From positions 1-48,650 of the forward strand of contig JAUVGH010000015.1 of the NCBI GenBank assembly GCA_030593885.1: a DNA stretch of 48,650 bases, given 5' to 3'. Source of the DNA: Methanomassiliicoccales archaeon (GTDB lineage: Archaea; Thermoplasmatota; Thermoplasmata; RBG-16-68-12; SOIM01). A model generated the notes under the pieces. It searched no databases. It worked only from the letters and a program-made list of their open reading frames with translations, and was not told the DNA's origin. A program made the translations under genes and the position numbers. The first letter of the stretch is position 1. The number at the start of each line of letters is the position of its first letter. Shown here in pieces: positions 1-48,650 of this stretch.

Positions 1-1
1 A

Positions 2-2833
2 GACGTCGGCGACGATCTGACGCCTGTCCAGGCAGACGGAGTCACTCTTGGGTTTGACACGGATGCGGACGGAAACTCGACGGCGGACGAGGACGATGTG
101 TTCGCGGTCAATGCGACCGAGGGCTGGCACCTTCGATACAACAGCACCAACAGCTCGTGGGAAGAGTTCGATTCCTGCCTCGCCGCTTCATCGCCTGATA
201 ACATGACCGTACCTACCTGCTCGGCAGGCCTCGGGGAGACCGCCTTCTCTAAAAAGCCCCACAGATTCTATGAGATCGCGATCCCGCTATCGTTCCTCGG
301 TGTCGCGCTACCCATCCCCAACGGTACGGCTCTTCGCTTCGGCGTGGGATCCCCGCCATACGATGGTCTCCTTGCCGCGGGCAACCGTTCGACCTGGCCC
401 CTGCTGTTCTCTCCCTTCCCGCCACTCACGCACTTCGGAGAGCTTGTGCTCGCCCGAGGGTTCACGCCGAACAGGGCCCCCGCCCTTGACTGGGTCGGCG
501 ACACCGGATTCGAGACCGACGGCCTTGATCCTGAATCGGGATTGACGAACATAACGTTCCTCTGGAGGATCTCGTATTCCGACATCGACGGCAACCCTCC
601 CGCCGTCGGTCAGCCACTGTTGCATATTTTGTCAGGGGGAGCGGAGATCGCCGGCGGACCATTTCAGTTGACAGCAGAGAACATGAGCGACCACGACTTC
701 CAGGACGGGAAGGTGTACCGTTGGGAGCTCTGGAACCTGCAGTGTGACCGTGACTACTCCTATTTCTTCTCAGTCAAAGACTCAGGCGGGCTGACGAACA
801 CCTCGCAGACCAAGAGTGGCCCTGAAGTGCAATGCCCGGACCAGCCGCCCATCCTCCAAGGCAGAGCGGTATCGCCGGTCCAGGGGATAGCCGGTGAAAC
901 GTTCACCTACCGCGTCGTCTACCAAGACCCAGAGGGAATCGCCCCGGCCTCCATTTTTGTGTTCCTTTCTATGGGCGGCTTTGACCTGACTTTCGCACCG
1001 CTTACGGTCACGGGCTGGATAGGCGACCCCGACAACTATTCGGCTGGCGCCCTCTTCGGGGCTCCCCTCGTGTTGACAGACCCAGGGCTGAACTACTCCT
1101 TCCAGTTCGAGGCTTCAGACCTAAACAGCACCGTGCGCACGCCCATATTCTTCGGACCGTACGTGCTCCCCAGGCCCCCGAACATCCTCTCGGTGGCGGG
1201 CGTGGATCTCGCGCCTATAATTGTCGACGAGGGTGCGCGGCTCGTGCCGTACTTGCAGCTCATCTTATTCACGTCTGCCCCAGACATAAACGTCACCGGC
1301 ATCCGCGTCGATTGCATCGGGACGGCCACAGATGCTGACGTTAACGGGATCCTTCTGTACAACGACCTGGACCATTCTGGCACACTGACCGGTCCCGACC
1401 AGCTCCTTGGCGCGAGCTCGCCCTCCTCCGGCACGGTGACCTTTCCCCTATCGCTTCAGGTGACACAGCCCTCGTCCACCTCTCTCCTCCTTCTCGTTGA
1501 TCTGGCTCGTCCTGGCACAGCAGACGCGAGAATCGGGCTAGAGGTCAAGGATTCCAGCTATGTGACAGTCGAGTCGGGCGACTTCGTCCAGGCGTTCACT
1601 GCAATCAGATCCACGCGGGCTCTGATCAACGTGCACCCGGAAGCACTAAACCTGATGGTCGATGGACACGCTGCAGGCAGTGATGGAATCAGCCATATAC
1701 GCCCCGACACGCCCACCCTCGAATGGCAATTCCAAGATGCGAACAGCGGAGATATGGCACAGATCGCCTTCAATGTCTCCGTAAGTCTTGTCTCGCCGTC
1801 CACTCTCCTATGGTACGACAACACAACTGGGGGCACAACGTCAGTCGCCTATTCCGGTCCAGCCTTGTCCGAGGGCGTCGACTTCATGATGAGTGTGTCA
1901 GTCTTTGATGGAAAGTTATGGTCCGCATCAGCTGGATCGTCCTTCAGGACCAACACGGCCCCGCCGGTACCGCTTCTCCTCTCTCCCGCCAACAACACGA
2001 CTGACCTGGATCCGAACGTCACCCTTGTGTGGCAACCGGTCACGGACGCTGACGGCGACCCTGTCACATACCACTACTGGGTCAGCGAGGACGAGGGGTT
2101 CAGCACATCGACCATGGGGACATCGTCCGACCCAAACGTCACCCTCGCCCTTGCGGAGGGAACCACTTACTTCTGGAAGCTTGGCGTCACGGATGGCTGG
2201 GAGTATCGAGGAAACACGAGCACCTGGCGATTCTCGACCAGCATAGTCGCACCTCCACCCTTGAAAGGTGAAGTGAGGGGACGCATAACGGATGCGACGT
2301 TGCCGCTCTCTGGAGCCCTCGTAGAGCTTCTGGTGAATGATACGGTGATCCGCGCAAACATCACAGAATCAGACGGTGTCTTCCGCTTCCTCGACCTGGA
2401 GCTGGGCCTCTACACGGTTCGCGTCAGCGCATTCGGGTTCGAGATGCGAACGCTAGCTGCGGAGCCTCGGCCTGAACAGCCCGTCGTAGATGTCGGTGAC
2501 ATCTCGCTCATGCGCGTCACGGACGACAGCGAGGACGACAGCGATGGCACACCATACGAGATTCCTTTATGGCTACTGATACTGATGGCGTGCCTAGCAC
2601 TCGCATTAGTGGCGATTCTCATCGTCTTGATACTGGTGCTTCGGCGCAAAAAGCCGGACAAGATAGACGAATCGACAAGTGCGAAGAAAGAGGAAGATGG
2701 AATCATAAGCCATGCTGAAACTGGTTCTGGGAGAGTCATTAGACGTCCCATCGGACCCTCCGAACAAGATCATCCTATCATTTCCAAGGAAGAGAAAGCT
2801 CAAAAGCCTGGTCAGGACAAGAAGAAGAGCTAG
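2..2833 (+). CDS. Cell-surface multidomain protein, 5'-truncated by window start (N-terminal CBM9/DOMON-like segment, FN3/Ig-like repeats, carboxypeptidase regulatory-like domain, C-terminal TM and Lys-rich cytoplasmic tail)
   Basis: The listed ORF starts at GTG 98, but the same frame is open to base 2 (DVGDDLTPVQADGVTLGFDTDADGNSTADEDDVFAVN...), so the gene enters from outside. FYEIAIPLSFLGV resembles CBM9/DOMON; GEVRGRITDATLPLSGALVELL...DGVFRFLDLELGLYTVRVSA resembles a CarboxypepD_reg domain; TM is LWLLILMACLALALVAILIVLILVLRRKK. Confidence 0.85.
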   Translation, partial: DVGDDLTPVQADGVTLGFDTDADGNSTADEDDVFAVNATEGWHLRYNSTNSSWEEFDSCLAASSPDNMTVPTCSAGLGETAFSKKPHRFYEIAIPLSFLGVALPIPNGTALRFGVGSPPYDGLLAAGNRSTWPLLFSPFPPLTHFGELVLARGFTPNRAPALDWVGDTGFETDGLDPESGLTNITFLWRISYSDIDGNPPAVGQPLLHILSGGAEIAGGPFQLTAENMSDHDFQDGKVYRWELWNLQCDRDYSYFFSVKDSGGLTNTSQTKSGPEVQCPDQPPILQGRAVSPVQGIAGETFTYRVVYQDPEGIAPASIFVFLSMGGFDLTFAPLTVTGWIGDPDNYSAGALFGAPLVLTDPGLNYSFQFEASDLNSTVRTPIFFGPYVLPRPPNILSVAGVDLAPIIVDEGARLVPYLQLILFTSAPDINVTGIRVDCIGTATDADVNGILLYNDLDHSGTLTGPDQLLGASSPSSGTVTFPLSLQVTQPSSTSLLLLVDLARPGTADARIGLEVKDSSYVTVESGDFVQAFTAIRSTRALINVHPEALNLMVDGHAAGSDGISHIRPDTPTLEWQFQDANSGDMAQIAFNVSVSLVSPSTLLWYDNTTGGTTSVAYSGPALSEGVDFMMSVSVFDGKLWSASAGSSFRTNTAPPVPLLLSPANNTTDLDPNVTLVWQPVTDADGDPVTYHYWVSEDEGFSTSTMGTSSDPNVTLALAEGTTYFWKLGVTDGWEYRGNTSTWRFSTSIVAPPPLKGEVRGRITDATLPLSGALVELLVNDTVIRANITESDGVFRFLDLELGLYTVRVSAFGFEMRTLAAEPRPEQPVVDVGDISLMRVTDDSEDDSDGTPYEIPLWLLILMACLALALVAILIVLILVLRRKKPDKIDESTSAKKEEDGIISHAETGSGRVIRRPIGPSEQDHPIISKEEKAQKPGQDKKKS

Positions 2834-2988
2834 TCCACATACACCAACCGCCGTTTTCGACTCACCCGATTATCGCCGATGCGATTGGGTCTGGGGGAGA
2901 GGTGTATCCTGGTTGGCGAGAACAATTCAATTGTCTGCGGAATGAAAGCAAAGACTACGCTGACAACTAGTAAAAAAATGGTAAAAGT

Positions 2989-3007
2989 GGAGGGGCGTGG
3001 CCCCTCC
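2989..3007. terminator. Hairpin between convergent genes, probable terminator
   Basis: Perfect 8-bp inverted repeat GGAGGGGC-GTG-GCCCCTCC. For the minus-strand gene ending at 3021 it is followed by a T-rich run (plus strand taaaaaaatggtaaaag). Confidence 0.6.
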
Positions 3008-3020
3008 TTGTTCGTCTTGC

Positions 3021-6000
3021 CTAGCTTAGGTCTAGGAAGATGAAGTCCATGTCTATGCCGTCGGTCATGAAGGGCGATGGGTACCCGCGCCCGTTGTCGT
3101 CATCGAAGACAATCAACGCTACGTAGTACATCGACTGCTGCATGTCGAAGGCATGTGCGGCCGTATCGCGGACACGATAGTTCGTCGTTCCCAGTGGGCT
3201 CAATCCTGTGTTGGCTGCTCTGTCGAAGAACGGCTCAGAGAACCCGAGGTGTTGCGGGTCAGCCAGAGTTCCGGCGCTCGTTGGCAGACCGTTGTTGTGG
3301 TGCACGTTGATTTGATACACCGAAGTCGGGTCGTTCAGGAGACTATATGGTGAGTTACCAACCGCACCCCATATCCATAGGAACGCCAAGTCGTCTGTGC
3401 CGGGATCGTAGGCTTCTGCAGCGAAGTCGATCTTCGCACCATGGCCAGAGTCGAGCAGTCCTCCCTTCAGCGTCGAGAGAGACTGCGGGATCACCTGTCC
3501 ATCTGCATCGAAGTCGTAGGAATACGATACAGTTCCATGGCCAGGCGTCACCGGGTCGCGCCAGGGGTTGAATATCAACCACGTTGGGTTGCTGCCACCA
3601 TTGGGCGCCGAGTATCTGAGCGTGGCTTCGTAGCTGTGTGCATTCAGGACGTCTATCTTGAACAGACCGCACTTCTCATCGGGCGGGTTCGGATCTCCGT
3701 CCTTCCTGACCGTGGTTGTCGAAGAGACGAGCAAACCGTCCTCGAAGACCTCCGCTGTGACCGAGTTTCCTTCCTTACCGGACACTCGCACGCACACCGT
3801 CGATGCGATGAACGCCTCGAAGTCGCCGACGTCTGAAGCGATCGTCGGGTCCACGTTGTCGACCGTGACGGTCATTTGCCTCTGGGTGTATGGAATGCCG
3901 GGTATAACCTCGACCGGCACGTTGTTGACCGGGTCCCAGACATAGCCCATGTCGTCGTCGATCACGTTCAGTTCGACCGTGTAGATGCCGTCGTCGCCAA
4001 ACTCATAGGTGAACGGCTTCAGGTTCGGGTTCGGTATGCCACCAGCAACCCAGCCGATCGCGTTGTACATCAGCTTGGGCATGTCGCTCCCTATCCCAGT
4101 CTGGGCAGTGATAGCGCCAACATGCGCAACCCTGGCACCGTTCGAGAGCTCCTTGGCTCCGATCGCACGGCCGCCGGCCGCTGTGTCTGCGAGGTTAACG
4201 CCGTTCATGCCGGCAGCGATTCCCAAGCCGCCGACCGTGACCGCGTTGTCCCCCATGCGCCAGAACGGGAAGGTCACAGCTCCGACGCCCGCCATGATGT
4301 CATGGCCGGGTTCGAAGACCGTGCCAAGCGTGGTGGGTGATGCAACAAGTTCGGACCGCTCGTAAGGACCGTAGTCCCAGTCCATGAAGCGTCCCCCGAG
4401 GTCCCATATCTGCCCGAGGCTCGGGTGGGTGCCGAACACGGCAAAGTTGGTTACTACGCCGCCGCGTCCCGAATCGAGGTACGCGGCGAGGCGGTCACCC
4501 GTCAGTCGTTTTGCGAGGTCCCAGGGGGCATAGTTGTTCCACCCATAGTTGAAGGACACAACGATGACATCGTAACTCATCAACGTCGCCAACGACGGAG
4601 CCGTTGGTGGGTTGAAGAAGTTGAAGGCGTCGACCGACGCAACATCGTTCAGACCCTCCAGCATGCTCACATACGCGTTACAGTAGAAGGCACAACCGAA
4701 GGAGTCCAATGAGTGTATCAGGAACACACTGAACTTCGGTGGGCTCATCGTTCCCTTGTATGTCCACTCTGTCGGGGTGCCGTCTCCCATGTTCCAGGAG
4801 TACGCAAACCACTCGGTCGGCGCATCGAGTGCCGGGTCGCTGACCGTGAAGCCCGAGAAGTCGAGACCCTGGGCCTCAACGCGGAACTCGGTGTCAAAGC
4901 CACCGACTATGGTTGGCGGTACGTTCGCGACCTCGGCAGTCCCGGAGGCTGATCCTAGTCCGGCGATCGTGTCGGCGTCGAAGACGGTGACCACGATATT
5001 GTCGAGGAACCACCAGTAGTCGTCGGCACTCTCGTACGTGAACCGGAACTTGACATTCGGGTATCCGCCTAGTGCGGCACTGTCAAGTGACAGGTGACCA
5101 GCGAAGTAGGCCGGGTTCATGTTGTGGTATTCTTGGAGCAAAATCGGGTACGTCGCTCCACCATCTATGGATGCCTCAATGTAGCCGTGCGAATCTCCGG
5201 CGGAATAACTCCCGTCCCATTCCGTGTCCAACTCAAGTCGGACTGCGTTGTATCCGACAGTGTTGTAGCTTGGCGAGAACAGTTCCGAAGTCCCGTCACC
5301 TGAGCCGTACAAAGGATCGTTGTAGTAATAGATGACCCCCGCAGCTCTGCTCGGGTAGTACGGGCTTGCCTCACATCTCCAGCCGTGCGACGGGTCCACA
5401 GACCATCCCGCGGGCCAGCCGTAGACGGTAGGTGATGCGTAGTAGCAGTCTCCCACGTTATTGAAGTTCTCGTCCGAGAGCTGATCCTGACTGTAGACTA
5501 TGAGCTTGCCATGGTCGTCGTCCCTGACTTGTACGGAAACAGGGACCGGGTCAACTGGCGTGGTCGTTTGAGGATCGTCGTCCATCATTGTAATCTTGTA
5601 CGCGTCGAGCTCGATGGGCATCGTCTTTGGTGCCGGATCCGGCTGCCGAGACGCCCACTTGATAGCGTTGACGGTAAGTCGCATGTAGTCGCCGCCCGCA
5701 TAGGATGAGTAAGCCCACCATGGCAATGCAACTGCGCGTGCGCCGTTGGGAACCACCGGGTTCTCATTTGTCGCAACTGCCACGTTGCCTGTCCCGAAGT
5801 CCGCAACCCTCGTTGCGCCCGAGTTCACTGAAGTCTGTAGGCCTTTGAATGTTGCGCTCATCGAGACAACGCCGTCAAGAATCGGGTGTCCAGGCACGTA
5901 GATACTGCTCAATGGCGAGCTCGGAAATGATGTGTAGCCTGCCAGTGGAATTGGCGCGTACTCGTCGGTCTGCCATCGTCCTCGGATGCCCCATGTGTTG

Positions 6001-7685
6001 CCAGAATAGAACGAGTTCAACATCATGACGACTCCGCCGCCCGTTGATCCAGCATCATCCATGTAGTCCGCGATGACGTCTCCCGTGGCGTCCCAGTCAG
6101 GGACCACGCCGTAGTTCGACATGATCACTATGACGTCGTATGGAGTCAGTTGGTTCAATGTGGGAACCTGGGCCGTTCCAAGAGGACCATAGTCCAGGAA
6201 ATCGATTGTCTTGCAGAACGATCCGCACACTGCCGCCATCTCTGTGAGTATGGCACCTTCCCAACCTGTCACGGTGTGAAGGACGAGGACATTCGCTCCG
6301 CCTGACAGCTTATCCACGTTTCGCCACGGGGTAGTCCCCGTAGGAGTTGTCCAGCGGTATTCCCACGTGTCGTCGCTTCCAGGATCGTCAAACTCTGCGA
6401 TGAAACTTATCGGTGTTCCTTCGAGGCCTGGGCTCGGGTCTGTCCTTATGCCGAAGACATCCGGTGCCACGTTCCTGACGTCCAGGTGTGAAGTGTCGTA
6501 CACCGTACTGGGTAGAATCAGGGTCTCGCGGAACGCGAAGTCGACAGTCGCAGCGTAGTTTGTCCCTCCCCAATTGAAGGTTTCCTTGCAGGTGTCCGGG
6601 GTCGGATCATAGCAGAAGCTTCCGTACATTCCCTGGTACGATAAGTACTCGCCGTCGAGGCCCGCAGGAATGTTGGCTCCAGTCCAGCCCTGGAACGAGC
6701 CATCGATGCGAATCCCGAGCCAGTACTGCTCATTTATGGCAAGGTTGAACGATGTCGGCAAGGTACACCAGTTCCATTGAAGGTTGTTGTGTGCCGGCTC
6801 GCACTCGCCAAGTTTCGGCCCAAACGCACCAAAGACCCAGAAGTACATCTTGTACCCGTTTCTTCCGGGGTACTGGTAGTAACCCAATTCCGTGACTGTT
6901 ATGGGCTTCTTCGCCTTGAAGCTGTTGCCCACGAGGCGCCACGTGCCACCGAACATGCCCATGCTCAGGTTCCAGTTCGTTGCCTCACCGATGATGTCCC
7001 CGGTGTTTATCACGATGTAGGTGCTTACGCCGTCCCAGCCTTCCACAACGATGTCGCTGTAGAAGTTGTCGTAGAAGGTATAGTCGAACTCGTTCGTGGT
7101 CACCCAGTCGCCCAGAAGACCAGCACTTGTCTGCTCAGGGTAGTCAAAGACACCATCGTCGTCCCAGTCAAAGCGGAACATGATGATTGTCGGGTCATTG
7201 ACGGTGACCGTGAACCGGATTGTGCATGTGCCCTCGAAGCAGTTTGGACCGCCATAAGGTCCGCCCGCATCGATCTCACCTGCTCGAGTGCCGGCCGTTA
7301 CCGTGCCGTGCTCCGAATGGTAGGTGATCTGGCCTGTAGGCGATTCCAGCAACTCCTGCCTCCTCACGATCTGAGTGACCGCTCTCCCGCCGTCTACAAT
7401 GAGCTCGGTGGGTTCATTCTCGACGACCGCTACTGGAGCAGATGTGTCCCTAATGGCTGTTTCCGGGAAGATCATGTTGCCGTTTCCGTCGTCTATAGCT
7501 TGTATAGTTTCTCCAGTCGCAAGAGAGATCGCTTCACGGACCTCTCCACGCGTCCCCGTATTAGAGGACACACTCACATTGCCGGACTCTGCTTGCACAA
7601 ATCCGACGAACCCGGTGAGCACCATCGCGAGGACGATGCACATCGCGCCCACTCCTTTCCTCAAATTTATTTTGTCTTTTTTCAT
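3021..7685 (-). CDS. Secreted giant protein with PKD-like domains and two GATase1/ThuA-like domains
   Basis: ORF 3021-7976; preferred start is internal ATG at 7685 (MKKDKINLRKGVGAMCIVLAMVLTGFVGFVQAES signal peptide) preceded by GGGGGGG. Two segments of the form VLVLHTVTGWEG...YDVIVIMSNYG... and FSVFLIHSLDSFG...YDVIVVSFNYG...LMYNAIGWVAGG look like Rossmann-like GATase1/ThuA folds; PKD-like stretches (FTYEFGDDGIYTVELNVIDDD). Confidence 0.85.
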   Translation of the reverse strand: MKKDKINLRKGVGAMCIVLAMVLTGFVGFVQAESGNVSVSSNTGTRGEVREAISLATGETIQAIDDGNGNMIFPETAIRDTSAPVAVVENEPTELIVDGGRAVTQIVRRQELLESPTGQITYHSEHGTVTAGTRAGEIDAGGPYGGPNCFEGTCTIRFTVTVNDPTIIMFRFDWDDDGVFDYPEQTSAGLLGDWVTTNEFDYTFYDNFYSDIVVEGWDGVSTYIVINTGDIIGEATNWNLSMGMFGGTWRLVGNSFKAKKPITVTELGYYQYPGRNGYKMYFWVFGAFGPKLGECEPAHNNLQWNWCTLPTSFNLAINEQYWLGIRIDGSFQGWTGANIPAGLDGEYLSYQGMYGSFCYDPTPDTCKETFNWGGTNYAATVDFAFRETLILPSTVYDTSHLDVRNVAPDVFGIRTDPSPGLEGTPISFIAEFDDPGSDDTWEYRWTTPTGTTPWRNVDKLSGGANVLVLHTVTGWEGAILTEMAAVCGSFCKTIDFLDYGPLGTAQVPTLNQLTPYDVIVIMSNYGVVPDWDATGDVIADYMDDAGSTGGGVVMMLNSFYSGNTWGIRGRWQTDEYAPIPLAGYTSFPSSPLSSIYVPGHPILDGVVSMSATFKGLQTSVNSGATRVADFGTGNVAVATNENPVVPNGARAVALPWWAYSSYAGGDYMRLTVNAIKWASRQPDPAPKTMPIELDAYKITMMDDDPQTTTPVDPVPVSVQVRDDDHGKLIVYSQDQLSDENFNNVGDCYYASPTVYGWPAGWSVDPSHGWRCEASPYYPSRAAGVIYYYNDPLYGSGDGTSELFSPSYNTVGYNAVRLELDTEWDGSYSAGDSHGYIEASIDGGATYPILLQEYHNMNPAYFAGHLSLDSAALGGYPNVKFRFTYESADDYWWFLDNIVVTVFDADTIAGLGSASGTAEVANVPPTIVGGFDTEFRVEAQGLDFSGFTVSDPALDAPTEWFAYSWNMGDGTPTEWTYKGTMSPPKFSVFLIHSLDSFGCAFYCNAYVSMLEGLNDVASVDAFNFFNPPTAPSLATLMSYDVIVVSFNYGWNNYAPWDLAKRLTGDRLAAYLDSGRGGVVTNFAVFGTHPSLGQIWDLGGRFMDWDYGPYERSELVASPTTLGTVFEPGHDIMAGVGAVTFPFWRMGDNAVTVGGLGIAAGMNGVNLADTAAGGRAIGAKELSNGARVAHVGAITAQTGIGSDMPKLMYNAIGWVAGGIPNPNLKPFTYEFGDDGIYTVELNVIDDDMGYVWDPVNNVPVEVIPGIPYTQRQMTVTVDNVDPTIASDVGDFEAFIASTVCVRVSGKEGNSVTAEVFEDGLLVSSTTTVRKDGDPNPPDEKCGLFKIDVLNAHSYEATLRYSAPNGGSNPTWLIFNPWRDPVTPGHGTVSYSYDFDADGQVIPQSLSTLKGGLLDSGHGAKIDFAAEAYDPGTDDLAFLWIWGAVGNSPYSLLNDPTSVYQINVHHNNGLPTSAGTLADPQHLGFSEPFFDRAANTGLSPLGTTNYRVRDTAAHAFDMQQSMYYVALIVFDDDNGRGYPSPFMTDGIDMDFIFLDLS

Positions 7686-7945
7686 CGGTTTCCCCCCCAG
7701 ATGAAGCGGTATCGAACCTACGACGTGACCTACCGTAGCACATGCGTGGGTGGCCAGCTCGTATCTCGGTTGCTCTTGGTGCCGTAAGTCAAAGGTACTC
7801 CTCACGCCCCATTGGGAAGAAAGCACTTGGGCAGAACTCAGAAAAACGAGGTGTGACTCTGAATCACACATTTTGGAACCCCGTCCTCCTGACAGGCTGA
7901 GTAACCTACCCAACCTCTCCCCCTGCGCGTTCCTCGTACCTGCAT

Positions 7946-7970
7946 GGCTATATATCGTATATAACTTTAT
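7946..7970 (-). promoter_or_regulatory. Putative TATA-containing promoter with long 5' leader for the 7685 gene
   Basis: AT-rich tatatatcgtatataactttat in an otherwise GC-rich region; about 260 bp upstream of the preferred start codon. Confidence 0.4.
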
Positions 7971-8126
7971 CGTCAAACGCTCGTATGGAGGTAGGTTTTC
8001 CGTGCCTGTATCGACACATACGGGGCTTCGCGACCTCTAGTCTATCAAGTCCTCCCTGAGATCAGCAGGATAGACGGCAGTCTCTCTTGCAAGTTGAAAA
8101 ATGAAAAGAAAAGGGTTGGGGGGCTC

Positions 8127-11100
8127 CTAGAGCGGAGACCCACAAGATGTGCAGACGCTGATACCCTCGGGGTTCACCGTGCCGCAGTTGGGGCAGCTGA
8201 TCGGGCCACCCGCTGCCGCTTCTTCCTCAGCTGGAGCCTCTTCTGCAGGGGCTTCCTCTGCCGGAGCTTCTTCTTCCACCGGTGCTTCCTCGGCAGGGGC
8301 CGGCTCTTCCACGACCTCCTCTGGAGGTGCTTCCTCAACGACCTCCTCGGGCGGGGCTTCCTCGACGAACTCCTCTTCTGGAGGTGCCTCTTCTTCCACG
8401 AAGGCCTCTTCCTCGACGAATTCCTCCTCAGGCGGAAGCTCCTCCTCTTCTTCCAGAGGTGCCTCGGGTATCTCCTCTTCCGGCTTCTTCCTGGTCGCAA
8501 AGAATGCGATCAGGGCGACTATCACGATGATTATGATAATCAACAGAATCCAGACCCAGAGTTCGATTCCGCCGTCGTCGTCCGGCTTCTCCTCGACTGA
8601 GAATGTACCCGGTGTGGAGTCGCTGTTTGTAGCTTCGTCAGTTGCCGTTATTGTGTATGAGTAGCCACCAGTGTCCGTCAGTGCTGGGGTCGTGTAGGTG
8701 AACGTACCTGCGCTCAGTGTCATCACAGCGTTCGTTGCTATCGGTGTTCCGCCTGGTCCTGTGATCGTGATGACCACGGTGAGATCGTCTACTGGGAAAT
8801 TGTCAGTCACAGTCACAGTGATTGTCACTGTGTCACCCTCTTCTGGATCATCTGGTGCTACACTTGGTGTTCCGATTACCGGATCCTCTGTGTCAGGCGC
8901 AGTGGACGTAACCTCAATTGTCACGTGCTCCGTGCTTGTAATGTTCGCATTGCCCCACTCATCAGTGGCATAGACGTAGACGTCATAGGTTCCCACAGCC
9001 CAGCCCAATACATCTATTTCCACAGTGACATCTTCGACTGTTTCGTCGAATGCTCCGTCAACTGCGGTCATCAAAGTGCCTGGCCAAGTTGTAGCTCCTA
9101 TTGTATAGTTCGCGCCACCAACGTTACTCGCAGCTCCAGCCGTGTTTATGTCTGTTATAGTCGCTGTCACATTGACCGTCGTCCGTTTCCCCACTTGGAA
9201 GATTGTGGAATCAGATGCGACGCTTGAGATCTCGGGTGGATCGAGATCACCGGTGTCAGGTTGTACGGTGAGCGTGGCTTGTTCAGTCTCTAGGTAGTTG
9301 CAGTTCGGTATCACGTCACAAGCGTATATGTGCAAAGAGTAGGTATCATCTGGCCAGCCAGTCGTATCAAGGTCCACTGTCACCATCTCCATCCACGAGT
9401 CGAACGCACCGTCCTGGGCCGTCATTACATCTGTGTCATAGACGACTCCTGAACCGTCTCGTACCAGATAGCTGGCATTCAGAATGTTGCTTGGTCCCGT
9501 GGTTGTATCATCAACATCTCCTGTGAAGGTGACCGTTGTGCCCTCAGGCACAGTCTTTGCAGATTGGGTATCCACAGCCAGGTTCGAAAGCAGAGGAGCT
9601 TCGGTGTCCACATCGACGATGGTCAGCTGCATATTACAGTCGCCAAGCATATTGTCGTTTCCTAGCACATCGCTACCGTAGACACAGATTGTGTAGGGAC
9701 CTCCCACGACATAGGGTGGAGTGCCCGTTATTACAATATCGACGGTCACGCCCTCACTGGGGCTGTTAAATGCACCATCTGCTGCATTCATTGGACCCAC
9801 TATTGTGCCTTCAAAGCTGAAAGACGCATTGGCGATATTCGAGTTACCGGAGAATGCATCATCGACATCGGCAGTGAGAGTGGTCGTGGATCCAACAAGG
9901 ACGGTGTGCAAAGTGGGAATAGTGTCCAGTCTTAGGTTCGTGACTGATGGTGGACTTCCATCGATATTGATAGTTGCGCAGTACAATCCACCAGTGACGT
10001 GATTGTTCGTAGGAACTGCGGTATCCCAGGCGTCAGCGATGCAGATCAAGTATGAACCGTCTGCCCAGCCAGTCGTGTCAATGATTGCCTCCGCAGTCTC
10101 GTTTGGTGTATCAAAACCCCCAACTTGAGCTGTCATGGCAACATCCGGTCCTAGATTGACATCATACATCGCTCCTCCGATGTTGCTGTTGCCTTTCGCG
10201 GAATCATCTATGATGGCCGTGAAAGTTACCATAGTACCAGGAACCACTGTTGTCTGTACCATTCCGTCAACCAACGGCGAGTAGACATCTGGTGCGAAGA
10301 TGTCGTTGACTGTAACGGTCACCGTGGCAGCTGGACCAAGAGTGCATGTGTCGTTGTAGTTCGGCACAATGTCCCAACCTCTCACGTATATGTCGTAGAC
10401 ACCCGAAAGCAGCGTTGTATCGATGACATCGATCCCCACTTCGGTGGGGGAGTCCCATGCGCCGTCTTGTGGCGTCGTTGCATTTCCCGGCCATGTACAA
10501 ATATTGGCCTTCCATTCCGCTCCACCGATATTCGAGCCTCCGGTGTTGGTTTCGTCAATTGTGGTTGTAAGTGATACCATTGCGCCCGGAGCTACTACTA
10601 GATTGGATACGCCGTCGAGTAAAACCGATGGGATCTCAGGTCCAATCACGTCCCCAACATCAGGGTCGCAGATCTCCGCCGTCGAGTTTGTCATCCCCAT
10701 TACATCGGTGGCAGATATGACATAGCACCAGTCCATACCAACAGGCATGACCGTCTGGTAGGCATAGATCGCTCCACCAAGTGGATGGACGTAATCCCCG
10801 GGTGCGCCCACGTCGTTCACCCATGCCATTACGAAGGGCGATCCCGGCAGGGGTCCTGTCGACAAGCTGTAGATATCGATTGATGGTGAACCCATCTCGG
10901 GCCAATCATTGTTCGCGTCAGCGTACCAAACCTGCCATACGAAGTTTGTTGACGTATCTCCAATCAATGGACTCAGATATCCGAGTGGTCCTGGAATCCA
11001 CAATTGCGGCGGTTGATTCGGTGGTCCAACAAAGCCGCAGTCTATCCAGTCGAACATTGTATCCGTATCCACTCCAGGCGCGGTTCTTCTGTAACCATCG

Positions 11101-11933
11101 TCCGCAACGCAGTTAGCAAGATTGGGGTCCCAAACAGAACCCGCACCCTTGTCCAGTCCAATCGTGTCTCCACCAGAGACTTCCGTATCACCAATGTGAG
11201 GTCCCCACTCGATCTTGTCCATCACAACCGGATTCCCGGATGCAATGGTTCCCAGAGGATCCGTCCAAACAAGCTTCAGGTTGCTGTCAGCGTCCTGAAG
11301 AGTAACTGAATGTGGAACGGGACTCGTTCCCAACGGGGGCAGAACATCTGCCACCCCGAATCCCCAAATGCCGCCAGAACTGTCCTCGAGGTTCCAGTCC
11401 GCTGCCAGGTCCACATTGCTCGCTGCAGCCGGATTGTAAAGCTCCACCCAGTCTGAAACGTTCACAGGTGCAACCTGATTCAAGGTCACCATGTTCGGTT
11501 GGTTCGCAGACTGAACGATCAGGTTCATGGAAGTGTCCACAACACCATCGGTGTAGACCGGTGCGTTACTTGCTATATATGACTGTGGTTGTCCTGGTAC
11601 CATGACCCAGAAGATGATCGGTTCTCCGTTCACACCACCTTCTTTGGCCGTGTCGTTCGCAGTGTCCTCTCCGGATACGGTCAAGCTGTAGATGCTTCCA
11701 TCATACCCGCCTGTCCCGCCGAAGGTCGAGTCCTGTCCATACAAAGTTCCGTCTATCTCAGCGAACACTTCCGTATTGGGGGGTGCGTTCAACGCATTGA
11801 ACGTTATCGACCCGCTAAAGAAGTGCATGTTGGGCGGGGCTACCACAGGAACCGAGAAGATCCCCAGCATTCCAAGCCCACTCAATAGCACTACAAGTGC
11901 CCATATTCCGGCTGACATCTTTCTTCTTATCAT
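8127..11933 (-). CDS. Cell-surface protein: signal peptide, lamin-tail-like domain, repeated Ig-like domains, TM, acidic E/P/A-rich tail, C-terminal zinc ribbon
   Basis: N-terminal signal sequence; NQVAPVNVSDWVELYNPAAASNVDLAADWNLED...VMDKIEWG lamin-tail-like; repeated D..GWPDDTYSLHIYACDVIPN-type units; TM IELWVWILLIIIIIVIVALIAFF; tail EEEEELPPEEEFVEEE...; ends CPNCGTVNPEGISVCTSCGSPL. SD GAGGTGATATGAC before ATG 11933; 23-nt gap to the upstream gene. Confidence 0.9.
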   Translation of the reverse strand: MIRRKMSAGIWALVVLLSGLGMLGIFSVPVVAPPNMHFFSGSITFNALNAPPNTEVFAEIDGTLYGQDSTFGGTGGYDGSIYSLTVSGEDTANDTAKEGGVNGEPIIFWVMVPGQPQSYIASNAPVYTDGVVDTSMNLIVQSANQPNMVTLNQVAPVNVSDWVELYNPAAASNVDLAADWNLEDSSGGIWGFGVADVLPPLGTSPVPHSVTLQDADSNLKLVWTDPLGTIASGNPVVMDKIEWGPHIGDTEVSGGDTIGLDKGAGSVWDPNLANCVADDGYRRTAPGVDTDTMFDWIDCGFVGPPNQPPQLWIPGPLGYLSPLIGDTSTNFVWQVWYADANNDWPEMGSPSIDIYSLSTGPLPGSPFVMAWVNDVGAPGDYVHPLGGAIYAYQTVMPVGMDWCYVISATDVMGMTNSTAEICDPDVGDVIGPEIPSVLLDGVSNLVVAPGAMVSLTTTIDETNTGGSNIGGAEWKANICTWPGNATTPQDGAWDSPTEVGIDVIDTTLLSGVYDIYVRGWDIVPNYNDTCTLGPAATVTVTVNDIFAPDVYSPLVDGMVQTTVVPGTMVTFTAIIDDSAKGNSNIGGAMYDVNLGPDVAMTAQVGGFDTPNETAEAIIDTTGWADGSYLICIADAWDTAVPTNNHVTGGLYCATINIDGSPPSVTNLRLDTIPTLHTVLVGSTTTLTADVDDAFSGNSNIANASFSFEGTIVGPMNAADGAFNSPSEGVTVDIVITGTPPYVVGGPYTICVYGSDVLGNDNMLGDCNMQLTIVDVDTEAPLLSNLAVDTQSAKTVPEGTTVTFTGDVDDTTTGPSNILNASYLVRDGSGVVYDTDVMTAQDGAFDSWMEMVTVDLDTTGWPDDTYSLHIYACDVIPNCNYLETEQATLTVQPDTGDLDPPEISSVASDSTIFQVGKRTTVNVTATITDINTAGAASNVGGANYTIGATTWPGTLMTAVDGAFDETVEDVTVEIDVLGWAVGTYDVYVYATDEWGNANITSTEHVTIEVTSTAPDTEDPVIGTPSVAPDDPEEGDTVTITVTVTDNFPVDDLTVVITITGPGGTPIATNAVMTLSAGTFTYTTPALTDTGGYSYTITATDEATNSDSTPGTFSVEEKPDDDGGIELWVWILLIIIIIVIVALIAFFATRKKPEEEIPEAPLEEEEELPPEEEFVEEEAFVEEEAPPEEEFVEEAPPEEVVEEAPPEEVVEEPAPAEEAPVEEEAPAEEAPAEEAPAEEEAAAGGPISCPNCGTVNPEGISVCTSCGSPL
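8196..8480 (-). repeat. Low-complexity Glu/Pro/Ala-rich coding repeat (cytoplasmic tail)
   Basis: Translation PEEEFVEEEAFVEEEAPPEEEFVEEAPPEEVVEEAPPEEVVEEPAPAEEAPVEEEAPAEEAPAEEAPAEEEAAA; DNA is near-repetitive gcttcctctgccgg/acctcctcgg units. Confidence 0.8.
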
Positions 11934-11956
11934 GTCATATCACCTCTCTATCAACT

Positions 11957-14900
11957 TCACTCTCCAGGTACCGTCCAGGTACCGTTCGCACTCATCAGGA
12001 TCCAATATCCCTTTCCATTCTCGATGCTCTGGAGCGGCGAACCACCTGGATCGTTGGGGTCGAACCACTTCCAAGGCATCTTTCTGTCAGAGGGATCGTA
12101 GTACATCACTATGACGTACAATCCCGAAAGACCGTTATTATCCAGCACATCTGGCAGAGCGCCAGGAGCGTCCAACAGGTTGGGATATCCCACGAAGAAC
12201 CAGGAGTCCAGACCTATCGTCAGTGCGATCGGTGTGCTCGTCGGCACACGGCCCACAGTGATGAAGTCCAGGTTGTTCTTGTCGGATTCCACACGGATTC
12301 CCTGCATGTTGTCCACATCAGTAAGAGGACCTCCGATCGTCGGCACCCATGACAGCCAGGTCGCGGTGGCAGTATCGTAGACAGAGACCTTCCTGATGTC
12401 TCCGGAAATATCGCCGAACACGGCGCCCACAGTGGTATCATGAAGTTCGAAAGGTATGGAGATGTCGTTGGTTCCCTTGTGGAGCTGGTTGTAGAACTTG
12501 CCGACCTTGTTCGTGTTGGACTCGATCAGCAGACTTGTGACGTTTATCGCTCTCACGACGTAGAAGTAATTGTTCGCATCAGCGGCTTCATTGGGGTCGG
12601 GGTCGGTCCACGGCGGTGCAGGTGTCTGGTCGTACGGCACTCCGAAGTTGAACCCGTCCACGGTCATCGATCTGAAGACGTTGAACTGCACATCCGGCTC
12701 GGAACTGCCCGGGGTCCAATCGAGCTCCAGGTCGGGGCCGACAATTGCTATTTGCAGGTTCGTAGGAGGCGGTGGCGGTACCGACGGGAAACAGGTCTTG
12801 CCGGCTGCCCAAATCATTGCGTTGTAAAGGATCTGCTTGTCATCTACGTTCGATGACATTTCGTGGGCATTGGAGAGGTATATTCCTTTTCCCACGTCGT
12901 TGGCTACGATCGCGCCGGCCGAAGGTACAGGTGTTGAGTTACCAAGGTACTCGCCTCCAGGTAGCAGATTGGTTGCTGTCCATCCGGCTGGATCAGGTAC
13001 GAAACCTCCAGGAGTAGATGATATTCCGCTACCTGTCGTGAATGGATCAGCTATGTTGCAGAACACCGTGTGTCCTCCATCTATCTGCTGATAGTCAGTC
13101 ACTCCAGTAGTGTCACCGTATGACTCGCTACCGTCTATTCCGAACAGCGGCGCCAACTGATTGTGGTTGATCAGACTGAACGAATTCAGCACAGTTCCAG
13201 TTCCCATGATTCCATGGCCAGCGTTGACATAAGCCTGGATGGCCGTTATCTCCGCGTTTGTGAACTCGGATGTGGAAAGGCCTGTTGAGTTCGAAGAAGA
13301 GATCAGCAAGATGTCCGCGCTCGAATACGTCAGGTCCAATGTGGTGATGTCCTCCTTGTCCAGGTATGTGTAGTCGATGAGTATCTGGAACGAACCATAT
13401 GTTGCCCAGTTCGTGTTCAGATCATCCCACGGTGCCATTCCTGCGTTGTCAGTGCCCCATGAATCCAGGACCATGATGATGATAAGACTCTGATCGACAA
13501 CTTCAATGTTCTTGCACACCTCGTTGTTGGACGTGTCGGTCTCTCCCACTACCTGCATCACCTTCATGCAGATGTTGTATGTGCCAGGTGTTGCAGGCGG
13601 ATCCCAGATCAATGTGACTGGTGTGGTCATTCCAACCCCGAGCGTTGGAATGTTCGTCGAATCCACGACCGTACCATCCTCGGTCAGGACAACATCTATT
13701 CCTGCAGTGCTGTTGTCCTCAACAACGCTGGCCAGGTTCGCCAAAGTGGCAGTGATGTCCATCGTCGGCGTGGGTTTCACCCTGTCCGGTCCTATCAGAC
13801 CAGACATCGCCACATCATGAGCGACTATCTGATACTGGCTCCAGACCATCGAATTATAGAGGATCTGTTTATCCACCGCGTTGCCGAACCATTCGGGCAT
13901 CCATGATATGTATACCAGCCGCTTGTACTCGACCAATGCCACCGACAGTCCTGTTGACGTGGCCACATAGGTTCCGCCAAGGGTGCCCGGTCTCATGTCT
14001 GCCGCGTCCCATGTTCCATCGTCGTCAGGAACGCTTGAGTAGTTATTCCCAATCGTGAACGGATCTGCAGCCACACCCGTTAGAAGTTGGTGGCCTGCAC
14101 TCACGTGGTTAACGTCAACCTCCGATGGGTTGGTCTGATTGAAGGTCTGATTGACTATGCCGAACATGTCTAACAATGCGTCGTTATTTGGTATCGTGGA
14201 GTAGAACGTAGTACCAGTGGCAACCAGTCCGTGGCCTTCCACGGTGTACTTCTTGATAGCCGCTATCTCAGCGTAGGTGAGTTCAGACCATGCCTGTGCA
14301 AGGGCCAACCTTGCAGACAAGGAGACCACCAAGGTATCTGCTCCGGTGGCTGCAATGTCCGCGTAGGTGATCGATGTCTTGTTCAACAGGCTCCATTCTA
14401 TCTCAACCGGAGTTACACCATAAGTCTCCCAGTTCGTATTCAAGTCCATCCAGGATTGAATCACCGGACCGCTCTTGGTTCCCATCGAACGGACGATAGA
14501 GATCTTCTTTGATGGAACGTCTCTGACGCCTATCGTCTTGCAGACCTCGTTGTTCCCGAGGTTCGTCTCTCCCTGAACAGGCCATGCCTCGATGCACACG
14601 CTGTAGTCGCCGGTCGATCCGGGGACCCATATGAAGCTGACTGGCTGCGATCCGGATAGAGGTATTGAAGGGATGTTGTCCACCTGGACATATGCACCGT
14701 CTATCTTCAGCCACGCGTCGACGCCGTTCGTGTTGTTGTCCTCGGCCGACTGCCCAAGGTTGTAGATGGTGGCGTCAACATTCACATTGTCCGTCGGCAG
14801 CGCATAGTTGGGGGCGCTGAAGCCTCCGACGCTTACGTCGTTGGCCTCTTGCGCACCATATACGTAAAGCCTGTCAATGAGCCAACCTCTGAACAGGTTG

Positions 14901-15976
14901 TTCTGATTGTCTATCGTATCAAAATAGAACTTGAATCTAACCGTCTTACCCGCATACACTCCCAGATCGAAATACTCCTTCGTCCAGTTGTCGGTGCCCG
15001 TTGTTATCCAGAGTCTCTGTTCCACCCAGATCCCCGGGTTCGACGTGTCCTCAACGAGGAACCTGGCCAGGTCGAAATTCATGAAGTTCTCGGTTCGGAG
15101 GTCGTGCCACAAGCTCATTGCTGGGTCGCTGTATCCGGACAGGTCAATGTTGCCGGAAGTTAGGTTACCATAGTTCCTCAAACCCAGTGGTGGTGGACCG
15201 TAGAAGTAAGTGTTCACCAAGAACGGGTCGGGCTCAGTGATGTTCGCATACCACCATGCAGTCGAAGGACTCTCACTCACGTAGGACCAATACGTGTCCA
15301 TGTGCCAGAGAGGGCTCGGTCCTCCGCTGAAGGTCCAGCTACCCTGACCGCTTTCCATCTCGTCACTCCAGATAACGGTCTTCACGAGTGTCTCACCCGA
15401 GCTCGGAGTATTGATCGTCGGAGCGGGATCGGCACAGATAATCGCGGTCAACTCGATGCCGAAAGTAACGCCCTCGGTTCCGGCTGCAACGTCAATATAG
15501 ACTGTAATATACTTCGGATTGAAAGGTCCGACGCTGTATCCGCTGAAGGTCATGAGTTGCGGAAAAGATGGACTCATCACCGATGATAGAACGCCGTTGT
15601 TGCCCGTTTCCACTTCATTCCAATCCATATCCACTTCGCCATCAAGATCGTTGAAAAGAAAGATCTCTTCAATGTCAGCGTCAATGGCCGTTGAACCCGC
15701 CGTTAAATCGAACGTCATGCTCGTGACGCTCACAGCCTCATCCTGGGGCTGCAAAGTCAAATGTAGCGTCGTTATGTTGTTGTCCTGGGGGAACACTCCT
15801 TCGACAACAGCGGAGTTCGATCCAGTCACCACAAGGTCGACAACAGCCACGACGTTCGTCGAAGCGAACGCGAAGACGGCTGCGAACCCAGCGACCACCA
15901 TTACAACACAAACGATCGCAGATGAGGCTTTCTTAATATCCTTCTCACTACCAGAATGTTTGCTCAATAGCTTCAT
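11957..15976 (-). CDS. Giant secreted protein, paralog group A (MAM/immune-inhibitor-A-like region, CARDB-like, two GATase1-like domains, FN3, C-terminal WKWFDPNDP module)
   Basis: ORF 11957-16006; preferred ATG 15976 (MKLLSKHSGSEKDIKK...) with GAGGAGGTC SD immediately upstream. Strong residue-level similarity to 18643-22728 and 23249-27343 (LNTNW..YG, DKQILYN(A/S)M(V/I)W, PWKWFDPNDPGGSPL). Confidence 0.9.
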   Translation of the reverse strand: MKLLSKHSGSEKDIKKASSAIVCVVMVVAGFAAVFAFASTNVVAVVDLVVTGSNSAVVEGVFPQDNNITTLHLTLQPQDEAVSVTSMTFDLTAGSTAIDADIEEIFLFNDLDGEVDMDWNEVETGNNGVLSSVMSPSFPQLMTFSGYSVGPFNPKYITVYIDVAAGTEGVTFGIELTAIICADPAPTINTPSSGETLVKTVIWSDEMESGQGSWTFSGGPSPLWHMDTYWSYVSESPSTAWWYANITEPDPFLVNTYFYGPPPLGLRNYGNLTSGNIDLSGYSDPAMSLWHDLRTENFMNFDLARFLVEDTSNPGIWVEQRLWITTGTDNWTKEYFDLGVYAGKTVRFKFYFDTIDNQNNLFRGWLIDRLYVYGAQEANDVSVGGFSAPNYALPTDNVNVDATIYNLGQSAEDNNTNGVDAWLKIDGAYVQVDNIPSIPLSGSQPVSFIWVPGSTGDYSVCIEAWPVQGETNLGNNEVCKTIGVRDVPSKKISIVRSMGTKSGPVIQSWMDLNTNWETYGVTPVEIEWSLLNKTSITYADIAATGADTLVVSLSARLALAQAWSELTYAEIAAIKKYTVEGHGLVATGTTFYSTIPNNDALLDMFGIVNQTFNQTNPSEVDVNHVSAGHQLLTGVAADPFTIGNNYSSVPDDDGTWDAADMRPGTLGGTYVATSTGLSVALVEYKRLVYISWMPEWFGNAVDKQILYNSMVWSQYQIVAHDVAMSGLIGPDRVKPTPTMDITATLANLASVVEDNSTAGIDVVLTEDGTVVDSTNIPTLGVGMTTPVTLIWDPPATPGTYNICMKVMQVVGETDTSNNEVCKNIEVVDQSLIIIMVLDSWGTDNAGMAPWDDLNTNWATYGSFQILIDYTYLDKEDITTLDLTYSSADILLISSSNSTGLSTSEFTNAEITAIQAYVNAGHGIMGTGTVLNSFSLINHNQLAPLFGIDGSESYGDTTGVTDYQQIDGGHTVFCNIADPFTTGSGISSTPGGFVPDPAGWTATNLLPGGEYLGNSTPVPSAGAIVANDVGKGIYLSNAHEMSSNVDDKQILYNAMIWAAGKTCFPSVPPPPPTNLQIAIVGPDLELDWTPGSSEPDVQFNVFRSMTVDGFNFGVPYDQTPAPPWTDPDPNEAADANNYFYVVRAINVTSLLIESNTNKVGKFYNQLHKGTNDISIPFELHDTTVGAVFGDISGDIRKVSVYDTATATWLSWVPTIGGPLTDVDNMQGIRVESDKNNLDFITVGRVPTSTPIALTIGLDSWFFVGYPNLLDAPGALPDVLDNNGLSGLYVIVMYYDPSDRKMPWKWFDPNDPGGSPLQSIENGKGYWILMSANGTWTVPGE

Positions 15977-16040
15977 GACCTCCTCTCCTAACCACAGTAA
16001 TGCCACTTACGGGGACTTTCGGGATTGTATCCATTTCAGA

Positions 16041-16070
16041 TATAAAAAAATGTTGGAACAACGTTTTGAC
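16041..16070 (-). promoter_or_regulatory. Proximal promoter with shared upstream motif
   Basis: Plus strand tataaaaaaatgttggaacaacgttttgac; coding strand GTCAAAACGTTGTTCCAACATTTTTTTATA. Confidence 0.6.
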
Positions 16071-16091
16071 TCCATTACACCCAGACCTGGA

Positions 16092-16109
16092 GGCAATAAC
16101 GTTGTTGCC
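16092..16109. promoter_or_regulatory. Near-perfect 18-bp palindrome between tandem promoters (candidate operator)
   Basis: ggcaataacgttgttgcc; perfect apart from one symmetry-related T/G position. Confidence 0.4.
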
Positions 16110-16157
16110 GTCTAGGGAAAGGATTTCTCTCACCGTTCTTTCAACCGTTCTTGTAAT

Positions 16158-16186
16158 ATAATATAAAATTGGAACAATCTTTTGAC
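16158..16186 (-). promoter_or_regulatory. Distal promoter with second copy of shared motif
   Basis: Plus strand ataatataaaattggaacaatcttttgacc; coding strand GGTCAAAAGATTGTTCCAATTTTATATTAT. Confidence 0.55.
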
Positions 16187-16226
16187 CGCGACCCCCTTTT
16201 CCGATGACTTCCCGAGGTCTTCGCCC

Positions 16227-18602
16227 TCACACCTTCTTGCTGAGGTCCTCGTATTCGAGATGGGACCCGTTCTTAGCCACGGAGAGAAGTCCAATCTTCT
16301 GCAGCGACTTGATGTGGTAGTTGACGACCTGCTTGCTGGTTCCCAGTGCCTCGGCGATCTCGGTCTGTGTCAGGTCGGGGCCCTGTCTGATCATCTTCAG
16401 GATGGCCTTCTGGATCATGCTGGCCTTGGTCCTCTTCACCCTGGTCACACCCGCCGGATAGAATCTTTTGTTCCTGCCGTCCACGCGGGAGGCCACGAAG
16501 CCTTCCCTCTCCAAGATGTACAGATGATGAGTCAGTGTGCCGTTCTCCACTCCCATGGCCTTCTTGATAGAGGAGTAGTTCTCCCCTGGATATGCCATTA
16601 TGTAACCGTAGATCTGACCCCTGAGGAACTGGTTGAGCACTTTCTCCTTGTTCAGTTTGGAGTACAGTGGCACCAGGAAGTACAGGAAGAACCGGAACCT
16701 GCCGTATTCGGTGATTCCCGTGAATGCTCCCAGTGCGACAACAACAACTCCCATGGCTCCCAGGATGATCAGTGTGTTATCCACAGGTTCAGGATCCATT
16801 CCCTGCACCCGTATGTAGAATATCTGGACATCTCCGTCTTCACCATCTGTGACGTATATGAATATGAGATTTTGGCCTTCTTGGCCTTCTACCGGGCTCC
16901 AGGTGACCATGCCGGTGTGTTGGTCAATGGCCATTCCAACCGGCGCGTTGACCAGTGAGTGTGACAGAATGTCGTCCTCGTCCGGATCATATGCCTCAGC
17001 GAAGTAGACGTAGTCCTCGCCCACTTTTCCGTGTTCAATCGGGCTTCTGATGAAATATGGCGGGTTGTTGATTACGATCGGGGCTGGGTAGGCAATCCTG
17101 AACCACAGGTTCCCGCTTGCGGTGTTTCCCACGTTGTCTTGAACGATATAACTGACATTGTAATGCTTCTCCTCTGAGAAGGCGATCATGCCAAGATAAT
17201 CTCGGAAGGATCCTCCATCGGACGAGTATCTGAGGCTCTTAACACCTGAGCCAATATCGCTTGCCACCAGCTCCAGTGAAGTTTTCGAGTCGATTGTGAC
17301 AGGATTGCCCCCTTCGCCGCCAGGGTCCAGAGCCATGGAAACGGTCGGTGCTGCTGTGTCCAGAGAAAGGCTCTTGGAGTTCGTCGGTTCCTCGTTGTTG
17401 GCCGGATCGGAGCTGTAGAAGGAGATGGTATTGGCACCTTCTTTTGTCAGATGGAAGGGTGTGTGGTCGTACAGTTCCCAAGCCCCTCCGTCAATCGAGT
17501 ACTTGGTCTGAACGGGTTCTGTCCCTCCTGGTGAGACATCGAACGACAGCTGGGTTGCACCTATGTACATGGGCGCGGTCCCGTGAGTTGGACCCGAGAT
17601 CACCAGTGTCGTCACCGGATCCAGCTGATCTGCGAGAGTCAGATATTCTATCCTGTTGCCATCGATCCATATCTGTCCAACAGTGGCATTCGTATAGCCG
17701 AGCTTCGATGCTTTTATGACATGTGGAGTGAAGTGGGTCCTGTTCTCACCGAAGAACCCAAAGCTGTCCACATACTCGGTGGCAATGAGATGTGAAACCC
17801 CTTCACTGTTGGTAATCCCAGCGTCAGAAGCGGTCCCATTCGCATTGTCCTTCAAAAGAACGTCAGCGGCCTCTACGTCCTCACTTATCGAATTGTCCAC
17901 GTGGACATCCAAGAACCACTGCCTCTCTATGCCAGCGGTCGGATCCCCTATCTTGACCTTCGTATCATTGTAGGTGGTGTTGAGTGCCGTGACCCATGAG
18001 TTACCAGAAACATCGAAATCAAAATACGACATCCCTGAGTATAATGTGCAGTTCTCAAAGACCGGGTCGGAGTCCGAGCCGCTCCTCGAGTCAGCCACCA
18101 CGGCTGTTCTGAGTGCGCTTATCTCCGAGTTGACGAATCGTGGCGAAGATGACGATATCTGAAGACCATTGCGGGACATCATGATCGATACGTGCTCGAG
18201 CACCGATCCCTCGTCCTCAATGAATGCCAGTGACCTCCACAGCTTGTCCATAGATGCAAGCTTCGTCGTGATCAGGATGGGTTCAGCGGACGTTCCATTC
18301 GCGATGATCCTCCCTCTTACGTCGATTCCGAGATTGTCATCGACAAGCACCGTCACGCCTGCTTCGATGTAGAGCGTCTGTGTCGAATTCACTACGAAGT
18401 CCTGTCCGGTAATCTGGATCGGTAGCCCTTTGGCCCAGAATATGTCATTCAATCCTTGGGGGGGTTCGTCCCCGCCAACGGCGAATGGGCTGATGGAAAG
18501 TGCGCTCAATGAGAGTAGAAATGCCCCCAGCAGCGCCGCTGTTGTCAATCTCCTTACTGAGGAGATATCCCCATCTCTACCCTTGCCACAACTGTTTGTC
18601 AT
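16227..18602 (-). CDS. Membrane-anchored transcriptional regulator: extracytoplasmic beta-helix/Ig-like sensor, TM, C-terminal tandem winged-HTH
   Basis: Signal sequence; beta-helix-like region (DNLGIDVRGRIIANGTSAEPILITTKL...SVLEHVSIMMSRNGLQISSSSPRFVNSEISAL); Ig-like region (FIRSPIEHGKVGEDYVYFAEAYDPDEDDIL...GMVTWSPVEGQEGQ); TM NTLIILGAMGVVVVALGAFTG; then RGQIYGYIMAYPGENYSSIKKAMGVENGTLTHHLYILEREGFVASRVDGRNKRFYPAG and LTQTEIAEALGTSKQVVNYHIKSLQKIGLLSV, typical wHTH recognition-helix patterns. 40-nt gap to the upstream gene. Confidence 0.9.
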   Translation of the reverse strand: MTNSCGKGRDGDISSVRRLTTAALLGAFLLSLSALSISPFAVGGDEPPQGLNDIFWAKGLPIQITGQDFVVNSTQTLYIEAGVTVLVDDNLGIDVRGRIIANGTSAEPILITTKLASMDKLWRSLAFIEDEGSVLEHVSIMMSRNGLQISSSSPRFVNSEISALRTAVVADSRSGSDSDPVFENCTLYSGMSYFDFDVSGNSWVTALNTTYNDTKVKIGDPTAGIERQWFLDVHVDNSISEDVEAADVLLKDNANGTASDAGITNSEGVSHLIATEYVDSFGFFGENRTHFTPHVIKASKLGYTNATVGQIWIDGNRIEYLTLADQLDPVTTLVISGPTHGTAPMYIGATQLSFDVSPGGTEPVQTKYSIDGGAWELYDHTPFHLTKEGANTISFYSSDPANNEEPTNSKSLSLDTAAPTVSMALDPGGEGGNPVTIDSKTSLELVASDIGSGVKSLRYSSDGGSFRDYLGMIAFSEEKHYNVSYIVQDNVGNTASGNLWFRIAYPAPIVINNPPYFIRSPIEHGKVGEDYVYFAEAYDPDEDDILSHSLVNAPVGMAIDQHTGMVTWSPVEGQEGQNLIFIYVTDGEDGDVQIFYIRVQGMDPEPVDNTLIILGAMGVVVVALGAFTGITEYGRFRFFLYFLVPLYSKLNKEKVLNQFLRGQIYGYIMAYPGENYSSIKKAMGVENGTLTHHLYILEREGFVASRVDGRNKRFYPAGVTRVKRTKASMIQKAILKMIRQGPDLTQTEIAEALGTSKQVVNYHIKSLQKIGLLSVAKNGSHLEYEDLSKKV

Positions 18603-18642
18603 GATGGCAGACCTCGCCCGCTTCGGATTGAGAGATCCGACC

Positions 18643-21600
18643 TTAACTACCTGGGAGCGACCAAGTTCCTAGCAGTGTCGTGTGCACCCAGATGCCCATC
18701 CCTGGTCTGAGTTCAGTCAATGGGCTGCCACTAGGATCGTTCGGATCGAACCACTTCCAGTGCTGCTTCTTGTCCAGTGGGTCGTACCACAGCACCAGGT
18801 CGTACTTCCCGGCCATTCCGTAATTGTCCAGCGCATCCGGAAGCGGTGTGTTCAGGTGCCTTGGGAAGCCCACGAAGTTCCAGTAATCGGATACAATGTC
18901 GTGGTACAGACTGATGTCGGTCATCGCCGAAACGCGTCCCACGGTCACGAAGTCAACGGTTCCAGCGCTTGGCTCCATGGTGACTCGGAGACCCATCGTA
19001 TGGTCCACGTCAGTCAGCGTTCCTCCGGTCGGGGTCCAGGCCTTCCAGACGCCCATTTGGGCATCGAAGGCCTCGATCTTCTTGAATAAATTCGTCAGCT
19101 GGCTGAACACGACTGATGTGGTGGTGACCTGCAACTCGAACGGTAGTGATATTTCGTTAGCTTTCGGATACAGGGTTATGACGAACTTCCCGGCGGTGTT
19201 CATGTTCATCTCTTCGTTGCCGTTGGAGTCGTACGCCCTGACGATGTAGTAGTAGTTGCTCGGATCAGGAATCCCGGTGTTCGGGTCGATGTACTGGGTG
19301 GTTCCGGCAGGCACTGTGGCCTCTGGAACTCCGAAAGCGAACGTGTCCACACTGTTGGCCTTGTAGATATTGTAGCCTACGAGTCCAGTGGATGGATTCT
19401 CCGTCCAGGTGAGCCTCAGGTCAGCGTCACCGTTCCAAAGCTCGACCCACAGGTTACTGGGAGCCTTGACGCTCGATCTTGCCCAGACCATGGCGTTGTA
19501 GAGCAACTGCTTGTCGTCGGTGTTCGACAGCCTCTCCACGAAGTTCGAGATGTAGACCGTGTTGTAGGTTCCTGGTTCATGTGCAATGACCGCACCATAT
19601 GGTCCAGTCGGGGGGCTCTGTAGCGCTCCGTAGGCTCCGCCGGTGAGGTGCGTGGCGTCCCATGGCTCAGGGCCGGTCATGAAGAAACCAGGTGTAAGTG
19701 ATGTGCCGTTCCTTGTGTTGTAGTTCGTCAGTATATTGTAGAACAGCGGATGGTTCTGTGCCGGGTTCTGGACCTCCATGTCGGTGACTCCATACGTCAC
19801 CATGTACTGAGCGGTCCCGTCCATGCCCATAAGCGATCCTAGCTGAACAGCATGGTTAGGCAGCGTATTCGTGTCGAACGTACCGCCGGTCACTATGAGT
19901 CCGTGTCCGTCGTTGACGAAGTTCTTTATCGCTGTCATCTCAGAGGTCGAGAAGTAATGTCCATCCAACACCGGGTTCTCCCCAGAAGTACCTGAGAACG
20001 AGCTCGATATCAGCAGGACATCAGCGTTCATGTCAACTAGCTCTTGATACTGGATGTTCTCCTTGTTGAAGGTGGTCCAGTCAATGAAGACCGGTGTGGT
20101 TCCATATTGTGCCCAGTTCGTATTGAGATTGGCCCATGGTGCCAGGACACCATTGTCAGTTCCCCAAGAATCGAGGACGAACACCTGAACCGGTGGATTG
20201 TTCCTCGCCTTGACCTCGGTACAGACCTCGTTGTTGCTGAGGTCCTCATCAATGAAGCCATTGATATCCGCCCTCATGCAGACGTTGTCATCGAATTCCG
20301 AGGACGGTGTATACTGAAGTGTCACCTTCTGGGAGCCTCCGGCAGCGGTAAGGAATATTGCTGTTGAATCCTGCTGGACCGTGTTCACCAAGAGTTTGAC
20401 ATCGACGTTTTCGTTGTTCTTACCGATGTTCTTGATGGTGGCTGATACGTTCACCGGATATCCGACTCTCGCATAGTTGGGTGCGATTATGTTCTCCGCC
20501 TTCACATCGTGGTCGAAGACCTGGTATTGGGCGTTGACCATCGCGTTGTACAGGAGCTGGTACACATCGTTGTTCGGTGTCCTCTCTGCCGCGAAGGACA
20601 TCATGTAGACGCCCTTGTTGATCACTATCGCGGCCTCCTGACCAGGCGATCTGGCGCAGTACACGCCAGTGCTGAGGTCGCCGGCTGCCCAACTGGTGTC
20701 GATCGGCGTCATTGTGGAGTTGAAAGGCAAAGTGAACGGATCGCTCACACCTTGGACCAATGGATCACCAGCGCAAGATGTCTCAATGTCCATAGTTGTG
20801 ATTGGCTCGTATCTCACATACGTCTGGTCCGTGATGCCCACGAGGCCTGTCAGATCGTTGTTATTCGGAATGTTTTCATTGAACACGGTGCCAGTGAGGA
20901 TTAGCCCATGTCCTTCCAGGGTGTACTGCTCGATCGCTGCCGTTTCCACATCCGTGAACTGGCCGCCCGGAGGAGTAACTCCATCTATGTGGCCTGCAGA
21001 GCTTGAGATCACAAGTGTGTCAGGCTTGGGAGACTGGCCTGATATGGTCGCATAATCGATCCCCGACATATCCAGGCTGGAATAGTCAATGATGACCTGA
21101 TCGCTTCCGAAAGAGAGCCAGTTGGCGTTGAGATGATTCCATGTATCTTTGGCTGCCTGGGTCGATGTTCCCTGTGATCGTACTACATAGATGTAATGCG
21201 CTGGAACGGAGCTAACCGTGACCACCCTGCAATCCTTATTGTTCCAGAGTTCTGTCTCTCCGGACACTGGATCTGCTACCATACACACCCAGTGGATGCC
21301 CAGGATCGTTGCCGCCCAGGTAAGCTGATGAATCACATTACTCCCGCTCAGGATGGACGGAATGTTGCCTGTGTCAACAGTTGAGTTGTCAACAGTCAAT
21401 CTTGTGCCAATGTTGGTCTCATCACTCGAGCCTATATTGTTATATTGCGCCGAGACGATGAGTGGGTTCCCTGGGGGAGAGACGACAGGGAGCGCATCGT
21501 TATTGTTAACGTGTATGTCGTGTGCCAATAACTTCCCGTAGACCACAAGGTCATCAACGAACCATCCTAGCCAATTGGCGTTGTTCATAGTATCGACCGT

Positions 21601-22728
21601 GTCGAACCTCAATTCCAGCTGAACACTGCTGCCAGCATATGCCGATAGGTTCACCGTTTCCTTCCACCAGCTTGAGTCGGTCGAGTCCCAGCCGTCTGGG
21701 TATGGCGTGATCTTATGCCACGTTCCATCGTTCAAGAACATGTGGCCGTTGTCTACCTTGTAAAGTCCCGTATCAGGCTCTCCAGCCAGCAAGTGACGGA
21801 AGGTCACAGCCAGACTGCTTCCGGTGGTGGCATCGATATTGGGGGTCGTCAGATTGCCCATGTTCCGCGTGGATGCGAACAGGTCGCCTGTCATATTAGT
21901 GTAATAGTTGCAGAAATAATCTCCGAACCAAAGATGCCTGCGGCCGTACCACCATCCGGTGGTTGGGCTCTGGTAGAACGGTTGATCGAACATGTTGTTC
22001 ATGCAGTCCTCCTCTCCAGAGCTCAGGTGCCAGAGACCCTCAGGCTCATACAAGTGTCCCTTGTCCCATCCTTCTCGCGACCATCCACCCATCCCGGATT
22101 CCATATCATCACTGAAGAAGATATGTAGTACCTCAACAGTGCTGCTCAATCCAGAATCTCCATTGATGCTCGTCGCATCCGTGGTCATGGTGTCAAGGCT
22201 GATGTTTATGGTGCTTCCCTCGATTGCCGATGCCGAGATCGAAACGAAGACCATTATGTATCGTGTCTGGAACTGGGGTATGATGTAGTTCCCAAAAGGT
22301 GAATTACAGTTGTTCAGGCTGCCCGCGGTCGGAAGTGTGAAGAATCCCGTCGGATTCGTGATCCTGGCCAGCTCACACTCATAGTAACCCTGCAGTTTGT
22401 CAGGCCCCACTATGCCGTTGGAATCGTCCCACAGCACAACACTCGAGACCTCACCTGCCCCGAACGTTCCTCCCAAGGTGAAATCCAATGAACTCACCCT
22501 GACATCACCGCCCGTCGGCATCATCTCTATCCACAGCATCGTCACGTTCGCGTCGCCGGGGAAAGTATGAGTTGACGGTGCGATGTCGTATACCCTTACG
22601 TCCAAATCTCCTGCCGTCGGCGGAGCCACCACAATCATCGGTGCCAAAACAATAACCGCCGCGATCATCATCGAGGTCAAAGCTGCCAATGACCCCACGT
22701 CTTTCATGCCTTCAGAAGCACTTTCCAT
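18643..22728 (-). CDS. Giant secreted protein, paralog group A
   Basis: Signal sequence; DDMESGMGGWSREGWDKGHLYEPEGLWHLSSGEEDC MAM/immune-inhibitor-like region; two GATase1-like segments; FN3 (WVELWNGDADLRLTWTENPSTGLVGYNIYKA); ends KKQHWKWFDPNDPSGSPLTELRPGMGIWVHTTLLGTWSLPGS. Confidence 0.9.
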   Translation of the reverse strand: MESASEGMKDVGSLAALTSMMIAAVIVLAPMIVVAPPTAGDLDVRVYDIAPSTHTFPGDANVTMLWIEMMPTGGDVRVSSLDFTLGGTFGAGEVSSVVLWDDSNGIVGPDKLQGYYECELARITNPTGFFTLPTAGSLNNCNSPFGNYIIPQFQTRYIMVFVSISASAIEGSTINISLDTMTTDATSINGDSGLSSTVEVLHIFFSDDMESGMGGWSREGWDKGHLYEPEGLWHLSSGEEDCMNNMFDQPFYQSPTTGWWYGRRHLWFGDYFCNYYTNMTGDLFASTRNMGNLTTPNIDATTGSSLAVTFRHLLAGEPDTGLYKVDNGHMFLNDGTWHKITPYPDGWDSTDSSWWKETVNLSAYAGSSVQLELRFDTVDTMNNANWLGWFVDDLVVYGKLLAHDIHVNNNDALPVVSPPGNPLIVSAQYNNIGSSDETNIGTRLTVDNSTVDTGNIPSILSGSNVIHQLTWAATILGIHWVCMVADPVSGETELWNNKDCRVVTVSSVPAHYIYVVRSQGTSTQAAKDTWNHLNANWLSFGSDQVIIDYSSLDMSGIDYATISGQSPKPDTLVISSSAGHIDGVTPPGGQFTDVETAAIEQYTLEGHGLILTGTVFNENIPNNNDLTGLVGITDQTYVRYEPITTMDIETSCAGDPLVQGVSDPFTLPFNSTMTPIDTSWAAGDLSTGVYCARSPGQEAAIVINKGVYMMSFAAERTPNNDVYQLLYNAMVNAQYQVFDHDVKAENIIAPNYARVGYPVNVSATIKNIGKNNENVDVKLLVNTVQQDSTAIFLTAAGGSQKVTLQYTPSSEFDDNVCMRADINGFIDEDLSNNEVCTEVKARNNPPVQVFVLDSWGTDNGVLAPWANLNTNWAQYGTTPVFIDWTTFNKENIQYQELVDMNADVLLISSSFSGTSGENPVLDGHYFSTSEMTAIKNFVNDGHGLIVTGGTFDTNTLPNHAVQLGSLMGMDGTAQYMVTYGVTDMEVQNPAQNHPLFYNILTNYNTRNGTSLTPGFFMTGPEPWDATHLTGGAYGALQSPPTGPYGAVIAHEPGTYNTVYISNFVERLSNTDDKQLLYNAMVWARSSVKAPSNLWVELWNGDADLRLTWTENPSTGLVGYNIYKANSVDTFAFGVPEATVPAGTTQYIDPNTGIPDPSNYYYIVRAYDSNGNEEMNMNTAGKFVITLYPKANEISLPFELQVTTTSVVFSQLTNLFKKIEAFDAQMGVWKAWTPTGGTLTDVDHTMGLRVTMEPSAGTVDFVTVGRVSAMTDISLYHDIVSDYWNFVGFPRHLNTPLPDALDNYGMAGKYDLVLWYDPLDKKQHWKWFDPNDPSGSPLTELRPGMGIWVHTTLLGTWSLPGS

Positions 22729-22802
22729 GCTAGCCTCCTCCTTGTCCAGTTCAACAAACGGTCTGGTTCATCTTAGACGAATTCAGTATATTAAGATATT
22801 CA

Positions 22803-22834
22803 CTATAAAAGAATATTGGAACAACCCTTTGACC
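22803..22834 (-). promoter_or_regulatory. Promoter with shared upstream motif
   Basis: Plus strand ctataaaagaatattggaacaaccctttgacc; coding strand GGTCAAAGGGTTGTTCCAATATTCTTTTATAG. Confidence 0.6.
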
Positions 22835-22872
22835 TCCAGTAGTCCGGTTCTTGGAGGCGGAATCCGCTTTCA

Positions 22873-22888
22873 CTATCATGAATGATAG
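22873..22888. promoter_or_regulatory. Inverted repeat upstream of plus-strand TATA box (candidate operator)
   Basis: ctatcat-ga-atgatag, followed by cgttatatacgc TATA at about 22901-22910. Confidence 0.4.
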
Positions 22889-22934
22889 ACACCCGACAGG
22901 CGTTATATACGCACGAGCTAGATTGTCCAAGTGT

Positions 22935-23252
22935 ATGGAGACTTCGGAACGTATAGTCCTATTTCGTGCCGTACCTTTCACCTCCGCGTTCAACGACGCT
23001 CTCAGGATACTCAAGAGCAACGACCTGACCATCGCCGAGTGTGACCCCGATAAGGGATTGATCAAGGCCAATGTAGACGAGAGCATGCCGCTCGAGGATT
23101 ATCAGATCGTTGCGAAGTTCTGGAAGGGCAAGGACAGGATTCTGATCGGGTTGAGAGGTAGCGTCTCGTTCAGCTTTTCCGGAGCGGAGAAGCTCGAGAA
23201 GAAGCTGAAGAGGCTGGAGACCGACTTCAGGCGGTTGGATTACGCCTATTAG
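22935..23252 (+). CDS. Small soluble hypothetical protein (about 105 aa), probably leaderless
   Basis: ORF 22851-23252; TATA box ttatatac at about 22902 lies about 30 bp upstream of internal ATG 22935 (METSERIVLFRAVPFTSAFNDALRILKSNDLTIAECDPDKGLIKANV...), so the shorter start fits better than 22851. Confidence 0.7.
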   Translation: METSERIVLFRAVPFTSAFNDALRILKSNDLTIAECDPDKGLIKANVDESMPLEDYQIVAKFWKGKDRILIGLRGSVSFSFSGAEKLEKKLKRLETDFRRLDYAY

Positions 23253-26200
23253 TCTCCCCTAACATCCCAGAACCCTGGTTGGGTAACGTGTATCCAGATG
23301 CCCATTCCCGGCCTCAGTTCCGTCAGTGGTGAACCGCTTGGATCGTTGAGGTCGAACCATTTCCATTTCTGTTTCTTGTCGGATGCATCGTACCAAAGCA
23401 CGAGGTCGTACTTCCCGGCCATTCCCCAGTTGTCCAGTGCCCCTGGCAATGATCTTGTCTCGAATGATGGATATCCCACGAAGTTCCAGCTGTCGCAGGC
23501 GATATCGGATGTGATCTCAATGCTTGTGAAGACGACCCTTCCCACGTTTATGAGCAGTCCTGTGGATCTCATGTTCACCTTCAGTCCCATGTTCCTGTGT
23601 ATCTGAGTTAGAGCGCCGCCGGTGGGCGTCCATGCTTTCCAAGTGCACGTGAACGGGTCGAACGCTTCGATGGTCTTGTACTGTCCATCAACGGACTCGA
23701 ACGCCACCGATGTGGTGCTGTCCTTGAGCTCGAAGCCAATGGATATCTCGTTGCTGCCTTTGTACAACTGCTGCGCGAACTTCCCGACCCTGTTCAGGTT
23801 CTGCTCTTCGTTTCCCTTGCCGTCGAATGCTCTAACGAGGTAGAAGTAGCTGTTCGCGTTTATGCCCACAGCCTCTGGATCGACCCATATATTGGTTGTG
23901 TTGTCCACGGTCGCGTAGACGTTGTTGAAATCGAAACCGTTCACCGTTGCCGCCCTGTAGATCCGGTAACCTTCGATCTTCGGAGATGTGGCCAAGGTCC
24001 ATTCCAGCCTTACAGTGTTACCATCTTTGTATATCCACAGATTCGATGGCGAGTCAATGCTTGTCCTGCCCCAGACCATCGCGTTATAGAGCAGCTGCTT
24101 GTCGACCACGTTGGAGCTCCTTTCCACGAAGTTGGTGATGTAGACTGAGTTGTATGCACCCGGCTCATATGCGATGACCGCGGCGTTGTCGGTCTGAATG
24201 GACATCGCTTTGTATTGTCCGCCTGCAAGTTGACCTGCCGTCCAGTTCTCCGCCCCTGTCATGAAGAAGCCAGGTGTCAACGTGGTCCCGTCCGAGGTCG
24301 TGTACGTGTCCGAGATCTTATTGAACAATGGGTGGTTCTGCTGTGGATTAAGGACCTGAAGGTTGTTGATTCCAGTCAAGAATGTGTATGTGTTAGTTGG
24401 ATTAAGTCCGAACAGCGGACCGAGATCGACCCCGTGCTTGGGGATCTTGTCAGTGTCGAACGTCAGGCCGGTCGCTATGATGCCGTGCCCTTCCTGAACA
24501 TATCGGATTATCGCATCGACCTCATTGTCCGTGAAGTAGTATCCTGCCAGAACCGGGTTGTCCATGTCCCCTGACCTGGAGCTCGATATCAAGAGAACGT
24601 CGGCGTAGGAGTCGACCAGTTCCTGGTAGTAGATGCTCTCCTTGTTGAACCTGGTGTAGTCTATGAAGACCGGCACGTTTCCGTACAGGTTCCAGTTCGT
24701 GTTGAGGTGATCCCATGGAGCAAGTGCTCCGAAGTCCGTTCCCCACGAGTCCAGAACGTATATCTGAACGGGCGGATTGTTGGTGGCTTCCACTGACATA
24801 CAGTCTTCGTTGTTTGCAGGATCCTGGTCCGTGAAACCGACGATATCGGCGAAGACGCATACCTGATGAATGCCAACTGTAGATGGTACCCAAGTGAAGT
24901 TGACAAATGCCTGGTCCGCATGCAGAAGCGGTATTACCTGCGTGTCAACCGGCGTTCCGTCGATCCTGAGGTCAACCTGAACAGAGGCAAGGTCCTTCTT
25001 GCCGATGTTCGCGACCACTGAACTGATCCTGGCTGGATAGGAAGGTCTCACGAATCTGTTCGAGTTGATGTCCGAGACCTTCACATCGTAGTCGAACGCT
25101 TGATATCGAGACCATACGAAGGTGTTGTAGATGAGCTGGATTTCCGCAGGCGTTGGCGATGCGTCAATTGCGAAGGTGAAATACACGGATCCCTTGAATA
25201 TCGTGATTGCTGAATATCGCTGTCCAGGTGAGTGTGCGCAGTATTGAGCGCCGTCGAGGTCGTCGGTGTCCCAAGACATATCATTATTGGGAGTTGCAGT
25301 CTGCTCGAAACCGTTCTGGAAGACGCCGGGAACGTTGTTGAATATCGGATGAGATGTGCATGTGCCGAGCACCTCGACGTCCGAGATGTTCCCCTTTGTT
25401 GTGAAAGGCTGGTCCTTTAATCCGACCAGACCCACCAAATCGTTGTTGTTGGGCACTAGCTGGTTGAATGCCGAACCTATCGCGACGAAACCGTGGCCTT
25501 CTCTTACATACCTCGCTATGGCCGCCGTTTCCACATCGTCCAATTCAGTTCCGAATGGAGGTCTGAAGTAGAAGCCAGAACCCGAGAGTACCAGCAGGTC
25601 GGCCTGAGTGTTGTTTATCATTTCATAGGTGATTGGATAAAGATCCAACGATACGTAGTCGATCAGAACCGGGTCGGACCCATAGTCGCCCCAGTTCGTG
25701 TTAAGGTGGCTCCACAACGCCTTGGGCCCGTCTGCCTGGGTTCCATATGATCTGAGAATGAGTATCTTCGTGTAAGTCTGAGAAGTTGCCGTCACCATAT
25801 TACACTGTTTGTTGTTCCAGAGAACGCTCTCACCCGGTACGGCGGCGCTTTCCACGCATATCTCGTAGGTTCCTTCCGCCGGCGGAGTCCATTGCATGGT
25901 AGCATTCGTAGTGGCGCCGCTGGCCAGGAATGATATGGTCTTTTGGTCCACCAATGACCCATCCTGGGTAAGATTAACCCTGATGTTGCTCTCATCGCTG
26001 GCCCCTATGTTGGATACTCTGGCCGTGATGTTCTGTAGCGTGAGCGTGACGTAGTCGGCCACACTCAGGTCAGTGACTGCAATGTCATGATCAAGAATCT
26101 CGCCATAGATTACGAGATCATCTATGAACCACCCCAGGAAGAGGTTATTCATAGCGTCCATCGTATCGAACCTGAATTCGAGCTGTACCTGCTTTCCAGC

Positions 26201-27292
26201 ATAGTCTGACAGATTGAGATTGAGCTTCTTCCACTGATCGTCCGTGAAGTTCTGCTTTGATATGAAGTGCAAACCTGCACCATCATTGAGATACACCTGG
26301 GCAAGGTCGAAACCCTGGGACGGCTCCCTGGAAAGGAACTGCCATATGGTCATTGATAGACTGGTCCCTTTTCGTGCATCGATCCACGGCGTGGTCAGGG
26401 TCCCCCAGTTTCGCGTTGGTGTGAGCGGTTTCCCAGTTTCATATGTATAGTAATTGCAGACATAATCTCCGAACCAAAGATATCTGTGGCCGTACCACCA
26501 CGACGTTCTGGCGGTGTGGTAGAACGGCATTCCCCTGACGTTGTTTATGCAGTCTTCCTCATTCGTGCTGAGATGCCACAGGCCAGTGGGATAGACTCCT
26601 CCCAAGTCCCCACCGGAGAACGTCCAGCCGCCTGGACCGTGTTCCATGTCGTCGAAGAAGAACCTCCTGTTGATATCTATCGTCCTGGAACAAGCTGGTA
26701 GTCCAATTACGGTCGCAGCCGAGCTGTCAATCCCACCATTAGGCACGCAAACCCGCAGGTCCCTGTCAGTGTACCTCTGCAAAGGATCGAAGTCCAGGTC
26801 CAAGTACACAATGAAGGCTCGGGATCTGTTCTGTTCTATCACCACTGGCTGTCCTATCAGGGGACCACTGCACTCTCTCATGACGCCGGACGGCGGGAGA
26901 ACATAAGGACCACTGGCATCCTCAGCGATTATGCACTCACCGTAGCTTCTATCCCTGTCAGCATTGTTGTCGCTCCACAGGAAGGTGCGGTTGATACCCT
27001 GGCTTGGAATGCCCCAGGTATCCACCTTAATGCTGTCCAAATTGATGTCCGCGCCCTCAGCCTTCAAGGAAAGCCATACCATGGACAGGTTGACATCACC
27101 TTGGAATGTGTTCGTCAACGGGGCCAGGTTCTCCCAAGTCACGTTCAATGTTCCGGCTGCCGGTGGCGCCTTGACGGTACTTCCTTCATATGGAAACAAG
27201 GATACGATGGATCCAGTTACCATCGCTACCGCCAGAATGAATGATACCGATTTCGATAGGCCACGCCCACTCAGGCTATCGTGATGCGACAT
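23249..27292 (-). CDS. Giant secreted protein, paralog group A
   Basis: ORF to 27343; preferred ATG 27292 (MSHHDSLSGRGLSKSVSFILAVAMVTG) with SD GAGGAGGTTATT. Two GATase1-like segments, FN3, C-terminal KWKWFDLNDPSGSPLTELRPGMGIWIHVTQPGFWDVRGD. Confidence 0.9.
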   Translation of the reverse strand: MSHHDSLSGRGLSKSVSFILAVAMVTGSIVSLFPYEGSTVKAPPAAGTLNVTWENLAPLTNTFQGDVNLSMVWLSLKAEGADINLDSIKVDTWGIPSQGINRTFLWSDNNADRDRSYGECIIAEDASGPYVLPPSGVMRECSGPLIGQPVVIEQNRSRAFIVYLDLDFDPLQRYTDRDLRVCVPNGGIDSSAATVIGLPACSRTIDINRRFFFDDMEHGPGGWTFSGGDLGGVYPTGLWHLSTNEEDCINNVRGMPFYHTARTSWWYGHRYLWFGDYVCNYYTYETGKPLTPTRNWGTLTTPWIDARKGTSLSMTIWQFLSREPSQGFDLAQVYLNDGAGLHFISKQNFTDDQWKKLNLNLSDYAGKQVQLEFRFDTMDAMNNLFLGWFIDDLVIYGEILDHDIAVTDLSVADYVTLTLQNITARVSNIGASDESNIRVNLTQDGSLVDQKTISFLASGATTNATMQWTPPAEGTYEICVESAAVPGESVLWNNKQCNMVTATSQTYTKILILRSYGTQADGPKALWSHLNTNWGDYGSDPVLIDYVSLDLYPITYEMINNTQADLLVLSGSGFYFRPPFGTELDDVETAAIARYVREGHGFVAIGSAFNQLVPNNNDLVGLVGLKDQPFTTKGNISDVEVLGTCTSHPIFNNVPGVFQNGFEQTATPNNDMSWDTDDLDGAQYCAHSPGQRYSAITIFKGSVYFTFAIDASPTPAEIQLIYNTFVWSRYQAFDYDVKVSDINSNRFVRPSYPARISSVVANIGKKDLASVQVDLRIDGTPVDTQVIPLLHADQAFVNFTWVPSTVGIHQVCVFADIVGFTDQDPANNEDCMSVEATNNPPVQIYVLDSWGTDFGALAPWDHLNTNWNLYGNVPVFIDYTRFNKESIYYQELVDSYADVLLISSSRSGDMDNPVLAGYYFTDNEVDAIIRYVQEGHGIIATGLTFDTDKIPKHGVDLGPLFGLNPTNTYTFLTGINNLQVLNPQQNHPLFNKISDTYTTSDGTTLTPGFFMTGAENWTAGQLAGGQYKAMSIQTDNAAVIAYEPGAYNSVYITNFVERSSNVVDKQLLYNAMVWGRTSIDSPSNLWIYKDGNTVRLEWTLATSPKIEGYRIYRAATVNGFDFNNVYATVDNTTNIWVDPEAVGINANSYFYLVRAFDGKGNEEQNLNRVGKFAQQLYKGSNEISIGFELKDSTTSVAFESVDGQYKTIEAFDPFTCTWKAWTPTGGALTQIHRNMGLKVNMRSTGLLINVGRVVFTSIEITSDIACDSWNFVGYPSFETRSLPGALDNWGMAGKYDLVLWYDASDKKQKWKWFDLNDPSGSPLTELRPGMGIWIHVTQPGFWDVRGD

Positions 27293-27378
27293 AATAACCT
27301 CCTCGTTTCGTTTGGTTTTCTCCCCCGATGCCCCTTTCATCAAGAAAGGTAACTTACTGTGATTAGATTGGTCTGAGA

Positions 27379-27387
27379 GTATAAATA
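27379..27387 (-). promoter_or_regulatory. TATA box for the 27292 gene
   Basis: tataaatac on plus (GTATTTATA on coding strand), about 85-95 bp upstream of the start codon; the shared GTCAAAA motif is not seen here. Confidence 0.45.
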
Positions 27388-27414
27388 CTTAGCCTAGAAT
27401 CAGTGGCTTCCACT

Positions 27415-27870
27415 CTAGGAATGGCTCTTGCTTTTTGTATGCTTCTTGACGCCTTCCCCTCTCCTTGCGGCGGCTCCCATTGTCACAAGCGCGAATATCA
27501 AGAGAATCACATTCACTATCAGGCCGATCGAGAACCAGTTGTCGAGGTCCGGGACGCTGATCGAGCTCGGATGGTTCATCCAGGAGAATATGGCTATTAT
27601 CATCTCAATTATCACGAACGGGACCGCGATGAGGACGGCTGTGGACCTTCTGTCTGATGCCAGCGCCTTCAGTTTTGCGGACGGGAGATACCTCTTACAT
27701 CTTGGGCATTTCTCTTCACTGTGCTCGCAAGCCTCGTGCAGTTCGACACCGCACCAGCCGCAGCCGATCGTCTTCTGATCGGCGGCGATCTCGGAGTTGC
27801 AGATCGGACATGCTTCCAGAGGTTCTTCCATCATCCCGACCTCCTCTTCCACGTATGTATCCTCCTCCAT
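27415..27870 (-). CDS. Small membrane protein with N-terminal RING/treble-clef-like zinc finger (C4HC3) and two TM segments
   Basis: CPICNSEIAADQKTIGCGWCGVELHEACEHSEEKCPRC = C-x2-C-x12-C-x2-C-x4-H-x2-C-x6-C-x2-C; TMs TAVLIAVPFVIIEMIIAIFSW and WFSIGLIVNVILLIFALVTMGAA; ATG overlaps the TGA of the upstream gene (TGATG). Confidence 0.85.
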   Translation of the reverse strand: MEEDTYVEEEVGMMEEPLEACPICNSEIAADQKTIGCGWCGVELHEACEHSEEKCPRCKRYLPSAKLKALASDRRSTAVLIAVPFVIIEMIIAIFSWMNHPSSISVPDLDNWFSIGLIVNVILLIFALVTMGAAARRGEGVKKHTKSKSHS

Positions 27871-30680
27871 CAGACCACCCTCCTGTCCGAAAGGTCGATT
27901 ATGCCGTCTGCACCAGTCTCCTCTTCCTCTACGACCTCTTCCTCCAGCTCCTCAACTTCTTCGGGTGGCTCTTCTGCGACCTCTTCCGCCTCTTCATACT
28001 CCTCAACTTCGTCCAGAGGCTCTTCTATGTATTCTTCATATTCCTCTTCTTCAGGTTCACTATCCAATTCGGCTTCTTCCTCCTTCTTGAGAAGTGCCTC
28101 CTCGTACTCTCTCTGCTTCTTCCTTGCCATTATCAGAGGTCTCTTATGGCCAACGGCCGCTCCTACTATTATCATGATGATGATGAAGATTATCGCAAAG
28201 ATGGGTTTGTAGTTGGGCCCGAGAACAAAGACCTCCTGCTCATGTTCCTGTTCTGTGTTCCCGAGGTTGTCAACGCTCCTGAAGTATATGGTGTGCTCTC
28301 CGAATCTCTCGATTGTGAAGGGTCCGACATAGTGTATCCACTGAAGGTCATCATCCAGCCTGTACTGTCTTGCGTTGACGTCGCAACCTTCATCCGTTGC
28401 CGACAGGGTGATCTCACTGGTCTTCTCTATGAACAGCGTCCCATCTCTCTCAAAGCTCGGGTCCCCCAGCACTATTGATGTCGTCGGAGGCGTATCATCC
28501 ACGACAACCGTGATCATCTGGACGGTCTCATCGTTGCCAAGACGGTCCACCGAATACCACTCTATCTGTCTCGAACCATCTGTTGCTCCAAGGTCGATGG
28601 GATTGCCTGGGATGAAATCCGTCCAAGCTCGCCAGACAATGTTGAAGACCCGGTATGCAGTTCGTTCCCTACCAACGGCCAGAGTCGGCTCATCGTCCCT
28701 CGTCCAGTTCAAGTAGATTGATGTGATTGCCGTGTTGCTCCTGACCCAGGTGGTCCCCGCAGACGTGAACTTCCGTCCGAATATGTTCAGCGCCGTGATA
28801 GGTGGTGAGTTGTCCACGATGATGGCCTGAGCATGTGTCTGCTCCGTGTTTCCAAGGCTGTCAACGCTGTAGAATGTGAGATCATGCAGTCCCTCTGAAG
28901 ATATCGTGAAGGTCCCTGTCGAAGAGTAGTTTACTGAAGCTCCACCGTCCAAGGAGTAATGGGTGTAGGATGTGATCGAAGACTGGACATCGAAGTCGAG
29001 CGAGGTGGACGAAGTGATGTACAGGGTCGTTCCGTTGACGTAGTTGGGGGTTCCATAGACCAGAGTTGTGACAGGTCCAGGGAAGACGTTGAATTGTATC
29101 ACAAGCGTGTTGTTGAGTTCGTTCGACTCAGCAATATCTCCATCGTAGTCTACCTCTATGATAACGAAATATGTGGTCACTACGGTGACAATGGGTGCAA
29201 TCCATGTCGCGGAATATTGGACGGCCGAGGTCAGACCAGCGCCGATAGCTACGACATTGTCAGTCCCGAACGGGTTCATAGGATCCGTCTGATTGTAGAA
29301 TGCTATCGTGCTGTCTGCAAGCGCATCGAGAAGATCGACGTTGCTGACAAACACATCGATTGGTATGGAGGTTCCGGATGTCACATCTTGGACCAATGGA
29401 AGTGCCGGATTCCAGGGAATGTAGTCAGGGTATCCCACCAGGAATATCAGTATGAATGTGTTGTTCAGTTCGCTGATCTCGACCACGTCACCGTTGTAGT
29501 CGGCGGTGATGTTCACGTAGTAGTTCCCCGGGATCGCCGGCGCAACCCAAGGCACCGAGAAAGGACCATCATCGACCCCTGGGTTCAATGCGCTGACCAT
29601 GGGGATGTAGAATGGTATCCCGGAGATAGGTCCACCTTCTCCGGTCGTGTTGTAGAACGCCAGATCGCTGGCAACCGAAGAGAGCGTCCCAACGTTGGTC
29701 ACATTGGTCACTATGAAGGCCGTTGTTCCGGGGGTCATCGGTATCGGACTCGACCTGTAATTGGTCGCAGACACATCCAGATAGAACTGTGGGCCGTAGT
29801 TGGTGGTTATCCCAACCCCGGTTGGAGTGAGGTCAGCCTCTCCTACCGAGAAACAGACCATTTCAGAATTGTTGTTCTCATTGGTCTCGGTCACATTGTC
29901 GTTATAGTCCACGGTAATGTTGAAGCAGAAGTACCCGCTTGCCGGGGCGTTCCAGGTGAAGATGTATGGCCCCGAGGAAGTGCTTGAGTTGACGTAGATG
30001 GCGGTGTCCTGTCCCAGCACTCCAGATTGGTTCCGCAAGACGATTGTGTTCGGTTCGGCGATGTCTGTCTTTCCCACATTCGTGACGAACGCGGAGAAGG
30101 TTACGGTGGTGAACGGAGTGACTGCCATGGGCGGAGAATAGGGTTGGCCGTTGAGCTCAATGCTGGTGGGAATCAGATCCACGTTGGAACACATCACGTC
30201 CCATTGCTGCGAGTTGTTGAGACCTCCCCCTGTAAGCCAGTTTATCTCGTTGTTGTATGAGCCCCTGACAGAGAACTCACCCGGTGAGCCCGTCCCGTTG
30301 CTCGTCGCGTTCTCGGCCATGTCCCCCGAAGGTGTGCAGTCTATCTGGATCCTGTATTGGTCTGCATCGCTCCAGTTGATCTCCTTCTGGTCCCACGGAA
30401 GGGTGTAGGAATAGAAGCCGCCCATCGTGCCGACAGGGTCCCAGGTGGTGTTCGAAGGGAAGCCTTGCCATGTGCTGTTATGTTGTACCCATACCCTGAA
30501 GTCAGTGTCGTAAGGGAGAAGAAGCCCATCACTGTCGAATATCTTGCCCCAGAGGTATTGATCGTCGTCGGCGGCCATGACGTTTTCTGTTAGATACAAT
30601 GAGAACGCGAGTGCAAACATGCCCAAGACCATAAGCATCGCAGCTGTCTTCTTTCTCACCGCTTTGGACGGTCTGTGCAT
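27870..30680 (-). CDS. Cell-surface protein with CARDB-like repeats, TM and long acidic cytoplasmic tail
   Basis: Signal sequence; repeated DLIPTSIELNGQPYSPPMAV...VTETNENNNSEMV CARDB-type units; TM KPIFAIIFIIIMIIVGAAVG; tail KKEEEAELDSEPEEEEYEEYIEEPLDEVEEYEEAEEVAEEPPEEVEELEEEVVEEEETGADG. Confidence 0.9.
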   Translation of the reverse strand: MHRPSKAVRKKTAAMLMVLGMFALAFSLYLTENVMAADDDQYLWGKIFDSDGLLLPYDTDFRVWVQHNSTWQGFPSNTTWDPVGTMGGFYSYTLPWDQKEINWSDADQYRIQIDCTPSGDMAENATSNGTGSPGEFSVRGSYNNEINWLTGGGLNNSQQWDVMCSNVDLIPTSIELNGQPYSPPMAVTPFTTVTFSAFVTNVGKTDIAEPNTIVLRNQSGVLGQDTAIYVNSSTSSGPYIFTWNAPASGYFCFNITVDYNDNVTETNENNNSEMVCFSVGEADLTPTGVGITTNYGPQFYLDVSATNYRSSPIPMTPGTTAFIVTNVTNVGTLSSVASDLAFYNTTGEGGPISGIPFYIPMVSALNPGVDDGPFSVPWVAPAIPGNYYVNITADYNGDVVEISELNNTFILIFLVGYPDYIPWNPALPLVQDVTSGTSIPIDVFVSNVDLLDALADSTIAFYNQTDPMNPFGTDNVVAIGAGLTSAVQYSATWIAPIVTVVTTYFVIIEVDYDGDIAESNELNNTLVIQFNVFPGPVTTLVYGTPNYVNGTTLYITSSTSLDFDVQSSITSYTHYSLDGGASVNYSSTGTFTISSEGLHDLTFYSVDSLGNTEQTHAQAIIVDNSPPITALNIFGRKFTSAGTTWVRSNTAITSIYLNWTRDDEPTLAVGRERTAYRVFNIVWRAWTDFIPGNPIDLGATDGSRQIEWYSVDRLGNDETVQMITVVVDDTPPTTSIVLGDPSFERDGTLFIEKTSEITLSATDEGCDVNARQYRLDDDLQWIHYVGPFTIERFGEHTIYFRSVDNLGNTEQEHEQEVFVLGPNYKPIFAIIFIIIMIIVGAAVGHKRPLIMARKKQREYEEALLKKEEEAELDSEPEEEEYEEYIEEPLDEVEEYEEAEEVAEEPPEEVEELEEEVVEEEETGADGIIDLSDRRVV

Positions 30681-30715
30681 CTAATCTCCTCCTCTTGTAG
30701 CAGAACCTGATAGGA

Positions 30716-30762
30716 ATACATATAGATTCCTGAAAAGAACCGCTTTTGAACAAGTTCCAATT
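30716..30762 (-). promoter_or_regulatory. Promoter with variant shared motif
   Basis: Coding strand GGAACTTGTTCAAAAGCGGTTCTTTTCAGGAATCTATATGTAT; nearly identical to the block at 33874-33921. Confidence 0.6.
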
Positions 30763-33700
30763 CTACCAACCTACAAATGTCAGTCTCCCCAGTAGGGACT
30801 CTGTAACGGAAATCTGATAACCTTGGGATATCTGAACAAGCGCATCGTATGTTCCGGATGGCATATCCTTTGCATGGAACTTCCACACACCGAATGTGAT
30901 GTAGGCCATACCTATGATCCCAGGCATGTTGTCACAATACCAATCGAGCGAGTGTAGTACTGCTGGTTTCAAGGGCAGTGCAAATGTGTCCAATCCCACT
31001 TGGTAGTCAAATGTCAACACTCCGACGCTGTACGTGCTGCTCCCCATCTCTCCGGTTGAATCCAGAGGAATTACCATGTAGTAATACTCGCTCGTCTGAC
31101 TTCCCATGACTCCTGGGTCCGTCCAGTGTGTTTCGGTTGTGTTTGCAATGGATGGCAGCCAGAGATTCTGGAAACCATCTCTCTTTTCACTTCTGAAGAT
31201 CTCATATCTGCTTGCATCTGAGACGGATTCCCAGCTCAGGTTTACATCGTTACCTTCAATTTGGGCAGATAGGCTGTTTCGGAATGTGATTGAGTCTCCA
31301 AGTCCCTCGTGGAATCTGATCATTGATGCAGGATAGCCCCAAAAAGCAAAGCTGACGTCTTGTGATACTGAGATCTCGTACGCACTCCCCATCCTTACTT
31401 GAACATCGTTGACTCCCGTTCCCATGCTCGGGTAGTGAGTTATCCAATGACCCGTTGAATCCATCCATCTGATGAAATCAACATTCGGGATTGCATCGGC
31501 AAACCAACTGATATTCTTCTCATCGAAAGGTTGCAGAGGAAGAGAAAACGCGTTCAGACCCTTTGTGAATGTCTTGTTCCATATGCCTGCGGTAGCGCTA
31601 TTGACGCTGGTTCTCCCATCCGTGCTTACCGATTGGACCACGTAATAGTATTCTTGGGATGAACCAGGTGCCAAGGCCCCATTATCGGTCCAGTCCGTTC
31701 TCAGAGGATCAATATCCATAGAGGTATTGTAGATGGGATCGGAGAAGTTGAAATCCCTCTGATCGGTCGCCCTAAAGATGAGATAGTGACTGAATGCCGT
31801 GGAGTTAGACGCGGTCCATTCAAGAATCACATCATCATCGTTGGTTGTAGTAGAGGGACCCGCTGGAGGCAGGATTGGAGGAACAATCCTCCCATAGACA
31901 GTTATGTCGTCAATGAACCATCCAAGCCACATGTTGTTCAATCGGTCAACGGTGTCAAATCTGAACTCCAACTGGATTATCTCTCCGACAAATTCGGAGA
32001 GGTTCAGAGTCACCTTCTCCCAGCTACTGTCCGTGTGGTCATACGGGTCAGTTGTGATTTGATGCCAAGTATCATTCGTTATGTTATGCACCCAAATGTG
32101 ACCCGTGTCCACATCGATCAAAGGAGTATCAGGCTCACCGTACAGCAAATGCAAGAAAGTCACCGCGAGGACAGTTGCGCCAGTCGCGTCTATGATGGGT
32201 GTTGTCAGATTTCCCATGTTGTGCGTTGCGACCAGATAGTCTGCTGGCGTCCATGTATAATAGCTGCAAATGTACGTGCCCGGATCGAAAGGATCTTCAT
32301 AACGATGGCCGTACCACCACGATGTGTTGTGACTGCTGTAGAAGTCATGACCAAGCATATTGTTCTTGCAGTCCTCCTCGCCCGAGCTCAGGTGCCAAAG
32401 ACCGTCTGGTTCATGCATATGTCCTTTGTCCCAACCTTCTCTTGTCCACATGCCTCGTCCAGATTCCATGTCATCGCCAAAAAGAACAGTGTTCACATCA
32501 ATCGTTCTAGTTGTTCCTATCCCTCCATATATGATCCCGTCAGCATTGATTGCATCGACACTGACGGTGATTCTGTCCACGAACGGTTCCGCGGTTGAGT
32601 CGAGTGAAAGCAGGACTAGAATGTATCTGGTTTTAAGTTCATCGACGACGTAGTTGCCGAGTCCAAAGCACTCTTTCAAATCTCCTGACTGCGGGAGTCT
32701 GAAACTGAGTGAGTCGACCGGATTCCACGCCAGTTCACACTCAAACCATTGTGGTTTTTGATCCGGGCCACCGGGACCTGATATATCATCCCAGAGAGCT
32801 ACCCCTGAAATCTCAGTTGGTTGTATGTTGTCTCCTCCGAGTGTGAAGTCAATCGAGCTCACATGCACATCTCCGTCGCTTGCGGTCATTTCCAACCATA
32901 TCATCGTCACATTCACATCCCCCGGGAAGGTGTTTGTAATCGGTGCCAAATCATGGAACGTCACATCGAGGGTCCCTATGCTAACACAAATCATCTCGGA
33001 GTTGTTGTTCTCATTCGTCTCTGCCACATTGTCATAATAATCCACCGTCATGTTGAAGCAGAAATCTCCTCCCGATACTGGGTCCCATGCAAAATAGAAA
33101 GGACCTACGGAACCCCATTCATCAATTGTCTTGGCAGTGCCCTCTCCTATTACCTCCGTCTCGTTCACTAGGGCAATCGTGTTGTTTTCTGAGATTATCG
33201 GCTTTCCGTTGTTCATAATCTTGGCTGAGATGTTCACGGTATTGAAAGGAACAGCCACGATTGGCGGGGAGTAGGGTTGACCGTTGACCTCTATATTGGT
33301 GGGAATGAGGTCCACGTTGGAGCACATGACGTCCCACTGCTGTGAGTTATTGAGTCCTCCCCCTGTAGACCAGTTTATGATGTTGTTGTAGGAGCCTCTC
33401 GGAGAAACAGGGTCTCCTGCCGAGCCCGTGCCGTTGCTAGTTGTGTTCTCAGCTAGACCACCAGATGGTGTGCAGTCGACCTGAATACGATATTGATCAC
33501 CATCAGTCCAATTGCCGTCCTTGTAAGTGTCGTTGGTTTGCTTCTCATTCCAGGGGAGTGTGAACGAGTACCATCCGCCCATAGTTCCGACCGGGTCCCA
33601 GCTACCATCGCGGGGAAAGGCACGCCAAGAATCATTGTGAAGAACCCACACTCTGAAGTCAGTATCATAGGGTAGAAGATTGCCATCACTGTCGAAGATT

Positions 33701-33840
33701 ATGCCCCATATGTACTGGTCGTCGTCCGCGGCTTGCACATTCTCTATCGGGAGAACAGGTGCAAGGACAGTAAGCAAGGCAAGGACCAGAATCACCACTA
33801 CATGCTTCTTCCAAACTGACATCCCCCACCGACTATCCAT
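30763..33840 (-). CDS. Chimeric secreted protein: CARDB-like N-terminus, MAM/immune-inhibitor-like middle, FN3 plus FVGW-type C-terminal modules
   Basis: ORF to 33912; preferred ATG 33840 (MDSRWGMSVWKKHVVVILVLALLTVLAPVLP) with GAGGGAATCACA upstream. N-terminus nearly matches the 27870-30680 product, the middle matches the 18643-22728 product, the C-terminus matches the 33922-38988 product. Confidence 0.9.
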   Translation of the reverse strand: MDSRWGMSVWKKHVVVILVLALLTVLAPVLPIENVQAADDDQYIWGIIFDSDGNLLPYDTDFRVWVLHNDSWRAFPRDGSWDPVGTMGGWYSFTLPWNEKQTNDTYKDGNWTDGDQYRIQVDCTPSGGLAENTTSNGTGSAGDPVSPRGSYNNIINWSTGGGLNNSQQWDVMCSNVDLIPTNIEVNGQPYSPPIVAVPFNTVNISAKIMNNGKPIISENNTIALVNETEVIGEGTAKTIDEWGSVGPFYFAWDPVSGGDFCFNMTVDYYDNVAETNENNNSEMICVSIGTLDVTFHDLAPITNTFPGDVNVTMIWLEMTASDGDVHVSSIDFTLGGDNIQPTEISGVALWDDISGPGGPDQKPQWFECELAWNPVDSLSFRLPQSGDLKECFGLGNYVVDELKTRYILVLLSLDSTAEPFVDRITVSVDAINADGIIYGGIGTTRTIDVNTVLFGDDMESGRGMWTREGWDKGHMHEPDGLWHLSSGEEDCKNNMLGHDFYSSHNTSWWYGHRYEDPFDPGTYICSYYTWTPADYLVATHNMGNLTTPIIDATGATVLAVTFLHLLYGEPDTPLIDVDTGHIWVHNITNDTWHQITTDPYDHTDSSWEKVTLNLSEFVGEIIQLEFRFDTVDRLNNMWLGWFIDDITVYGRIVPPILPPAGPSTTTNDDDVILEWTASNSTAFSHYLIFRATDQRDFNFSDPIYNTSMDIDPLRTDWTDNGALAPGSSQEYYYVVQSVSTDGRTSVNSATAGIWNKTFTKGLNAFSLPLQPFDEKNISWFADAIPNVDFIRWMDSTGHWITHYPSMGTGVNDVQVRMGSAYEISVSQDVSFAFWGYPASMIRFHEGLGDSITFRNSLSAQIEGNDVNLSWESVSDASRYEIFRSEKRDGFQNLWLPSIANTTETHWTDPGVMGSQTSEYYYMVIPLDSTGEMGSSTYSVGVLTFDYQVGLDTFALPLKPAVLHSLDWYCDNMPGIIGMAYITFGVWKFHAKDMPSGTYDALVQISQGYQISVTESLLGRLTFVGW

Positions 33841-33873
33841 TGTGATTCCCTCGCTGAGAACATAACTTGCTCC

Positions 33874-33921
33874 ATATACATATAAACTCCTGAAAGAACC
33901 GCTTTTGAACATGCTCCAATT
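33874..33921 (-). promoter_or_regulatory. Promoter with variant shared motif
   Basis: Coding strand AATTGGAGCATGTTCAAAAGCGGTTCTTTCAGGAGTTTATATGTATAT. Confidence 0.6.
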
Positions 33922-36900
33922 CTACCACCCCACAAATATGACGATTTCGAATCCCGCCTCTGAAACTGAAATCTGGTATCCTGAAGATACCTGGACCACA
34001 GTATCGTACACCCCAGCGGGCATCTCCCTTGCGTGGAATTTCCATACGCCATTCGTCAAGTACGATATTCCAACGACAACTGGTAATTGTGAACACAGTC
34101 CATCCAATGAGACAATCTCTTCGATCTCCACAGCCAACGCATATGAGGATATTCCCTGACCCAACGTCCTTCTGGAAACACCAAGGCTATAGCTGCTGCT
34201 TCCAAGCTCCCCCGATGCGTCCATCGGTACGACCATGTAGTAATACTCCCCGTCGGATGTCAAGGTGACAGTGTCCAACCAGCTGGAGCTTCCGCGCCCT
34301 GAAACATGCACCGGTTCTCCGAGGATCGAGAAGGATCTCGCTTGAGTTCTGAATATCAGATAATACTCCGCACCAGGGACCTCTGTCCACGTCAATGTCA
34401 CATCGTTTCCGATTACAGATGCTCCCAGAGAATACCTGCTGGCCAGCACCACGCCGAAACCTCCGTGATATCGTATCGTCGATGCAGGTCTGCCGGTGAA
34501 AATGTAGGTCGTAGCAGCGTCCAGATAGATCTCGTAGGCCTCCCCCATCATCACTGCAGCATCGTTCACACCAGGCCCCATCCCTTTGTCATGGGTTACC
34601 CATCGCCCGTTCGAATCCATCCATCTGATGAACTGCACATTCAGGATGTCGTTAGCATAGAAGCTCACGTTCTTCGGAGAATCTGGTTCGAGTGGAAGGG
34701 AGAAGACATTGAGACCCTGATTGAAGCTCTTCGTCCATTTGCCAATGGTCCCGTTGGATGCTGCGATGTTCCCGGTCGAGTCCACTGGCCTGATAGTGTA
34801 GTAGAGCTTGGACGGAGCCGCAGGTCCAGCTGCTCCAGGATCGATCCACGAGACGTTCAACGGGTCTGCGTCCCCAGAGGTATCATGATGAGGCGTCGTG
34901 AAATCGAAGTCGGTCTGGTTCTCGGACCGGTATATCAGGTAGTGGTCCAGATCTGGGTCCACAGGCGCAGTCCAGCTGAGCCCTAAGTCCTGACCCTGAA
35001 CGCTCAGAACAAAGTCCTCTGCCGGTCCTATAACGGCATCTGGCATCGATGTTGGGTTCAGTATCCTGGCATATATGTCCAAGTTCCCATGGCCGTTCCT
35101 GTCGGTTTCCCACGCCACGTAGATGTTGCCCGTGACATCGCCTGCATGAAGTGCGGCTTCTTGATCGCAAAGCGGGCTGTCGGTCATCTGGATGTCGTGC
35201 GACCACGAAGATGAGTTGTACCGTTTCAAGAAGATGTCCTTGTTCCCGTTCCTGTCCGACTCCCAAGCCACCCAGACGTCCCCGTTCTTCGCCGCGGTAA
35301 GAGCCGATTTGATGTCCCAACCCATATCCGTTGTGAGCTGGATGTCGGACGACCAGCTCGTCCCATTGTGGTATTTCACGTAGATGTCCTTGTTCCCGTT
35401 CCTCATGGATTCCCAGGCGACCCAGATGTATCCGTTCGCGTCGACGGCTGCTGAAGGTCTCACATCGTTCGCGGGGTTTGTGGTAAGCCTGTTGGGTGCC
35501 GACCAAGCGGTTCCGTTCCACATTGAGGCAAAGATGTCCCACTGAGTGTTCATCACTTCGCTTCCGTAGATCACCCACAGATTCCCAGCGTTATCCTCGA
35601 CGATCCTCGGTCCGCCCCACCATCCCTGGCTTCCCATCGAATCGTCCACCACCATCTGGCCCGACCAAGCCGTCCCGTTGTACATCACGGCGGTGACGTT
35701 CATGTCCTGGTACGGGATGTTGTCCATCTGGTGCCCGGCGGTGTAGAACTGGAAATGGGTATGGCGGTAGGTGACCCAGACCTCTCCCGTATCCGTCACT
35801 GTGACCCATGGAGTGTTATCCGAATGGTCCAGGATCTCTGCGAAACTGATCTGTTCATTGGACAGCCATTGCGTTCCGTCGAACTTCTGTGAGTATATGT
35901 CGAACTTCTGGCTCCAGTAGTATATGGCGCTCTTGGTGGAGATGAAGTCGTTGTACTCTATGATGTTGCTGGAATAGGACATCCATACGTTTCCCGAATC
36001 GTCAGCTGCGAGCGAGGGCCTGCTTGTCCTTTTGATCCCGATGGCGACAGGTTCCCTTTGAGACCATGTGCCGGCGGAGTAGTTCTTGGCGAAGATGTCG
36101 AAGTTGTCCTCTGTCGTGTATGTGTGCCAAGCGATCCACATCTTTCCGTTGGAGTCTTCCACAAGGGCGGGTTCTAGATCATTGTACGTGACATTGGTCA
36201 CTTGGATTGGTCTTCCCCAGTTCTTGTACCAGTCGGTCACGAACGTTTGTCTCGTCGCGTTGTTGTTATCCTCATCCATCTCGAATACGGTATCAGCGTA
36301 GTCCACCCTTACGAAGATGTCATATGCCCCTGTCTTTCCTGTCGTATCCCACGCCACGATTGCGCTCTCTGACGAGTCCTTGTCTATCGAGATGATGGTA
36401 ACAGTGGAACCTATCCGAGTTCCTCCCAGGTCCGGGTTGCCGTCGAAGAACTCCACATCGACGTCGTTGGCCGTATCAGTCCCTTGGTTCTGTATTCGCG
36501 CTTCCAGTATGACCAGATCCCCGTCTTCAGGTTCGGTGGGTGTTGTCGATATGTCTCCGGGTCCGACCGTTAAATCGATGAGTCCCGTGATTACCATCTT
36601 CGTCCTCAGCCTCTCGACCGCTGAGTCATAGAAGCTGTTGTCCGTGGTGTATGGCATTTCCAGCAGCAGAACCTCGGTGCTGTCATGGCTCATGGCGGTC
36701 ATGGGAACCTGGATGAAACCTCCGGCAGTACCGGTCTGTGATAGGAACGTCCCACCCATCATGCCAGGGTCATTGACACCCGCTGTCGGATCATAGAACA
36801 CCCTTGAAACCGCGATGCCTCTCGTGACGTAACCATCCTCCTCCGGGATGAATGGATAGAAGCTCACATTGCCCCCGGCCCAGGGGAATTCATCCCCCGC

Positions 36901-38988
36901 ATATTTGTCCCTGTACACCTGTTCCGCGAAATCTGGAATGTATCTCAGTATTGCCGCACCGGTCTCGGGATTCGCCACAACATAATAGTCAAAGAAGTCC
37001 TCGCTGTAGTTCTCGATCACGTATTGTCCGTCGTTGCTGTCCTGATCCTTGTAGAACCTGTAAGAGCCGTTCGGAAGCGGGTCCATGGTGTTGACGGCGC
37101 TCTCCGCCTTGTACAATCCCATGTTCTCCCAGTAGACGACCTCTCCATTGGAGAATCCGATCGCGAAATCCAGGTCCCCATCATCATCCAGATCTACCAT
37201 CTCTGGCACGCTGTGGTCTCTGGTCCCGTCCGTGGGTCCTCCTCTCACCGTGTTCATCATGTCTGGTCTCAGTTTGCTGAAATTGGGGTTGTTGTTATCG
37301 CCTGTGTTCAGGAATAGATTCACAGCCATGTAGGGCGCATCATCCGTTCCGGACATGAAATCCAGGTCCCCATCAGCATCAGCATCGGCGAACTCAGGTG
37401 CACTGTACAGGCCCGGTTTCTTGGTGTTGCCCGTGTTCAGCAGGTAGAATAGAGCGTCATTCTTGGTCCAAACCGGATTCGCTACGTCTCCGGTGTTCTC
37501 GTAGTACACTATCGTGCCGGTCTTCTCTCCGATTGAAAGATCCAGGTCTCCGTCTCCATCCAGGTCGGTCAGTTTGGGCTTGGCGTAATCCCCAACATCT
37601 ATCCCAGAGTACGCCGCGGATTTGTTTATCCATGAGGGGGTGAAAACCGTTCCCTCGTTCTCGTAATAGAGCAGCATCCCGTTCTTCATCCCGATCGTGA
37701 GGTCCAGGTCCCCATCGCCATCTAGGTCAGCAAGGTCAGGGGCCGTGTTGTTGCCCAGGTCTCCCAGTGTCGCGAACATGGTGGGGTCCGGTGTCCATTG
37801 TGGAACGATAGTGCTGCCAGTGTTCTGCCAATACAACAGCGCCCCACTCTCTTCTCCCATCACCAGGTCGAAATCAGCGTCATTATTCAGATCTCCGAAT
37901 GTTGGGGCACCGAAGTCCCCCGCGTCCACCGTGTCGAATGAAGAACTGGTCCTTCGTTCCCAGTAATAGTCTAGCGTCTTGCCTTTGGTTATCGTGTGGT
38001 TGCTGTTGCCGAAGATCGTCTGGTACTCCCCGTGTCCTGCATACAGAACTGAGAATTCCATCACGAAACCGTTGTGGTTGTGGAACTTCTCGTTTATCTT
38101 CTTCTTGGTGAATGTCTCAATCATCGGTCTATCGTTGTATATGTTGATCCTGACATCGGCGTGGATCGTGTCCACGTTCTTGTAGAGCTCCTGGCTCATC
38201 CCGAACCCCCAGTTTACCATTATCGGGGCTCTGTATTCCAGGTAGACCGAGACCATCACGTTCGTTTCGTCGATCTCCAATTTAGTCGGTGGTCCCCACG
38301 CGAGCTGGAAGTTGGTCTGGTCCAGGACCAGCTGATTTCCGCCAACCCTCACCAGGATCGAGCTTCTTGCCCGCACCGCGCTTCCGTTCGTGTACGTGAC
38401 CCGGACGCCTTCGGACCAGAACGAGAGCGTATGGGAGGTTTGTATTTCATATTGCCTTGGTCCGTCGGTCACGTAGATGTACGATCCCGCTGTGGACACG
38501 GACATGTCTCCCACCAATGAGGGCAAGATCCCGGCCACGACCTGGTATGATTTGGATTCACCCGGAGCAAAATCGTCCTGCAGGACGACATCGATCACCC
38601 TTATCGCTCCCGACGGATAATGGGTCGCAGTGCTGGCCAGAGCACCAGAGAGCACCTCTGCACCGCTGGTGGCATTTCTCACGAAGACCTGGGATGCGTC
38701 CCAGAGCTGGAAGTCTCTGAGGATGAGCTTGTACCAGACTATCTCATTCGGTCTTGAGTACGATGATGGATTGGTGACCTGAATTGGCACAACAGCATTG
38801 GGTTCAGGATAGATTATTCCGGTCGGGTCCTCCTGCAAATCCGTGATCATGAGGGGTTCCGTGGAAGGCGGGTCGCTAGTCCGCATCAACGGAAATGCAC
38901 CCAACACGAATAGAAGAACAACCAATATGGACAGATGTCTGCTAACACTCCCGAGCTCAACCAGTTCCCGACAGATTGGGGTACTCAT
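33922..38988 (-). CDS. Giant secreted protein with VCBS/FG-GAP Ca-binding repeats, CARDB-like domain, BNR/sialidase-like propeller repeats, FN3 and FVGW-type C-terminus
   Basis: Repeated P.LADLDGDGDLDLTIGMKNGMLLYYENEGT; DNDVDVEFFDGNPDLGGTRIGS...YADTVFEMDEDNNNATRQTF; repeated PSAAVDANGYIWVAWESMRNGNKDIYVKYHNGTSWSSDIQLT; C-terminal VWKFHAREMPAGVYDTVVQVSSGYQISVSEAGFEIVIFVGW. Confidence 0.9.
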   Translation of the reverse strand: MSTPICRELVELGSVSRHLSILVVLLFVLGAFPLMRTSDPPSTEPLMITDLQEDPTGIIYPEPNAVVPIQVTNPSSYSRPNEIVWYKLILRDFQLWDASQVFVRNATSGAEVLSGALASTATHYPSGAIRVIDVVLQDDFAPGESKSYQVVAGILPSLVGDMSVSTAGSYIYVTDGPRQYEIQTSHTLSFWSEGVRVTYTNGSAVRARSSILVRVGGNQLVLDQTNFQLAWGPPTKLEIDETNVMVSVYLEYRAPIMVNWGFGMSQELYKNVDTIHADVRINIYNDRPMIETFTKKKINEKFHNHNGFVMEFSVLYAGHGEYQTIFGNSNHTITKGKTLDYYWERRTSSSFDTVDAGDFGAPTFGDLNNDADFDLVMGEESGALLYWQNTGSTIVPQWTPDPTMFATLGDLGNNTAPDLADLDGDGDLDLTIGMKNGMLLYYENEGTVFTPSWINKSAAYSGIDVGDYAKPKLTDLDGDGDLDLSIGEKTGTIVYYENTGDVANPVWTKNDALFYLLNTGNTKKPGLYSAPEFADADADGDLDFMSGTDDAPYMAVNLFLNTGDNNNPNFSKLRPDMMNTVRGGPTDGTRDHSVPEMVDLDDDGDLDFAIGFSNGEVVYWENMGLYKAESAVNTMDPLPNGSYRFYKDQDSNDGQYVIENYSEDFFDYYVVANPETGAAILRYIPDFAEQVYRDKYAGDEFPWAGGNVSFYPFIPEEDGYVTRGIAVSRVFYDPTAGVNDPGMMGGTFLSQTGTAGGFIQVPMTAMSHDSTEVLLLEMPYTTDNSFYDSAVERLRTKMVITGLIDLTVGPGDISTTPTEPEDGDLVILEARIQNQGTDTANDVDVEFFDGNPDLGGTRIGSTVTIISIDKDSSESAIVAWDTTGKTGAYDIFVRVDYADTVFEMDEDNNNATRQTFVTDWYKNWGRPIQVTNVTYNDLEPALVEDSNGKMWIAWHTYTTEDNFDIFAKNYSAGTWSQREPVAIGIKRTSRPSLAADDSGNVWMSYSSNIIEYNDFISTKSAIYYWSQKFDIYSQKFDGTQWLSNEQISFAEILDHSDNTPWVTVTDTGEVWVTYRHTHFQFYTAGHQMDNIPYQDMNVTAVMYNGTAWSGQMVVDDSMGSQGWWGGPRIVEDNAGNLWVIYGSEVMNTQWDIFASMWNGTAWSAPNRLTTNPANDVRPSAAVDANGYIWVAWESMRNGNKDIYVKYHNGTSWSSDIQLTTDMGWDIKSALTAAKNGDVWVAWESDRNGNKDIFLKRYNSSSWSHDIQMTDSPLCDQEAALHAGDVTGNIYVAWETDRNGHGNLDIYARILNPTSMPDAVIGPAEDFVLSVQGQDLGLSWTAPVDPDLDHYLIYRSENQTDFDFTTPHHDTSGDADPLNVSWIDPGAAGPAAPSKLYYTIRPVDSTGNIAASNGTIGKWTKSFNQGLNVFSLPLEPDSPKNVSFYANDILNVQFIRWMDSNGRWVTHDKGMGPGVNDAAVMMGEAYEIYLDAATTYIFTGRPASTIRYHGGFGVVLASRYSLGASVIGNDVTLTWTEVPGAEYYLIFRTQARSFSILGEPVHVSGRGSSSWLDTVTLTSDGEYYYMVVPMDASGELGSSSYSLGVSRRTLGQGISSYALAVEIEEIVSLDGLCSQLPVVVGISYLTNGVWKFHAREMPAGVYDTVVQVSSGYQISVSEAGFEIVIFVGW

Positions 38989-39066
38989 TCTCCTTCCCTC
39001 CCCTGCTGCATCGGCCTTGCGAGGATGGATTCGGTATTATCGGGACAGTAAAAACCTTTGCTGGTT

Positions 39067-40284
39067 CTATTCTTCAACGCCAAGCTCTTTCTGGAAACTA
39101 CTCCACTTGTCTTCCAGATTCGGATCTTGAATCGTTTCCATAACGTATTCGGAGATTTCTTGTGCGGTAGCTCCATCTGGCCTTCCAGTCGTCTCTATCC
39201 TCTTCTCGAATGTGAAGCATACGTCCAACGCCTTCTCCAACTCGGCCGCCTTTTCCTCGTGACCGATGTGCCCCAGAAGCATGACCACCGCTCTCATCAT
39301 GCTCTGCGGATTGGCGTACTGAGCCCTCCCTTCGTCCACCATTCTCGGTGCGGACCCGTGGATCGCCTCGAACATTGCGTATCGCTTGCCGATGTTTGCA
39401 GCGCCAGCGGTGCCCACTCCACCCTGGATCTGAGCCGCCTCATCGGTGATTATGTCCCCGTACAGGTTGGGGAGCACGACAACCTTGAACTGTTTCCTTC
39501 GCGCAGGGTCGATCAGCTTTGCCGTCATAATATCAATGTACCAGTCATCCCACTCGACATCCGGATATCTCCCTGCGACCTTCCTGGCGATGTCCAAGAA
39601 CTTGCCGTCCGTGGTCTTTATCACATTGGCCTTGGTGACGACCGTGACCCTGTTGATACCGTGTTTCTTTGCGTGCTCGAATGCCAGCTCGATTATCCTC
39701 TCCGAACCTTGGTTGGTGGTGACCGTGAAATCGAATGCCAGGTCGTCTGTAACAGCCACCCCCTTGCTGCCCATGATGTAAGCGCCCTCCGTGTTCTCCC
39801 TGAAGAAAATCCAATCGATTCCCTGATCCGGAATCTTCACCGGCCTCACATTCGCGAAGAGGTCCAGCTCACGTCTCATGGCAACATTGGCGCTCTCGAT
39901 GTTTGGCCAATCGTCGCCCTTTTGGGGCGTGGTCGTAGGTCCTTTCAAGATCACGTGACAGCTCTTCAACGCCTCCAGAACATCGTCTGGTATCGCCTTC
40001 CCGACCTTCACACGGTCCTCTATTGTCAACCCTTCGATGGTCCTGATCTGGACCTTCCCATCCATGGTATCTTCCTTGAGCTGGAATTCCAAAACCCCTC
40101 TGGCTTCGTCGCAGATTATGGGTCCAATACCGTCTCCTCCCACGACCCCTATTATGATGGGTTTGATGCCCTCATAATCCACCCAGTCCTCGGCATGGTT
40201 CAGTTCCTCCACCCTTGACATTTGCTCTTGTATGATCCCTCTGAAATGTTCCAGGGCTCTATCAACGGGGTCCTTTCCATCCAT
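39067..40284 (-). CDS. icd: Isocitrate dehydrogenase (isocitrate/isopropylmalate dehydrogenase family)
   Basis: IGVVGGDGIGPIICDEA, FFRENTEGAYIMGSKG, NLYGDIITDEAAQIQGGVGTAGAANIG, MFEAIHGSAPRMVDEGRAQYANPQSMMRA; adjacent to aconitase and citrate synthase. Confidence 0.88.
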   Translation of the reverse strand: MDGKDPVDRALEHFRGIIQEQMSRVEELNHAEDWVDYEGIKPIIIGVVGGDGIGPIICDEARGVLEFQLKEDTMDGKVQIRTIEGLTIEDRVKVGKAIPDDVLEALKSCHVILKGPTTTPQKGDDWPNIESANVAMRRELDLFANVRPVKIPDQGIDWIFFRENTEGAYIMGSKGVAVTDDLAFDFTVTTNQGSERIIELAFEHAKKHGINRVTVVTKANVIKTTDGKFLDIARKVAGRYPDVEWDDWYIDIMTAKLIDPARRKQFKVVVLPNLYGDIITDEAAQIQGGVGTAGAANIGKRYAMFEAIHGSAPRMVDEGRAQYANPQSMMRAVVMLLGHIGHEEKAAELEKALDVCFTFEKRIETTGRPDGATAQEISEYVMETIQDPNLEDKWSSFQKELGVEE

Positions 40285-40288
40285 GCGA

Positions 40289-43051
40289 TCAACTTTCCTG
40301 AACCATCAGTTCTCTGATAAACCTGTGCAAGATACCGCCGTTCTGATAATACTCTACTTCTATAGAGGAGTTGAGCTTCACGTTGACCAAGAACTCCTTC
40401 CTGCCCCCATCGGCACTCGTTGCCGCGACCTTCAGTTCACCTTTTGGCTCGATGCTCTCAATCCCGTCGATATTGTACACTTCCCTTCCATCCAGTCCCA
40501 ACGTCTCAGCGTTCTCTCCGTCCTTGAACTCGAGTGGTAGCACGCCCATTCCCACGAGGTTGCTCCTGTGGATCCTTTCATAGGACTGCGCTATGACAGC
40601 CTTGATCCCCAAGAGGTTGGTGCCCTTCGCTGCCCAGTCTCTGGAGCTGCCTGTCCCATATTCCTTTCCGGCGATCACGATCAAGGGGGTGCCCGTTTCG
40701 GCGTATCTCATTGCCGCATCATAGATGTTCATTTCCTCTCCCGTTGGATGATGGAGTGTCCATCCGCCCACCTTGTTGGGGGTCAGCTTGTTCCTCAAGC
40801 GGATGTTGCTGAAGGTCCCCCTTATCATCACTTCGTGGTTGCCCCTTCGAGACCCAAACGAGTTGAAGTCAGCTGGTTCGATCCCTCTGGAAATCAAATA
40901 CTGGCCTGCGCATTCTTCTGCAGGAATGGCACCTGCCGGTGAAATGTGATCGGTCGTGATGCTATCTCGGAGGTATATAAGCACTCTAGCTCCAGATATG
41001 TCACTTACGGCACAGCTTTCTTGTGATAGGTCCGTGAAGAACGGAGGTTCCCTGATGTATCCTGAATCGGGGTTCCATGAATATAGTTCACCTTCCGGGA
41101 CGGTCAGATCACTCCATAGCTCGGTACCCTCGAAGACATCTGAGTATTGCTCTTCATACATCTCCGACCTCAAGCAGGCGCGGATGATCTCATCAATGTC
41201 ATCTTTTCGCGGCCAGATGTCCCTAAGGAAGACAGGTGAGCCATCCGATGCAAAGCCCAATGGTTCCTTTGGGAGGTCGATGTCCACCGTTCCCGCGAGA
41301 GCATATGCGACCACCAGGATCGGGGATGCCAGATAGTTGGCCTTCACGAGCGGGTTTATTCTCCCCTCGAAGTTGCGGTTTCCGCTCAGTACCGCGGCCA
41401 CCGTGAGATCTCCACTGACCACCTTCTGCGCGACCTCTTCTGGAAGCGGTCCACTATTACCTATGCAAGTTGTGCATCCATAGCCAACGACGTAGAACCC
41501 CAGGGATTCAAGATGGGGCAGGAGCCCACACTCTCCAAGATACTCAGGAACCACTCTCGATCCGGGGGCCAGACTGGTCTTGACCCAAGGCTTGACCTTC
41601 AATCCACGCTCAACGGCGTTCTTGGCCAGCAGGCCGGCTCCGATCAATACTGACGGATTCGACGTGTTTGTGCACGAGGTTATGGCGGCGATCACCACAG
41701 AACCGTTGCTCACTTCCTCCACGGACTCAACATGCTCTGCCACTGAAGCATGCCCATCTATGTGGTCCCCTCCATCCTCCATCCATCTCACGCATTCCTC
41801 CTCAGATTCTGACTCCGGGAGTCCGTCCTGAATCTGAGACATCATCGTCTGATGGAAGCTGCGGGAGAGGTCACCGAGGGGGATCGTGTCCTGCGGTCTG
41901 GTCGGACCTGAGAGGGTTGATCCAACTTCACCCATATCCAGCACAAGAGTTTCGCTGAACGTTGGCTCCGGGCCTTCCCTTGATCGGAATAAGCCCTGTT
42001 TCCCTGAGTAGAGCCTGACCAGCTCCACGTGCTCCTTTGCTTTCCCCGTCAAGAGGAGATACCTCAATGTCTCTTCATCCACGGGGACGAACCCAACCGT
42101 TGCCCCATACTCGGGTGCCATATTCGATATTGTGGCTCTGTCCGGCAAGCTCAGGTCATCCAGTCCCGGTCCGGTGAATTCCACGAACTTACCTACCACT
42201 CCTTGTTGCCTCAACATCTTTGTCAAAGTGAGGACGAGATCCGTGGCGGTCACTCGATTTCTCAATTTCCCTTCAAGTCTGACGCCCACCACATCTGGGA
42301 CCGGCATGTGATAGGGCTGTCCGAGCATTACTGCTTCGGCCTCTATTCCCCCGACGCCCCATCCAAGAACCCCCAGACCGTTCACCATCGTGGTGTGGGA
42401 GTCGGTTCCGACGAGAGTATCCCAGTATGCTTCCCGACCCTTGCCATCCTCTTTCATGTGAACGACGGATGCGAGATGCTCGAGGTTCACCTGATGTAGG
42501 ATGCCTTTGCCCGGCGGGACCACTCTGATATTGTCAAACGCGTCCTGGGCCCAGCGGAGGAGTGCGTATCTTTCGCCGTTCCTCTCGAACTCCGTCCGTT
42601 CATTGAGCTCCAGCGCCTGATGGCTGCCGTAATGATCCACCTGGATTGAGTGGTCGATGACCAGGTCCACAGGAATCAAAGGGTTGATGCGGGAAGGGTC
42701 TCCTCCCAACCTCTGCACGGCCGACCTCATGGCTGCAAGGTCCACGATCGCAGGCACACCAGTGAAATCCTGAAGGAGTACTCTGGATGGAATGAATGGA
42801 ATCTCTCTATCCGACCTCTCGTCCGGACTCCATCCGGCGACGGATCTTACATCCTCTTCAGATACCAGTTGCCCATCCACCTTCCTTAGAACCGATTCAA
42901 GAAGGACCTTGATGGAGAATGGAAGACGGGAGATGTTCCCAAGACCCAGTTCCTCTGCTTTTGGAAGGCTGTAGAAGCTTACGGCCCCATAGCTGGAATC
43001 GAATGTGTCTCTGACTCCAAGAGGGTCCATCTCCGAACCTATCTCACCCAC
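40289..43051 (-). CDS. acnA: Aconitate hydratase (AcnA/IRP-type)
   Basis: VGTDSHTTMVNGLGVLGWGVGGIEAEAVMLGQP, AAITSCTNTSNPSVLIGAGLLAKNA, GYGCTTCIGNSGPL, LSGNRNFEGRI, EYGTGSSRDWAAKG. Confidence 0.95.
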   Translation of the reverse strand: MGEIGSEMDPLGVRDTFDSSYGAVSFYSLPKAEELGLGNISRLPFSIKVLLESVLRKVDGQLVSEEDVRSVAGWSPDERSDREIPFIPSRVLLQDFTGVPAIVDLAAMRSAVQRLGGDPSRINPLIPVDLVIDHSIQVDHYGSHQALELNERTEFERNGERYALLRWAQDAFDNIRVVPPGKGILHQVNLEHLASVVHMKEDGKGREAYWDTLVGTDSHTTMVNGLGVLGWGVGGIEAEAVMLGQPYHMPVPDVVGVRLEGKLRNRVTATDLVLTLTKMLRQQGVVGKFVEFTGPGLDDLSLPDRATISNMAPEYGATVGFVPVDEETLRYLLLTGKAKEHVELVRLYSGKQGLFRSREGPEPTFSETLVLDMGEVGSTLSGPTRPQDTIPLGDLSRSFHQTMMSQIQDGLPESESEEECVRWMEDGGDHIDGHASVAEHVESVEEVSNGSVVIAAITSCTNTSNPSVLIGAGLLAKNAVERGLKVKPWVKTSLAPGSRVVPEYLGECGLLPHLESLGFYVVGYGCTTCIGNSGPLPEEVAQKVVSGDLTVAAVLSGNRNFEGRINPLVKANYLASPILVVAYALAGTVDIDLPKEPLGFASDGSPVFLRDIWPRKDDIDEIIRACLRSEMYEEQYSDVFEGTELWSDLTVPEGELYSWNPDSGYIREPPFFTDLSQESCAVSDISGARVLIYLRDSITTDHISPAGAIPAEECAGQYLISRGIEPADFNSFGSRRGNHEVMIRGTFSNIRLRNKLTPNKVGGWTLHHPTGEEMNIYDAAMRYAETGTPLIVIAGKEYGTGSSRDWAAKGTNLLGIKAVIAQSYERIHRSNLVGMGVLPLEFKDGENAETLGLDGREVYNIDGIESIEPKGELKVAATSADGGRKEFLVNVKLNSSIEVEYYQNGGILHRFIRELMVQES

Positions 43052-43066
43052 CTCCCAGTGTGAGCC

Positions 43067-44161
43067 TCAAGACGTCTTGGCGCGAGGTCTTATCAACCTG
43101 TTGTCAGCATACTGCTCGAGAACGTGTGCGATCCATCCCGAGACCCTTCCGATGGCGAACATCGCGGTTGCAAGGGTCTCCGGTATTTCTATATATTTGT
43201 ATGTGACCGCGGAGTAGAAGTCCAGGTTTGGATAGATCGGTTTCTCCCGTTTCTCCACCAATTCGCGCTGGACAGTAGCTTCAATTATCTCTGCGATCTC
43301 GAACCATTTCGGATCCCCGTGATCTGCCAGCCTCTTTGCTAGTTTCTTGTATATTCTGTCTCTTGGATCGTGGGTCTTGTAGACTCTGTGGCCGAATCCC
43401 ATCACCTTCTCCTTCTTGGAGATCAAGTTCAATACGTGATCCTCGGCGTTCTCCGGTGAGGAGATATCATCCAGCATTTCCATTACGCACATCCGGGCTC
43501 CGGCGTGAAGCGGGCCTTTCAGGGTGCTGAGACCCGAGATGACTGTGGAGTGGATGTCGGCCAGCGTGGATGCGGTTACCCTCGCGGAAAAAGTGGATGC
43601 GTTCAGTTCATGTTCGGCGGAGAGCACGAAGTCTTTGTCCACTATCTCTGCCTCGAGTTCTCCCGGCTTCTTGCCCTTCAGCATGTACAGGAAGTTCTCT
43701 CCGTGTGACATGGATGCATCAGGCTCGATTACATCCAGATCATCTCTTACCCTGTGGAAAGCGGCAACCACCGTCGGGAACTTGGCTATCAGACCCGTGG
43801 CCTTGCGCAGGTTCGATTCAAGGGAGCTGTCTCCCAGATCTGGGTCGCAGTGGGACATGTACGAGACCGCTGTTCGGAGCGCGTCCATGGCCTGTATGTT
43901 GAAATCGCATGTTGTGAGCACATCTAATATGTCCTGGTCTATCTTCCTCGAACCTCTCAGTTGATCTGAGAAGGCCGCGAGCTCACTCTCATTGGGGAGC
44001 TTCTCGTACAACAGCAAGTGTGTCACCGCTTCAAAGGAATACTCCACCAGATCGTTGATGTCAGTTCCCCTGTATTTCAGAATCCCATTCTCTCCATCTA
44101 TGGAAGAGATCTTCGTTTCCAGAACTTCGACACCCTCTAGCCCCTTCTTCAATTCACCCAT
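43067..44161 (-). CDS. Citrate synthase
   Basis: GILKYRGTDINDLVEYSFEAVTHLLLYEKLP, ASTFSARVTASTLADIHSTVISGLSTLKGPLHAGA, VMGFGHRVYKTHDPRD, NLDFYSAVTYKYIEIPETLATAMFAIGRVSGWIAHVLEQ. ORF opens at 44182; ATG 44161 (MGELKKG) with GGAAGGTGAG is preferred. Confidence 0.93.
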   Translation of the reverse strand: MGELKKGLEGVEVLETKISSIDGENGILKYRGTDINDLVEYSFEAVTHLLLYEKLPNESELAAFSDQLRGSRKIDQDILDVLTTCDFNIQAMDALRTAVSYMSHCDPDLGDSSLESNLRKATGLIAKFPTVVAAFHRVRDDLDVIEPDASMSHGENFLYMLKGKKPGELEAEIVDKDFVLSAEHELNASTFSARVTASTLADIHSTVISGLSTLKGPLHAGARMCVMEMLDDISSPENAEDHVLNLISKKEKVMGFGHRVYKTHDPRDRIYKKLAKRLADHGDPKWFEIAEIIEATVQRELVEKREKPIYPNLDFYSAVTYKYIEIPETLATAMFAIGRVSGWIAHVLEQYADNRLIRPRAKTS

Positions 44162-44198
44162 CTTCTCACCTTCCTGACTCATTGACCCTATTCGTTCT

Positions 44199-45494
44199 TC
44201 AACTTTCGTTCTTGTCTATTACCTTCCGATCAATATCCGCCACAGTATTACAGCTCGTCAGCAGCATTCCTCTCTTGAGGTCCTTCACCATATACTCGAA
44301 CTGAAGCCTCACTCCGTCTGCGCCGCCGCCCAGAACCGCTCTGACCATATCTCTGCCCACTAACACGCCATCCGCTCCCAGGGCAATCATCTTCATGACA
44401 TCAAAACCCGTTCTGACGCCTCCCCCTGCCGTGATCGTGACCTTCCCCTCCAGGGCTTCCACGATCTCAGGAAGAACATCAGCAACACCTCTGGTCGAGT
44501 CCAGTATCCTCCCTCCGTGGTTGGAGACGTCTATCCCGTCAACTCCCGCATCCAACGCATCAAGAGCGTCCTCTACCGACATGATGCCCTTGACCAGGAA
44601 CGGAAGCTCTGTCGAATCTGCCAGTTCCCTGATTTCCGATGCCGATTTCCTGTACACCGGTTTGCCCCATCTCTCCCAGAAGGTGCTTCCGCAACCATCC
44701 AGGTCGATACCCACGGCGATCGCTCCGGCATCCTCGGCCATCTTGAACAGCTCGAACAGCCTTTCATTTGCCTGAGGCTTCAGGATCGGGATTCCAGTGC
44801 CGACTTCCTTGATTGCCTCCAATCCGGTCAGTTCTTGACCCTGGTCAGCTGTGTTCCCAATCCAACCGATGGTGCCCGCATCAACCGATCCTTGCAAAGC
44901 CGCTGTGGCGAATTGCATTTCGGTCATGCCGCCACCCATGCTTGCTTTGACTCCGCTCAAAGAGCTCGTCATAATCGGGAATGAGATCTCCTTTCCAAAG
45001 ATCGATGTTGCAGTATCGGGCTTGACATGTTCCGATATGAGCCTGGTCTTGATCTTGATCCTGTCCAAGGCCCTCACGTTCTCCGTGAAGCCCAGTCCTT
45101 TGCCCACACCGCCCAGACCAATTGGCTGGCCGTAGGTCTGACCCATACAGATCCTTTCGGGAAGGCCATCGCAGACCTTGTTCACTGAGCAGATGCCCAC
45201 TAGTTTGTCTTGGGATCGACGTCTAGCCTCGATCAACGTCAGATCGTCAGTTCCAGCCTCAGCAGCCTTTGTCTTATGGGATTGATCCTTCTCCAGAACC
45301 TCTCCATTTCCTTCATCAATGAGCTTCAGTGATTCCTTGGAAGCGTCGCAGATGGGGCATCTCCATGTTTCCGGTATGTCATCCCACGTTGTTCCCGGTT
45401 CAAGCCCTGTCTTGGGATCGCCTTCGGCCTCATCGTACCTGTAAGTGTTGCATACGGTGCATAGGAAAACCGACATACCTGGACGAACCCCCAT
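44199..45494 (-). CDS. FMN-dependent alpha-hydroxyacid dehydrogenase-family protein with N-terminal rubredoxin domain
   Basis: FLCTVCNTYRYDEAEGDPKTGLEPGTTWDDIPETWRCPICDAS is rubredoxin-like; GIDVSNHGGRILDSTRGVADVLPEIVEALEGKVTITAGGGVRTGFDVMKMIALGADGVLVGRDMV is the FMN_dh barrel. Start could be 45476 (MSVFLCTVC). Confidence 0.88.
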   Translation of the reverse strand: MGVRPGMSVFLCTVCNTYRYDEAEGDPKTGLEPGTTWDDIPETWRCPICDASKESLKLIDEGNGEVLEKDQSHKTKAAEAGTDDLTLIEARRRSQDKLVGICSVNKVCDGLPERICMGQTYGQPIGLGGVGKGLGFTENVRALDRIKIKTRLISEHVKPDTATSIFGKEISFPIMTSSLSGVKASMGGGMTEMQFATAALQGSVDAGTIGWIGNTADQGQELTGLEAIKEVGTGIPILKPQANERLFELFKMAEDAGAIAVGIDLDGCGSTFWERWGKPVYRKSASEIRELADSTELPFLVKGIMSVEDALDALDAGVDGIDVSNHGGRILDSTRGVADVLPEIVEALEGKVTITAGGGVRTGFDVMKMIALGADGVLVGRDMVRAVLGGGADGVRLQFEYMVKDLKRGMLLTSCNTVADIDRKVIDKNES

Positions 45495-45568
45495 TACCGT
45501 GACATAATCCAGATTCCCTTTTATCTTTTTTGTTATCCAGAAAGAGTCGGCTTGGTGCGTTCCCGCTG

Positions 45569-48500
45569 TCAGTAACCGACGTACGTGTATCTTGTTGCTT
45601 GGCCGTCCACCGAGAGCTGGTACCCCTCGCCCTGTTCTATGAATGGATCGTACACTCCGGCCGGCATCTCTCTCGCGTGGAACTTCCAGATCCCATAGGT
45701 CATGTAGGACATTCCGGTCGTCCCAAGTATCCCTTCACAGTAATGGTCCAAGGTCCACAAGCCGTATGGCTTCAACGGGAGCCCAATTGAATTGTGCCCC
45801 TCCTTGTACGTGACCGATATCACACCTGTGCTGTATGTGCTACTCCCCTCCTTACCTCCAGCTTTCAGGGGAACCACCATGTAATACCAGACCGCGTCCG
45901 ATGCTATTGCTCCAGAATCAGTCCAGCTCGTGGCACCGGGACCGAGGCTTGCGATCGGGGCAAGACTCGTCGAATGGAATGCCATCCTGTCGTTTGTCCT
46001 GTAGATCAGGTATCCGAAAGAACCCAGTGTGGACCTCCAGTAGAGTATGACCTTGTCCTGTATGGCTTGTGCGGTCAGCCCCTTTCTGAAGTTCAGTTCC
46101 GCGCCCAAGCCCTCCTGGTACATTATCATGGCCGCTGGCGTTCCCACGAATGTGAACGTCGAGGGAGCCGATGTGTAGATCTGGAAACCCTCTCCTGCGT
46201 CAAGCGGGCCGGGTCTTCCCAAGGGACCGCCCGTCCAATGTCTTACCCAATGGTCGGAATCATCCATCCAATCGATGTAGACTGTGTTTGGGATTGAGCT
46301 CGCATACCACTCGATGTCGTTACCCACCAATGGTTCCAGAGGAATGGAGAACGCGTTGAGTCCCGCGTCAAAGCTTCTGGTGAACTTGCCCACGGTATTG
46401 CTGGTTATGCTCTTGGCTCCAAGCGTGTTCACGGCCCTGACCGCGTAGTAGTACTCTTTAGGGGTTGGCGAAGCTGCTCCCACGTCGGTCCAGTCAGTTC
46501 TCGTCGGAGTAGGGTCAGAAAGGGTGCTTATCCACGGACTGGAGAAATCGAAGTTCCTCTGGTTCAACGATCTGTAGATAAGGTAATGGCTGATGTTAGG
46601 CCCGGGTATGGTCCATGCGAGGTGGACATCGTTCTGGTCGGCACTTATGTCGAGAATTGGTGGATTGACAGGTTCAGGAACCAATACGGTGATGAGAGTT
46701 TCAGGGAAGGAGACCATCTCGGTGGAGTTGTCCCACTTGGTGTAGTTGACCCTTGACTCTGGATAGATGTTCACGGGGACGTGACCGTCCAGCGTGGACG
46801 TGATCTCAAACTTGCAGAGCCAAGTCTCGTTGATGAATATCTTGTCCAAGTCCCAGTCCAGCGTTGTGCTTCCATCTGGATTGACAGTGATGGTGTCCGG
46901 GGGCAGGGGATTGTCATTCTGGTCTCGGAACGTTCCAGGCACGTAGTTGATGTAAGGTGGCAGTATGTCCCTGATCATCGGGTTAAGGTTCATGGGATCG
47001 TTGATCTTCGTGCCAGCGATGTTCATGATCTGCTGGAAGATGCCCAGGTATATGTCCTGGAGTGCAGCTGCCGTTGGTGCTGGATGATACTCTCCGCCTG
47101 TGATTGCCGCTATCTGTTGGAGTAATAGCTCGTTCACACCAGTGCCCGCAAGAAGACCAATGGTGAAGATTATTATCCCCTCGTTCGCCGCCCTCTGGGC
47201 CTCCTGAATCGCGACGGCGTCGTTAGCCGGGTTCGAATTAGCGCCATCGGTGAGAAGGATCTCGACCTTAACGTGGCCTGGGTCGCCATATACAATGAGC
47301 TCATCGGTAGCGATGGTCATGCCACCCGGTATGTTCGTACCTCCTCCCGGGGGCAGTATCCCATCTATGTCCGATTTCACCCCAGCGTAGTTCCAGGACA
47401 GATGGCGCCCGTTGACCAAGAAGGCGCCGCCGGCGAACACAACCGTCGCTGCCCTGTCCGGGATCTTCATCATGTCCACGTAGTCCTTAGCCCCTGTGAA
47501 CCTCAGGCTCAATGGGTCGTTCCATACCATGCTCCCAGAGTTATCTATCACGAAAACGGTGTCCTGCGGCACGTACCAGGTCAGTGGTGTCCCGGCACCC
47601 GTCACGTTGAGTGTGATCGTGGTCTCCTGTGGGAATACCTGAGTGCCTTCCAGCCATATCGTTTCCGGATCGGCCGTTTCGTTCAGGACCACGTACGGAG
47701 GAACAACCGCGGTCGTTCTCAGTATCAGGGTCACCATGAGATTGGGATTAACTGAAGATGTGGCTGTGACATAGACAGTGTTGATGTTGCCGCTCTGCGG
47801 GTCCATTGGTGCAGTGACCTCGACTTTTAGGTACCTCATGCTCCCGACGCCCATTGCTCCCGTATCAGGTATGAAGTCTCCATCGGTATCGGTCAGGGGA
47901 GCCCCAAGAGCGTCCGTTATAACGGTCGTCCATCCCAAAGATGAAGCGTAGGTTATATCCAAGACATCGGGGCTGCTTCCAGCGTAGGACAGGGGGACAT
48001 CATATGCAGCAACCTGGCCCACGTCCACCATCTTGGATTGATCTGGCCCCATGTAGATGATCTGGGGTGTGGGACTCCTGCCGAACCTCCATCCATCCTC
48101 GGTTGATGTCGGGTCGTTGAAGCTGTCAAATCCCCACTGAACCGGGTCATTCACCCTGTCCATGGTCTGCCCCGTGACATGCGGTGCGGACCATCCAACC
48201 ATGTCCACTAGCCGCCCCGTTCCATCATATAAGTAAACATTATCTCCCGTCGCCGTTCCATCGTCCATTGCGAAGTTGATGGGGAAGTCACTTCCTCTCA
48301 GAACGAAGTACCTACTCGTGGGACCGAGATCGACTGTAGGCAGCGCGTATTCCGAGTCGGCAACTACTGTCCATCCGGTCAGCCTTCTTGTCACGGGACC
48401 GGGGTAATACAGTTCTATGAACCTATCGTCAGGTTGGTTCATGTTGAAACCGATCTCGTTCAAAACGACCGGAGGTGGATCAAGTCTTCCTGGCCGGTCG

Positions 48501-48650
48501 TTCCGAGCCCCCAGGGTCGGAGTTGCGTCCCTTACCCATTCATCCGAGTAGTTGAATCCGTTCCAGTATTTGGCAATCGTTTCGTCCCTTAATGGATCAG
48601 GGGCTGGTCCCTGCTGCCCAAATGAGACGGAATCCAGTTTAAAACCAGTG
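45569..48650 (-). CDS. Giant secreted protein, 5'-truncated by window end: tandem lamin-tail-like domains, VWA domain, FN3 and FVGY-type C-terminus
   Basis: The listed ORF start (48463) is an internal TTG; the frame stays open to the window end (…WNGFNYSDEWVRDATPTLGARNDRPGRLDPPPVVLNEIGFN…). VWA/MIDAS: TVFVIDNSGSMVWND...GGTNIPGGM...ILLTDGANSN. C-terminus YGIWKFHAREMPAGVYDPFIEQGEGYQLSVDGQATRYTYVGY. Confidence 0.88.
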   Translation of the reverse strand, partial: TGFKLDSVSFGQQGPAPDPLRDETIAKYWNGFNYSDEWVRDATPTLGARNDRPGRLDPPPVVLNEIGFNMNQPDDRFIELYYPGPVTRRLTGWTVVADSEYALPTVDLGPTSRYFVLRGSDFPINFAMDDGTATGDNVYLYDGTGRLVDMVGWSAPHVTGQTMDRVNDPVQWGFDSFNDPTSTEDGWRFGRSPTPQIIYMGPDQSKMVDVGQVAAYDVPLSYAGSSPDVLDITYASSLGWTTVITDALGAPLTDTDGDFIPDTGAMGVGSMRYLKVEVTAPMDPQSGNINTVYVTATSSVNPNLMVTLILRTTAVVPPYVVLNETADPETIWLEGTQVFPQETTITLNVTGAGTPLTWYVPQDTVFVIDNSGSMVWNDPLSLRFTGAKDYVDMMKIPDRAATVVFAGGAFLVNGRHLSWNYAGVKSDIDGILPPGGGTNIPGGMTIATDELIVYGDPGHVKVEILLTDGANSNPANDAVAIQEAQRAANEGIIIFTIGLLAGTGVNELLLQQIAAITGGEYHPAPTAAALQDIYLGIFQQIMNIAGTKINDPMNLNPMIRDILPPYINYVPGTFRDQNDNPLPPDTITVNPDGSTTLDWDLDKIFINETWLCKFEITSTLDGHVPVNIYPESRVNYTKWDNSTEMVSFPETLITVLVPEPVNPPILDISADQNDVHLAWTIPGPNISHYLIYRSLNQRNFDFSSPWISTLSDPTPTRTDWTDVGAASPTPKEYYYAVRAVNTLGAKSITSNTVGKFTRSFDAGLNAFSIPLEPLVGNDIEWYASSIPNTVYIDWMDDSDHWVRHWTGGPLGRPGPLDAGEGFQIYTSAPSTFTFVGTPAAMIMYQEGLGAELNFRKGLTAQAIQDKVILYWRSTLGSFGYLIYRTNDRMAFHSTSLAPIASLGPGATSWTDSGAIASDAVWYYMVVPLKAGGKEGSSTYSTGVISVTYKEGHNSIGLPLKPYGLWTLDHYCEGILGTTGMSYMTYGIWKFHAREMPAGVYDPFIEQGEGYQLSVDGQATRYTYVGY

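Follow-up and report, generated by a model that had tools for sequence, protein, structure and literature searches.

How archaea sense what lies outside the cell and remodel their surface is a largely open question, and the locus described here poses it in a specific form: is a transmembrane protein with putative DNA-binding domains, encoded among genes for large secreted surface proteins, a receptor that itself controls those genes? The protein is the 791-aa product of a gene with an ATG start at 16,227–18,602 on the minus strand of the window, by which we mean the whole stretch of DNA analysed, an entire 48.65-kb contig from a 2.14-Mb assembly (G000) that is 86% complete. Near relatives of this genome are MAGs labelled Methanomassiliicoccales, Thermoplasmata or Euryarchaeota, which belong to the phylum Thermoplasmatota. 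The features of the regulator, its cassette and the element copies located below all lie on the minus strand.

The reading that we favour, with a probability of about 0.74, is that the protein is a single-pass, kinase-free transmembrane regulator whose winged helices would bind a conserved sequence, GTCAAANNNTTGTTCCAA, and control its own operon and the next surface-gene operon, with an ectodomain that would sense the coat. A first-pass annotation of the same DNA had proposed a similar one-component receptor acting on the adjacent genes for giant surface proteins.

Architecture of the regulator

Residues 1–43 (18,474–18,602) form a signal sequence by hydropathy, with a hydrophobic segment at 19–43, and a transmembrane (TM) helix is predicted at residues 604–636 (16,695–16,793) both by hydropathy, which finds a strong segment at 606–632, and by AlphaFold2. 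Because the residues before this helix are acidic (MDPEPVD) and those after it basic, the C-terminus is predicted to lie inside the cell. The TM helix is followed by a basic juxtamembrane helix with a PLYSKL motif (residues 637–655; 16,638–16,694), recognized by its conservation. It is 79–84% identical among orthologs, the PLY of the motif is invariant across 19 sequences, and in the AlphaFold2 model the helix runs unbroken into the first of two winged helix-turn-helix domains (wHTH1).

The domain wHTH1 (residues 656–722; 16,437–16,637) appears to be of the HTH_HVO_0163_N type (Pfam PF24266), and wHTH2 (residues 723–791; 16,230–16,436) is of the HTH_24/MarR/ArsR type. Pfam matches to wHTH2 fall at residues 730–776 (HTH_24, 4e-12; MarR, 2e-11), with HTH_24, MarR and HTH_5 all above their cut-offs. 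The HTH_HVO_0163_N match at residues 661–724 scores 27.3 bits in the whole protein and 32.4 bits in the C-terminal fragment, relative to a curated cut-off of 31 bits; the orthologs in the related genomes G003, G004 and G002 score 36.9, 38.1 and 28.4 bits. AlphaFold2 builds the succession helix-helix-helix-strand-strand twice, at a pLDDT of mostly 80–94, with helices at 632–670, 676–683 and 687–699 and strands at 703–708 and 711–716 in wHTH1, and helices at 729–740, 746–753 and 757–769 and strands at 773–778 and 781–786 in wHTH2. Hydropathy, Pfam and AlphaFold2 together confirm the signal sequence, single strong TM segment and two HTH-like segments noted in the first-pass annotation. Among known structures none covers the tandem-wHTH module, and the matches to single wHTHs, 5duk for example, are weak; a fold search with the window model is dominated by a cadherin-like domain of the ectodomain, and no ranking of wHTHs was obtained from it.

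The ectodomain consists of three parts. The first (residues 44–322; 17,637–18,473) is assigned by homology as a short beta-helix followed by a carboxypeptidase-regulatory/Ig-like part. It aligns with the beta-helix-plus-Ig part of a paralog in the same genome, C78 (hhalign, 98.7%, E 4.6e-16), which passes the Pfam Beta_helix model. The window protein itself gives no direct beta-helix match and its model is of low confidence in this region, so that the Ig-like half of the proposed ectodomain is established by NCBIfam and AlphaFold2, while the beta-helix is inferred through the paralog. The second part (residues 323–505; 17,088–17,636) contains two OmpL47-type Ig-like domains, matched above cut-off by NCBIfam NF047446 at residues 366–495 (E 3.7e-23). 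The third (residues 506–603; 16,794–17,087) is a juxtamembrane cadherin-like/He_PIG Ig domain; residues 510–600, approximately, have a cadherin-like fold according to AlphaFold2 (pLDDT about 90 or more) and the fold search, and He_PIG exceeds the Pfam cut-off in orthologs. Most of the first 480 residues of the full-length AlphaFold2 model are at low confidence because the alignment rows were restricted.

The predicted architecture is thus an exported beta-helix/Ig ectodomain, a TM helix continued by the juxtamembrane helix, and a pair of winged helices in the cytoplasm. No HisKA, HATPase_c or receiver domain of a two-component kinase or hybrid was found in the protein by Pfam and NCBIfam scans, which supports the kinase-free, one-component design proposed earlier.

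The ectodomain resembles parts of the surface proteins of the same genome, as would be expected if the protein were itself a structural surface component whose HTH-like segments are accidental or serve protein–protein contacts. However, the wHTHs are the best-conserved part among orthologs (84–96% identity in wHTH1 versus 42–73% in the ectodomain), they fold confidently in the model, and copies of the module throughout the phylum are joined to unrelated ectodomains. We consider a purely structural role highly improbable. Another reading keeps the favoured one in all respects except that the signal would lead to proteolytic cleavage close to the membrane, which frees the DNA-binding part. A TM helix immediately preceded by an Ig-like domain is a usual setting for regulated cleavage, and the dystroglycan juxtamembrane domain is among the fold-search matches. 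Release of this kind is nevertheless unlikely, given that the juxtamembrane helix is strongly conserved and continuous with wHTH1 in the model and that no protease gene is seen in the cassette. We prefer a regulator that would act on transcription from the membrane, the observations that bear on such a role being the operator-like element described below and its distribution.

The surface-protein cassette

The regulator gene lies 40 nucleotides downstream of a gene for a secreted surface protein of 1,361 aa with CARDB domains (18,643–22,728), which is the first gene of the presumed operon and a predicted target. Two further predicted targets follow: a secreted surface protein of 1,349 aa, also with CARDB domains (11,957–16,006), and a surface protein of 1,268 aa with a C-terminal TM helix and a cytoplasmic zinc ribbon (8,127–11,933), whose gene starts 23 nucleotides downstream of the preceding one and would be reached through that operon. 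This four-gene cassette, the regulator and three surface-protein genes, is kept in three relatives (G002, G003 and G004) in the same order, surface gene–regulator–surface gene–surface gene, and the gap between the first surface gene and the regulator is 36–40 nucleotides in these genomes. Both the 40-nucleotide gap and the operon with the upstream surface gene, as first proposed, are upheld by this synteny.

Full-length orthologs of the regulator in G002, G003 and G004 share 75, 53 and 51% identity with it, and comparison with the G002 ortholog indicates a coding sequence under constraint (dN 0.17, dS 1.42). More broadly, the protein is matched in 17 of 21 close genomes at E ≤ 1e-20. In G001, a member of the same genus with an assembly 87% complete, an ortholog of the regulator was not found, and the relatives of the 18,643–22,728 protein there are only paralogs (43–51% identity). 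The cassette may therefore be gained or lost as one unit, a suggestion from this single, incomplete assembly. In G004 the ortholog of the 11,957–16,006 gene is split by a TGA codon (C1:1,111,193–1,115,194) and that of the 18,643–22,728 gene comprises only the C-terminal 343 residues (C1:1,117,817–1,119,067), reflecting either sequencing error or decay.

Several features of the surface proteins in the window were also recorded. A C-terminal region of about 200 aa is common to the products of 11,957–16,006, 18,643–22,728, 23,249–27,343, 30,763–33,912, 33,922–38,988 and 45,569–48,463. It consists of an FN3-like part, a repeat of the form WMDS.G.W / KWKWFD.NDP and a GxGYxI-like final strand, has no Pfam match and no C-terminal TM helix, and is a candidate surface-attachment or sorting module. 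The proteins encoded at 8,127–11,933, 27,870–30,680 and 98–2,833 instead carry a C-terminal TM helix and a long charged cytoplasmic tail; the first of these might have a role in signalling or anchoring because its terminal zinc ribbon sits inside the cell. Repeated domains starting VLDSWGTDNG..APW..LNTNW occur in the 23,249–27,343, 18,643–22,728 and 11,957–16,006 proteins and give weak Pfam matches to ThuA and LBP_M (class I amidotransferase-like). Amid the surface-protein genes lies a metabolic cluster (39,067–45,494) whose translations, judged by eye, are isocitrate dehydrogenase-like, aconitase-like, citrate synthase-like and a rubredoxin/FMN-dependent enzyme; it is missing from the corresponding stretch of G002.

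An operator-like element beside the TATA box

Alignment of the intergenic DNA of four genomes revealed a sequence, GTCAAAANGTTGTTCCAA, that is invariant between diverging flanks. It occurs twice between the regulator and the 11,957–16,006 gene and once before the 18,643–22,728 gene, the latter in three genomes. In the window, the copy before the operon of 18,643–22,728 and the regulator is GTCAAAGGGTTGTTCCAA (22,816–22,833; TATA core at 22,804–22,807), and the distal and proximal copies before 11,957–16,006 are GTCAAAAGATTGTTCCAA (16,169–16,186; TATA core at 16,157–16,160) and GTCAAAACGTTGTTCCAA (16,053–16,070; TATA core at 16,041–16,044). These three matches compare with 0.30 expected in the window, and none of 100 shuffles reaches three.

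Searched with at most one mismatch, the 18-nucleotide pattern GTCAAANNNTTGTTCCAA has exactly these three matches in the 2.14 Mb of the own assembly, where a reversed control pattern has none. The search of 21 genomes gave 22 matches, spread over six of them: the five of the same family and G008, which has one. Of the 22, 21 directly precede a gene for a secreted protein or, once (in G008), one for a TM-wHTH protein, and the remaining match falls within an ORF. Positions directly before such genes make up about 1.1% of the sampled sequence (G004). A TATA-like sequence, which is outside the query pattern, stands at one distance in the 21 copies (positions 27–30: T in 20, A in 21, T in 21 and A in 19). 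The G008 copy (C113:3,213–3,230; L140) stands 38 nucleotides upstream of where a different TM-wHTH gene (487 aa) begins. G008 belongs to another family of the order, and this placement suggests that the gene there, too, is autoregulated. In G002 a second surface-gene island (C1:63,000–73,100) has two copies of the element and, nearby, a third TFB gene that is not in G000.

The trailing CCAA of the element was at first a candidate for a specific half-site and was dropped, as CAA shortly before the TATA box also occurs in 40% of 15 ordinary TATA promoters of G004. For this reason the terminal CCAA may represent the usual TFB-binding site (BRE) of the lineage, with GTCAAA..TTGTT as the specific part; the A-block and CAA together at the right distance were found in none of the 15 control promoters. 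Since the element touches the BRE position, a protein bound to it would sit beside TFB.

The distribution of the element narrows the control first proposed for the whole array to two operons comprising four genes, the regulator included. Two of the four promoter regions named at the outset (16,041–16,186 and 22,803–22,834) contain it together with its TATA boxes, while the promoters before 27,870–30,680 and 30,763–33,912 have no copy with three or fewer mismatches. The interval 33,874–33,921, which had been taken as a promoter, is mostly coding, and the gap there is only nine nucleotides. A weak look-alike, TTCAAAAGCGGTTC, is present at about 30,740.

In the mechanism that we propose, the ectodomain would presumably sense either a ligand in the surface coat or the state of the coat itself. 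The two wHTHs would bind GTCAAANNNTTGTTCCAA directly upstream of the TATA box, overlapping the BRE, and the bound regulator would control the recruitment of TFB and TBP. Activation is the more likely outcome because the element lies upstream of the TATA box, although repression by blocking TFB is also possible. One target would be the regulator's own operon, creating an autoregulatory loop, and the other the operon of 11,957–16,006 and 8,127–11,933, addressed through two promoters.

Another factor could read the element instead: a soluble paralog of the HVO_0163 type, or an alternative TFB that recognizes a special BRE. The membrane protein would then be merely a member of the regulon or would regulate something else. 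The element touches the BRE position and partly resembles ordinary promoters, and the genome encodes four soluble proteins above the HTH_HVO_0163_N cut-off and two TFBs (three in each of G002 and G003). In addition, G001 retains one copy of the element in its 87% complete assembly but lacks an ortholog of the regulator. This copy, together with the G008 copy before another member of the family, means that element and regulator are not paired one to one, and co-occurrence is a confounded measure for the window regulator because the genomes with the element are almost the same set as those with the surface-gene family. What weighs against another factor comes from the wider family, in which several ortholog groups each have an element of their own at their own and neighbouring promoters.

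The clearest case is the C37 ortholog group, with nine members in several families. Its element, ACAAA-N7-ACAAAT-N4-TT.WATA, is found upstream of both the regulator gene and the surface gene next to it. Genome-wide it has 29 matches in 13 of the 21 genomes, one to three in each, compared with zero for the reversed control pattern, and nearly all copies with a readable downstream gene precede regulator or secreted-protein genes. It is present in all 13 genomes recorded with a C37-like gene and in none of the eight others (Fisher 5e-6, uncorrected for kinship), where presence of the gene was judged partly from open-frame length (about 333–386 aa). The count may be 13 of 15 if family members of 376 and 494 aa in G015 and G019, which have no copy of the element, are diverged orthologs. 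A third group (in G001, G002 and G003) has GAACA.A.ATC before the TATA box at its own and its neighbour's promoter; counting perfect matches only, as the pattern is noisy at two mismatches, it occurs once in each of these three genomes and is absent from the other three of the six searched. In four further groups the promoter of the gene or of its operon contains a similar block, each found once at low mismatch within a 20-kb region. The recognition helix of wHTH2 is near-constant within groups and differs between them (SKQV.NYHIK in the window group, SQQ..SYNLR in C37), and we infer that these helices read the group-specific part of each element.

An alternative TFB is a poor general explanation because the two TFB genes of G000 are fewer than the classes of element, though it is possible for one class alone. 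Overall, a different reader of the element has a real but small probability, and binding by the membrane regulators themselves remains the reading that we prefer.

The family across Thermoplasmatota

The genome encodes seven copies of the family, the window protein and six further proteins with a paralogous TM plus tandem-wHTH module, and the family profile finds matches in 91 of 116 sampled Thermoplasmatota genomes, with up to 28 per genome, a count that may include soluble proteins among its weaker single matches. Ectodomains of the paralogs include PKD plus beta-helix, FG-GAP plus He_PIG, NosD/beta-helix, DUF11 and a single small domain. By sequence, the family is a constant cytoplasmic module with swapped ectodomains, and the paralogs would work in the same way through other ectodomains and other operators. 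The model of a relative's FG-GAP-type regulator (L062) has propeller-like sheets, an Ig domain, a TM helix and two wHTHs (mean pLDDT 77). Two other members, L076 and L079, have a zinc ribbon and a short helical tail added after the second wHTH. A secreted protein is encoded on the same strand upstream of 9 of 62 regulators (against 6 of 320) and downstream of 16 of 66 (against 8 of 320). This enrichment was kept out of the main proof because the same orthologs enter the count more than once, the ORFs were called only roughly and four of the nine groups do not show it.

In bacteria, regulators of the ToxR/CadC type combine a cytoplasmic wHTH, one TM helix and an outside sensor, and control promoters directly. 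Their single OmpR-type wHTH is N-terminal and precedes the TM helix, whereas the window regulator has the opposite order, two wHTHs in place of one and no Pfam match to the OmpR type. The window regulator has at least one predicted TM region and a predicted DNA-binding domain in the same chain, as in the definition of transmembrane transcription regulators (TTRs), which act on transcription from the membrane. Most TTRs are single-pass, and a census found them in 367 of 404 archaeal species (Demey et al. 2023, PMC10269533). That census treats a broad class, and its accessible portions mention neither Thermoplasmatota, tandem wHTHs, beta-helix or propeller ectodomains, nor operators. ArnR and ArnR1 of Sulfolobus acidocaldarius are likewise archaeal membrane-bound one-component regulators of surface structures, with cis-boxes near the BRE and TATA box (PMC6396743). 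However, they have an N-terminal HTH, a HAMP-like and sensing domain, two C-terminal TM helices and no large ectodomain, unlike the window regulator with its C-terminal HTHs, signal sequence and one TM helix, and the ArnR boxes are inverted repeats (TCGAC-N5-GTCGA) unlike the window element (PMC6396743). EarA of Methanococcus maripaludis, as described in two reports, is a wHTH activator of surface-structure genes that similarly uses sites upstream of the core promoter (short, A/T-rich TACATA sites), but is not described there as membrane-bound (PMC6396743, PMC13286277). The HTH_HVO_0163_N domain occurs also in M. jannaschii, Hfx. volcanii and M. acetivorans, and the open-access literature searched contains one incidental mention of it and no description of its function.

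Text searches of the open-access literature, to which they were confined, found no description of the family or its operators. Since its members also have the predicted make-up of TTRs, we regard this as a new family of a known kind, the transmembrane one-component regulators. Its basic design appears to recur throughout the phylum with different sensors and elements, and is apparently unstudied. The chances are about even that Thermoplasmatota possess an expanded, modular system in which one conserved tandem-wHTH output is joined to interchangeable adhesin-like ectodomains and every receptor is wired, through an operator of its own next to the TATA box, to its own gene and to adjoining surface genes. 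The cell would then read and reset its coat one receptor at a time, free of kinases and second messengers. The predicted sets of receptor, operator and target extend across the phylum, with up to 28 copies of the receptor in a genome, and are amenable to immediate testing. Furthermore, the paralogs form a series in which a change of recognition helix goes with a change of operator, and would thus be useful for decoding DNA recognition by tandem-wHTH proteins.
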